NCBI RefSeq assembly: GCF_041260155.1
Contig: NC_091932.1
Span: 30,750,338-30,814,337 of the forward strand
DNA length: 64,000 nt
From: Ptychodera flava
Taxonomy: Eukaryota; Hemichordata; Enteropneusta; Ptychoderidae
Direction: 5' to 3'
In this document: one piece after another, positions 1-64,000 of the stretch
Layout: each line of letters opens with the position of its first letter
How positions within the stretch are numbered: the first letter of the stretch is position 1
Notes under the pieces: generated by a model
The model's input: the letters and a program-made list of their open reading frames with translations, nothing else
What the model was told of the DNA's origin: nothing
The model's database searches: none
Translations under genes and position numbers: made by a program

Positions 1-2024
1 TTACAGGCGTGTTTCGAATGTACTGACTGGGAGATGTTTTATCATTCTTGTATCGATTTTAATCAACTTGCCGAGTCATTTCTTCCTATATTTCATTTTG
101 TGCGGATTCTGTTATTCCTACGAAAAATGTTAAAATTTCCCCAATAACAAGCCATGGGTGACCAAAAATTAAAGTCTATTCTCAACCAGAAGAAGAGAAT
201 CTTTTTTCAGGTACATCAGGCGAGAAGCAGTTGATAAACAAAGAAGTCAAGAGAGCGATTAGGCAGGCAAAGTTAGATTATAAAAAATAAATTCAATCAA
301 AGTTTCTTTCTGGTAACTTTCGATCTACTTGGCAAGGTATCAAGCATATGGCAGCAGTAAATAAGGTTACTCCTTCAGAATCAAAAGTTACACTAAATAA
401 CTTAGACTCAGCGGCGCTGCCAAAGGTCCTGAACACATTCTTCACTCGTTTTGAAACAGAGGATTTTTCATCTCAAATCTCAAATCTAAAACAGTCATTG
501 TCTCCTGAGTTAGGGATGTCTATTGAGACAGAGAAAGTAGCTAAAACTTTAAAATCATTAAATGTGAACAAAAGTCCAGGTCCTGATTGTATTTGTGGTC
601 GCACCCTGAAGTTCTGTGCTGATCAGCTTAGTGTAGTCTTACAACACCTTTTCCAAGTTTCTCTTGATACAGTTAGTATTCCTGCCATATGGAAAATTCT
701 ATAGTAGTACCAGTCCCAAAGAAAGCTAGCCCTAGAGAACCCAATGATTTTCGACCTGTTGCTCTTACTTCCCTGGTAATGAAAACATTTGAGAAAATAA
801 TTAAGTCCATTATTCTGACAAAGGTTGGCAACAAACTAGACCCCCTACAATTTGCATATCGACCGGGAAAAGGTGTTGAAGATGCTAAGCTTTTCATTCT
901 CAATACACTGTACAAACACTTAGAAAAAACAGGTGCTCATGCAAGAATCCTTTTCGCAGATTTCTCCAGTGCTTTCAACACAATCCAACCCCACATCCTT
1001 GCAGAAAAACTCTTAAAATTTAATTTTAGCAATCAACTTGTACTTTGGATTATTGACTTTCTTACAAATAGATCACAAAGGGTGTTTGTCAATGGTATTT
1101 TGTCAAGTATCATTCAAACAAATACAGGTTCTCCTCAGGGTTGCGTTCTGTCTCCTCTGTTGTACATCCTTTATACTGACGATTGTAGAAGTACACATGA
1201 AGGTAGCCATCTTGTTAAGTTTGCTGACGATAGTGCTCTGCTTACACTTCTACAGGGATCAGAATGTCATCATGGTCCCGCTCTTAGTGAGTTTGTTGAG
1301 TGGTGTGATAATTCGTATCTAACTTAAATGTTAAGAAAACTAAGGAAATGATAATTGATTTTAGGAGGCAAGAACGCAACCCTCCTACGTCCATTGTTCA
1401 CGATCAAGAAGTCGAGATTGTTTCGAAGTATACATACCTTGGTTCAATATTTGACAGCAAATTGAAATGGGATCATAACACCGATGCTATACTGAAGAAG
1501 GGGCAGCAAAGATTGTACTTTTTAAGGAAACTGCGTTCATTCATGGTTGATAGACAAATTTTTATCTCTTTTTATAAATCTTACATTGAAAGCGTTATCT
1601 CATTTTCATTCATTTGTTGGTATCAAAATCTGTCTGTTAAAAACAAACTTCACTTGATAGAATTGTTTCACTTAGCTCAAAACTAATTGGTATACCCCAG
1701 AGAAGTCTTTCTACGTTTTATAATCAGCAAGTACTCAGGAAAGCCCGCTCAATTCTTTTGTCTAGTGATCACATTTTATCAGCAGAGTTCGACACACTTC
1801 CCTCTGGTCGGCGTTTTAGATACCCGGCTTGCAGGTCAAACCGGTGCAAGTTGTCATTCATTCAACCGCTGTGCAGCTTTTAAATGATTCCTAAACTGTT
1901 TTTTTGTATAGTCCTGCGTCTCCTACCATTTTGTAAATTTGTATTATATATTTTTGATGTTGTATTTGAGCCACGCTTTTTAATTGCCCGTTTGGGATAA
2001 ATAAAAGTTCTATTGAATTGTATA
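1..2024 (+). mobile_element. LINE (non-LTR retrotransposon) 3' part, CR1/Jockey-group reverse transcriptase, decayed
   Basis: The stretch reads as the linker, reverse transcriptase and C-terminal part of a LINE ORF2; the 5' part lies off the window. Seen: the thumb-side phrase SPGPD near 570-590, FRPVALTSLVMKTFEKII near 748-800, catalytic block A (ADFSSAFNTI, about 957-986), block B (GSPQGCVLSPLLY, about 1128-1166) and the FADD catalytic box (about 1219-1230). The reading is broken: a stop near 288, a frame change near 690 (WKIL-stop against MENSIVVP) and another near 1325 after NSYLT, with more in the C-terminal part. An AATAAA-bearing tail and an ATTGAATTG-type end lie at about 1999-2024. 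The motif set resembles Rex1/CR1/Jockey-group LINEs; the exact clade is inferred. It is a dead copy. Confidence 0.85.
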
Positions 2025-4276
2025 CCTTGCTCCGAAAGAACATTGTGTAAGCCTCAAAATAATTATGCAAAACAAAGATCATCGTCAGTAACAGATATTA
2101 CTTTTAGACTACACCCATCACAGCCGACTCACGAGTGCGCCCGAGGTGACCGGCAGTACGCAAGAGTGCGGGACAACTGGTTCTGTTTTGGGGACAATGT
2201 CGCAAGGGCGTGTCCTGGTGGCAACACTGCAGTTGATGATATTTAAAATGTCGCCATGCACTACAGTAACTACTGCAGGTTTTACTTACACATAATATGA
2301 AAGCAGTTTATGATTATGAGTAGTAAATCTGATGATTGCAATAATTTATATCAGTGGAAGATGACAAGTGTTCTTTATTGCGCCTTGCAATTCCAGTAAT
2401 GGAATATATATATTGATCACGTTTCGTTGAAGATGAATTCTGCTTTTGCGGTCATCAAATCGTGCAGCTTTTTATAGAAAATCTGGTATCCGTATAATGG
2501 GATCGACAAATACACTACATTACAGTCCACGCAATTTTATCTCAGATCAACATGAGCCCATGGAGACAGCACACTCTGTGCTACCACCATGACGAGCCCT
2601 TACTATCCTCCAGTGCAATAGCCTGGACCCCAGTCTCCGCTTGGCCTTCGTCCACAGTGTGGTCGGAGGCACGGAGGCCAAAGCTAAGAAATACGGTCTA
2701 GGCTACCAGTGCAATGGGGTCACCGATGCGATTTCATAGGTTTATTATCTTACCTCAACAAATGCGTCCGCTCTTTCACTGGCTCTGTCCATCACAGGCA
2801 AATCTCGACCTGCAATAACACGTACTTTCAGTTTCCCCGGCATGTTGGACGAGGGTTTTGTTCAAAGCAAAGTCGGTCACATGTACGTCTCTATTATCAA
2901 AACTGCCAGGAGATGATACACGAATGAGACCCTCCTCGGCCCTCCCCTTCAATTTTTGAGAATCGCGGGACTCGTGCAGGCGTCGTGCCGTTAACTGACA
3001 ACTAATGTTTGGTAGAATAGGTAGTTTCTTCAAAGAAGGCGTCTTTGCAACAATTATTATAAGCGTGACCAGGTAACGTTTTGTCTTCAGTGATGAGCTA
3101 AATCACTTCGCTTCGCTCGCCTGATTGCAACGAGGGATTTGGTCTTACACCTCCGCTCAGCCATATTGAGTTTTAGAGATGTCTTCGAATTCATATTCGG
3201 TTTCGGATATTCAGGTTATTTTCATTGCCATTACTTTTCATTCGTGATCTTCTTATTTAATTTGAAATATTATGATAACGTATGTATGTCCAAATGTAAA
3301 AAATGACGCTTTTAGAGTGCTCTAGATCCTAAATATAATTCGTGTATCAGCGTATGCATGATCTGTATCGCCCTCTGTGAACAGTGTGGTAAATTTTAAT
3401 TCTTTCGTTTTACTCTGCCAGCTCCCTCTCTCATGATTGTGTTAGCTTTAGACTGAGTTTCAGATCCTGATAAGCTGATGGCTCTCGACTAACGATACTG
3501 CATGACTCAAAGAATCCGTAAATAAAGTGATTTTTACCTCATAATCAAGTAAGTTTACCCCTGATTTTTACTATTTAATGTTTGCTTGACTATGTGATGA
3601 CCACTCTATAAAATATTCAAATTCTTATTCTGTGATGACCACTCTATAAAAATATTCAAATTCTTAATCTACATCTGGCTGCTACATGTCTTTATGTTCA
3701 AAGGTAGCATTGTGAAGTCTATGGCCATGATATTTATTATTTTCACTGAAGGGAGAATTTTCTTGAGAGTAAAGCTGTTGTAGGAAACTTAGACAAGAAA
3801 TAAGAAAACTTGGTGTTCCCGTCTTACTTTTTGAAATGTATGACACACAGACATAATGTTTCATGACATTTTTTGCCATCAAAGAAGTAAGGAGCCGATA
3901 CGAACTGAAGCAGGGTCATTATCATTCTGTGTTGGTTTGTAAAACCCAAATGACTGAAGAAACTAGTAGGCTTCAGTGACCTGGTAATGAAGCTGCGTAA
4001 TTGCGTGCGCCCATTAAGAAAACCTGATGGGTCAGCATTTTTCACTGGTTTTCTTGTAAAGATGTTATCTTGCCATTTTATGTTGGAATCTAGCATGGTG
4101 ACCCGACTGGTTTAGGACGTGGAAAGTAAGAATGAAAATGATGACTTGGATATTGTAATACTGATAGCGTACAAATGGCATTCTTCTGAGAAGTGAACCA
4201 TTTGATCGCCAGACACCCTCACCCGAAGATAATATGTTCCACCCTGAACTCATCTATCTCGAGAAAAATATTGAAG
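2025..4276. other. intergenic, no gene recognised
   Basis: No coding exon, RNA gene or clear mobile element was recognised. A roughly 39-base unit containing GATGACCACTCTATAAAA is duplicated in tandem at about 3592-3669. Short open frames here lack recognisable motifs and splice context. Confidence 0.5.
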
Positions 4277-4612
4277 ACAGAATGCCCCTCAGGGACAGTT
4301 ATTCAAACTCAACTTTTTGTCATACTTTTTTGATTAGCCGTTTGTGGGGGCTTATTTTAATGCTCTTTGGGCAAGAGAAAATTCCACCGTTTCAGGTTTT
4401 CGAAAATAAATTAATTTATTGTTCGCCATGGAGTTATCACAGGGATGGCAGCCATTTATCAGTGAATGTATGGTAATTTGTTTCTCTGGTACCAAAATTG
4501 CATGTTCACCCCTGATTTTTATTCCAATTCGGCAAGAGAATGGACGAAAGTTTTATTGAGGAAAGTTTGAGCAACAGTTTAAGTCTTTCACTTTAGAGGC
4601 CCTTTCCACCTT
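4277..4612 (-). mobile_element. MITE family A copy (GGTAGTATGC ends), reversed and worn
   Basis: This is the reverse complement of the repeat seen at 8010, 18708, 37303 and 61203. Shared blocks are the CCCCTCAGGGACAG end, the ATGGAGTTATCACAGGGATG block, the TCACCCCTGATTTTTATT block and the TTTGAGCAACAGTTTAAG block. The outer ends have decayed. It lies upstream of CMSS1 exon 1. Confidence 0.6.
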
Positions 4613-4892
4613 GAAATTAATAGTGATTCCCCCGGGCCAGTATTTGTGAACCAGCCCTTATAAGATTCGGCGTCACATGAATATTCAGACTGCGGATTCG
4701 ATTTACTCTTGTTGATTATAACGATTATTCCGGTAAAATGATTATTATTTCGGTATAACGATTATATTTTAATAATATTTATTTTATCGGCCTCAAAAAC
4801 AGCCTTTGATATCACTAGGAGTAAAAATTACTTTTTACGACTACACGGTTTGCGATTACTTAGCTATAGTCAGTTACGCAATAGAGGTGAGC

Positions 4893-7800
4893 ATGGCCGA
4901 CGATCTTGGAGATGAGTGGTGGGCCGAAACAGATCCCGCGGTTGACGATAGAACAGAGGCACCGAGCCCAAATTCTGTAAAAGGTATGGAAACAGCAAGG
5001 CTCCACCAAGTATTTTTATCGTTCTACAACTGCTTAAACGTGTTACATGACCGACTGGTGCTTGTGGTGGCAATCTCGCTGTGAAAGACCCCGTAGACAT
5101 ACGTTGTTCAGTCCCCTCCCGCTTGTGCACATGGATCTCCTTTGGCTCTAGCTGCAGTGCTTTAGCTCGAGGTTTTGCCTGGGTATTTGGGTCGGACGGC
5201 AAAACCAGAGCCGTCCGACCCAAATACCCAGGCAACGGCACTGCAGCTACTTTGGCTCTTCAGCTGCCTGGATTTCTGCAGTTCTGTAGCCCACAATCCC
5301 CCGACGATTTGGTGTTGTAGAGAATCCGCCTTTCTCTACCACGCAAAATTGTCGGTAGATTTGCCTTTATTCCTTTTGTGATTGTACATAAATATCAACA
5401 CAGAGTAAATTGAAAAAATAAACTTCAGCAGCTGTTGGCAGTAAGGTGATCACGAAATTGAAGCAAAACCTCAAGCTACTGCAGCAATGCAGGAACGAGT
5501 AATCATAAGCATTCTTGCATAGAGCTAGAAGGTAGGAAGGGATGGAGGTACATGTAGCTGTATGATCCCACTTTTACCTTCATCGAACATGTGGAACAGC
5601 AACAAGTCTGCCATTTTATATATATTATAGCTCAAACATGGGACTAAGTGCCCAAGTGTAGGTGACCATATGCCGCGCTGGGTGTATTAAAGGCGGAGCC
5701 TCCCATTAAAAGGATGCCAAGTTATGGCGGCGTTCATTGTGTAAGTGGATACCAAACAGGCAACACGCAGGCACAAGCTCCAGAAAATGCAACTTTTTAG
5801 TTTTCCCTGGCCGCAAAAACACAGACAGACTGAGTGAAGCTGCTGCCGATCGAACTTTGTGGTTATATTCAAAGTCTAACGCGACTGGAAGACAATTTTT
5901 TAGGAAATTCAAGCGTTTGTGGTGGGGAATCAATGACCGTTGGTGATTTGAACCGACCGTCAATCCAAAGCTTGCATAAACTCTGTTTGCAGGATTAGCA
6001 AAATGTGACAAAAGGTTGAGATCAGTTTGTGTAATCAATGTTATAGAAATCAAACATCGTACTGGCCAAGCGTTTGACTGGGAGGAGAACTCCACTAATG
6101 CGAGAACCTGGGATTGAAAAGTGCGGCTTTAAAGGAGGGCAAAATGTCTCCTGCCCTAAAGGTACATAGTCCCTTGTTTGGGCTGTAAAGTTTTCATTAC
6201 ATGCCTCTCTTACACAGTTTTCACTCAAAATATTTTAGGTTTATTGGCAAAATTTACCAAAAATAAGATTTCCTATGCAATACATTTTACATCAAAAAGT
6301 TGTCAGGTTGAAAATAGTTCTGGTTCACTTTCAGTCCAATGATGACTATGCAGCCCACAACATCATCGATGAGTTACCATTGAATCCTATGGAGCGTACG
6401 ACGTTTGATATAGGAGCCATGTAATAATGTCAATTATGGCATAGAAGCAGTTCATATGTCCGTCCCCAGGGGTTTGGGCGGAGGAAGGGTTGTCTTGGTC
6501 TCAGTACAGATTTTTATTTTAATACGCGTATGACACTGCCAATAGAGATCTATACTACCAACCTAAAGTGTCTTGGTCTTATAGAACTGGTTTTCTGAAG
6601 ATTTCTTGTTGAAGTTGTTCTCCTTCACTGCATGCACAGTGTCATGTATTTGTCTTGTAATAACCTTGCGCTGTTTTGTTACCTGTATCATGTGCGTGAT
6701 TGTCTAATGCGCCAAAGCCAGCAAGTGTAAGTTACTAATCTGTGGACGCTGCCACCAGATTACAACAGATTAACTTTGACACAGTCAACAACGAATGAAC
6801 CAACATGGGTTACAAGTCCTCTTTTATACCCTTGTTGATGCAATTGTTGTTGAATTGTCAAAGTTAACCCTGTAATAATCCGGTGACAGCGTGCACAGAT
6901 TAGTAACATACACTTGCTTGCTTTGGCGCATTAGGCAATCAAACGCATCAGATAATAAAGCAACACAGTGACAAAACATCCCATAAGATTGTCGAAGGAC
7001 AAATACATGACACAATGAAGGAGAAAAAGAAATCTTTGCAAAACCAGTGCTAACAAAAGACCAAGACACCAAAAGGTTGGTAGTATAAAACTTTATTGGC
7101 AATACATATTAAAACAATAGCAACAAGAAACCTGTGATGAGACCAAGACACCCCCACCCCCACTTCCACCCCTGGGGACAGACATGTTACCTGCCCTCCA
7201 TGGTGCTAGTCAAAAATGGTTTGTTCCAGAGTTGGCATATCAGTTTACTCAGTGGAGGGGCTGCCTGCCGAGTTTGATGGATTCTTTATCAATCTGCATG
7301 TAATTAAAAGGCTTGTGTAGGTAAATGGCAGGGCATATAGCAAACTGCTCAGCTAAGTTGCTGGGCAAATTACCTAATCTGGTGTATTGAATATACCAAC
7401 GTCAGCTGTAAAATGGTAAAAAATCAGTTTGCCCTTTTAGCCACAGTGCTCGCACTTTCACCGACTGTTATCTTCAATGATATTGTGATTTTCTGTGTCT
7501 TCAGGTGAGGATGTCAGCAGCAGTGCTTCTACAAAAAAGATAAAGAAACAGAAGAAAAGAAAAATCCAAGATGAAAACACTACAGAAGAAAATATTAATG
7601 AACCGAATAAAAAGAAAAGGAGGAGAAGAGTGAGTGTTTTAAGTGAAATTGATAAGCATCTATGTTTTGTATTTTAGGCCGAGCCTTTTGTTGAGCAGAT
7701 GCCTGTATTATTACAAACAAAAGTGTTTCAATTCCATGTTGATTGGTGGCGCTAGTTTCCCTGGCCTGACCACTGCTGACACCTTTTTTGTATGTTCGTG

Positions 7801-10800
7801 TGAAATTTCACCTTTCTGACTTTCAAACTTAATGTACCTGTTCACCTGCAATTCCCTGCAAACAGGTCGGTGATCACCATTTAGAACAATGGCTATTGGC
7901 CAAACCATGGATATGAAGGGTTAAATTATACTACTTCTATTGATACACAAGTTTAATGTGCCAGGGTAATCTCATTTAGTACACCAAAGTGTAACTGTAA
8001 CACACATTAAGGTAGTATGCACCTTGAAAGTGAAAGATTTAAACTTTTGTTCAAACTTTCCTCAAGGAATATTTCAACCATCGTCTTCAAAATCAATAAT
8101 AAAAATCAGGGGTCACTGTACAAATTTTGGTATTAGAGAAACAAGTTCCCCAAGATTTACCAATATTTTAAATTCAAAATGGCCACCATCCCAGTGTCAA
8201 CTCTATGGAGAAACATGAAATTTTAGATTTTCAAAAAGCTAAGACAATGAAAAGTTTTCCTACACCAAGAGCTTTAAAACGAACCCCCACAAGTGGTAGA
8301 TCAGAAATGAATTGTACATGTTTGAGAATCCGAATATCTGTCCCCAAGGCACATTCTACCGTTGAAAGAGAAAGAGAACATACTAATGCATTTACCAATA
8401 TCCTGTGTGTACACTTCTGCAGTGGTTACATTGGTGCAACAATTTCCAGCCAAATTTTTGTACATGACCACTAGTGTACAAACAGGTACAATGGGAAAAA
8501 TACAACAAAGAAACTTGAGTAAATTGAAATGGATTTCAGTCCTAAGACTAGTCTTAAAAATCAGAGAATTCTGTTTTGTTTTGTTTTTTCCAGAAAATCA
8601 CAGAACACTTACAGAAGGAGACGCAAACTGGAGCCAAGCTCCAAAACTTCAATGATTTTTTGCTGAAGGAACTGCAAGAGAAGCTGTCAGTTGTTGAAAA
8701 AGAAGAAATGTTGCTAGAAGGTATGTGTATTGCCTAACATTTCATATATGTGTATTGAGTCCTTATTGAGCTGTATTTCATTCTGCCCCATCTTAGAAAA
8801 TCTCCCAGGAACAAATAGGAAACAGTACGGAAGCGTATTCGTGCCATTTTTGTGTAAAGAAAAAAAATTAAAAATCTCGTAATTACGAGTTTTTGATTCT
8901 CGTAATTACGAGTTTTTGATTCTCGTAATTACGAGTTTTTGATTCTCGTAATTACGAGTTTTTGATTCTCGTAATTACGAGTTTTTGATTCTCGTAATTA
9001 CGAGTTTTCAATTCTCGTAATTACGAGAATTAAAATCTCGTAATTACGAGTTTTTATTCTCGTAATTACGAGTTTTTGATTCTCGTGACTATAAGCCCTG
9101 ATTCTTTTAGTTATCAGACAATCCATAATAACTGAATCCTTAGTATAGATTGAGCTCTTATTTCTCATACATATTGTTGGTTATTGTTCAATGAGAATAT
9201 GGTGTTTTCAATATAGTATTATCTTGATTTATAAGGTGTAGTAAGCAATTATAATACACTCGTAGATGAATAAATAAATGAATGAACTTTGGACTGTTAC
9301 ATAGCTACAATTGTAGATATTCAGTATGTTATCCATTAGATCAAAAGTCAAGCATAATAGCGTGTAGATTTTGTCTGGCTGGATAAACACTCTTTTTAGG
9401 GTGAAATATCGATAGTATGACATTATGCAAATATTTCACATCTGTCAACACCTTTATTAGAGTCTCACAACCTGATAAACACCCCCTCCCCGCCTCAGGA
9501 GATAATCCCCGAACTACGAATACCTGCCGATGTGATGTTATTTTTTTTACATCCAGCATAGATTGGCAGTTGTCATCATGTTGGGTTTGCACTAGAAACT
9601 ATGACGAACAACTGACATCTTCTGATACCCCTTCAAACAGCAGTGAATGAGGAAGTCGGACAGATTTCCAAACTTCCAGATTAGTATTATTTGCCAACAA
9701 AGATTTACACAATCAAAGTTTGTATGGAGACAGATAAAGTAAAGAATGTTTAGCAATCTGTGTCTTTGCATTGCTTCCTCCTAATAATGTAAAAGAATAG
9801 TACACAAACATTGATTATGATCAAGATGAATGACCGAATTGAAGTGCAACTCATTTCAAGAACCCAAGAAATGATTGAAAATGGCAAATAAAAGCGAAAA
9901 TATGTTTATTTTATCACAGTGTTATCAAGTAGAAGTGAAAAGTAAATCTCAAAATAGACGATGAGTTGAAATAACGCAGTGATAGTTAAATTTTCATATG
10001 CTTCCATAAACATTGAAATTACAAAATCATCATTATGCAAACATTCTGGCAATTTGAAAACCTCATAATTTTGAGATTTTTAGAAATTTGCGATTACTTG
10101 ACTGTAGTTTTTGACGATGTATTCATTTATTCGCAATGACAATGACGGACTATAGATTCTCATGACAAGATAATTCTCGTAATTACGAGTTTTTAATTCT
10201 CGTAATTACGAGTTTTTGATTCTCGTAATTACGAGTTTTTGATTCTCGTAATTACGAGTTTTTGATTCTCGTAATTACGAGATTTTAAATCTCGTAATTA
10301 CGAGTTTTAATTCTCGTAATTACGAGTTTTAAAATCTCGTAATTACGAGTTTTTAAATCTCGTAATTACGAGTTTTTGATTCTCGTAATTACGAGTTTTT
10401 GATTCTCGTAATTACGAGTTTTTAAATCTCGTAATTACGAGTTTTTAAATCTCGTAATTACGAGTTTTTGATTCTCGTAATTACGAGTTTTTAAATCTCG
10501 TAATTACGAGTTTTTAATTCTCGTAATTACGAGTTTTTAATTCTCGTAATTATGAGTTTTTAATAATCGTAATTACGACTTTTAAATCTCGTAATTACGA
10601 GTTTTTAATCTCGTAATTACGAGTTTTTGATTCTCGTAATTACGAGTTTTTGATTCTCGTAATTACGAGTTTTAATCTCGTAATTACGAGTTTTAATTCT
10701 CGTAATTACGAGTTTTAAAATCTCGTAATTACGAGTTTTTGATCTCGTAATTACGAGTTTTGATTCTCGTAATTACGAGTTTTAAATCTCGTAATTACGA

Positions 10801-13800
10801 GTTTTTAAATCTCGTAATTACGAGTTTTTAAATCTCGTAATTACGAGTTTTTAATTCTCGTAATTACGAGTTTTTAATCTCGTAATTACGAGTTTTTAAT
10901 CTCGTAATTACGAGTTTTTAATTCTCGTAATTACGAGTTTTTAATTCTCGTAATTACGAGTTTTAATTCTCGTAATTACGAAGTTTTTGATTCTCGTAAT
11001 TACGAGTTTTTAATTCTCGTAATTACGAGTTTTTAATTCTCGTAATTACGAGTTTTTAAGTCTCGTAATTACGAGTTTTTAATTCTCGTAATTACGAGTT
11101 TTTAATTCTCGTAATTACGAGTTTTTAATTCTCGTAATTACGAGTTTTTAATTCTCGTAATTACGAGTTTTTAATTCTGGTAATTACGAGTTTTAATTCT
11201 CGTAACTATGAATTTTTGAATCTCGATATTACTGGTTTTAATTCTCGTAATCATGTGTCTTCATTCTCGTTATCTACTCAAATGGCGTACTATCATGGCC
11301 TCTACACATTGTAGTTTTCCTCCAGCTACATTATTACCTCTATCTAACATTATTACAAGACTTTGGTCAGTCTGGGGGCATGATATATCATAGCCATTAA
11401 CATGAGAATGTTGCAATAGTGTTAAGGAAGTCTGTGCCTGTATAGAAACAAAACACTTCAGCCATGTTGCTTAGTTTGCCAATTTAAGGGCAACTTGTAA
11501 TCTGTAAACTCTGTACTTAGTGGATCAGCAAATCAAAATTAAAATTTACAGTTCTCACTTGCACCGAATGTCAAAAAGTTTGATACATCGCAACCATATT
11601 TGAAAAAATGCATTTATTCACAGCATAAATGTAATAAATAAAATTAAACTGAACTACAATTGATGACTAACAAACTTACAAGAAGAAAACAGTCAAATAT
11701 TGATTGCAAATGGCATTGGTATTCTCAAACAGGTGCGTTTGTTAAATTGTGTCTAGCCTATCGCAATACGTTTCCATGTGATTTACTCAAAGTTCACCAT
11801 CCATATTTTGGATCACTATCCGGTCAATCTGAAACTGATGGGAAAATAAGATATTTAGAACATAGTTCAATCACAGCATGATGTATCAACAAACCAATCG
11901 ATACAACGCACACTACATGCATAAACGCACAATGCAAGGCAAGCTGTACACAATGAAAATAGTTTGCAACTACATTAAGCGGAATAAGTAGGTAATATGT
12001 ACAATGCTCTTTAACAGGAATTGACTTGACTTCTTTCAATTAATTCCTGTTATTACTTATCAACTGATAGGGACATTAAACAGATCGCCCTGCATCAACT
12101 TAGATGTGAGCGCACAGCAAACAGGAGCTGTTCATACAGCATGCATATGCTGCGTACAGGTCTGTGTATTCCCGGCGTTATACGGCCTCCACCACAGCCC
12201 TGCAACGGTCTATGGAGATAACTGGCGACTGCGGTCCGGATCCGGACCGCAACGAAAAAACGGTCTTTTTGGCCGAAATTCTACTCTATCAGGGCAAAAT
12301 CCTTTCCCTGCCTACCTTTACCTCCTAAGGACCCCCAGGAGGCCATATAACGCCGGGAACACACAGACCTGTACGCAGGGCTAGCATATGCATGGTGGGT
12401 TGCTGTTGAAGTAGGGGTCATACAGGTCAATCACTCTTATGCCGCGCATTCGTGGCTAGCACATCGGTGATCATTGGATGGCATAGGTCTCTTATCCATA
12501 ACAGGAAACTGACCAATCTAGAAAGAAACATTTCAGTGAAAATTCAGGCCAACTACACCGCGTTTCCGACAAGAACTTCCCGTCCGCCCTTAGCTTAGCT
12601 GTGGCTGTGAGTGACCTTGACAACACTACATTCACTGATAATGGCGTCATTGAAAACAGTCGACGATGTAGTATGCTCATGTAATTCCGTTCAATTGCAG
12701 ATCTTACCTTTCCGTTTGGTAACACTCAAACAACTGCCCAATGAAGTTCCTGCTTCTTAAAATGTTTGTAATTGTTGACTGACTTCGAACATGTCGCACT
12801 GTTGGTGTGGTCAAATGGCTGGCATGGTAGGACTCGTCCCTTTGAAGCATGTTGCGTTCTCTTTCACCACGTGTCATTAAAAGGAGAAGTCGGCTACAAA
12901 TAGACGCTTTAGCACAGAAGTGTTAAATAAAACAAAACCCCAAGGAGCCCACGCAAATATTATTTGCTGAGCAGAAATATCACAAGAAAGGTGATGTCGA
13001 GAATTAAAATCTCATAATTACGAGAATCAAAATCTCGTAATTACGAGAATCAAAAACTCGTAATTACGAGATTTCAAATCTCGTAATTACGAGAATCAAA
13101 AACTCGTAATTACGAGATTTAAGAACTCGTAATTACGAGAATCAAAAACTCGTAATTACGAGATTTTGATTCTCGTAATTACGAGATTTCAAATTTCATA
13201 ATCACGAGAATGAAAACTCATAATTACGAGAATCAAAAATCGTAATTACGAGAATCAAAAACTCGTAATTACGAGATTTTGATTCTCGTAATTACGAGAT
13301 TTTAATTCTCGTAATTACGAGATTTCAAATCTCGTAATTACGAGATTTCAAATCTCGTAATTACGAGAATCAAAACTCGTAATTACGAGATTTAAGAACT
13401 CATAATTACGAGAATCAAAAACTCGTAATTACGGGTTTTTGATTCTCGTAATTACGAGATTTCAAATCTCAAAATGACGAGAATAAAAACTCATAAATAC
13501 GAGAATCAAAAACTCGTAATTACGAGAATCAAAAACTCGTAATTACGAGAATCAAAAACTCGTAATTACGAGAATTTAATACATGTAATCATGAGAATCG
13601 GAAACTCATAAATATGGATATTGAAACATATTTTATAATTATCTTTCATGAAAATGTAAAGTCTGTAATTGTCATTATGATTGAATATTTATGATCAAAA
13701 GCTTTTTTCTAGTAGGCAAATCGGAAATTCCTAAACTTTTAAAATGGTGTAGTTATCAAAAAGCCAGCATGTGAGCATAATGATCATGTCGTAACGTCAC

Positions 13801-16800
13801 GAGTCAAGTGAAAATTTACTTTTCATTGTGTTATATGATTCCATCTGATTGTCTAATTGAAATTTCCTTTTCATTTCCATTTAAATATTATCATTTCATC
13901 ATCACTTTTTCGCTTTTATTTGCCATTTTCCTGTGTTCTTGAAAGGGATTTTATGTAAATGTCAATTAGTTCATCAAATAGATAATACACATTTTTCGTG
14001 TAGTGTTATTTTATGTTGAGAGGAAACAATGCAAGGACACTCATCATACACAAGTCATACTTCTCTTTATCTGTCTATGTACATTATTTTTACATGAAAT
14101 GAAGCTTTGAAATCTTTCCAACTTTCTTGTTGAGGCCTACTGCTGTTTTAGATATGCTTTTCATACATGAAGGGGGATGTCGGACAGACACATAGAAATC
14201 ATACAGTAGGATAGTTCAAATATTTCAGAAGATGTTGGTTTCTCATCATGATTTCTAGTGTAGACACAACATGAAAAAACTGACGGTCTGTGCTAAATGT
14301 CAAAAGTTAACATCACTTTGGCAGGCACATGTAGTATCGGTGTTATTTCCTGAGAGGGGAGCTTTTCAGCTTGTCGGAGAAGACCCAAATATAGGTGTTT
14401 ATAGGAGTGAAGTTTTGGCATAATAGCATACTTATGCATTGCATCTTTAACTCTGAATGTATTGTCTATCCGGACAGACAAAATCTATAGGCCATGCTTG
14501 GCATGATGCTTTGCGTGACTTTTGATCTGCTGGATAAGTTACTGAATATCTACAATTGTAAGCCATGTAACAGCCCCAAAGTTTATTCATTCATTTATTC
14601 ATTAACAAGTTTACTATACTTGCTCACTACACCTGATCGAGTCAAGATTCACGTTAACCTTTGTATTCGTTGAATTATGATTAATAATACATATGAGCAG
14701 AGGTTCACAGTAAAGAGCCCAAACACCATAGAAAGACTGAGTTATTATAGTTTGTCTCATAATATGTAGTAAAATCAAGGCTCATAATTAAGAGAGTCAG
14801 AAACTAGTAATCACGAGAATTGAAATCTCGTAATTACGAGAATCAAAAACTCGTAATTACGAGAATCAAAAACTCGTAATTACGAGAATCAAAAACTCGT
14901 AATTACGAGAATCAAAAACTCGTAATTACGAGAATCAACAACTCGTAATTACGAGATTTTAAAATTCGTAATAACGAGAATCAAAAACTCGTAATTACGA
15001 GAATCAAAACTCGTAATTACGAGATTTTTTTAATTTTTTTTCTTACAAAAATGGCACGAATACGCTTCCGTAGAACAGTGCTTCCCTTGCTAGCAATAAA
15101 ATGCCAGAATGGATTAGTCAGTCAGACAGACAGACATACAGACAGATAGATACCTATTAGATAGCTGGCCATTAGATAGATGAATGTACAGACATTGGTT
15201 AATAAACATACACAATGTACAGAAGTAACAAGGTAAAAAACAAATGGAAAAATATCACTATGCTAGTCAGTTTGCTTGATCAATACAATAATTACTAGAT
15301 TCAGTGAACAATATTAGAGGGTGATAAATGTATCAAAAATAAGTTCATAATGAAAATAGACTGATGCATAACTTATTTCACGCAAGCATATGTAGAAGTG
15401 TGTACATGCAATAAGTGTACATTTATAACAAAATGACAGAAAAATACATCCAATCAATTTACTAAAAGAACATTTTTTGAGGGATTCTCAGAAGGGGTTG
15501 AGAGACTGTGTGGACCTGATGTCATGTAGGGCTTCATTCCATAGAGCAATATCAGTGTAGGCTATTGCAAATTTACATTTTGTTGTGTTTACAGCAGCAT
15601 ACCCAGTACAGCAATACCTGATGCAGTGTTAAAATGTTCAGCTCCTTTGCATTTGTGTATCAGTGGCTACTCTTATCTAGGTTCAGGGATCACTTTAGGG
15701 CGCGATAACGCGATATTCACGCTCAAAAATCAGAAAAATCGCATTCAGAAAATCAATTGGGCAAAAAAGTCGCGCCGATAATTCAAATGGCGCGTACGTG
15801 ATACATTTACGCGATCTAAATTCATCGGTAATATTTGGCAGGTTTTCAGTACAGAACCACTCATTGTGTCGCCGTAGAGAGCGCTATAATTACGCTAGAA
15901 AAAAGCTGTTGCAGAGTTACCCGTTTCAACAGCGTTTGTGATTGGTTGCCAACAGGAAGTTTTGCGTTCATTGACAAATCATTGGAGTCGATACAGCAAG
16001 TGTTCATTGCTGATGTACAGTGTGTTGTCGTCACTCAAAATGGCGCTTTCGAAGGAATATTCGTGTCCAGTACGAGTGGTAGTGCGAAGAAAAAACGAAA
16101 ATGCACTATTCTGGACTACTGTACTTCCGTTACTCCCGCACTAGAAAGTATGGATTCGATCGCCTCCGATTACAACTACACTCAATGTGACAGTTTTCGG
16201 ACAGGGTAGTGAATTTCGCCCAAAGCCGTTTCATAAATGACGAGCACAACGAAATCTTATTATCATACCTTTCGAAACTTTATTGTGTTTATCCTCAAAC
16301 TGTTAACACCGACAGAAGTGGCATTTAGGGGGTCAAAGTTGCCAAATTTTTGCCCCCATGTTGAGTGCGTGTAATCGGACTGCTACAGTAATCGGACGTC
16401 GTATTTTGAATGTGATAAGGGGCTAAATATTGATATTTTGAAACTTCGAACCCCGATTTTCAATTTCGATGTGTTTAGAAAACTATATGGAAATATTTCG
16501 TGATAATTAGTTTAAACTATATTTCAACGTGTATAGTGCTTAGATATCGGACACGGGCTGTCCCTGTGTGTTGCTTTCGACACCTCGTATCGTACAGTGT
16601 GGCTAACTTCACCAAGTTTGTAGCCCGAAATAGATTCTACTAAAAAAAAAAAAATCCAAAACGGACGGCAGCGTCACCTGACTTAATATGCTGTAGCATG
16701 ACTTGTAAAACGCTATCAAAACGGAGCGAAGTGAGTATAAACGACCAGTCATGTCTGAAAACTGTCTCACTGAGTGTATTGTTATGCAAATTAACCAATA

Positions 16801-19397
16801 TGCAGAAAATCAGGGAAAGTTAGGTCCGGTTCCCACAGACTTTGAAATTCTCCCACTTTTTTTGATTTTATCTCATGCCGTTCTTGAGCCAGGGTAATCC
16901 CTGAGGTTGACCAAATTCTTGAGAACTAAAGTACATATTATAATTTGAGATACAAAAAAACTGCAAAACAGGAATAAAATTCAATTCCAGAGTAGCACTA
17001 AAGTGGAAACGAAAGTGTCAAGAACCCAGGGTGACATTTATTTTAATCATAGAACACAAGGTGCGAATTTTGAACTCGAGATTTTCATTTTTGATTTCCT
17101 CATGTTTCAGAGGACCAGTTTCTGCCACCAAATGAAAACTTGCAGCCGCTCTCCGTGTATCTGAAAGATGTCATTCCAAAGTGGTCAAAGTTAACGTCAT
17201 CAGTCAAACACAAGAAGACTAACTCACCGATTCTTCTGCTAATCAGCAGCTCGGCCAAGAGAGCTGTTGATGTGAACAGACAAGCTGCTGACTTCAAAGG
17301 GAAATGCACCAGTGTCAAGCTGTTTGCAAAACACATGAAGGTAAGCTTGTCCAGAGCTGGAGTCCTGGGGTTTCCTGAAATATGCCGTTATACAGAAAGG
17401 GCAGATTGCATTTTATGTTCACATTGCGTTAGAGGTATGCTTAGTCATTCCAGTGGAACCCTAACTCTGTTTGATTGTGTATTAATAAGATAGAACAATT
17501 AAACAGTTTTGACAAATGAAGAAAATAATTTGCTTCTTTGAGTGTTAGATTTTTGTACATTACTGCAGCATTGCTTGGATTTTAATACCTCGACTCCACA
17601 ACTCAAATACCAACAAAAGAATGTAGAAAAAATGAAATGGATTGTGAGTAAAGATTGTCCGTAAAGATGGTGTATTTTCAGTCTTGCCATCTTGTGTTAA
17701 AGGGACAAGAACTGTAATTTCATAAATATCTATAAAGTGAGTTTAAACATAAAGTTCTTGTCATTAACGCTGCAGACGCTATGCACTGTGTACCATGTTA
17801 CTGTTGACGTATGAAGTCTTGTCCACAAGAAAATTTCGACCTTGTCATAGAATCTCATAAACACACTTATTCAGCCCTCACGCCCATCAAACCACACCTG
17901 AAAAATAATGGTACAGTCTGCAGGGTAGCTCAGGGCACAATACTTGACAAGGTCCAAAAATTTAGTCATCAGCAATAACAGAGTGCTTTACACATATAGG
18001 TTGTGTTGGTGAGTTTATAAAATTAATTTTTACATGATTTCAGGAATAATAAAAGAAAATATGTCACAAACAGAACAAAAATTATGGAAAAACTAGTATC
18101 AATGGAGCTTTAAGAACTAAGTATAAACCTTTTACCATTAAACTTTTGAATTCTAATTGTTTGCAACAGGGTGAGTGAACACATTTACAGAAGGTTCAGC
18201 AAAAGTTTGTCTTTCAATTTCGAAACGTGAACTATCTTCATTTAAGGCAATACCCACCTAAAAACTGAACATTTTGAATGTTTGCATAAACTCTCTTCAA
18301 GGAAATTCAAGCCATTCTCTTTCTCAATCAAGAATAACAATCAGGGGTCACTGTGCAAACTTTGCAATGGAATAAACAAATAACATAAAATGTATTGATT
18401 TTTTTTTTTGAAATTCAAAATGGCTGCTCTACCTTTTGTTAACTCAATGGGTGAAAATTGAATTTTCAAAATTTGAAAAAACCAACACAGTGAAAACTGC
18501 ACTCACTCCACAGGATTCAAAATGAGTATATACATAAGAAGACCTGTAAAAATTGTAAAAATTTGACAGTCTGAAAATCTTGTTTCTTAGGCACATTCTA
18601 TTTTCATGACAGTTAGAGCAAAAAAAAAGAGTCAAGTTCAATGCTGTAGTTGTATAAACTTATACAGTATTACTTCAGCCAGTACGGTATTTCTGACTTC
18701 ATTGATTAAGGTAGTACACGCCTCAAAAGTGAAAGATTAAACTTTTGCTCAAACTTTCCTCAATGAAACTTTCAACCATTCTCATACCGAAGCAAGAGTA
18801 CAAATCGAGGATCACCGTGCAAATTTAGTCGTAGAGAGACAAATTATCTAAGATTTCACGATATTTGAAATTCAAAATGGCCGCTGTCCCTGTGTTAACT
18901 CTATGGAGAAAAATAAACATTTTCCATTTTCGAAAAAACTAAGACTGTGAAAAATTTTCTGATGTCAGCAGCTTTAAAATGAACCCCCACAAGTGGTAGA
19001 TCAGAAAATAATTGATAAAATTTGAAAGCCCAACCTGTCCCCGAGGCACGTTCCACCTTAAACACAAATATAAGTAAATAACAAAATCATGTGCATTTCT
19101 AGCAATCGCTGATAGTGTTGTCTTTTTTGATTACAGCTTGAAGAACAGGAGGAATATCTCAACAAACACAAAGTACACTTTGGCGTGGGCACACCATTTA
19201 GAATGATCTCGCTGCTGGAAAGCAAAGCCCTCAACTTACGATATCTAAAATACATCATTTTAGACTGGAACTGGAGAGATGTGAAAAGCAAGAGACTCAT
19301 AGACAATGTTGATGTTAAAAAAATACTTGTACAACTTCTCTCACAACATTTAATTCCGCAGATAAAGACGGGTAAAACCAAGCTGGGTTTGTTTTGA
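4893..19397 (+). CDS. CMSS1: CMSS1, small ribosomal subunit biogenesis protein (5 coding exons)
   Basis: Coding exons: 4893-4983, 7505-7629, 8594-8720, 17111-17340 and 19137-19397. All junctions are GT-AG and the phases agree; the product is 277 residues, close to the 279 of human CMSS1. The start was chosen because the protein opens MADDLGDEWW, identical to the vertebrate N-terminus as I remember it; an in-frame ATG lies upstream at 4806. An acidic N-terminus is followed by a Lys/Arg-rich stretch in exon 2 (KKIKKQKKRK, KKKRRRR) that looks nucleolar. Exons 4-5 form the Cms1 domain, a degenerate DEAD-box-like fold: VGTPFR stands at the TPGR motif and ILDWNWRD where a helicase would have DEAD, so helicase activity is not expected. 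The protein ends KLGLF, as in vertebrates. Yeast Cms1 is linked to the small-subunit processome. Introns 1, 3 and 4 are filled with mobile elements; no break is seen in the exons. Confidence 0.93.
5150..5250. mobile_element. MITE family C, 101-bp hairpin element with 9-bp target duplication
   Basis: The inverted arms share TTGCCTGGGTATTTGGG and the outer AGCTGCAGTGC. It is flanked on both sides by TTTGGCTCT (5141-5149 and 5251-5259), a perfect 9-bp duplication. A relative lies at 49868-49972. It sits in CMSS1 intron 1 and codes for nothing. Confidence 0.8.
6453..7188. mobile_element. foldback element, 736 bp with two arms of about 350 bp
   Basis: The left arm (about 6453-6810) returns in reverse complement as the right arm (about 6830-7188). 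Matching blocks include GTCCGTCCCCAGGGGT against ACCCCTGGGGACAGAC at the ends, GTCTTGGTCTCA against TGAGACCAAGAC, and ATGCGCCAAAGC against GCTTTGGCGCAT. The arms have diverged by a moderate number of substitutions and small indels. No transposase is present and no clear target duplication was found. It lies in CMSS1 intron 1. Confidence 0.8.
7832..7924. mobile_element. worn copy of MITE family F (AACCCTTTCA-type ends)
   Basis: The segment resembles the 93-bp element at 37803-37895: TGCAAACAGGT, then AACAATGG, CCAAACCATGG and AAGGGTTAA in the same order. The left end is degraded. CMSS1 intron 2. Confidence 0.4.
8010..8358 (+). mobile_element. MITE family A copy
   Basis: It starts AAGGTAGTATGCACCTTG and ends CAAGGCACATTCTACC, giving imperfect terminal inverted repeats of about 16 bp. 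Internal family blocks seen are CAGGGGTCACTGT, AATTCAAAATGGCC and CCCCCACAAGTGGTAGATC. It lies in CMSS1 intron 2 and codes for nothing. Confidence 0.8.
8875..9075 (+). repeat. palindromic satellite block 1 (CTCGTAATTACGAG)
   Basis: Nine perfect copies of the 14-bp palindrome CTCGTAATTACGAG are separated by 8-9 bp spacers, mostly TTTTTGATT, giving a period near 23 bp. It is the outer array of the left arm of the 8826-15072 element. Confidence 0.95.
10172..11220 (+). repeat. palindromic satellite block 2 (CTCGTAATTACGAG, about 41 perfect units)
   Basis: A hand count gives about 41 perfect palindromes plus several one-base variants, with spacers such as TTTTTGATT, TTTTTAATT and TTTTTAAAT. The period is 21-23 bp. 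It is the inner array of the left arm. Confidence 0.95.
12151..12383. mobile_element. MITE family B copy (CTGCGTACAGGTCTGTG ends), hAT-like 8-bp target
   Basis: The inverted ends read TGCGTACAGGTCTGTGTA and, in complement, CCTGTACGCA, followed inward by TTCCCGGCGTTATA on both sides. GCATATGC flanks both ends (12143-12150 and 12384-12391). A shorter relative with its own 8-bp duplication is at 44239-44336. The element sits in the unique centre of the 8826-15072 element, so it inserted later. Confidence 0.8.
13000..13580 (-). repeat. palindromic satellite block 3, inverted orientation
   Basis: About 17 perfect CTCGTAATTACGAG units plus many variants. Spacers read AATCAAAAA, the complement of the TTTTTGATT of blocks 1 and 2. 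It is the inner array of the right arm. Confidence 0.95.
14826..15023 (-). repeat. palindromic satellite block 4, inverted orientation
   Basis: Eight perfect units with AATCAAAAA-type spacers, the mirror of block 1. It ends next to the right terminal repeat of the 8826-15072 element. Confidence 0.95.
15684..16903. mobile_element. hAT-like element, 1.2 kb, 5-bp target duplication
   Basis: The ends are CAGGGATCAC and, in complement, GTAATCCCTG, a short imperfect inverted pair of the CAGGG type usual for hAT. AGGTT flanks both sides (15679-15683 and 16904-16908); 5-bp duplications fit the hAT5 group. An open frame at 15835-16209 encodes a Lys/Arg cluster followed by CTILDYCTS, reminiscent of the N-terminus of hAT transposases. 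No catalytic domain is present, so this is probably an internally deleted copy. CMSS1 intron 3. Confidence 0.55.
17697..18112. mobile_element. possible TTAA-bounded MITE
   Basis: It begins TTAAAGGGACAAGAACTG and ends GGAGCTTTAA, so TTAA stands at both edges. The inner ends match only weakly. The right end resembles that of the element at 19614-19964. CMSS1 intron 4. Confidence 0.3.
18244..18603 (+). mobile_element. MITE family A copy, diverged
   Basis: The family order is kept: AAGGCAATACCCACCT end, AATCAGGGGTCACTGTGC, AAATTCAAAATGGC, then GGCACATTCTA. It is more diverged than the neighbour at 18708. CMSS1 intron 4. Confidence 0.65.
18708..19060 (+). mobile_element. MITE family A copy
   Basis: It starts AAGGTAGTACACGCCTC and ends GAGGCACGTTCCACCTTA, with CAAAATGGCCGCTGTCCC and CCCCCACAAGTGGTAGATC inside. 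It ends about 75 bases before the acceptor of CMSS1 exon 5. Confidence 0.8.
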
Positions 19398-19420
19398 ATA
19401 AAAAGGGAATATTGAATAAA
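19397..19420 (+). promoter_or_regulatory. CMSS1 polyadenylation signals
   Basis: Two AATAAA hexamers follow the CMSS1 stop: 19397-19402, overlapping the TGA, and 19415-19420. The 3' UTR would be very short. Confidence 0.6.
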
Positions 19421-19613
19421 TCTGTGCATGACTTTTTTCATGAGTTTGTTCACAGAAAAATACTGGTGTGCAGTAGTGTGAATATGAAAGACTGCTGGTA
19501 GTGACAGATACTGATGACATGTGCTAGACATATGCAAAGGTCAACAAACTGTTTAATCACAAGTCGCTTGTCATTATCATATACACGTTCCAGGGTCTGC
19601 TGACAGCCTTTTG

Positions 19614-19964
19614 TTAAAGCCCTATGTATTAGCTATATGTTTTTTTTTGCGCTTTGCTTACCAAAACATATGATTCACTCTATGGAGATGTTTTAAACTC
19701 CCGTTATTTAGCCATGTTGTCTTTGAGTGTGTCACTACGTATATCCTCAGAGATGGATTCAGTCAATTTTTTAGAGCTTTTGTGTACTCTGCCATGGCAA
19801 TTGTATATGACTTGCAAGTCAAAACTTATTTAATTGTTAAAATCTAACCTGTGCATTCACCGCCAATTTTTTGAAAAGCGTTCTGTGGTCACACTTCAAC
19901 AAGCATTGTGATGTCAAACCTGTTATCGCAAAATATACAAAAGATACAGCTAATGGAGCTTTAA
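19614..19964. mobile_element. TTAA-bounded MITE (TTAAAGC ends)
   Basis: It starts TTAAAGCCCTATGTATTAG and ends, in complement, TTAAAGCTCCATTAGCTG, so the ends are imperfect inverted repeats carrying TTAA, the target used by piggyBac and Kolobok movers. A related end occurs at about 49142. Nothing is encoded. Confidence 0.5.
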
Positions 19965-21297
19965 TGTCAAATTGGAGCATGTTTCTGTCATGTGAGGCCT
20001 GCCAACCTATTGGCTTGTAGTGTTGTTATTTGCTAGTCAATTTCAAGGGTCCGCCAGGCCTATCAGAACCAAAGAATGAATTAAATCATACTTGGGTGGT
20101 TTTTTCATGACTTTGATAAAGGCAGAAAGGTGCAATACATTTGCAAAAATTGTGAAATATGACCAGGAATTTCAAAAAACAACCTCGACTTGTGATAAGC
20201 TCACAGTTCAGCTAGTAATGCTGAAGTGTCATGATTTCTCGGAGCAATGTAATAGTGAAATGCCATGGTAACGCTGACATTTCATTTGTGTATTCATTGA
20301 ACTTCTATCCTGCTTATCGTACATATCTGGTTCATATGTAAACCAGTACTTTTATCCCCAAGTACCGTATATATAATCAGAAGCAGCCAACCAACCTATT
20401 TAAAGAAATTGTAACCAAAGGTGTTTTTATGTGTAAATATAGCATTTAAAAGAATTTTGGGCAAAATTAAATTTTGGACGGGAAACAAAAGTTGTTCGCA
20501 ACTACCCTCCCATCACGGTTTGAAAGGCTTCCCCTCCCACCCACACAAATTTTCCCCTCTTCCCTCCCGAAACTAAACTCTGCAGTGCCCTTGTCTCAAG
20601 CATAAGAGATCCAAAGTAAATTCCCCTCTGTCCTGTCATCAACACATGATTTGTCCTCCCCTCTAGGATAAAAATAAAAAAAATCGCCCCCCCCCCCCCC
20701 AATTGACAGAAAAGCAATGCCCTCTTCCCTGCTCACTGATAAAATACAATATATGCCCTCCCGCCACCGAACCACTTGTCAACACCGTCTTACACAAACA
20801 GTTTCATAGACGGCCCCCCTGGATAATGTCCTAAACAGGTTCATAATTTCATAGTCTCATCAAACACCGACGCAAAATTGGAGTGACCTAATTTGCACAG
20901 AGCCTCAACTATTTACGACCAGCGTTTTCACCTTTCAACCCGGCAGGTTGTGCACTTCTGTGTATTTATGTATCAATATTATCTCTGGCCACTGGTACTG
21001 GCGTCGTCATTAGTGTCACTGAAATGATACAAAGGTGTCAGGTAGTAATGATTTTGGAGATATCTCGCGGATTTCGATCACAGCAAACGCCAGTTGTCAA
21101 CAGGGCACTGTTGTACGATTTGGTTTGATTGACCCGGAGAAGATCCCTGCCTTGTTTGTATGGTCACAGAAAATCTGTAAGTGATTTTCTTTTTCGTTTC
21201 ATGATGCTCAACGTGAAATAATCTTTCTCAGTGATCATGAGTGTACTTATTCATGCTTATACAATACAAGCATTTCATAGGTCATCCTAGCTGTGGG
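19965..21297. other. intergenic, no gene recognised
   Basis: Between CMSS1 and the nested repeat block no exon was recognised. A pyrimidine-rich tract (about 20505-20780, with a run of Cs near 20687-20700) gives a glycine-rich frame on the - strand, which I take as an artefact. Confidence 0.5.
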
Positions 21298-21365
21298 TCC
21301 ATAGCTGTAGTGTTTTCGGACGGGATTTCTGCCTTTTACGGGATGGTTTTGACTTTTACGTTTTT

Positions 21366-23737
21366 AGCTCCCATAGCCATATGTATATATGGCAATGGAA
21401 GCTATTCTTATAGGCTAGGAAAATGTCTGTATGTATGTCTGTACGTCTGTCCGTCAACATCAAAAACTCCCAAAACCGCTGTACATTTCATCTTGATATT
21501 TGGTGTGTACATGGATGATGGGCTGTAGATGAGATTTTGTTCAAATGAAGTTGTCATTGCCAAAAATTAGCATGTAAGTACTTTGGGCTGACATGAAATG
21601 ATTGTGCGCATCTTGGGTCAGTATCTTGGACTTGCTATTTTTCATGAATTTTTTTGTAATTTTCTCCCATTTTTGGTCAAAAAATCTCCTGCTCTGAAAC
21701 CACAAGTCCAATTGATTTGAAACTTGGTATGGAAGTGCATAGGAGTGACCTTTCCCAAATTTGGGCAAATCGTGGTGAAATTTGCATATTTTTAGTTTAC
21801 ACGTCCATAGACTCCGATGTATAAGGCAGATCTCCATAGACTCCCATGTACCGGTATAAGGCCACGAAAAATAAAAATTTAGTTTCTCATCGTATTCATA
21901 TTGCAAAAAGGATGCAGTGACACAATTTTTAGTCCCCACGGATGAAGTGCAGTGAGCTTATAGATTGGGTCATGTCCGTCTGTTCGTCCATCCGTGAGTC
22001 CATCCGTTCACGCAGATATCTCGGATATTTTGACAAAATGTCATGTGACCTTGATGACCTTTGATCTCAAATATACATATTTGTCCATAACTCAGTAACC
22101 ACAAGTGCTACCGCCCTTCATATATGGTATGATGGGACAGCTTATGACGCCACATATTGTACCTCATTAATTATGCACATATCTAATTTTGAGCGAGCCA
22201 ATAGAGCTAGAGGTCTGATTTTTGGTATATAGGGATAACTTAGCAAAACAATTTTTTTGACAAAATTTCACGTGACCTCGGTGACCTTTGACCTCAAATA
22301 TACATATTTGTCCATAACTCAGTAACCACAAGTGCTACAGCCTTCATGTATGGTATGATGGGACACCTTATGACGCCACATATTGTACCTCATTAATTAT
22401 GCGCATATCTAATTTTGAGCGAGCCAATAGAGCTAGAGGTCTGATTTTTGGTATATAGGGATAACTTAGCAATACAATTTTTTGACAAAATGCCACGTGA
22501 CCTCAATGACCTTTGACCTCAAATATACATATTTGTCCATAACTCAGTAACCACAAGTGCTACACCCTTCATGTATGGTATGATGGGACAGCTTATGACG
22601 CCACATATTGTACCTCATTAATTATGCACATATCTAATTTTGAGCGAGCCAATAGAGCTAGAGGTCTGATTTTTGGTATATAGGGATAACTTAGCAATAC
22701 AATTTTTTTGACCAAATGTCACGTGACCTCGGTGACCTTTGACCTCAAATATACATATTTGTCCATAACTCAGTAACCACGAGTGCTTCACCCTTCATGT
22801 TTGGTATGATTGGACACCTTATGACGCCACATACTGTACCTCAATAATTATGCGCATATCTCATTCTGAGCGAGCCAATAGAGCTGGATGTCTGATTTTT
22901 GGTACATAGGGATAACTATAGGAGAGAAATTTTTTGACCAAATGTCATGTGACCTCAATGACCTTTTACCTAAAATATATGTTTATGTCAATAAATAAGT
23001 AACCACAAGTGCTATGTCCTTTGTATTTAGTAGGATGGGAGACCTTATGACAACTTTACCTCATTAATTATGTACACATCTAATTCTGGGCAAGCGAATA
23101 GAGCTAGAGATCTGATTTTTTGGCATATAGGGATAAATTAGCAATATAATTTTTTTTCAAAATGTCATGTGACCTCGATGACGTTTGACGTTGATTATAC
23201 ATATATATGCATATTTCAGTAACCACAAGTTCTATACCCTCCAATTTTGATAGGATATTAGACCTTAAGATGTCACATCTTGTACCTATTTATTATGCGC
23301 ATATGTATTTCTTGGCTGGCCAATACTGCTAGAGGTCTGATCTTTTTTCCCGATTTAGAACCATAACTTAGACATGCCTCATGTGTTTCAAATTGGGAAC
23401 AACGACATAGACCTATGTGCCCATAGATCTCAACATATACACTCCAGTGATACTTCTTAATGACCACATTTTCCCTGCCCCATCAGACTAATACTCCTAT
23501 TACAAGTGGGGACTATGTCATTGTAAATGACTTGTTGAGTTAATGGTTGTATCACAGTATTCGATATATCTAATTCTGTATTTTTTCTATTTTATATTCT
23601 GAATAATTACATTAAACATATTTCACTGTCTCCAGTACATTTCATTTAAGTATTCTCACTTCATGCACTTTATCCCTTTCACACATGTTCAAATATCTGA
23701 CCAGAGAACAAACACTAAATAGTCCAGGATGGGAGCT
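21366..23737 (+). mobile_element. mosaic element copy 1 (AGCTCCCAT ends, AGTCCCCAC module, 225-bp units)
   Basis: Bounded by AGCTCCCAT at 21366 and ATGGGAGCT ending at 23737. A leader with TGTCTGTATG/GTCTGTCCGTC repeats and a CCATAGACTCCCATG block precedes a second inverted-end module, AGTCCCCAC (21931) to GTGGGGACT (ending 23514), which carries six tandem units of about 225 bp. The same modules are arranged differently at 41194-44683. No protein was recognised, so the class is unknown; ends rich in short hairpins and CCGT repeats mark the family. Confidence 0.65.
22030..23380 (+). repeat. 225-bp tandem units x6 with TGACCT half-site triplets
   Basis: Units begin near 22030, 22258, 22485, 22708, 22931 and 23155, each opening TTTGACAAAATGTCA and passing through GTCCATAACTCAGTAACC and CCTCATTAATTATGC. 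Early units are close to identical and the last two are diverged. Three units carry an intact set of three TGACCT motifs spaced 3 and 1 bases apart (22273-22294, 22498-22519, 22724-22745). Confidence 0.9.
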
Positions 23738-24072
23738 ACAGTGCCATTGACGCTATTTTTAACCTAAACGTTTTACGTTTTCAACGTAAAAGTCAAAACA
23801 AGCCCGTAAAAGGCAGAAATCCAGTCCGAAAACACCACAGCTATGGACCCACAGCTAAAAGGTCAGTCTGGTCAGCTTGTTTACAAAGTATCATTTAGCA
23901 TTTTATACGAACAACCCTAAGTATCTCAAAAGCTGTGTCAGTGTTATATCGACTCGGAATCGGTAAATTTCTGAGAAAAACCCCGTAGATATAAACAGTA
24001 TCACGAAATAGCCGAAACACGATAGAAGACGATTTTGCCTGTCCGTACTCTATCAACATATTCCTTCCGTAC

Positions 24073-24146
<74 letters not shown>
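24073..24146 (+). repeat. (CT)n microsatellite
   Basis: An almost pure CT run of more than 70 bases, ending CTCGCTCGCTCGC, about 300 bases upstream of the ENPP6-like start codon. Confidence 0.95.
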
Positions 24147-24150
<4 letters not shown>

Positions 24151-24447
24151 CGCTCGCAAACCACCTCCCTTATCAATAGCATAAACGGGAATGGTGAAAA
24201 GGTATAGGATTACGGCGCATGTTATGGAAATTTTGTCATGGTTTGCGTACGCCCTAACTTAATAATTTCAACGTCTGAGATAAAAAAGAATGCTTGTATA
24301 TTAAATTGAACGCCTCATACCAACGTTTCTTCTAAGAAGGAGATAAAACAATACTATACTGGGTTCGACTTACAGTTTGACAAAATTTATACCAAAGTCC
24401 ACCAAGATACACACCTTTCTGTCTGTTTTGAAAGATATTCTTAGAAG

Positions 24448-26673
24448 ATGGAGAAGACGATTTCTCAGTTTCATTTTACCTTGATACTGTGTCTGGCAAC
24501 TCGACCTTTGGTGAGTGAAGGTAAATTTAAGTGTCAATCCTGACGATTGTAATCATACACGTAGAGTCATCTATTCACACATAAGCTTACATAGATACCT
24601 AACGCAACTATACCTTCCTACACACTTACCTACTTACAGTGTACCCTGTGTACCTACCTACTTTCATATACATACAAACAAGCATCCATCCATCAATCCA
24701 TCCATACATAAACACGTACGTACGTACGTACATACATACATACATACATACATACATACATACATACATACATACATACATACATACATACATACATACA
24801 TACATACATACATACATACATACATACATACGAGCAGGAAGACAGACTGACATACAGGTAGTAGACAGAAAGATGAAAATGAAGAAATTCAAGAAATATA
24901 GAAAATTGAATGCTGAACTCGGGTAGTGGTTATTGAAATTGACTTGAGAATTAATTGTAAGTCCCGATAGAGAGCCATAGTACAGATATTTTCCACAAGT
25001 ACTTTCGTTCCAATCAATACGGTATGCACAAGGGTGTTTAATATACACACAAGATTTCCATTTTATCTGAAAAGCGTGTAGATGAGACACAAACTAGATT
25101 ATTTTCACTCATACAGACAACCCAGGCTGCTAACAAACTACTTTTGGTACTTCTTGATGGATTCCGCTATGATCTCTACGGCAACAATTTGTCAAGCTTC
25201 GCAGAAATCGCCAAACGGGGCGTGCGGGCAAACTACGCAAAGCCCGTGTTTCCTTCCTTTTCTTCGCCGTGTATGTACAGCATAGCAACTGGTAAGTAAC
25301 TGGGAGGGCTTGGCAATTTCCTAGTGTTCTCAAGATTTATACTTCAGGGATGAACCAAAAATATATATCTCTTAATTTTTGTTTTTAACTCATTTTATCG
25401 ATCCTTGGCCATTGAAATCAGAATACGTCGGAAGGGCTCAGTTAATCCATCCTTGTCTCCTTGGTTACCACATCGGGGAAATAAGCCATTTTCAGTAACA
25501 CTCTGCAAATAAGCGAAATTGACCGTCTGCAATTGGCGAGAACCTGTCATAAAAACACATATCTAACGAACCTATTCATAGTCGTCTCTAGCATGATATT
25601 GCATGCACTCGTATTTATTACAGGACTTGACCATGCAGCTCGAAACAAAGTTGGCAACGACTCAACGATCTTATTTCATACCCTTTTTTCTGTTCATTAT
25701 CACACGGTTACTGTGGGGAAACCGTGATTATCAAAAATATTTAAATGAATGTACCGTGCTTTTTTTTCATGTCGCAGCTATCACAGCAGAACAAACTTCT
25801 TTACCGTAGTTATCGGAGCCATGTGTCGGAAAACATGTGTAGCTGACAATTTTTGATCTGAAACTACAAACTATGCATATTATGTAAATACTAGTTATAG
25901 AAAAGACTGATTTTTCTTTCGCTTCCTTTTCTATTTGTTGACCAGGTCTCTGGGTTGAGAGCCATGGAGTTGTGCACAACTCTTACTACAACGCCAGCAC
26001 CGGAGAGACCTACGACTTTTTTCAAACCCAGAACATCACTGAATGGTGGGACACCGGAGCCGAGCCCGTGTGGGTGACCGGCAAACTGCAAGGTCTGACG
26101 GCGGGCAGCTACGCTTACCCAGGTGGATCAGTACCAGTCAAGGGTATTCTTCCCGACAAAGTCGTCTATAGTACACTACGTTTGTATTTGACAAATCTAA
26201 ACGAGAGAATAGACACTGTAATTGGTTGGATCGCGGATGACGACATCGACATAACTTTTCTGTATTACAATCTCCTTGATGACGTCATGCATGTGGTCGG
26301 CCAGCCGTCGCCTGCCGGTGACTCCATCATCGCAGATAAGATCCTGTCTGACATCAACGATGACATCCATCATCTCCTGGAGAAGTTAGAAGAACGCGAC
26401 CTCTTCGACAAGGTCAACGTCTTGTACACTGCAGACCATGGTCACGTGGAAGTTGAAGGTCAAATCAAACTGTTTGATTACATTAGTGAAGACGATTTAG
26501 ATTTTTATTTATTCAGTGATGCTGCATTCACGCAGCTACTTCCGAAGGAAGGGAAATTGGAGCAGGTGCGTTAACTGTTCAAATAGCCCACACGCTCGAT
26601 TGTCAGCATATGTGGCTAGCAAACCAGATAAAGACAGAGACTGACAGACCGACAGACAGACACGTGGACATAC

Positions 26674-26704
<31 letters not shown>

Positions 26705-26819
26705 CATACATACATACATACATACATACATAGAGATAGACAGATCAGGGTAAATGCTTATAAAACGAAAGAAATTACAGTTTACCAGGTGGGCCATTTT
26801 CTACGACTTGAATTGCGAA

Positions 26820-26880
<61 letters not shown>

Positions 26881-28492
26881 TCATTGAAAAGTCGTGCAGA
26901 AACAGCCTTTGAACATCCCTGTTCTGTATTTTGTAGGTCTACCAGGCTCTAGATGGCGCACATCCTCATATGCACGTGTATAAGAAAGAGGAAATGCCCG
27001 AACACCTGCATTACTCCAATAATGAAAGAATTCTGCCGCTTGTCGTTATTGCAGACCCTCCTTTCCAACTTATGACAGTACGTATCCAAATATAACGAAT
27101 TTGCTATACAATTCCTCCATACAGAGAACTCCATATTACATTTCTTTGCTATACTTTGCAATTTTCCCGGGGAAAATAAATATTAGAACTTCAATTGGGG
27201 TACGGAACTGTAATGAAAAATGACTCCACTTTCAATATACTCCAATGGCTGCTTGATAATGAGCCATAGAGGGCAGTATCTGAGATATTTTCAGTGGAGT
27301 GTTAATCACCTGACATTGATCACCTTGACGTTGATTACGTTCTTGTTACAGGCAGATCGTTCTATCAAAAGCTCTGAACATGGCTATGATTATATGAACC
27401 AAGAAATGTGGACGATGTTCTACGCACATGGGCCAAGCTTCAAAAAGGGATACGAAGCTAAAGGTTTCCAATCGGTAAGGCGCGTGCATATATATGTGGC
27501 ATACTTTTTACCTCTTACGTTCCAGAACATAGAATTCCATGCCAGTCCCTGATGTGGGAAAATACAAACCATGTTCTCCACGAAACACATCGGAACCCAG
27601 TTGTCAGTTGAGAATGTTGTAGGGTACTTGTGCAGGTTGCAGCGAGTTGGTCCTAGATATTGTACTCAACGCTTCTGTTGATTCCGCACTTTGTAGATTC
27701 CGCCTCAAAGATTTTCTCATCTGAGAACACTAAATATAAGTCTTTACCTGACAATTACTGTTATTTTCTAAAAAGATGTACTTTAAAAGAATTAGCATTG
27801 ATGATTGAAACTGCCGCAACTCTTCCACACAGTCAACGCCCTCAATTTTCAGAGTCCACATCATTCTTTCCCGTTGGCCTTTGTTTTGCTTTACGTATCT
27901 TTCACGGTATTCAAATTATCAATATGTTATACGTCAAACTTCAGCGATGACACACAATGTCACATCCAATCTACGTTGTCTACACTATCCACTTCCTGTG
28001 AACAGCCTGAGGTCATTACAAACCTAAGTAGTAAAAGTTAGTGATTGACATCATCTCTTGAATGATCATAAGTTTGGTATGTGGAACGTGTTTGGCAGAG
28101 ACTGTTTCTAAACCCATTGGCAATATGAGTATACAGGTAAAAAATATCCATTCAATATAATGCGTACCATCTTGAAAAAATACCCGTTGCTTCGGGGCGG
28201 CTGTACTCCAGGGAGCATCTTTGAGCGACGGATCCACCATTCGAACACACATCCTCCTTAAAATTGTGCCATAACATCAGCTTTCAAATCATGTCATCTT
28301 CCCTTGTAGGTGGACATATATCCGTTGATGTGTGAGATCCTTGATATAAAACCTGCTCCAAATAATGGCTCCTTGGACAACGTCAAAGATATGATACTCG
28401 ACACTGCAGTTGGTTCTGCTGTGTATACAAAGCCATCAACGTGGTTTCCATTGGTATTTATCCTGCAAGTTGCAAGATACCGTAAGATCTAG
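24448..28492 (+). CDS. ENPP6: ENPP6-like choline phosphodiesterase (6 coding exons)
   Basis: Exons: 24448-24510, 25117-25291, 25946-26565, 26937-27077, 27352-27474 and 28310-28492; the phases agree and the product is 434 residues, against about 440 for human ENPP6. The start gives a hydrophobic N-terminus (residues 1-21) fitting a signal peptide. The family is nucleotide pyrophosphatase/phosphodiesterase; ENPP6 hydrolyses glycerophosphocholine and related choline phosphodiesters outside the cell. Metal ligands can be placed: D35 in LLDGF, nucleophile S70 in FPSFSSP, D191 and H195 in LLDDVMH, D243 and H244 in TADHGH, H343 in HGYD. Serine rather than threonine as nucleophile is the ENPP6 pattern. 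N91 matches the phosphate-binding Asn. Odd points: the usual PN(Y/H) after the nucleophile is PCM, and the GH of the second metal motif is MH. A hydrophobic C-terminus (FPLVFIL) could direct GPI anchoring, but the signal is weak. Placement within ENPP6 rather than another ENPP is inferred from the overall reading. Confidence 0.88.
24717..24832 (+). repeat. (CATA)n microsatellite in ENPP6-like intron 1
   Basis: About 28 copies of CATA, preceded by ACGTACGTACGTACG. It gives YIHT-repeat frames on + and YVCM-repeat frames on -, which are not genes. Confidence 0.95.
26664..26735 (+). repeat. (CATA)n microsatellite in ENPP6-like intron 3
   Basis: About 14 copies of CATA after a GACAGAC-rich lead-in, between exons 3 and 4 of the ENPP6-like gene. 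Confidence 0.9.
26825..26880 (+). repeat. (CT)n(CA)n microsatellite
   Basis: A CT run of about 45 bases passes straight into CACACACACA, about 60 bases before ENPP6-like exon 4. Confidence 0.9.
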
Positions 28493-28836
28493 AGAAGGGA
28501 CGTTTTAACAGACCGAAGATTGATGACATTTTAAGAAGGGATGCATCCGTATGGTTCCTTAGCGTACCAGGTTGCTGATGGCTCTTGTCGTCGACCAATA
28601 CTATACTCTTTTCCCGGTCCGTATTAATTTAAAACCCATTCGTGCGAGATATTCTTGAATTTAAAACTACTACGTATGCTATCGAGACATTAGCAGGTGC
28701 AGATTCAACTTTCATGTCTACCTGCTATATTTGCGTCTTTTAAAATAGTCAATATAATGTACCACTTCATTTCTGAGGCCCGGAGCACGTGTATAACGTG
28801 TGTTAGACAGTAAAAATTTGATATCATTTAGACGGA

Positions 28837-28842
28837 AATAAA
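28837..28842 (+). promoter_or_regulatory. possible polyadenylation signal of the ENPP6-like gene
   Basis: AATAAA lies about 345 bases after the stop codon. Other AATAAA hexamers occur further downstream, so the choice is uncertain. Confidence 0.35.
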
Positions 28843-30394
28843 CAGATGCGTTGCATACTTATCCAGTTGTGCAGAAGTAAACAGATTTCGAATTTCTGTC
28901 GACAATTTTCATCTCTAATTTGTATTTGATATTAGAAGTGTATTTTTTTGGCTTTGATATTACAATTTACATTCAAGACGAACCATTTAAAGATATGTAG
29001 ATTGTAAGAAAACTTTTTAGTAAGCAATGTTGTTATATCAGGTTTTTTTTAAAGAAAGGAAACCCTTAATTACACCGAAATCATGCCTCGGATTGCTCTA
29101 GTTTCTGGTGAGTTTTTTGAATATTGCTTTTTTGCCAAGTATTTTGAGAAGAATATCTCGAGTTCCATTTTATTTTTTTATACTTGTAGTCCTAAGTCGA
29201 TTGAATAAATTCACTCTGTGCGTAATTATCGATGAGTCGCTACCAAGGTGTCTTGAGTAGTATATTGTCCTTGATAATGACATCCAGCAAAGATGAAAGT
29301 CACTGTGCAGTGAATATATTAGAATATCATGTTGCAGATCAAAATCACCAACGATTGTCAGTCTCGGACAGTTTTGAAGTCAAGGATAACTGTTCAAATT
29401 TCAAGTATATGTTTTCAGCAAATTGCAAGTAAACTTTAAAGGGAGGATCGTCGCGTCTGCGGCTGCGCGACATTCTTGATATATGTTGATAAACACTGTG
29501 AACATGCCTCTCGCCCAGAAATTTGAAATGAATGTCTGGCAAAAAATATAAATGTGAAGTAAATTCAGCATTCGATGCATGTTCATAGTTCACCAGTTTT
29601 GTGGCTTTCCAATCACTGCAAGACTTTGCCAAATAAACTTTGGTTGCGTTTATTCGTTTATATGCAGATGATTCGGCCGCGGCCACCAGTTTCGGTACAG
29701 TCCCCATTTTAATATTTTAATAACGGAGTCGTTGCGGCTGTTTTTGAAGTCCCCCCGTAAGGTGGGAGAATTGACGGGTGAATGTGAAAATATCAAAGGC
29801 ATGTTGAAGGGCATTTGAAAAGATTTTTGGGCTTACAGGGAACGCGGGGGACTAAAAACGAAAATGTCTCCAATTGATATGAAATATGTGTTGGGTTATC
29901 TCTCAAATAAAAATTACAAAATATAAATTGTATGGAAAAACACAATCTCTGTTGTGTATTTATTGATAAGAATACATACACAAACACAAAAGAACTTTCT
30001 CACACCCATAGGTATCAACCCAGATCACATGAAACTGCTCCAGCCAGTCCTTGTTCTATATGTGAATAGAAAAACTACAGTAAGCTTAATTACGGACAAT
30101 TGAATTCAATTCCGAACTAGAATTCATTTGTCATCGTGATTACGGTCTTTACAAATATACAAAGTATTTGCAAAAACGGTATATTTGTTGTTTGTGGGAG
30201 TAGCAAAGAAACCGCAGTTGATACACAGAACAAAACGTACTGAAAATTGGCTGAAAGGTACAGCTAATGTCCCTTTTATGCGATCATGTTAAAATATACT
30301 TGCGCACCCATGTGTCATGTGAAATTGTGCTGAAAGCGAAATTCACAATCAGCTTCTATCTCGCCCTGGGGATGATATATGCCACATGTGCCAT
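28843..30394. other. intergenic, no gene recognised
   Basis: AT-rich sequence downstream of the ENPP6-like gene. Short frames on both strands lack recognisable motifs. Confidence 0.5.
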
Positions 30395-31130
30395 TAAGGG
30401 AACGAGCACAATTAACGGCAGGGGGGAGGGTCTGGAAGAGAAAAAATATGTGGTGCATATATTTTTTACAGGCCCCCCTAACACCAGCAAAAATTTTAGT
30501 GGCCCCGCCATCACCGGCAACAAAATTTTTGTGCCCCCCCTCCCCAAAAAAGAAAGATTACATAGGTACAAAGTTGTACACATATATATAATCCTTATAA
30601 CTTTTAATATATGCTTTAGTGAAAACAAGATTCTTGCATTCTTGAAATAAATTATAAACAAATAAATATATAAATAATAAACAAACAAAATAACATATAT
30701 TCAAGCTTTTTTTTCAGTATTTTTTTCCTGTGTGTCCACTACGTATTCTAGTTCTTCCTATAGCATGATGAAATAACCAGTTTCAACCTAGCCTCTGTAT
30801 CATTACCAACCATTATTATTGTTGACAAATGAAGTCAAATTTCAATAATAATATTGCTCATTTTACACATAACAACTGCATTGTGAGGTTTAAGACTTGG
30901 TATTTCATCATGCTACAAGAAGTTTAACAAGGAACTCCAGCTTCAACAATTAAGGAACAAAAATGCTGAAAAATATTCTGGTCTGTCATGGTGTAAAAAA
31001 TTTTGGTGGCCCACCCCTTACCTTCCCTGGAATTTTCATGGCCCACCCCAAGAACACTCATTTTTTTTTCGTGCCCCCCCCCCCTATTTTCTCTTCCGCC
31101 CCCCTGCCGTTAATTGTGCTCGGTCCCTAA
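30395..31130. mobile_element. 736-bp inverted-repeat element (CGAGCACAATTAACGGC ends)
   Basis: The left end holds CGAGCACAATTAACGGCA and the right end its exact complement, ending CGGTCCCTAA; the inverted ends run for about 32 bases. The next stretches are G-rich on the left and C-rich on the right. No target duplication is evident and nothing is encoded. It lies 270 bases upstream of the Maelstrom start. Confidence 0.75.
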
Positions 31131-31400
31131 ATTGCCTCCCAAACAGTTAACGATTAAATGTATTACAAGTTCCTCATTGGTTCACCGAGAAAACAACTCG
31201 CCTCTACTGCTGTTGCTTGGATTAACATGTGAAAATCAGAGTAATTTTTAATATTTCTGTTTGTTTTGTCGATATCGATGGTCAAGCGAGGGCGCTATGA
31301 GGTCCCTAGTTGTCCCGATCTCGTATGTTCGCACGAGATTTGAGTTCTCAACTTTCGGAAGTCAGCGTGACAGTTTTCTCTCTTCCTTTGTGTGTCCAAA

Positions 31401-34400
31401 ATGCCTCCGAAAAAGAACAAGAAAGTATACAATGGTTTCTATATGTATATGCAAGAAATGATGCCAAGACTGAAGAACCGTGGCTACAAATTCCCGGGTG
31501 GAATGGCGGATGTCGTTCCAGTTTGCCATCCAATGTGGAAGGTGAGGAGACGAGATGAGATGTGCTCCTATCATGATCATTTCATTGTTTACAACATGGT
31601 GGAGTGGACTCGGGAACTACACTTGGATACAAACGGCATTGATATGTTAAATGAAATTGAAAATGTTTTCATCCAGCCACTGTCGTCCCCATATTTGTCG
31701 TCAAAACCTTTTTAGAAGTATGGTCGAACAGGCCATAGTGCGGGATGACCCGTTCATATAATGATACAACCCACACAAGTTTAGAGGCATGATATGGCGG
31801 TAACGCCACGTTCACTTTGCACATCTTCTCCAACCGAGCGACAGAGGAAGACGGCAGAAAAAAAAAGTTAGTTGTTGTCGGTTAAAGAAGTTTGCAAACG
31901 AACTCACTACCAGTGCCACAAATATATTGTACTGATTGTCGAAGAGATGCTTGTGCATACAGCGTATCCTTTGTTGTTCATTAATCGTACTAATCCGTGT
32001 TGATTATATAATTAGTCTGAACAATACCCGTCATAGATTACATTCTTACACTGCAGTTGACCATGGAGGTTACCTCATGGAGGTAAGCTCGCCTCCACCT
32101 CCATGGTATTGATGGTACTGGAAAGGGGAGGGGAGGGAGGGTATACAAGCCACTGCAGAACAGGACAGTATTTTTGCAAGTTAAAGGGACAAAGTCGGCC
32201 ATTTTTCATGAATTTTGTTTGATACGAAATACTACTTATATTGTTTGACATGTTGAAAGATACTGAATGAATGGGTGACCGTGCATATATTCGACCCCGG
32301 TTTTAGACAAATTAGATGAAACCATCGCGAAAATGAATTAATGTTCATGACCATTAATTCATTTTCGCAATGGTTTAGTCTATCATCTCTAAAACCGGGG
32401 TCCGAATATGTGCTTGGTCACCCGTTCATTCAGTATATTTCAACATGCCAAACAATTTAAGTAGTATCTCGTATCAAACAAAATTCATGAAAAATGGCCG
32501 ACTTTGTCCCTTTAATATGCTTTTCTACACTATGTTTTCATGCCAAATGATACAATAATTCATAAGCAAACAAATCTCGACAAAATGTCTTTTGCTGAAA
32601 CAAACGCATTTATTTTATGTTTCTCAAATTCATTAGGAGGAATCGCTGTTGGGTTTTGATGCGGCAGCATATCTCACCTTTACCGTTATCTACTTTTATG
32701 ATACCTCCTCAATGATTAATTCTGCAAAACTGTGTGCTTGCAGTAAATTACAGACTGCAAAAGTGAGTAATGTTAAACTGCAGGGGTACTTATATATGTC
32801 GAGCTTTGGTACATAGAGCTGCAAATTGCTGACATTTTCCCAGTCCATCAAAGGTCAAACTATGTACAAGAAGCATGGGATCTCTGGAAATGTAGATTGA
32901 GTCTGCCATGTGTAACTTTCAGCTCTCTAAAATTTTGGAAAATCTCTGTTCTTCAGGCCTTACCAGAAGAAGAAAAACAAATGTATGAACGTCAAGCAAA
33001 ACAGTTCAAAGAACTGAAGAAAAATGAAGATACCGTGTATGGACGACGAGACTTGCACTGGCCAATTAATTAGTGTAAGTTTGTGTATCACAGGTTTGGG
33101 TCAATGGCAGTGTGTCATCTTGAAGTTGAAAATCAATACTTGTCTTTACTCTGGCTGGACAAACTTTCAGACTTCGTATTCTTACAAGTTGTGTTGGTCT
33201 ACGCCTTGTTTTTGCGCATTTTGAAACTTTTACTGAAAATTAAAGTTTCTCAATATCGATTTTATTGAAATTAAAAATTTGAGGGCCTCTGTCAGAGGAA
33301 TCCTACCTGTACGCTTTAAGCTTTGATCGTCTCCACAGCCAAAATCACAGTCCTTAGCAATTTGTACAGTTGTTCAAGTCCGGCATATATATATTGTTGG
33401 GCCTAGCTGTACGTACTGGGGACAAGTTTGAAGTGGGACTTGTTGCGAGGGGTGCGATCACGATCTCTTTTATTCTCCTTTTCTTGACTTGATAGACTAT
33501 AGTATTTTCCGCAGAAATTCAAGGGTTTTACATGTGTGTTGATGATGGCCCCCAATTTTCTAAAATGGCCCCCTTGGGACAGGAGTAGGGGCCCACAGTG
33601 GCCCCCTGTTTTGACATCCTAGATTGAATACTGCATACTGACCAGTAATTTGATGCACCAATGCTTCTCCAATTAGAGAATTTGCACGATGACATGTCTA
33701 TTCTTTATCAAGTGGGGAAAATAATGATTGAAAAATCGTCCTTTCAATGTTTTATGAACAGAATTCTCTTTTGCTATTAAATATCTGGGTAATATTTATT
33801 TCAGTTTAGGAATGATTTATTTCATCCTTCTCATGAAATTAAAGAAAATAGGTAATACTTTTTAATAAATAGACACCCATACTTTCAAATGCTGTCTGCA
33901 TACAAAGCTCATGCTCTGACATCTTAGATCAGTAAATGTTCAGTTGGCACAGTGAACTGTCAATAGTCAACCCTGTCTGATCAATTAAAGTATTGCCATA
34001 TTATGATAGAGTGAACACAAATCAGGTTGCTGGACTGTTCATTAATATTCTGATCCTCCTTACATAAACTGGGAAGTCACGATGGATTGGCAAATCTCCT
34101 TACACATTTTGAAATGTCACCATTTCAATAAATGTTACCATTTCTGTGAATATTGGTAGTTATCATCCCTTCTTGGCCAAGAGTGCCCGGAAAAAAATTG
34201 TGAATATAGCTGTATGCAAATGACGTTATACTTCTCTCATTAATATGCAAAAATATGTATTTTGCTGCAAATTATGAACACCAGAAAAGACGATAATTGA
34301 CAGCTGAGACTCCAAGCTATAACAGCAGCCACCCATGCAACCCTGACAAAATTTATCTGAATTTCTGGCAGCAATGCCCAGTGTCGCAAGCAACCACAAA

Positions 34401-36714
34401 CAGCCCATTCAACATTATCTGTATCTCCTGGTCTGGAAAGAAAGGCTCTCTAAGAAAATCAGATTATCTCCATAAAGAAGATCATGCAGCCCCACTTTTC
34501 TGCAATTGTACTGTGTGTTTTTTATATTCTCAAGCTACTAAGAGCCTGAAAATTGAAAGACTAGAAAATTTTTCTCAAGCTGTCTGTAAGACGAGTTAAG
34601 CCAGTCCCTCTTGAAATGAAGAATAAAAGTAAGGGGTCTCTGTACAATATTTGGTACTTGAGAAACAGATTACCCATTATCTCCTGACACTTGGAAAATT
34701 CGAAATGGCTGCCATCCCTTTGCAATAAAGCAATAACGAAAAATGAAATTTTCGATTTTCACAAAAGTAAGCTGGTGAAAACTTTAGTTGCACCGTGGGC
34801 TTCAAAATGAGCCCCCACAAGTGGTAGACCAAAAGCTATATATTGTAAAAGTTTGAGAGTCTGAATATCTGTATCCAAGGCACAATATACCTTTAACAAA
34901 TACTTCCTGCAATTCTCATCTCCAGGAACGCATTGACCCAGTAGCTGTGAATGAAAGACGCAGGCGTGAAGAGAGACAAAAAGTAAAAGAAAACTGGCCA
35001 AAGGGAGAAGGTAGGTTTCTGTTTATGGGTTATCTATCGGTACCCTTGTCAACAGTGAGCAAGTTTTAGCATCAAAATTTCAAACCCTCTTAAAATCTCA
35101 ATCAATGAGAACAAGTTGGAGTTAAACTTGAAGCAGCTTACCTCTCGAAATATACAAGCATTGTTTCTATTAGTTGATTACTGTGATATCTTCAAGTTAT
35201 GATTATGGTTTTCAAGCATATCAACACAAAATGTTCATGTCCATTTCATGATTTCACTTTTCTATTTGTTGTTAACATAGAACTAGACTACCACTGAAAT
35301 GGAACAATGGCCCCACCACTTGTGGAAAACCCTCTTGTGCCTTTTCTAAATTCACCTTTTCCTGGTACACCAATTAGGTTGCCATGTAGTTGATAGATAA
35401 CAGGTTGCCTGTCTGTAGTAATAGGTAATAGATGACATTTACACTCACAGAATACAAACTTGACAGAGAAAATGAATAAGCAAATGTAGGGATCAACAGT
35501 CCAGAATTGATGCCTTTGTGTTCTAGACTATTTATAGGCTGTCTTTGATTCCTTCAATGGTCCCTACCATGGCACACACAGGAAAAAATTGAAACAAGAT
35601 ATATAAGGTGTGAAAATGGGATAATTGGTCTAAGCAAGGGATCATATATCAGTGAAAGTTCTGCCCAAGGTTCCATAACTCACCAGAATATTCTCGCATC
35701 ACAGGAGTGGTATTTGAAACCTTCTTCATGATTGACGTGCAGTCTCTGTGTGCCTCGGAACTCAAGGAAGCAGAAATGATCCGGTACCTGCCATGTGAGA
35801 TAGCCTGTGTGGAGTACAGTCTGAATCTCGGAATCCAAAAAGCCTGGCATAAATTCATTGAGCCACCCCAAATTCCTCTTGGATTTCGATTCCAGTGCAA
35901 AAATGACAGTAAGTAGATTAACAAGCATGTAACATGTTGCCCCGGGTCTTTACACTGCTGGAAAATACTCAAAAATCCTTGAATATTTAAAGCCTCCTGG
36001 AAAGTCGTTGAAAAGTCCTTGAATATGAAATGGAGTCCTGGATAATTGATGTTGTCCATCATTTCAAAAATCAGGAATGACTTATGATGCCTTGAAAAAA
36101 ATATGTGATACATAAAAATGATATATTGTATAGACGATACGAGAAAAATGGTATTTTAGACTACAAATTGAGCATTGCTAAAATATTCCTTGACTTTTTA
36201 GTGACAATTAGAGTGTGTAGACCCTGCTTACCAACTAGACACATGTTCATCAGTTTGTTCATCCTCGAATATAATCGACTTGGGATAAATGGAATCCTGA
36301 AGCCAGGAGATGGACTGCCAACAGACCAGTGAATAATAATTGTATGAATGTAAATATGCCAGACTAGGGAACTTGCTCTGCTTTTAGTTTGTCGATCAAA
36401 ATATCTGTTATTTCAGAGTGTGGTGTATGTTGCGATACTGAACATGCTGGTGTATATTCATGCAAACCAAGAGTCAGGCAGAAATGATTATACCCGACGT
36501 GCTCTCGTACTTATGACTTATGTTAACCCTTGGAGTCAAGTTAGCTATGTCAAAAAACTCTATACCAGCAAATGTATTGTGTAAAATTTTCTTGTATCAA
36601 CAAGAACTCAGAGTGAATGGTGTGTCACCTTAGCTTAGAGGAAACACATGTACATAGACATATACACACATATATTTACACATATATACACACATGACAT
36701 GCATGCATGCATGC

Positions 36715-36754
<40 letters not shown>

Positions 36755-39700
36755 ACACACACATGCACACACACACACATCCACCCACAGATGCAGTCTT
36801 TCATCAAGTTAAATCGCCATGTCTGCAAGTATCCATTTATGCATGTCTGCAGGTGAAAATACACATCAGATTCCCATCCAGGACTTTGAGTTGGCAGAAA
36901 GTGATTACAACGTGATCTGGCAGGAGCTCGTAAGATTTGTCAATCCTTTGCGCAACAAAGAGTTTCCTCCAGTCTACTGTGCAGTAAGTAGCATGGCCTT
37001 ATTACCTTACATTAGTATGCTCCTCAGGGACAGATATTCTGACTATCAAACTTTTACAATTCTTTTCTGATCTACCACTTGTTCAGGCTCATTTTAAAGC
37101 GCTTGAAGTAAGAAAAATCCAAAATGTTATTTTTCCCATGGAGTAACACAGGGATGGCAACCATTTTGAATTTCCAAATATTGGTAAATGTCAGGTAATT
37201 TTTTTCCTATAGTACCAAAATTTGGGCAGTAACCCCTATTTATTCATATTTGGTAACAGTATGGCTGAAAGTTTCATTGAGGAAAATTTGAGCAAAAGTT
37301 TAAGGTAGTATGCGCCTTGAAAGTGAAAGACTTGAACCTTTGCTTAAACTTTTGGAAAGCAAATTTTATGTCATTCTCGTTCAAAATCAACAATCACAAC
37401 CAGGGAATCAGTTTGCAGATTTGACTTTATGGCAATAAACTACCTAAAATTTACCGATATTTACAATTCAAAATGGCCACCATCCTTGTGTTATCTTTAT
37501 CAGGAAAAATTAAGTTAAATTTTCACAATAAAATAAGAATGTGAAAACTAAGTTTACAGCAAGAGCTTCAAAATGAGCCAAATAAGCAGGATGTCAGAAA
37601 AGTATCGTAAAAATTCTGAATATCTACCCTGCAGACATATCTTACCCTAAAGGATCTCAAAGTCAGCAAATACTAGCTGACCTGTATCACTGTGAATGTA
37701 ACCTTAGAATTCTACTCACTGAGCCACCAAATGGATTCAGATTGTATTTCAAATGTTTTATTGAGTTCATGTATTCATAGCCAGCCATCTCATCAAGATC
37801 CCTTAACCCTTTCACTCCCAGTTTCCTGTATACAGGTCCAATTTTACCATAGAAAACAATGGATTTGGGACAAACCATGGTGGTGAAAGGGTTAAACTTC
37901 TCCCCAGTGTGTCCAATAGAATACAGCCATGTGTTATTGCATCAAATATAATCCTTGCTGCAAAAAAACTGATGTATTTAAACAGTGGCTTCAGATATGA
38001 TGAAAATTTCATCAGTAAATGTGGGTTTTATATGAAAATGCTTGGAGGTTTTTTCTGTTTCCTCAAAAACATCAGTACCGTAACAAAGTTCAATGTTCAG
38101 GGGCTGTAACAGTTTGTATCTTTATCATGAAGTTTGAAGTCTGTGAAGTTAACCTCTACTCAAATAGACCATGAGTATCATTACATTTGTCAAATACTAA
38201 TCATTTCTGAAATTAGGTTTCTCCCGATGAGAATTTCCCATTGAGGCGTAGGATTTTTCATCTTTAATTTTCACGCTTTCATGATTGTCATTTATATCCT
38301 GTGAAATGATATCACCGATGTTATTATTCACTATCAGATGGCAGACTGTGATAAAGTGGATTGGTCCCTGGATTGGCTGGCTTACAAAGCTGGTAAGTAA
38401 TTGGCTTGTATACAGAGCTCGTTACAATGTTGATGACATTGAAAGCTGATGGCACTGGTAGTGTATTCAGTTAGAGCTCCAGAAGGAACAGTCGGTTGCA
38501 TCCTCAACTTGACTGAAGCTTAATGATTGTTACTGTCTGTCACTGGAGGGCGCTGTTCATAAATTGTTCATTGCACTACTTTTATATATATGAATAGAGT
38601 GTAGGCATTACTGCTCTATCTACCTGATTATGTCTATTGGTGTATTTTACTTCAACAGGAGTCGATAATAAACTGGACAAGGTGTATGAGTTGGAAGGTC
38701 TTGTGTGTGATCTTTTTCAACATGGTAGTGCTCCGGCACCATCCAAACACATGGCCCATGAACTGTTGACAACATCAGTGTTTGATTATGAACGAGATAC
38801 AAGGTAAGACATGTTAGAGGGCCAGTAGCTGTGACTGTTCATATTTCTCTTTAACTGTTTTTGTTTTTCAGAGTCAGCTATAGTGTCTTGTTCTACTCCT
38901 CAAAGCATGTTGAGATACACCGTATTCAGCTTGTCAACTCGGCCTGTACATGGATAAACTGCACTTTTGTTGCTAAGTGAATTTTGGTCCGGAATAAAAT
39001 TCGAAAATAAAAATTGACATGTACAGACGCTGTGTTGACTAAGCAAAGAGTAGCGTTTCAACATTCTTTTTGGGATTAGAGCAAGAATGTATGATTGACA
39101 AACAAAACAAAAATAAGGAAAAAGAAACATCAAATATTACAGCTACTGGCCAATCTCAGTTGTTTTTCAATATTCTAGACCTCTTATTTGTACACAAACG
39201 CTGGCCGACCAGATTTTTCCTCCCAACTTTTTTCCAGCGACCCTAAGATTGTGAGGCATTATTGTTCAAAATGAAACTTGCTAATAATGTGAAAAAGAAG
39301 AAAAGCACCATTAATCATTGAGATGCTATCGGCTACTGAATCTCTATGCTTAATTTTCAGATGTCCTTATCATGAAGAACTGGAAGTCATATATTGTTCA
39401 CTTGGTATCTGTAAGCGTCACTGGTATGTACAGCTCCAACCCTGTCAACCCCCTTCCATAATGGTATATCCTTTAGATGAGAAATCTGGGTTTATACGAA
39501 AGGCGCCTAGAGTATTGAGATATTTGGCTTTAATAATTGACTATGTGAATTAGAATTAAAAGTGCACAACTTGAAAGTTTGATGTGTAAATAAACAGATT
39601 GTTCTACTGCTTTCTGGTGTAATCTGTATCAAGTTCATAACTGTGGGCATATTTTTATTTTCCTGTGTGTTGATGTCAGTATGTCAAGTATAGCATTGAC

Positions 39701-42700
39701 TAAAATTTTAGAATCAAAATATATCATAGTGCAGGTAACTCCCCTTCCAAGGCGGTGTGAATCTGTAATCATAGTTTTCAGCAAGTCTATGATAGTCTGT
39801 GATCTTGGATCACTACTATTTTTTTTGCCTTCAGCCTGTGTAGTTTAATCTCCATCCTGTTATTGATTTCTATGATCAGTAGTATATGCAGGTCTACCAG
39901 GCCCAACTGTAACATCACAGTGTATTGTGGATACTGGCCAAATTATGAAATACAAAAAGAATGTGTCCTCTGTAGCCACTGTTGTTTATTTGTTATTTGT
40001 TTGTTTATTTTGTTCATTTGCCCAGTTTTTGCCTGAGTGATGCGTTTGCCAACATCTACAACATTGAGCTAAGCAGTGCCCACTTGCCAGAAAAGCCGGA
40101 CGGCTGCCCATACAGGGTCATTGAACCGCACCGGCTGACCCTGAACGTGACACCTATCCAGAACAAACCAGCTAACCCAAGATCGCAACAACCACCGAGT
40201 ATGCCCATGACAACAACGATTGTCAAACCCTTTGATGATGTAACAAGGAGAAAACAACTGGAGAGTGATTTTGGTCCATTCTCTCAGGTCAGATCATGAA
40301 AATATTTCACTGTATGACTGGCGGGCAATAAATAGTGAAAGGTCCAGTAGCTGTAACTATTTTGTTTTAATGTCAACAACAGTTTCTTGTTCTACTGCCC
40401 CAATCATGTTGATATACTCGGTATTCAGCTTGTCTACTCAGCCTGTACATGTGTAAGTAAACTGCATTGTTACAGTTGACAAAGTGAATTGTGTTTCAGA
40501 CTAGAATTTAAACGTGAACAATACTACTGGCTGCATTTTACAAGTATAGATGCTGTGTTGACAAACCAAAAAGTTGGTGTTTCACCATGCTTTGGGGAGT
40601 AGAACAAAAACTTGCAATAGATATAGAAAACAAAAATTGTGGAAAAAATGATCAAATACTTACAGCTACTGGTCTTTCAACAGTGTTTCACTCTCGTACT
40701 TCGATGATTTCCAAATTTTAGCCCATTTAGGAAATTTTTAAGCATTTCTTGTCATTCATCAATAGACATAACATGTGAAAGTGTCTTAGGGCAATGAGGA
40801 CAACTTTAAGAAGTAGGCTTGTCTCCAGTATCAAACTCTGGATTCTGTTCTCCAGGCAGACAAATAAAATAAAAGGCGCTCTGCTTGAAGAGAAGTTAAC
40901 ACATACTGTGACTTAATGTGGAGTGTTCCTCAGGGACAAATATTTGGACTCAGATACTTTTACATTACTCTTTTGGTTCACCACTTCTGGGGCCTCATTT
41001 TGAACCCATGGAGTAAATAAAATTTTCATAGGCTTATATATGTGGAAACAGAAAATTAGGTTTTTCCCATAGAGATAACACAGGGATGGTGGCCATTTTG
41101 AATTTGAGTAATTTGTTTCTCAAGAAGTACAAAATTTTGCGTGGTGATGAACCCAAATTTTTATTCATGATTTGTAAAAGGGAATGGTTTGTTAGTCCCC
41201 ACGGACACCGTCCGGGGGGACTTATAGGTTTGGTCATGTCCGTGCGTGCGTCCGTGCGTCCGTCCGTGCGTCCGTCCGTTCAAGCAGATATCTCAGAGAC
41301 GCCTGGAGCGATTTCGTTCAAACGTGGTACAAGGATAGAACCATACCTCATACAGATGCACGTCGATTTGTTTCACAATGCGATCAAATTTGGCCGTGGT
41401 AGAGGACTTTTTAGTTTTCACCTCCATAGACTCCCATGTATAAGGCAGACCATAGACTCCCATGTATAAGGCAGACCATAGACTCCCATGTATAAGGCAG
41501 TCCATAGACTCCCATGTATAAGGCAGACCATAGACTCCCATGTATAAGGCAGTCCATAGACTCCCATGTATAAGGAAGACCATAGACTCCCATGTATAGG
41601 GCAGTCCATAGACTCCCATGTATAAGGCAGTACATAGACTCCCATGTATAAGGCCAAGATAAATAAAAATTTAGTTTCTCATCGTATTCATATTGCAAAA
41701 AGGATGCAGTGACACAGTTTTTAGTCCCCACAGATAAAGTCCAGGGGGCTCATAGATTGGGTCATGTCAGTCCGTGAGTCCATCCGTTCACGCAGATATC
41801 TCAGACACTTTGACAAAATGTCATGTGACCTTGGTGACTTTGACCTCGAATATACATATTTGTCCATAACTCAGTAACCACAAGTGGTAAACCTTTCATA
41901 TATGGTATGATGGGACACCCTATGACGCCACATATTGTACCTCATTAATTATGTGCATATCTAATTTTGAGCGAGCCAATAGAGCTAGAGGTCTGATTTT
42001 TGGTATATAGGGATAACTTAGCGATACAATTTTTTTGACAAAATGTCATGTGACCTCGGTGACCTTTGACCTCAAATATACATATTTGTGCATAACTCAG
42101 TAACCACAAGTGCTACACTCTTCATATTTGGTATGATGGGACACCTTATGACGCCACATATTGTAGCTCATTAATTATGCACATATCTAATTTTGAGCGA
42201 GCCAATAGAGCTAGAGGTCTGATTTTTGGTATGTAGGGATAACTTAGCAATACAATTTTTTTGACAAAATGTCATGTGACCTCGGTGACCTTTGACCTCA
42301 AATATACATATTTGTCCATAATTCAGGAACCACAATGCTACACCCTTCATATATGGTATGATAGGACACCTTATGATGCCACATATTGTACCTCATTAAT
42401 TATGTGCATATCTAATTTTGAGCAAGCCAATAGAGGTAAATATATGATTTTTAGTATATGGGGATAGACTATAGGATAGAAATTTTTTGACAAAATGTCA
42501 TGTGACCTCGATAACCTTTTACCAAACATACACGATTATGTCAATAAATAAGTAACCACAAGTGCTATGTCCTTTATATTTAGTAGGATGGGAGACCTTA
42601 TGACAACACATGCTTTACCTCGTTAATTATGCCCATATATAATTGTGGGCAAGCCAATAGAGCTAGAGGTCTGAATTTTGGCATATATGGATTAATTAGC

Positions 42701-45700
42701 AATACAATGTTTTATTTTCAAAATGTCACATGACCTTGATGACCTTTGACCTTGAATATGCATATATATGCATAACTCAGTAACCGCAAGTTCTTTATGC
42801 TTCAATTTTGATAGGATAATAGACCTTAAGATGTCACATCTTGTACCTCATTTATTATGCACATACATATTTCTTGGCTGGCCAATACAGCTAGAGGTCT
42901 GATCTTTTTTCCCGATTTAGAACCATAACTTAGACATGCCTCTTGTTTCAAATTGGGAACAATGCAGGGCTTGACAATTCCTATCGCCCGACGCCCGGGA
43001 CAAGTGAAATTTACGTTCGGGCAAGTCAAAAATAAAATCTGGTCGCCCGCCGGACAAGTTGTTTATACAACTTCTGGCGCAATCAACGCGAACCTAAGTT
43101 GCAGTTTGTGCACATATCGCCCGATTTGCGTTGTGGTTCACACGAAATAAATGTCAATCACTGACTTTTTAGATACAATTGTGACGTTCTTCCGCGATTC
43201 ACTTGCCGACTCACACAATGTTGCAATGTTTTGATGATCGACATGAAATTGTTTCATCGTCCAATTAAAAAAGTTGCTTAAAATTTGGCGTAAACAGCAT
43301 TTCTTTGTTGTATACTGACTGCTCCTCCCCAACAAATTAGGCCAAAAATTGCAAAACCCAATCACATTGCTTATCGGCGATCGACCGTACAGTACTTCAC
43401 AATCATTTATGCGGCCTCGCGAGGTAGACGAACATTGTTGGCAGATAGTTTGTGGAGTGATCGCTGTAAATATGAGTATTTTACGGTAATATTTCAACTA
43501 ACACAAACAAGGCATTGTGCATTTTCGCGAGCCAGAGCGTAATTTCCGCTCCGCAGACCTACGCAAAAATCAAGCCAAGCTGTCGCCGTAAAGAGGCGCG
43601 TACTTTACGACGATGGGCATTGTGTCACTCTCAGAAACGATGTAGTGATGATTTACGACGGCGCCATGCACGAGGGCCAGCGTGAGTGGGATCGTCTGAG
43701 AATCGATGACTCGATGTGATGATTAGAACGATGTTTCTGACGAAAGATCTAAACATAAGCGTTATGATGAGGAAAAACGCCGTAGATGTTATCTCCCGAA
43801 ATGGAAAGCACAGTGGCCTTGAAATATGACGGTTCCAAAATGTTCTTTACGTCGCGTCGTGTCTCAAATACCCTACCATTGCCAAACCATGGAGGTAGGA
43901 AGAGACTATAGCCAAACCAAGCGAAATGCTTTTCTTGACGGATGCGACATGTTTCGCATTGAATCGATAAGGTCTCACGAGTTTAGTCAACCGCATTTGG
44001 ACTGTTTGCGCATCACAGATGAGATCGTGACGGGGACAATGATTGTGGAAATTTTGTGGGTCCCGCTGAGCCCGATATGGTTTCACTTGCCAACATCCCG
44101 ATCGCATGCACTCGCAATGCGTGAACCGAATGACTTCGACCAGCGACAGAAACTGACCAATCTTTTTTCGCCGGCATTTATGCATGCCAAACACGGGAAG
44201 CCGATGTATGATATTGTGTACCTTCAAATTCAATGTTAGCCCTGCGTACAGGTCTGTGTGTTCCCGGCGTTATACAGCCTATTGTGATGGGGGCCGTATA
44301 ACGCCGGGAACACACACACCGTACGCAGGCCTTCCTCAATGTTAACTTTTGAGAAAAATCGGCGTCAACATCGGCGAAAATTACCAAAATAAGAAAGCCC
44401 TGAAAGCCGGTACGGAATTCGTCGCAAGTATTTTGGTCTTGATTATTACAAATGGAGGACAAGTAAAATTTTTGAGAGGACAAGTGAAATTGAAAATCTA
44501 CTTGTCCGACGGACAAGTGAACTGGAAAAAAAATTGTCAAGCCCTGCAATGACATAGACCTATGTGTCCATAGATCTGAACATATACACTCCAGTGATAC
44601 TTCTTAATGACTTCATTTCCCTGCCCCATCAAGACTAATACTCCTATTACAAGTGGGGACTATGTCATTGTCAATGACTTGTTCCTTATAGAAAGTTTTA
44701 GCAAAAGTTTATCTTCCAATTTTGAGACATGTACTTCCTTAATGGCAACTTTGTCCCGTAAGGCTGTCACTAGCAATGCCAGGACTAACCCAACTTTTGT
44801 CAATGATGGAGTGTGACCTTTCCACAAGGAATATGAGTCAAAAGATAGAGTCATCAAATGCATTGTCTTTACAATTATATTGTACTTGAATCCCATTGAC
44901 AAGAACCTTGAAGGATTGTAAAGATTGGATTGGATTGTAAAGAGGTTGATATAGCTTTCTGTGTCTGAAATAAACTGTTTTTTGTTTTGCAGACTGCACC
45001 CAAGCCACCGCAGGCTGCTGGGAGAGGCATGGTAATGACAGACAGTACAAAACCACTACGACGACCATACTCAGTTGGTAAGTGTATGTAATATAACACT
45101 TCCATGAGTGGGATGAAAAATGGTGAGGTTTTTGAGCACGGTACAGCATTCATGTGTGATCAACACAATCCTGTGCAGTTGTAACTGGAGTGATTTCTTC
45201 CATCCGTCCATTCATTCATTCATTCAGTCATTCATTTGTGCTGACAGGTATTGCTGCAAGTATGAGTGGTGTAACATTGAAGAGTGAGAAGACAGATGAT
45301 GAAGACTGGCCAACTCTTGGTGGTACGTACCGCAGTCCAACAAATTTTGTTCTGAGATACGTGTAGATGCAGTGTGTGTTGATGAAGGGCTAACTGCAGG
45401 AGTATTGCAAGATTTTCAGCAACCTGCCCAAGTCTCCATATCTTTATTCTGGCTGGATCAGTCAATGAAATTGGAAAACCGGTGTAAAGAAATCTAAACC
45501 AATAATATTATAAGTTACATTATTCCACAGGCTACCGTTCAAATTGTATTGAATAGAGAGTTTCATTCAGATAAACTAAGCAGATTTTCAGTGTGGTCTG
45601 CACAGTTTGTGAAAGTAATCAAATTTCTTCACCCCCAATATCCTGTATAGAGGTCCATGTATACTCAACCATTGACAAGTGTAGTTTTGTCCAAACCATT

Positions 45701-46395
45701 ATGTAGAAAGGGTACAGGCATTCTGTGACCTCACCATGTAATTTTGTAAGGATACAGAAATTGTTACCATGAGTTACTGCAGTACTTGTTCTCAACACTG
45801 TCAGTATAACAATGGTCAGTACATATTTACTGCGTGGGTATCTCTGTAAAACAGACCACCACATATGTGCCATCGATTTGGTTGTCCCTATTACAGAGCC
45901 AATGGAGTGGTATCCCCCTCCATTTATATATGAATTGGGATAACTTTATTGAAAGTACTCATTTAGTAAGACACTGCTCGTAGAAGTAGACCCTATTCAT
46001 ATTCAAAGAAGGGTTTACAGACCATAAGCAAAATGAAATAGTTCTTCTCAAGACAAGCTCACGAATTTTGGTTTAACATGCTTTTTATAACAGCATCTGC
46101 TGCTACATCAAGAGAAGACAAAAAATCACATATAAAGGCTGAAACTCGCTACGCCGGAAAGGCCGGCCCGCCCCCGGCTTCATCTGCTCCCCCCATTCCA
46201 GTGGAATGGTCCAAAGCTGCTATGCCTTCATTAAAAGATCTTGGGGAAGAGTTGGGTTCTGTCACCATGCAAGAGGGCGCTGGAGATTCCACAGGTCAAG
46301 GGTCAGACAGTTTCGGAGCGTACCTGGGATTTGGAAGAGGAAGGGGTGTCTCAGTCGGAGGACCTCTTGGACTTGGAAGAGGCTTGGCACTATGA
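31401..46395 (+). CDS. MAEL: Maelstrom, piRNA pathway protein (12 coding exons, one frame break)
   Basis: Exons: 31401-31541, 32957-33074, 34926-35010, 35705-35908, 36853-36983, 38338-38392, 38659-38803, 39361-39423, 40026-40287, 44993-45077, 45248-45322 and 46094-46395. All junctions are GT-AG. Exons 1-2 form the HMG box (MPPKKNKKVYNGFYMYMQEM onward). Exons 4-9 form the Maelstrom domain, an RNase H-like fold with a Glu-Cys-His-Cys zinc set: E146 in LPCEIAC, C294 and H297 in CPYHEE, C305 in VIYC. Maelstrom acts in germline nuage and in the nucleus in transposon silencing. Exon 2 has one base too many: its start reads ALPEEEKQMYERQAKQF, its end reads CTGQLIS in the next frame, and exon 3 needs phase 0. 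The extra base probably lies in the A run at 33020-33024. Corrected length would be about 554 residues, against 434 in human; the extra C-terminal tail has RG motifs (GFGRGRG, GLGRG). It may be an assembly error or a true lesion. Confidence 0.93.
32181..32515. mobile_element. MITE family E, 335-bp near-palindrome with TTAA ends
   Basis: The left arm TTAAAGGGACAAAGTCGGCC is matched by its complement at the right end, and the two halves pair almost throughout, meeting near 32348. TTAA at both edges (32181-32184 and 32512-32515) fits a piggyBac- or Kolobok-type target. Maelstrom intron 1. Confidence 0.85.
34600..34893 (+). mobile_element. MITE family A copy, left part worn
   Basis: Family blocks AAGGGGTCTCTGTAC, AATTCGAAATGGCTGCC, GCCCCCACAAGTGGTAGACC and CCAAGGCACAATATACC appear in order. 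It ends just before the acceptor of Maelstrom exon 3. Confidence 0.7.
36717..36780 (+). repeat. (CA)n microsatellite
   Basis: An imperfect CA run with ATGC repeats just before it, about 70 bases upstream of Maelstrom exon 5. Confidence 0.9.
37017..37302 (-). mobile_element. MITE family A copy, reversed, head to head with the next
   Basis: The reverse complement of the family: GCTCCTCAGGGACAGATATT, then GGAGTAACACAGGGATGG, then TTTGAGCAAAAGTTTA. It stops where the + copy begins, so the outer GGTAGTATGC of one copy may be missing or shared. Maelstrom intron 5. Confidence 0.75.
37303..37653 (+). mobile_element. MITE family A copy
   Basis: It starts AGGTAGTATGCGCCTTGAAA and runs through AATTCAAAATGGCCACC to a worn end near CATATCTTACCCTA. 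Together with 37017-37302 it forms a 640-bp inverted pair in Maelstrom intron 5. Confidence 0.75.
37803..37895. mobile_element. MITE family F, 93 bp with TTAA ends
   Basis: It starts TTAACCCTTTCACTCCCAG and ends GGTGAAAGGGTTAA, an inverted pair that includes TTAA. Related sequence occurs at 7832-7924 and about 45630-45715. Maelstrom intron 5. Confidence 0.7.
38820..39151. mobile_element. MITE family G copy (CAGTAGCTGT ends)
   Basis: It begins GGCCAGTAGCTGTGAC and ends TTACAGCTACTGGCC, an inverted pair of about 14 bases. A second copy is at 40341-40674; both carry TCTTGTTCTACT and TTCAGCTTGTC blocks. Maelstrom intron 7. Confidence 0.75.
40341..40674. mobile_element. MITE family G copy
   Basis: It begins GGTCCAGTAGCTGTAAC and ends TTACAGCTACTGGTC. 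The interior is colinear with 38820-39151. Maelstrom intron 9. Confidence 0.75.
40925..41193 (-). mobile_element. MITE family A copy, reversed, cut by the element that follows
   Basis: It reads CTCAGGGACAAATATTTGG, CACAGGGATGGTGGCC and TTATTCATGATTTGTAAAAG in family order, then stops at 41193. The missing end (TTTTAGCAAAAGTTTATCTT) resumes after 44683, to about 44740. The mosaic element between them therefore inserted into this copy. Confidence 0.7.
41427..41653 (+). repeat. 26-bp minisatellite, about nine units
   Basis: The unit is close to CCATAGACTCCCATGTATAA followed by GGCAGA. Frames such as YMGVYGLPYTWESM on the - strand are translations of it. Copy 1 of the element has only two such units (about 21808-21862), so the array has expanded here. 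Confidence 0.9.
41812..42950 (+). repeat. 225-bp tandem units x5 with TGACCT half-site triplets
   Basis: Units begin near 41812, 42036, 42261, 42487 and 42716, homologous to the array at 22030-23380. Three carry an intact TGACCT triplet (42051-42072, 42277-42298, 42731-42752). The first and fourth are damaged. Confidence 0.9.
42965..44546 (+). mobile_element. hAT-like element, 1.58 kb, 5-bp target duplication, transposase remnant
   Basis: Perfect 15-bp inverted ends, CAGGGCTTGACAATT and AATTGTCAAGCCCTG. CAATG flanks both sides (42960-42964 and 44547-44551). The homologous site in copy 1 of the host element (about 23398-23408) reads GAACAACGACA without insertion, so this is a documented empty site. 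GGACAAGT motifs repeat near both ends. The open frame 43826-44239 contains NAFLDGCDMFRIESIRSHE followed by FSQPH, which resembles the TTF/BED-like zinc finger of hAT transposases; the catalytic part is absent. The size, ends and 5-bp target point to a hAT5-type, internally deleted copy. A family B MITE lies inside at 44239-44336. Confidence 0.8.
44239..44336. mobile_element. MITE family B copy, 98 bp, 8-bp target duplication
   Basis: The ends are GCCCTGCGTACAGGTCTGTG and the near-complement GTACGCAGGCC. CAATGTTA flanks both sides (44231-44238 and 44337-44344). It is nested in the hAT-like element 42965-44546, at the end of its zinc-finger frame. Confidence 0.8.
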
Positions 46396-49300
46396 GATTA
46401 CAAGTCTAGAGTGGTACGTATTTTGACTGAAAATGTCGGTACATATTTAATTTTAAGGGTATTCTTTTAGTCAGAATCTTTGTTTCCATCAGAAAGATCA
46501 ATGACATGCAACATTAACATCTACTACCTGGTCATTCATCACGTAACTTGGCACTTTTCCCAGGCTGTTTCCCTGGGGAAATAAGTCTTTCCGTGTAGAT
46601 ATCTCTCCAGTATGTTTGGATCACAGTCTGCATTATCAGTTTTCTTTACGGAAATGGTAATTGATACTAGGGTATGAAAATTTGCAGTCTGTGTACAGGT
46701 ACTCAACTCATGATTAATGGCCTAACTTGGCTGATATTTGGGAAGCATGCATCCCTCTGCAATACGATCCTTAGCCCACACAGTATGTTCATTAACAACT
46801 TAGACTCAAGTCTCACGCTTGCTATGCTGTTCTCATAGTATTGATTCTTTTTCAAGTTGCAGCCCAGTATTGACAACCAGGATGTATTGATGACTGCCGG
46901 CACATCGGTGTATTACAGAAAAATAAAGTGGTGTCAGATGTAGATGGAGTTCCCCCGTTTGCTATTGTTTTAATGGACTTGTGACCTGTTGCCATGAGAA
47001 GAGATGTGGCACGTGAAACATTCACTGGTGTGTGAATGAGCCCTGAAAGATCAACTCTGATTGGCTACATCAAGCATTGTCATTGCACTTCCAGCCAATT
47101 AATCACTGCCTTTCAAAAACATGTCTGTATCAAACTATTTGAAACTGTTATTAGTTCAACATTTGCCGGCTTTTTTATCTTCCTTAAGAAATTGAAACAA
47201 TTTAGCACTTCAGATGTTTTTTTTCCCCTCTTCAGATTTTCAACAGTTTGTTTCTGCATTATTATCTATTGTTCATTCACTTTTCTTCAAGTACAGAAAA
47301 AACTGCAGGTCAAAGTATTACCACTTATTTTACTAGCTGTAGCAGATTAAATAAAGGCACACTGACCAAGTTGTAGTTTTAAAATACAATCTTTTCTTTC
47401 AAGTTAAAGTGTAAAAAACACAATCATTTCCTCTATAAAATATCCAAGTTGTACGTTTGATTAAAGAGGAAATTACCACTAACAGCAACCTCAGATTACT
47501 TCTGTATTGTGCTTTACATAGGGATAACCAAGACAGTCTCACTGCATGTGACTTGCAGAATTATTTTGTATGTTTGCATGGACAGCCACCGTTCCTCAGA
47601 AATGATCGGCATAGTCAAATATTTTACACATTCAGATTTTCCTCCTTATTTCTTTTCATCTCAGAAGTGACAGAAACTGATATTGTAGTCAAGAAGCCAA
47701 TGTTAATTTGAGTCGGTAGCAGTATGGTTTGAAGACCATTTCACACTTAGACAGTTGAAATCAGTGCCAAATCAGTGCCATATAAAAAGTACATTTTTTC
47801 AGGCCCTGTTAAGTGCAGTATTTGTAGTCCAAATATTCATCTTCATGTTATCATTTGTTGCCTCGATATTCATCTATTGTGTACCATTTGTACACCAAAG
47901 GTCAGCTTCCCTCTGTGAAGTCGAGTACAAAGTAAGCATGTAGCAGGACATTTCTTTTGTCTTCTGTATCCTTTAAAGTTTCAACAATTACTCTAACTTC
48001 TCGTCTGCGATTTACGAAGGACAGTAAAAATCTTAAGAAAAGGACCAAAAAAAATGTCATGCATGTTACAGTGAAACAGGAACACTGAGGTATAAACTGT
48101 TATAAATCATGTCACAGAAACTATGTAACAAGGTTATTATATTAGTTTTTCTCAATAAAGGATATTTTATATTTTTGTTTACATTAAAAAAATTGGATTG
48201 TCGTAGTTCCTTATTTACCTTTCAGAGTAACTAAGCTACAAAGAGGTATTTGCAGTTCTGCCATCTAGATGAGTGGCCACATCCAGCCTGGCAAAATCAT
48301 CTTCATGAACAGAAAATTACTTCACCGCTTCCCTACTCCTCAACCAGATATGAACTAAAAAAATGTAATAGTGTTAACATTGTGTTTTTCTTAAGTTTCT
48401 CTGAAAACCTAGTACCAGCGCGCAGATGGCAAACAAGGAATTTCATTGAAAGCACCTAATCAAATTACCAACAAAAAAATACATGTTAGCTATGCTAGAA
48501 TAATCTTTAAAAAACAACACATTTGGATTTAACTTCGAAGTTCCCGATTTGATGAAATAATGGTGGTGCAGCATGAGATCTCCAGCTTCATCGGAAATAA
48601 CACACATATTTCAAGAGCCAGAAATGAGAATAATACAGAGGACACGCAGAACAATAGCACTTCGGTTCTTTTGATTTTCATTGAAACGCAACACGAGCTT
48701 AGTGAATTGATGTCAAACATTGACAAAATGCATCCGGTTTTCAAATTTTCGATGTTTAGATATACTTTAATATCTGTAAAGATCTTCGATAGAACAAAGA
48801 GAACAATCATCATCAGAAAACACAAAACCAACAGCATATCCAAGGTAATAATTCTTAAACAGAAAGTCATGCCAACCCACAGCTGCAACACTCATGGGCC
48901 TCATTAAAGGTGAAACGTTACAATACCTTAGAACAGGCAGCAACGAAGCCGCCGATTTTACACAGAAAGCCACACAATGATGTGAAAAACTGCAAAAACA
49001 GACAAAGAGTGAATTCAATAGAGCATATCGAAACCCTAATGAAACGGTCATATTAAAACTAGAAGTGACAATATAAAAATTTTCGTTACTCTCTTACAAA
49101 CTTCATAAACTGAAAGAAAAATTGCTGGGAAAAGCTGATCTAAAGCCCCATTAGCTGCATCGTTTAGCATTATTTTTATGATTTTACTTTAGAACTAAAA
49201 TAAGTTTGTGAGAATGTACTAATTTAGGTGTATGTATACTTATTACTAACTACCCGCTGGGACTGTATGTGCAATTTTGAACAAGGTAAAGACAACACAT

Positions 49301-49859
49301 CGATTAAATGTAAGCCCACTCATTAAATCACAGCCCCGTGCGATAAAGCAAAAACTATGGATACTGTGCGTATCTGCACTGACATCTTAACATAGCATAA
49401 TTAGTCCAATGTAATGCAGAGAGGTGAATGTTCTTAACAATGATATTGTATGTTCTGTTTCCTTTGTCATATAACTATTTTTTGAAAATGGCGGGAAATC
49501 AAAATTACCGTATTTGAATTTACTGGTCAAATGTTTTACAAAGAAATGGTTTCGTAATGCTGTAAAAGCTCATATGATCATATCCCTTCAGAGAGAAAAC
49601 CAGGAGAGAATTACGAAGATATTTTGAGGTCGACAAATTTCAAGAGTTGCAGCTAGCGGGGTTTTATTTTTTATTTTTTGAAAAAGATAATTTTTTTCAA
49701 CAAAGTGAGAAATAAAACAAATCTACATAACTGTGAATGTGGCAAGCGTTTGAACAAAATTAATAAGCAACTTGTCTTTAAAAAAAATCAGTCATTTAAC
49801 TAAAAAGATCATCATATAAATGCATTCAGGTGGCTAGTAGGCTTTAATCATACAGTCAG
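46396..49859. other. Maelstrom 3' region and intergenic DNA, no further gene recognised
   Basis: Candidate polyadenylation signals for Maelstrom are AATAAA at 46922-46927 and about 47350. The rest is AT-rich. Hydrophobic frames on the - strand at 48529-48891 and 48767-49051 overlap each other and match no family I know. A fragment starting TAAAGCCCCATTAGCTGCAT at about 49142 resembles the end of the MITE at 19614. Confidence 0.5.
46922..46927 (+). promoter_or_regulatory. likely Maelstrom polyadenylation signal
   Basis: AATAAA about 530 bases after the Maelstrom stop, followed by a GT-rich stretch (GTGGTGTCAG). Confidence 0.5.
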
Positions 49860-49867
49860 GGTTGAAT

Positions 49868-49972
49868 GTAGCTGCAGTATAGTAGCTCGAGGTTTTGCCT
49901 GGGTATTTGGGCCGGACAGCTAAACCAGACGCCGTCCGGCAAAACCTCGAGCAACTGTACTGCATCCAACTA
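49868..49972. mobile_element. MITE family C copy, 105 bp, 8-bp target duplication
   Basis: It shares GCTCGAGGTTTTGCCTGGGT with the copy at 5150-5250, with inverted CCGGAC/GTCCGG and CTCGAG arms. GGTTGAAT flanks both sides (49860-49867 and 49973-49980). It lies 340 bases upstream of the transporter start. Confidence 0.8.
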
Positions 49973-50313
49973 GGTTGAATTGCGCCCTCAACAATTCTGT
50001 TCGGTTTTCGACACTCGAATGGCCAAAGGTCATCTGTAGTTATTGTTAGTCCCGGGATCTGTGTATGGCTTTATATTACAAGCATGTATCGTGTGATGGT
50101 TTTATACTTTTGTAGTTAACTTTTCGTTCCGTTTGGCCCGGATCATGTATCAGAGTTAACCAGTGAAAGTATATTTGGCCCCGTTCGGATTCGTTGAGTC
50201 CGTTCTGGCTCTGTCTTTATTAATAAGGATACGCCCGTTCGCGTTTCCCCGTTTTCGTTGCATTTGGCGGACTTGGTGTACATGAGCTTAGTATAACGAT
50301 AACATATCCCGGG

Positions 50314-53300
50314 ATGTCAATCATGCCTGGGGCTTCAAGCTCCCACAAAGCTCCGACGAACTCGGAATCGGAAACCGCAAGAAATGGCAGTGGAAATGAC
50401 AGCGGAGGAGACAGCTGCTTTGGCTGGTTGGTTGTAGCTGGGTCTCACGTTTGCAACCTCTTCGTTTTCGGATGGTACCAGGCCATCGGTCCCCTATTCG
50501 CCGTTGTTCAGCGTTATTTTGACGAGACTTCAGCCCGCACGTCGTGGATACTTGCATTCCTAGTATTTCTAGAAGCGAGCATAGGTGAGTACGATACAGT
50601 CTCGCTTTTGACACACAGAACATTCTGATAGATAAATCAGATGTTTTTTTGAAAAAAAAATGTATCACAGTCTGATATTCGGGTCTCTTTATTCGCATGG
50701 GGCCATATTTACGGAATGTCTATCAATTCAATCGCAACCTAAATCGCCACGCGCGTTTCAATAGGGATATTGGCTATTGGCACGCGCGTGTCAATAGCCA
50801 GGTGTATATGGAGGCCCGGTCTTGTCAAACTTATGTTACATTAATTTTATTGTGCTAAAATTAATTTTATGTAGTCTCGAATTACTAGTACTGGCAATTA
50901 ATTTTGTATTAATTAAACATATTTTAAATTAATCTTACATGCTGGAATTAATATATGTTGTCTAGAATTAATATTCACTGCTTTCTTGAATTTTCTATTT
51001 TCTTATACTAATTTAATCTGTTAAAATTGATTTTATATGTTGGAATTGATTTTGTGTTGTCTAGAATTCAAGTTAATTACAGGGTTTGAAATACTTTTTT
51101 TTGACAACATGCACTCTGTGCATGTCAGGTTTTGCATCAAACTGCACCAGCAGTCTGAGTACCTGCACTGTCACCCAGGTCATAGTTTGTCAACTAGGTA
51201 TTCCAAATTATCATCTCCATCATCCCAAGAAAGTTCCTCTGTATGCATTCGTGGTCCATATGGCCGTGTTTGTGGTCTCCTCTGTGTTTTACTGTCTTTG
51301 AACCAAAGTTCAATTGCAGAATCTGGATCAAATGTGTCTATTGTATCTTTACTGAGATTAATTGTCATCAGCGCTGTCAGAGTTTCTGGCTTCAGACGAC
51401 TTCTCCAATCATTCTTGATGACTGACATCAAGGAAAATCCTCGTTCACACACTGATGTGCTGCATGGAATCAACAGCACAATCTTCACCAGCAAAAGTAT
51501 GCATCTGTACTGGTCTTCAAATAGGACCTGAACTCTCTGCCATAAATCTAGGTACTTCAGAGGCTGTGTTTCTCTGATCTGGATTCTGGTACTGTGAGTT
51601 TCAGTGCTGTCCACTGGATAAGAGTGCTTATTTCATCACACCCTCTACTCTGTAGGATACTTTCAAAGTGCTTATACAGGAACTTGACTTCATCGTCGCC
51701 ATAGTGCTGTAGGTCTTCATCATCCTGAGGCCACATAGTAGGATCAAATACTACTGTTGCTTTCAGTACTTCATCTTGTACCAGGTCTTTGAATCTTGTA
51801 TTAATACATTCCACTGACAGCTCAACAACTTTTTTGGCATGTTTCACAGCTTCCTGTTGTCTGGATTCTTGGGTTGTACCTGTATTTCGAATGGGTCTAC
51901 CCTGTCCTTCATCCAGGGTCACTCCATCATATACCAGTTTCCTCTGACAAACTGAAATACCATCCATCATAGTCTCCTCCAGTTTCTGTTCAGATGTGTA
52001 GTCTTGCAATAGTTTCAAGACAGATTCAGCCATACATCTGACCCTCTCTATGGTTGTATGTTCATCCTGAAGGGTTTTACTGAGTGCTGATACCATTCTG
52101 AAGTATACAACCAGGAATTTCACAAACATCACAAACTTTACATTCTTCATGTTTTTTAGGAAATACTGTGCCTTCTCTTTGCTTTCCTTTCCACCATTTA
52201 TTTTGATATCTTCAAGGTGTGTAATATGGACTCTGTAGTTCCGTAGCAGAGCTTGAACTCCCCTTTCATGATGAGGTACCCATCTTGTTCCACTGACATT
52301 CACTGGCCGTACTACTGTGATTGACAAAGCTTCCCCAGCTCTTTGAAAAGTAGACCAGTTCAACGGGGAGTACTTGTAAAATTTGTACAAGTTTTGCAAG
52401 ACTTCATGAACACTTGTAAGAAGTGGCATTTGCTTCAACACATCTTTCACAGCAAGTTCAAGTCTGTGGGCAAAACAGTGGACCACTATCAAGTGGGGTA
52501 CATCAGTTTTCAGCCTTGCAGCCACACCAGACTTCCTACCCAACATCACACTTGCACCATCAAAACTTGATGCAACTAAAGTCATTTTTCCATGTTTTTC
52601 GCTCAAGATCTGTCTCCACTGCATCCACTAAAGCACTAGTGATGGACTCCGCATCAGCTTTCACAAGGGATTTGAATGCGACAAACTGATATGTTGGTCT
52701 TCCATTTTTGATGTAATTGACATACACAATTTCTTCATCAGTAACACTTGTATCAGTGCTGCCATCTGATAATATGCTAAAGAACTCCGAGCTGTTCAAG
52801 TCTTTCACGATTTCTGCATGTTTGGTTTCAAAGATGTAATCAGTAAAGCACCTGGCCTGTTTGTCACTGACATATGTCTCCCCCACACGTACATTGTTGA
52901 CAGCTAACAGGCGAATCTGTCCTGGAAAATCAGAGAATGGTTGACCAGCTTTAGCTAGGTAGAATGCTACACGAAACAAAACTCTCATTTGTTCTTGTTC
53001 TGCTTTTTCCATTCGAAGCACACATCTTTCTATTGGTCGCAGTTTTCCTGTACTTTCTCTATTTTGCTTAATATTCATGGCTTGAAAATGTGTTTCAGTC
53101 TCTTGATGACCTTCAACGATGTGTAAACGGAATGAACTGCTACCCTGAGTACGGAATTTGTTAGGTTTCCCACTGTTATCAAACTGTTGGCAAACAGAGC
53201 AAAACATGCAATTTTTGTCTTCATCAAAGACAAGCCATGGATAACTTTTTAACCAAGATCTTTGGAATCGATAAAGTTTTTTCTTCTTCACTGGAGGATC

Positions 53301-56300
53301 AGGGGTTTCATCCGGATTTTCTGATGTACTCACGGTACTACGGTCCCAAGTGACAGTTGAACTTGTAACACTGACGGATGGCATGGCTTGACTACACGAT
53401 GATTGACGCTTGTCTGACTCCGTCTTGGATTTTTCAGTTTCCGCAATGCATGGTCGAACATGCATTTCATCGGACTTCTCAGATGACTTTTTAATCCCAA
53501 AATGAAGGAGGGTCCGTTGTTTTGACATTTTAGCGGTTAATTTTCTCGAGTCTCAATGAAAAAAATTCCACCACAGAGGAAACCAAAACATTGCCATGTG
53601 GACGCAATCGAATACAGCCGATGTAAGCCGATAGGTCACGATGGGGCCCCAGAGGGCATTGTAACCAAAAACGTTGCCATGTGGACGTAATCGAATACGT
53701 CCGAAATAAGCCGAGGGTCTGCCCGTAGGGCATTTTTTGACAAGGCTATGCAGTCTGCTTATATGCAAATGAGTAAAGTGCAGAGTTTTGGGCCCTCTAG
53801 GCTATGTATACTGGCGAGGCTCATGCGTAGCTAAATTTCCGGTTTGCGGACTTTACGTAGTTCGATAAATTCATGGCAATATCAACAAAACTGAAAAAAA
53901 ATTTCCAGTCAAAATGTCCAGAACGAGGATGATTTCGCATATGAAGACAAAGATCTTATTTTTTTCATCTTTTTTTCAACATGCACAGTGTGCATGTTGC
54001 TCTGGCGATCTACCTGCACCATGGTGATATGGACATGCATAGTGCAGTGTGCACCCGGGTATTTCGAACCCTGTTTATCAGTATATCGATATAATTTTCC
54101 ATTTTTTATTTAACTTGCTGAAATAAGTTCATGTCGTCAGGAATTAATTTTACTAGTACCTCGAATTAATTTTACGTGGTGTCAGAATTAATTTTGTGTG
54201 ATCGTAGAATTTGACAAGCATCAACATTTTTCATTCAACATTGATCAAATTTTGTATTCCTACAGGTCCTTTTTCTAATGTCTTCATCAAAAGAGTTGGA
54301 TATCGAACGACAGTACTGATTGGCACAATTATGTCATCCACCGGATTCTTCATAAGTGCATTTGCAAGGAATATAGAATTTCTATACTTCAGTCTAGGAA
54401 TTCTCGTGGGTGAGGCACATATTTTTCAAACCTAAAGAATCCTTATCATACTAGAGGTCCAATGTCATCTCTCTGTTAGTCTTTGTATCAGGTGCAGCCA
54501 ACGAACAATGCCCTATTAGAGAGGTCTTTACTATGACAAGATGTATTTTGCATGACAAGTAATATGAACTGACTATTTTTAAGTCATGAGGGTAATTAGT
54601 TAGCTGTTCATAATTTGCCCTCCCACTGAACATTTTTCGACTTACCCTCCCGCACTCAAACTTCATTTTTACCTACTCCCCACTTATTTTTGCCTGTTTC
54701 CCCTCCCCACTGTCAATTCTTGAAGCTCCCCTGCCCTGTGGCGAAAAAAACTTTCCGATTCCCCCTGCCCTGGAAAAAACTCCCCTCAATATTTTTCATT
54801 CAATTTTCCTGCAGACATGAAGCTACCCTATCTAGAGATGAAAAAACCTGTCTTTTTTCCCCATGCCCTGTGAAAGAAATTCCTCTGAAAATAAACATTC
54901 CCATGCAGACACATACTCCAGTGGCCTTCTACCGGAAACACCATGGCTCAACTTCCCCTGTAGCTTCCCCTCTCTCCTCGTTTTTCGCAAAGTCCTGTCC
55001 CCGGAACAATCAACCGATATCTGCCCTGCCCGACCAAAAAAATAAAATTTGCTCCCCTGCCACCTAAAAATATGTCCCCTGCCCAAGCAAAATTAAAATT
55101 TCCCCTGCCCTCAAAAATTGCTCCCGGAATAGCTTTTTCAATGAATAGCTCCGTTGGCTGCACCTGTTTGTATGTCAGTCTGTTTGTCCATCCATTTGTC
55201 AATCTGTGTGTAGACCAAGTTTGTGGAGCTCATAATTCAAAAATTACCCCGTCAATGTGACCAGCTTTGATATGTGGAATGTTTAGATGTTGATCCATAA
55301 CAGAATGGAATCTCGCAGATGTGGATAGCAGAATAAGAAAAAAAATACAAAAATACATGATTTTTCATACAATTCAATAGCTACATTGATGAGAAAGTTA
55401 TTACTTAGATATTTGGTACATATGTTGGTAGGGACAATGTACACATTATTTTGGTGAAATAGCATAACATTGGTGTGTATGACGTATTTTTGAATTTTTC
55501 CAATTTTTGGCGAAAAGTCTTGTTTCAGGAATCACATATCAGATAGGTATCAAATTTGCTTTTCATGTTTTTTAAGGATCATCTAATTATGTGTCCAAAT
55601 AATGATGAAATTTTGGTACGTAAATATGTGCCAATGGGAAGACAGAAGTTTGTTCATATTTGACATACACCATGTTTTACAAAAATTTTACCATGAAAAT
55701 ATCTTTATGGTGTGTTTAAAAGAAATTTCTTGATACAGATCTAATAATTGGGGACAATTTTTGCCTGTTTTGGTAAACCCCCCCCATGCCAAATATGATA
55801 TGCTTGAAGTCCCTGGCCCAATTGCAAAAACTTTAAAATCACTGCACATTTCACCTGTGTATTTGGTGGTAGTAGATGCAGGCTCAACTGAAAATGTGTA
55901 TTTGTTCAAATAAAGTTCTCATTTACCAAAAATAAACTAATGGACAGCAAAAGTGCAAACTTGGTGCAAATCTCAATAACCATTAGATTGTCTTGAAAAT
56001 CTGTGTATTCATGTATTGTAAAATTGCATCAGAAAGTCGTCATCAAACTATTGTCGGATTAAATCTCATGTATGGCACGTAATCAAGGCCAATCCCCATT
56101 TTGGAATTGTACTCTCAATATTGGATCTGTAAACGCAATTTTCAATTTTCAAACTCCCATTTTGGATTCGTACATCGCACTTTCAACTTTCGTACCCACA
56201 ATGTTCGAACTCCCATCCGAAGTCCCACCACCGATTTTTCTTAGCGGTCTTCAGTACAGTATTTGTGTAGGCATCCCTAAGTTGCTTCATTATAGTTAGT

Positions 56301-59141
56301 CATGTTTTTCCTTCTTGGCCATTCTACGTCAGAATGCGTCATAGATACGTCACGTGACGTTATCAGATTTTGGGGGTTATTTCTATGTGATGCTCTAGAG
56401 GGTCCACGAAAATGTGAACTGGCGCAGTGCAGTTTTTAGCCCCTGCCGATCTTATCCCCGCACATTCTTCGCTGGGATAAAATTGGCGGCTGCCGATCAG
56501 GTTCTGTTGCAAATTTCGACCGTAGTCACAAAATCAAAACGATTGTAAATGTATATGCAGTGGTATATACTGCTGAATTTTTACTTTGTATTAAAATTAT
56601 GATATACTTTTAAGAAGTGATAAAAGGTTTAAAACATATGAAAGTTTGCCAATTCATGGGGCGACGATGACTATCGATTTAATGACTGATTCAAGACTCC
56701 TCATCTGTCCAGCAAGACTCTCACGCCTATGTAACACATCTCCTCATCTGTCAGACTGGTCAAGTTCATGTAGCAGCCTGGACAAACTCCAAATAATGTG
56801 GTCACTGACTAACTCGACGTCGTCCACGTTCAAAATAACTTCAGTGCCATCAAGTGTTTTGGACTCCCTAACTAAGTGATGAATAACATGATGTAATATG
56901 ACACCTTCAAATTTTCAAAGTGGCATTTAACTATTCGTAAGCTCGTGTTTACTTGCTAGTGTTCTAGGGGACCTCTATGAGTTAGAAAAAAAATCTGGGA
57001 GTTAGTCAAAAATAAGATTTCGAAAGTTGAAAATGCGATATACGAATCCAACATGGGGTTTACTAAAAATGGGACTTCGAAAGATGAAAGTGGGATATAC
57101 GAATCCAAAATGGTAGTTCGAAAGATGAAAATAGGATCCACAATATATGAATCCAAAATGGGAGTTCGAATAGGAGTTAGAAAGATGAAAATGGGATATA
57201 AGAATCCAAAATGGGAGTTCCAATTTTGGCCTTGATTACGCGCCATATCTCATGTAACAGACTCGTCATATATTCAAATTAATGCTTCATCACCTTGCAG
57301 GGATTGGATACGGGTTGATAATACCTGCCCACTTAGGAATTTTTAGTCACTACATCAAGAAGAGATTCAGCTTGGCAAACTCTATTGTGATGTCTGGATC
57401 GGGGATTGGAACATTTGTTTTCCCGCCACTTACACAGTATCTAATCAGCAAATATGGCTGGAAAGGCTCTCTGATTATATTTTCTGCTATCAACTCTCAA
57501 CTAGCGATCTCAGCTGTTATGTTTCGAAAACCCAAAACCGCTGACTTTGAGAGTGGTGATGCTGAGGCAAGAAAAAGTGAAGATGGAGATAAATCTAATA
57601 AGTGTGGAAACATTTGCGAAATTTGTGACTTTACTCTCTTTGCAAAGTATCCTGTTTTCACAGTTTATGCTTTGACTAATTTTTTAGCAATAGGAATAGG
57701 TTTCCAAAGCCTACCAGCTCATCTGTTTACTCGCGCTGAGTCGATGGCTCTCGGAACAGAGGACCAAGTTGCTCTAATTTTGTCTTTTTTCGGCATTGGT
57801 AACATCCTGGGTCGATGGTTTCCACCAGTAGTTAAGTTGTGTTCTAAAAAAGGCATGAGCAGTACCCTGTGGTATGGACTTAGCATACTGGCCATGGGAA
57901 TAGTTAGTCTGTGTAGTGTTTTTGCCACCTCCTACGGAACATATTCTGCTTCAGCGTGCTTGATCGGCTTTCTCAGCGGTGTTTATCCAGTGATGGCCAA
58001 CCTTGTGATGATTGATATTGCTGGCCAAGGGATGTTTACAGCTGCAGTTGGCTTCACCTCTCTGATGATCTCTCTAGGAAGTCTTATAGGTCCGCCAGTT
58101 GCAGGTAAGGAATGCCAGTCTGGGCAGCCATCGTTTTTTGACCCCAACAAATGAACCGAGAGAACCTCTTTGCGTGCAATTTATGGTCATGCAGGGATAA
58201 TTAAGCCTTTGAGTGCTGCAATTGTTCTCACTAAAATTTTAGTGCAACATTTTTACCCATTTTTATGAATTTTTCCGTAATTTTTTTGATAATTTTGGAC
58301 CAAATGGACATCACATTTCATCGGCTGCAGTTTGTTATCAAAATTTTGACAAAACTCTGAAAAAAAATAACTGGAGTATATTTTCTATAGGTGACAAAAA
58401 TTGACTTTGGCGCTCAAAGGTTTAATTAAAAGGGACGCTATAACCCGAGGTTTTGATAGCATACTCACCATTTTCGCCGAAGCAGTTTTGTGCTTATTCG
58501 TCTTCCAAAAGTGTGTTGAAAGTGCCAATTATCATCCTTGTAAACTTGAGGTAGTGTCTACAATACGTGATGTTTTTGTGAACGAATGAATTTCTGTGTT
58601 CACTGTAATTCAGTTGTCAACTGTAACGTGGGACATTGTGCTGGTACACGTATAGGCTAGCAGTGTGACAAGTTGAATACGGGACATTTGGACGTTATAC
58701 TTCTGGAATAGAGTAGTGGGAAGCTGCATTTCACAAGCACATAAAATTGCCGTAAATTGCGTCAAACTTACATAGCTTTAAAATGTCTTATCTTCAAACG
58801 CTATTGAATCATGCACCTTCAGTGTATTTTTTTTTGGAATACAAGACAAAATCCAAAACGAACTTTTGTTATGTTGTAATTGTTACTTAATGTTCTTATT
58901 TATTACCTTCACAGGCTACATATATGACGTCACTGGAGACTACAACAACTCGTTTTATTTCTATGGTGCTTTCCTGACATTTGGTGGCCTCATTATGTTG
59001 GTACCAGAACCATGTCTGAAGAGACAGCAGAAGATGGCCGACAGAAAGGAAGCCTATGAAGATGCCTCGGAGATAGTTCTCAATAAGTCTTCTGAATCTC
59101 GGCCGACCTATCTTGATGCTTTTGCGCAAACTGGGAGTTAA
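50314..59141 (+). CDS. SLC16/monocarboxylate-transporter-like MFS protein (4 coding exons)
   Basis: Exons: 50314-50584, 54266-54409, 57301-58104 and 58915-59141. Every intron is GT-AG and phase 1; the product is 481 residues, normal for the family. Exon 1 holds a Ser/Gly-rich cytosolic N-terminus and TM1, where FGWLVVAGSHVCNLFVFG stands for the SLC16 TM1 signature (usually DGGWGW). Exon 3 begins in TM4 (GIGYGLIIPAHLG) and carries the second signature in modified form: YIKKRFSLANSIVMSGSGIG, matching YFxKRRxLAxGxAxAGSxxG. A hydrophilic loop (FRKPKTADFESGDAEARKSE onward, about residues 210-240) separates the two six-helix halves. The C-terminus after TM12 is short and charged. The family moves monocarboxylates or related small solutes with or without protons; the substrate cannot be read here. 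The weak first signature suggests an orphan MCT rather than MCT1-4. ATG 50323 is an alternative start. Confidence 0.9.
50838..51079. repeat. degenerate AATTAATTTT minisatellite, left part
   Basis: Irregular repeats of a roughly 25-35 base unit around GGAATTAATTTTATGTTGTC. The pattern resumes at 54108-54205, beyond the hAT element, so that element split one array. Transporter intron 1. Confidence 0.65.
51080..54073 (-). mobile_element. hAT DNA transposon, about 3 kb, nearly full length
   Basis: Terminal inverted repeats are CAGGGTTTGAAATAC at 51080 and GTATTTCGAACCCTG ending at 54073, with one mismatch. Hairpin-forming CAACATGCAC/GTGCATGT sequence lies just inside both ends. The transposase (51180-53528) is on the - strand. 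Two related upstream segments (about 53585-53660 and 53670-53735), each with GCCATGTGGACG and AATCGAATAC, precede its start. No clear 8-bp target duplication remains (GTTAATTA against TTTATCAG). It sits in transporter intron 1, antisense to the gene. Confidence 0.85.
51180..53528 (-). pseudogene. hAT transposase (ZNF862-like), two frame breaks
   Basis: The first frame (53528-52560) opens MSKQRTLLHFGIKK and carries a TTF-type zinc finger (CMFCSVCQQF, then FRLHIVEGH and ETETHF), then the start of the RNase H-like core with FFSILSDGSTD, whose Asp fits the first catalytic position. The second frame (52624-51557) holds SFDGASVMLGRKSGVAARLK, HCFAHRLELAVKDVL and the helical insertion domain. The third (51614-51180) holds the C-terminal dimerisation region with CSTSVCERGFSLMSVIKN. 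Frame changes lie near 52595 and near 51580. The three parts together approach the normal size of about 750 residues. With only two breaks it looks fairly young, or the breaks are sequence errors. It resembles the hAT-derived host proteins ZNF862/C17orf113, but the terminal repeats show this one is a transposon. Confidence 0.85.
54108..54205. repeat. degenerate AATTAATTTT minisatellite, right part
   Basis: GGAATTAATTTTACTAG, CGAATTAATTTTACGTGG and AGAATTAATTTTGTGTG follow one another, continuing the pattern of 50838-51079. It lies just before transporter exon 2. Confidence 0.65.
54489..55166. mobile_element. hAT-like MITE, 678 bp, 7-bp target duplication
   Basis: The ends are CAGGTGCAGCCAACG and, in complement, CGTTGGCTGCACCTG. 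TTTGTAT flanks both sides (54482-54488 and 55167-55173). The interior is rich in CCCCTGCCC and TCCCCT motifs and encodes nothing convincing. Transporter intron 2. Confidence 0.8.
56072..57246. mobile_element. 1.18-kb inverted-repeat element with 9-bp target duplication
   Basis: The ends share ATGGCACGTAATCAAGGCCA with its complement TTGGCCTTGATTACGCGCCA, one mismatch. ATCTCATGT flanks both sides (56063-56071 and 57247-57255), a perfect 9-bp duplication as made by Mutator-like elements. Just inside each end lie repeats of about 38 bp built on CCCATTTTGGATTCGTA and CTTTCAACTTTCG, two or three on the left and about five on the right. No transposase was recognised. It ends 45 bases before transporter exon 3. 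Confidence 0.8.
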
Positions 59142-61202
59142 TTAATGAAGCAAAAGTGAACTTCACAACTGGACGTTTACCTTCATTACAGTTGACTTGT
59201 GTAATGTGATGTTGTACTAATATGCTGCCGACTGTCATGCTGCAACATACAGTCTACAAAAGGATGTGTTCATTACTAGAAGTGGATGATTTGATGTCGA
59301 CGTTTGAAGCTATAGTGTGGCTATTGGTCAGACTCCCTAGCTAGGTTATAATTGTCCAAGCCGGGCTAAAATCTCTGCGTGGAGATTGCCCGTGTAGTTA
59401 AGGTGGCTGGAAAGGCTATTTTTGCACCAATTCTTTTCTCAGGGTTAATGTTAAGTTTCAAGTGTTAGAATCAAGATATTTAGTTCAATTTTTCAGGATA
59501 ACTCCCTTACTTAATACTTTCTCCAGAAAATATAGAAATTGTATATTTGTAGCCATGATTTTGAAATATGACACCAGTAAATATTACAATTTATTTTTTC
59601 ATATTTTTTTTACATATTTGAATTTAATAATAATTGGATAGTACTTAATATTACCAAGTTAGTTATAAATATGTTGACACTATTAATTGTAAGATGTGTA
59701 CGGCAGGATTTGTAAATAAAATTTGTTTTTATGATTTTACATGGGTTTACATATCAAAATTATTAAAACATTCTTTCAAATTTCAAAATGTGATATTTCA
59801 AAAAGTACTTCAAATACAGGAAAATTAGGGGACCTCTACTACAGATAATACACTAAGGACTCCCCAACTTCTTCTTATTTGGTCAGTTGTGAAATAGTGT
59901 AGATTAGATCCTTTTGAGGTCAGGTCAGGTCAAGGGTTTAGCAGAAGTCACGATTACGATAATAAATCACTTTTTATTGCCATTATGTAAACAATACACA
60001 GTGAATGCATGCTCACTGTTACACTGTGATATTAATCATTTACCCAAATGGTTTGAGAAATGGAAAATGCCTCATACGTAAACCAAGTGTTGACAGTACT
60101 TTGTTTTTCTTCAAAAACATTGCTCATTATCAGGATCTATTTACGCGCACGAATTGGAGACAATTTACAGTTTAGTGATTTTTATGTGACATCAGACATC
60201 TAGTTAAATTTTTCAGTGCATACCATTTACATTTTTACCGATGGTCGAAAATTACTTGGCATGTTAGTAAACTTTGGTAAAGAGCTGCCCTTGGATATCA
60301 GGCTGAACCTGGTTTACCAAACTTTTTTCAGACCAAACTAGAATTAATGCCTCAGTAGCTTTGAATAGGTCTCTCGAGGTGCGCTGAGGTTCGTGAGTGT
60401 TGCATGGCGGTTCGTGAGAGTTGCATTGAGGTTGGCTCAAAATGTTAGGTGCTAGTTTTGGTCTGGATTACGGTATTGATAAAATGTACTCAGTTGAGCT
60501 ACACACTATTCTGCGTAATTTCGTCAAATATTTGTGCGATTTCAAATATAAATTTTGATGATTATTCCCGTGATATTCTTTGAGTTTAATTAAGTATTCT
60601 GTCAAAAACGTGCATACATCTGACCTTCTACTTTTACATTAATCAACACCCTTTTAGATTGCCAACAGATTTTCAATGTACATTATTGTGCAATAAAACT
60701 GGGCAGAAAAGAACATTTAACGAACCTGGTGATAGGGTCAATTCTCCGACTATTCTCTTTTAATCGCTTTCCAACAAAAGGCTGCAATAGCTTTGTCCAA
60801 AGAGAGTCAGTCCTTAATATTTCAGCTTTAAGTTTTGAAATGGTTTGTTTTTGAATTCTTGTTTTGTCCTGACTTTTCGTCAATGTTTTATCTGGCTACT
60901 TTTCCTGTAACTTTTCAGTTGCTTTGTACAAAAATCCTTCTGTAACTGCAGATGCTTACGGCTATAAGCTGTATTGTATATGTGTTACAGTCCGAAAAAT
61001 GAGAAATAAATTATTACAAAACTGTTGATCGGAATTTTGTTCACAGACAATGAACGTGAACACCAGAGGACTGATTCCACAACCTGTGCATGGCTGATGA
61101 ATTTCTGAATAGCCTGTCAATGTATTCAAACGTTGACCATTCGATGTGAAATCTCTGAACGTGTAAAAGAAATAACACAAGAACATTTTGTTGAAATCTC
61201 TT
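59142..61202. other. transporter 3' region and intergenic DNA
   Basis: AATAAA at 59715-59720, about 575 bases after the stop, is the likely polyadenylation signal. A short repeat of GGTTCGTGAG...GTTGCAT occurs two to three times at 60385-60435. No other gene was recognised. Confidence 0.5.
59715..59720 (+). promoter_or_regulatory. likely transporter polyadenylation signal
   Basis: AATAAA followed by a T-rich stretch (ATTTGTTTTTATG). No earlier AATAAA was noticed after the stop. Confidence 0.5.
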
Positions 61203-61567
61203 CCCGTTAGTATGCGCCTCGAAAGCGAAAGACTTAAACTTTTGCATAAACTTTCCAAAATGAAACTTTCTACCGTTCACTCACCAAATCAAAAATAAAA
61301 ATAAGGGATCACCGTGCAATTATTGGTACAAGAGAAGCAAATTACCTGACATTCACCGATATTTTAAAGCCAAAATGGCCACTATCCCTGTTTAACCCTA
61401 CCGGGCGGCAAAATAAACTTTTCGATTTTCGAAAAACTAAGATGGTGTGAAAATATTTCTTACAAACTGCAATAGCGAGTCCCCACAATTGGTAGATCAG
61501 AAAAGGGTTGTGAAAGTTTTGGAGTCCGAATATCTGTCCCCGACGAGGTGCATTCTACCATAAGTTC
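61203..61567 (+). mobile_element. MITE family A copy
   Basis: It starts GTTAGTATGCGCCTCGAAAG and ends GAGGTGCATTCTACCATAA, with AAAATGGCCACTATCCC and CCCCACAATTGGTAGATC inside. The reverse copy at 61666 follows about 100 bases later. Confidence 0.8.
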
Positions 61568-61665
61568 ATTATGCCTGTCTGCAACCTCGCCGACGTCGTA
61601 TTTTTTTAGTCTTTCTCTTTCACATATACGCTGTCGAGCTATTCTTGCAGCTTCTTTGTGCTCGA

Positions 61666-62012
61666 ACGTAGAACGCGCCTCGAGGACAGATATTCAGATT
61701 CTCAAACTTTAACAATTCTTTTCTGATAAACCACTTGTGGGGGTTCATTTGAAAGATCTTGGTGAAAGAAAACTTTTCACCAGCTTAGTTTCGAAAATTT
61801 AATTTTTCCACGTAAAGTTAACACGGGGATGGCGGCCATTTTGAAGATGGCCATTTTGAATTTTAATTTTAATTATCGGTAAATCTTTGGTTATTTGTAT
61901 GGTGACCCCCGATTTTTATTCTCGATTTTGAAAGAGAATGGTTAAAAGATTCCTTATGGAGGGTTTGAGCAAAAGTTTATCTTTCACTTTCGAGGCGCAT
62001 ACTACCTTAAGA
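61666..62012 (-). mobile_element. MITE family A copy, reversed
   Basis: It reads GCGCCTCGAGGACAGATATT, TAAACCACTTGTGGGGGTTC, AACACGGGGATGGCGG and ends TCGAGGCGCATACTACCTTA. With 61203-61567 it makes an inverted pair of about 800 bp. Confidence 0.8.
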
Positions 62013-64000
62013 TCAATTCTAACCTCTTTATGGATTGATGATAAATCAATCGGTGAGAAATTTGTAAAGAGCCGAAACGTTTGTTCGCGTGCAACTCGTT
62101 TTTTCGATGTCGTGTTTCTCCCATCATCAGCAGGCTAGAGAAGATGGGCAGAGATTTTAATAATCACAGAAAATGGGAAATCTTATAATATATTGCATAG
62201 CGAGCAAACCAGAGAAAGACCTAGTCGGCCGTCATATAGTGTGACTCTATTGCTTGTCGGGGTTTAATAACGAAGGGGGGGGGGGGAGCACCGGCAATCC
62301 ATGTGAGGAGGGAACAGCGAGGAGATTTTTATCACTTGGAAGAGGAGGCTGACGTCATGAGGAGATTTCTTGTTGAAAGGGGAAAGGTAGCGGCCGCGAG
62401 AGAAATTATCAAGTTGGAGGAGGGTGTACTGAGCAGGTACAGTGGGGACGGGCAGTAACAAGCATCTTGTTGGAACTCTGCTGAAAGGTTTCCAGGGGAC
62501 CCCTACGACCGATGTAAACACTGCACCTAGGCTACGTTGGCGATTGATGAAAGTTAAAACATGTCTGTTAACAATGAATATAGTAAAATTTAAACGTTGC
62601 AGCTATTTTGACTTGATGCATCTACTAAGGTAATATGCATTAAATATATTGTTTGTAAATAAGAAAGTCGCACACGCGCAGTTCCGACGACTGCCTCTCT
62701 TCAAGGCTGCGTATTCACAAAACACCTTGTGGGAAGAATTTTTGGGAGAGATTGAAAAAAATGAGGGCACGTACGTAAGGGGGGGGGGACTTGAAACTAG
62801 AGAGAGACTGAACCAGTGAAAGGCAGGCTTGAAAATGCAACGCTGATTGGAAATATCGTAATATAACAGAGTTGAGCAAAAAAGTCACACAAAATCGTTC
62901 GCAGCTGTATATTCGTGTGAAAAACGGGTGCTTTCTAACACAAAACAAAATGTTCCAGTCACTTTGTTTGGCAAGAGAAACGTTGAAACGCAGTGACACA
63001 GTGACCTCTCGCGAATGCAGGGTATTTTAGAATTTATATTGACACGGTCTACATACGGTACAACAATTGCCAGCATTCACCCTAAGGCCGAACAAAAAAA
63101 ATTGTGCTGTTCCGATAACCTGACCTACCCTATTTGTTACCTGCCGACCCTAAACTTTTTAGAGCTACGTAAACACGGATTCGAAGTAAAAGAAGAAAGA
63201 AAAATTCCCGTAAAAATCACGCGTTCGTTACTTGGCATTTAATTTTTGCTTGAACGACGAAGTCTTTTATGTTTATATATATATGTATGATACATTTTGC
63301 TGGAAATGTTGTGGCCAGTGTTTGACCGCCCTGAACGCCTTAAAAAATGCATATTTCAAAATAAAAATAAGCTTATTTTGGGACAACCTACTACGCTATT
63401 TTTGAAAACCATGTTATCGGGACAGCACACTTTTTTGGGGGGCCTAAGAAACCAGAAACGAAAACTCATTTCGAAAGTAAAATGAAACCAGGGTATGTGT
63501 CAAGTTGCCAGACTGATTGGCACTTGTCGGTTCTGACAGACCGTGCACGTGCACGTGGGACTATGTATTGTTATTTGGCCTGATCTATTCTGGGCGACAG
63601 AATAACTCCACGTTGAGCAGTACTAGTGTGCACGTATTGAATATACCTATTATTTATTAGCTAGATATGAAACATGCTAGATATTATAGTTTGTGTATTT
63701 TCATCGTGTAAAACTGGCAGGTAAGGGAAAGTCGCCTACAGTTTCCACTTTTCTTTTTGTGATCACCTTTTTTGCACCTTAAAAAAAAAGAAAATTTTCA
63801 TGACTCCCACTCATTCGTGAAGGAAACTTATCGCTAAATTTAGATATGTTCAAAATGTTCAGTAGAATAGGCTATTTATATGTAAAAAATAATAAAACTT
63901 TTGCTTAATTCGAAATCTGTTAGCTAGCTGTCCCGAAGATTAAACCACCGATCTTGGAGCACATTTATTGTCTCGGCCTGCTGCACAGTAAGTGAGGCTA
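62013..64000. other. right end of window, no gene recognised
   Basis: Low-coding sequence with G runs at about 62275-62286 and 62779-62788. Open frames of 60-95 codons on both strands show no recognisable motif. Confidence 0.5.

Follow-up and report, generated by a model that had tools for sequence, protein, structure and literature searches.

What kind of mobile element carries arrays of a short palindrome in both of its arms, and why would it keep them? This question is raised by a locus in a 64-kb stretch of the Ptychodera flava genome (contig NC_091932.1; "the window", with positions counted from its first letter), where a structure with inverted arms has a preferred span of 8826-15072 (6247 bp). 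The reading that we favour, and to which we assign about an even chance, is that of a non-autonomous foldback-type DNA transposon with IS3EU/GingerRoot-like ends, in which a dimeric transposase provided by another copy would use the palindromes as additional binding sites.

Layout of the element and its relation to known foldbacks

From the outside in, the left half of the element consists of a terminal repeat, array A, an arm of about 1.07 kb and array B, which borders a 1.7-kb middle. The right half continues with array C, an arm of about 1.15 kb, array D and the second terminal repeat. The arrays thus occupy mirrored places in both arms. The features are:

8820..8825, plus strand: left flank AAACAG, candidate 6-bp target duplication (5/6 match)
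8826..8869, plus strand: left terminal inverted repeat, starting TACGGAAGCG
8876..9095, plus strand: block A, outer left array, 10 units, 9 exact
9096..10169, plus strand: left arm outside the arrays, 69% identity to the inverted right arm
10176..11257, plus strand: block B, inner left array, 48 units, 41 exact
11271..12994, no strand assigned: middle, with no inverted self-likeness except a nested hairpin and no protein family
12151..12377, no strand assigned: nested small hairpin element with its own inverted ends, foreign to the original element
13011..13618, minus strand: block C, inner right array, 27 units, 17 exact
13621..14774, minus strand: right arm outside the arrays
14781..15023, minus strand: block D, outer right array, 11 units, 8 exact
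15032..15072, minus strand: right terminal inverted repeat, finishing with CGCTTCCGTA
15073..15078, plus strand: right flank GAACAG, candidate 6-bp target duplication

The original prediction of about 75 perfect palindromes in four blocks was borne out. The exact 14-mer CTCGTAATTACGAG is found 75 times in the window, always within 8876-15023 (9, 41, 17 and 8 copies in blocks A to D), and does not occur in 100 dinucleotide shuffles of the window. With up to 5 mismatches allowed, there are 96 units (A 10, B 48, C 27, D 11), which follow one another at a step of 23 bp in 72/92 cases and 22 bp in 18/92, and Tandem Repeats Finder independently reported four arrays with a period of 23. The inverted arms were likewise recovered by self-alignment, with 716 of 1032 aligned columns identical outside the arrays (69%) and a local alignment score of 333.5, compared with at most 28.5 in 30 shuffles. 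The expected terminal repeats of about 40 bp were also found (8826-8869 versus 15072-15032; 93% over 44 columns), with 28 identical base pairs followed by a 3-nt gap, the sole departure, and then 18 more identical bases, without any substitution. The predicted flip of spacer direction between the arms holds as a rule, left-arm spacers being mostly TTTTTGATT or TTTTTAATT and the commonest right-arm spacer AATCAAAAA, but it has exceptions, since at least three spacers in block C and one in block A are reversed. The two arms also have a spacer consensus in common, TTTTTGATT, which is that of A and D and the most frequent spacer in C, and blocks A and D share a 112-bp exact inverted stretch.

The middle, leaving aside the nested hairpin of about 0.23 kb, shows no inverted likeness within itself (score 15.5, compared with 12.0-16.5 in 10 shuffles). 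The small hairpin elements at 12151-12377, in this middle, and at 44233-44332 have a common end, TGTGTGTTCCCGGCGTTATA. Although 32 stop-to-stop frames of at least 50 aa overlap 8700-15200, the longest is 119 aa; no transposase was recognised inside the element, and a Pfam scan of 7 element frames returned no family. The window holds no Rfam family in its 64 kb, and no further copy of the arms or arrays. Viral and prokaryote collections contained 0 stretches with the exact array pattern, and viral contigs 0 with the 21-bp end, but these collections include few animal sequences and are uninformative about the family; a protein search with the open frame spanning block A and the left end, aimed at gene models lying over other copies, gave no candidate. 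The element probably lies in an intron, because an apparent splice donor, identified by eye at 8721, precedes its start by about 105 bp. Outside it, the sequence at 8007-8360 is a dispersed repeat of about 350 bp, numerous diverged copies of which occur on either strand, with relatives near 4279, 18236, 18705, 34614, 37013, 37300, 40918, 61208 and 61668, and a reverse transcriptase fragment (Pfam RVT_1) is present at 677-1324 on the plus strand.

Long terminal inverted arms with short tandem repeats around a middle domain are the defining structure of foldback elements, and this is what we find. MITEs are short, usually below about 1 kb; the element resembles them in being non-autonomous with inverted ends, but differs in its 6247 bp, its arms and its arrays. 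FB and the sea-urchin foldback elements are of the same general design, and the original statement that no named family has this design did not survive comparison with Tm1, Tetris and Galileo, whose arms are made of tandem repeats. In the available passages of the respective papers, Tm1 of root-knot nematodes is a foldback with 13-15-bp units and a 9-bp duplication (PMC3169594), Tetris of Drosophila is a foldback with units of about 220 bp and 8-10-bp duplications (PMC4079207), and the THAP domain of the Galileo transposase, also of Drosophila, was shown to bind two sites inside the arm repeats (PMC3688188). As far as these passages go, all three resemble the present element in their long inverted arms of tandem repeats, unrelated middle and transposase-less copies, and most foldbacks are apparently Mutator-like, with exceptions (PMC4079207). 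There are also differences. The foldbacks described there mostly belong with Mutator or P elements and have duplications of 8-10 bp, whereas the present element has IS3EU-type ends; its repeat unit forms a perfect palindrome, unlike the longer repeats of Galileo, which those passages do not describe as palindromes; and each arm has two arrays, about 1.1 kb apart. A limited literature search, run without Repbase and without pairing IS3EU with foldback, found no published foldback whose ends are IS3EU-like or whose unit is palindromic, and literature searches with the 14-mer, its 12-mer parts and the terminal sequence found no publication. The foldback design is known, and the element is most likely a variation on it, set apart by an unusual repeat unit and unusual ends.

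Variation within the palindrome arrays

The chief rival to the binding-site reading accepts the same foldback, but takes the arrays to be unbound passengers, generated by slippage, unequal exchange and conversion between folded arms, with recombination or replication keeping the palindromes perfect. We consider this a real possibility, if clearly the less probable one. To weigh it, we compared the palindromic core with the spacer. Substitutions from the consensus were seen at 47/1344 core sites and at 94/648 spacer sites (counting the 72/92 spacers of 9 nt), about four times fewer per site in the palindrome, although the spacer count is inflated in block C, for which the column consensus TTTTTAATT was used while some C spacers are inverted; without block C, the counts are 25/966 and 40/450. 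The core was the less variable part in each block, contrary to what passengers would lead one to expect (Fisher values of 0.048 for A, 5e-5 for B, 3e-12 for C and 0.047 for D, which overstate the significance, as sites and units are not independent). Moreover, since the core contains two CpGs, whose transitions make up 16/47 core changes, mutation alone should leave it less stable rather than more. Lower core variation is the pattern expected of binding sites, though homogenisation can account for part of it.

Palindrome correction was considered as a cause of core conservation, and no sign of it was seen: of 21 imperfect cores, 0 had changed while remaining a perfect palindrome, which also speaks against unbound passengers. 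Among the imperfect cores, at 10176-13572, 14/16 CpG transitions fall on the inner CpG cytosine of the TACG half (G4>A 8, C11>T 6) and 2/16 on the other position (C3>T 1, G12>A 1); these counts are small and may include changes copied by unit duplication.

The traces of array growth are where the passenger reading finds its support. In block B, identical spacers are adjacent at 14/46 steps compared with 5.75 expected, a number reached in 0/5000 shuffles, and this block grew locally by unit duplication; no clustering of identical neighbouring spacers is seen in A, C or D, however, which counts against passengers as a general account. Array edges are the most decayed parts in several blocks, a point for the passenger reading, with decayed units in A, B and D mainly at the end distal to the terminus and block C lacking that polarity. 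Template switching or inversion at the palindromes may account for the reversed spacers of blocks C and A, and those of C are also counted in favour of passengers. On the original suggestion that the arrays may have grown after insertion, local growth is seen in block B, but the mirrored positions of the arrays in the two arms speak against such growth as the full account.

Folding at two scales, which had been predicted for DNA or transcript, is real as a potential, both for single units and for the array. A lone 14-mer folds weakly, as a hairpin of -2.8 kcal/mol; 14-bp stems form between adjacent units (83 nt at -27.1 compared with -6.6 kcal/mol), and 222 nt of array B reach a predicted -78.8 kcal/mol, far below the shuffle mean of -23.7. 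Such strong single-strand folding would suit the passenger reading. It is, however, to be expected wherever identical palindromes stand in an array, and is no proof of function on its own.

Ends, target duplication and age of the arms

The element begins and ends with TACGG..CCGTA. The 6-bp flanks outside these ends, AAACAG and GAACAG, agree at 5/6 positions with one mismatch, the only good match among flank lengths of 2-12, and 365/57741 positions (0.6%) have an equal or better 6-bp match at the same distance. In the available passages of two papers, IS3EU elements of rust fungi have TAYGG..CCRTA ends, terminal inverted repeats (TIRs) over 30 bp and 6-bp target site duplications (TSDs) (PMC12730594), and IS3EU termini are always TA..TA, with TSDs usually of 6 bp (PMC10045372). 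The present ends are of the same TA..TA form and fit TAYGG..CCRTA; they resemble those of IS3EU/GingerRoot also in being inverted over more than 30 bp and in the candidate 6-bp duplication at 5/6, while the element differs in having no recognised transposase. As the ends fit the published IS3EU pattern and the outer flanks match at 5/6, the TA probably lies inside the element. The original prediction was therefore right that TA occurs at both ends, but the TA more likely belongs to the element than to the target, and the reading of flanking TA gives way to one of TA..TA ends with a candidate 6-bp duplication.

The alternative is a TA-inserting element, Tc1/mariner-like or of another TA family, in which the TA found at both ends is the target duplication and the ends start with CGGAAG. 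Ends of Tc1/mariner elements usually start with CA, which counts against this reading, as does its leaving the 5/6 match outside the TA to chance (0.6%). Published IS3EU ends, moreover, include the TA (PMC12730594 and PMC10045372). ISL2EU, for which the available text gives AT duplications and ends usually starting with GG (PMC4482050), does not fit TACGG..CCGTA and 6-bp flanks, and membership in it was rejected; we regard a TA-inserting element as unlikely.

No palindrome arrays are described in the passages of the IS3EU literature that were searched for palindromes. However, two oyster satellites have been classed as IS3EU-related in the accessible part of one report (PMC8268682), so tandem repeats tied to IS3EU are not new in themselves. 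Neither the term IS3EU nor the term Ginger appears in the main text of the P. flava genome paper.

The terminal repeats bear on the age of the arms. At the divergence of the arms, 45 columns free of substitution would arise by chance with a probability of 7e-8. Since the ends are far more alike than the arms, the arms are, on this comparison, old: their divergence appears to long predate the present insertion, while the ends and arrays stayed alike. A recent duplication of a whole arm was rejected, the arms being 69% alike and the ends without substitution. Selection during transposition would be the natural reason for the likeness of the ends; conversion between them is the alternative.

A second element in the window, at 56071-57247, has TATGG..CCATA ends with 19/20 first bases alike, compared with 14-16 of 20 for the best such end pair in 20 shuffled windows. 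It is flanked on both sides by TCTCATG, a perfect 7-bp match that 19/62809 positions equal and a departure from the usual 6 bp of IS3EU. BLAST revealed degenerate direct and inverted repeats in its subterminal parts, and Tandem Repeats Finder no long-period array. Next to it, an exon frame of 298 aa (57258-58154) is 100% identical over 91% to a Ptychodera flava monocarboxylate transporter, and all four of the hits listed come from this species. At 51560-53552, on the minus strand, two frames that overlap, one encoding a C17orf113-type zinc finger and the other with a weak, below-cut-off Pfam match to DUF659, belong to what is presumably a hAT-type derived gene. A 226-bp tandem repeat is present at 21288-23857 (about 6 copies) and 41604-42962 (about 5 copies), 85-91% alike between the sites, and the former lies between 75-bp inverted repeats that are 95% alike. 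There, a TACGGG pair at 21337/23808 is not taken for IS3EU-like ends, since the inverted repeat continues outwards.

Possible role of the palindromes

Under the favoured reading of a foldback with transposase-binding arrays, we infer that a related copy elsewhere in the genome makes the transposase, which would cut at the ends, and that the palindromes are additional docking sites for its symmetric, dimeric DNA-binding part. Docked subunits would crowd near each end and so improve the recognition or pairing of the ends. Slippage or unequal exchange would have enlarged and reshuffled the arrays, with the palindrome retained because it is the bound part and the spacer left to drift. The mirrored arrays, the conservation of the core despite its CpGs, the distal decay in A, B and D and the Galileo precedent all count in favour; the one TSD mismatch, the lack of decay polarity in block C and the spacer consensus common to both arms count against. 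The 14-mer palindrome is also absent from the terminal repeat itself, so that one protein domain would not bind both through this motif. The original suggestion of a transposon whose arrays may be binding sites is consistent with the evidence.

Alternatively, a host factor might bind the palindromes and so drive or silence the element. TAATTA, which is a homeodomain-type core, is central in all 75 exact units. Yet the 33 TAATTA motifs outside the arrays in the window come with 0 copies of CGTAATTACG, which means that conservation extends beyond such a core, and this explanation is distinctly improbable. An ordinary satellite between unrelated inverted ends, which would account for the tandem nature alone, is very hard to sustain, as the ends enclose all 75 copies in the window, the four blocks form mirrored pairs and the arms between them are homologous.

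More tentatively, and with less confidence than in the transposase-binding foldback itself, the element may be a foldback of the IS3EU/GingerRoot lineage whose nearly 100 perfect palindromes serve a dimeric transposase as a cooperative landing platform, by which a large non-autonomous element could outcompete short ones; 56071-57247 would then be a relative using the same principle with other repeats. So far, foldback arms have mainly been associated with Mutator-like and P-like transposons, and the role of internal arm repeats in transposition has been tested in few cases. If the proposal is true, an IS3EU-type foldback with a short, many-copy palindrome would be a clean object in which to relate repeat number to transposase binding, and the foldback design would arise in another superfamily.
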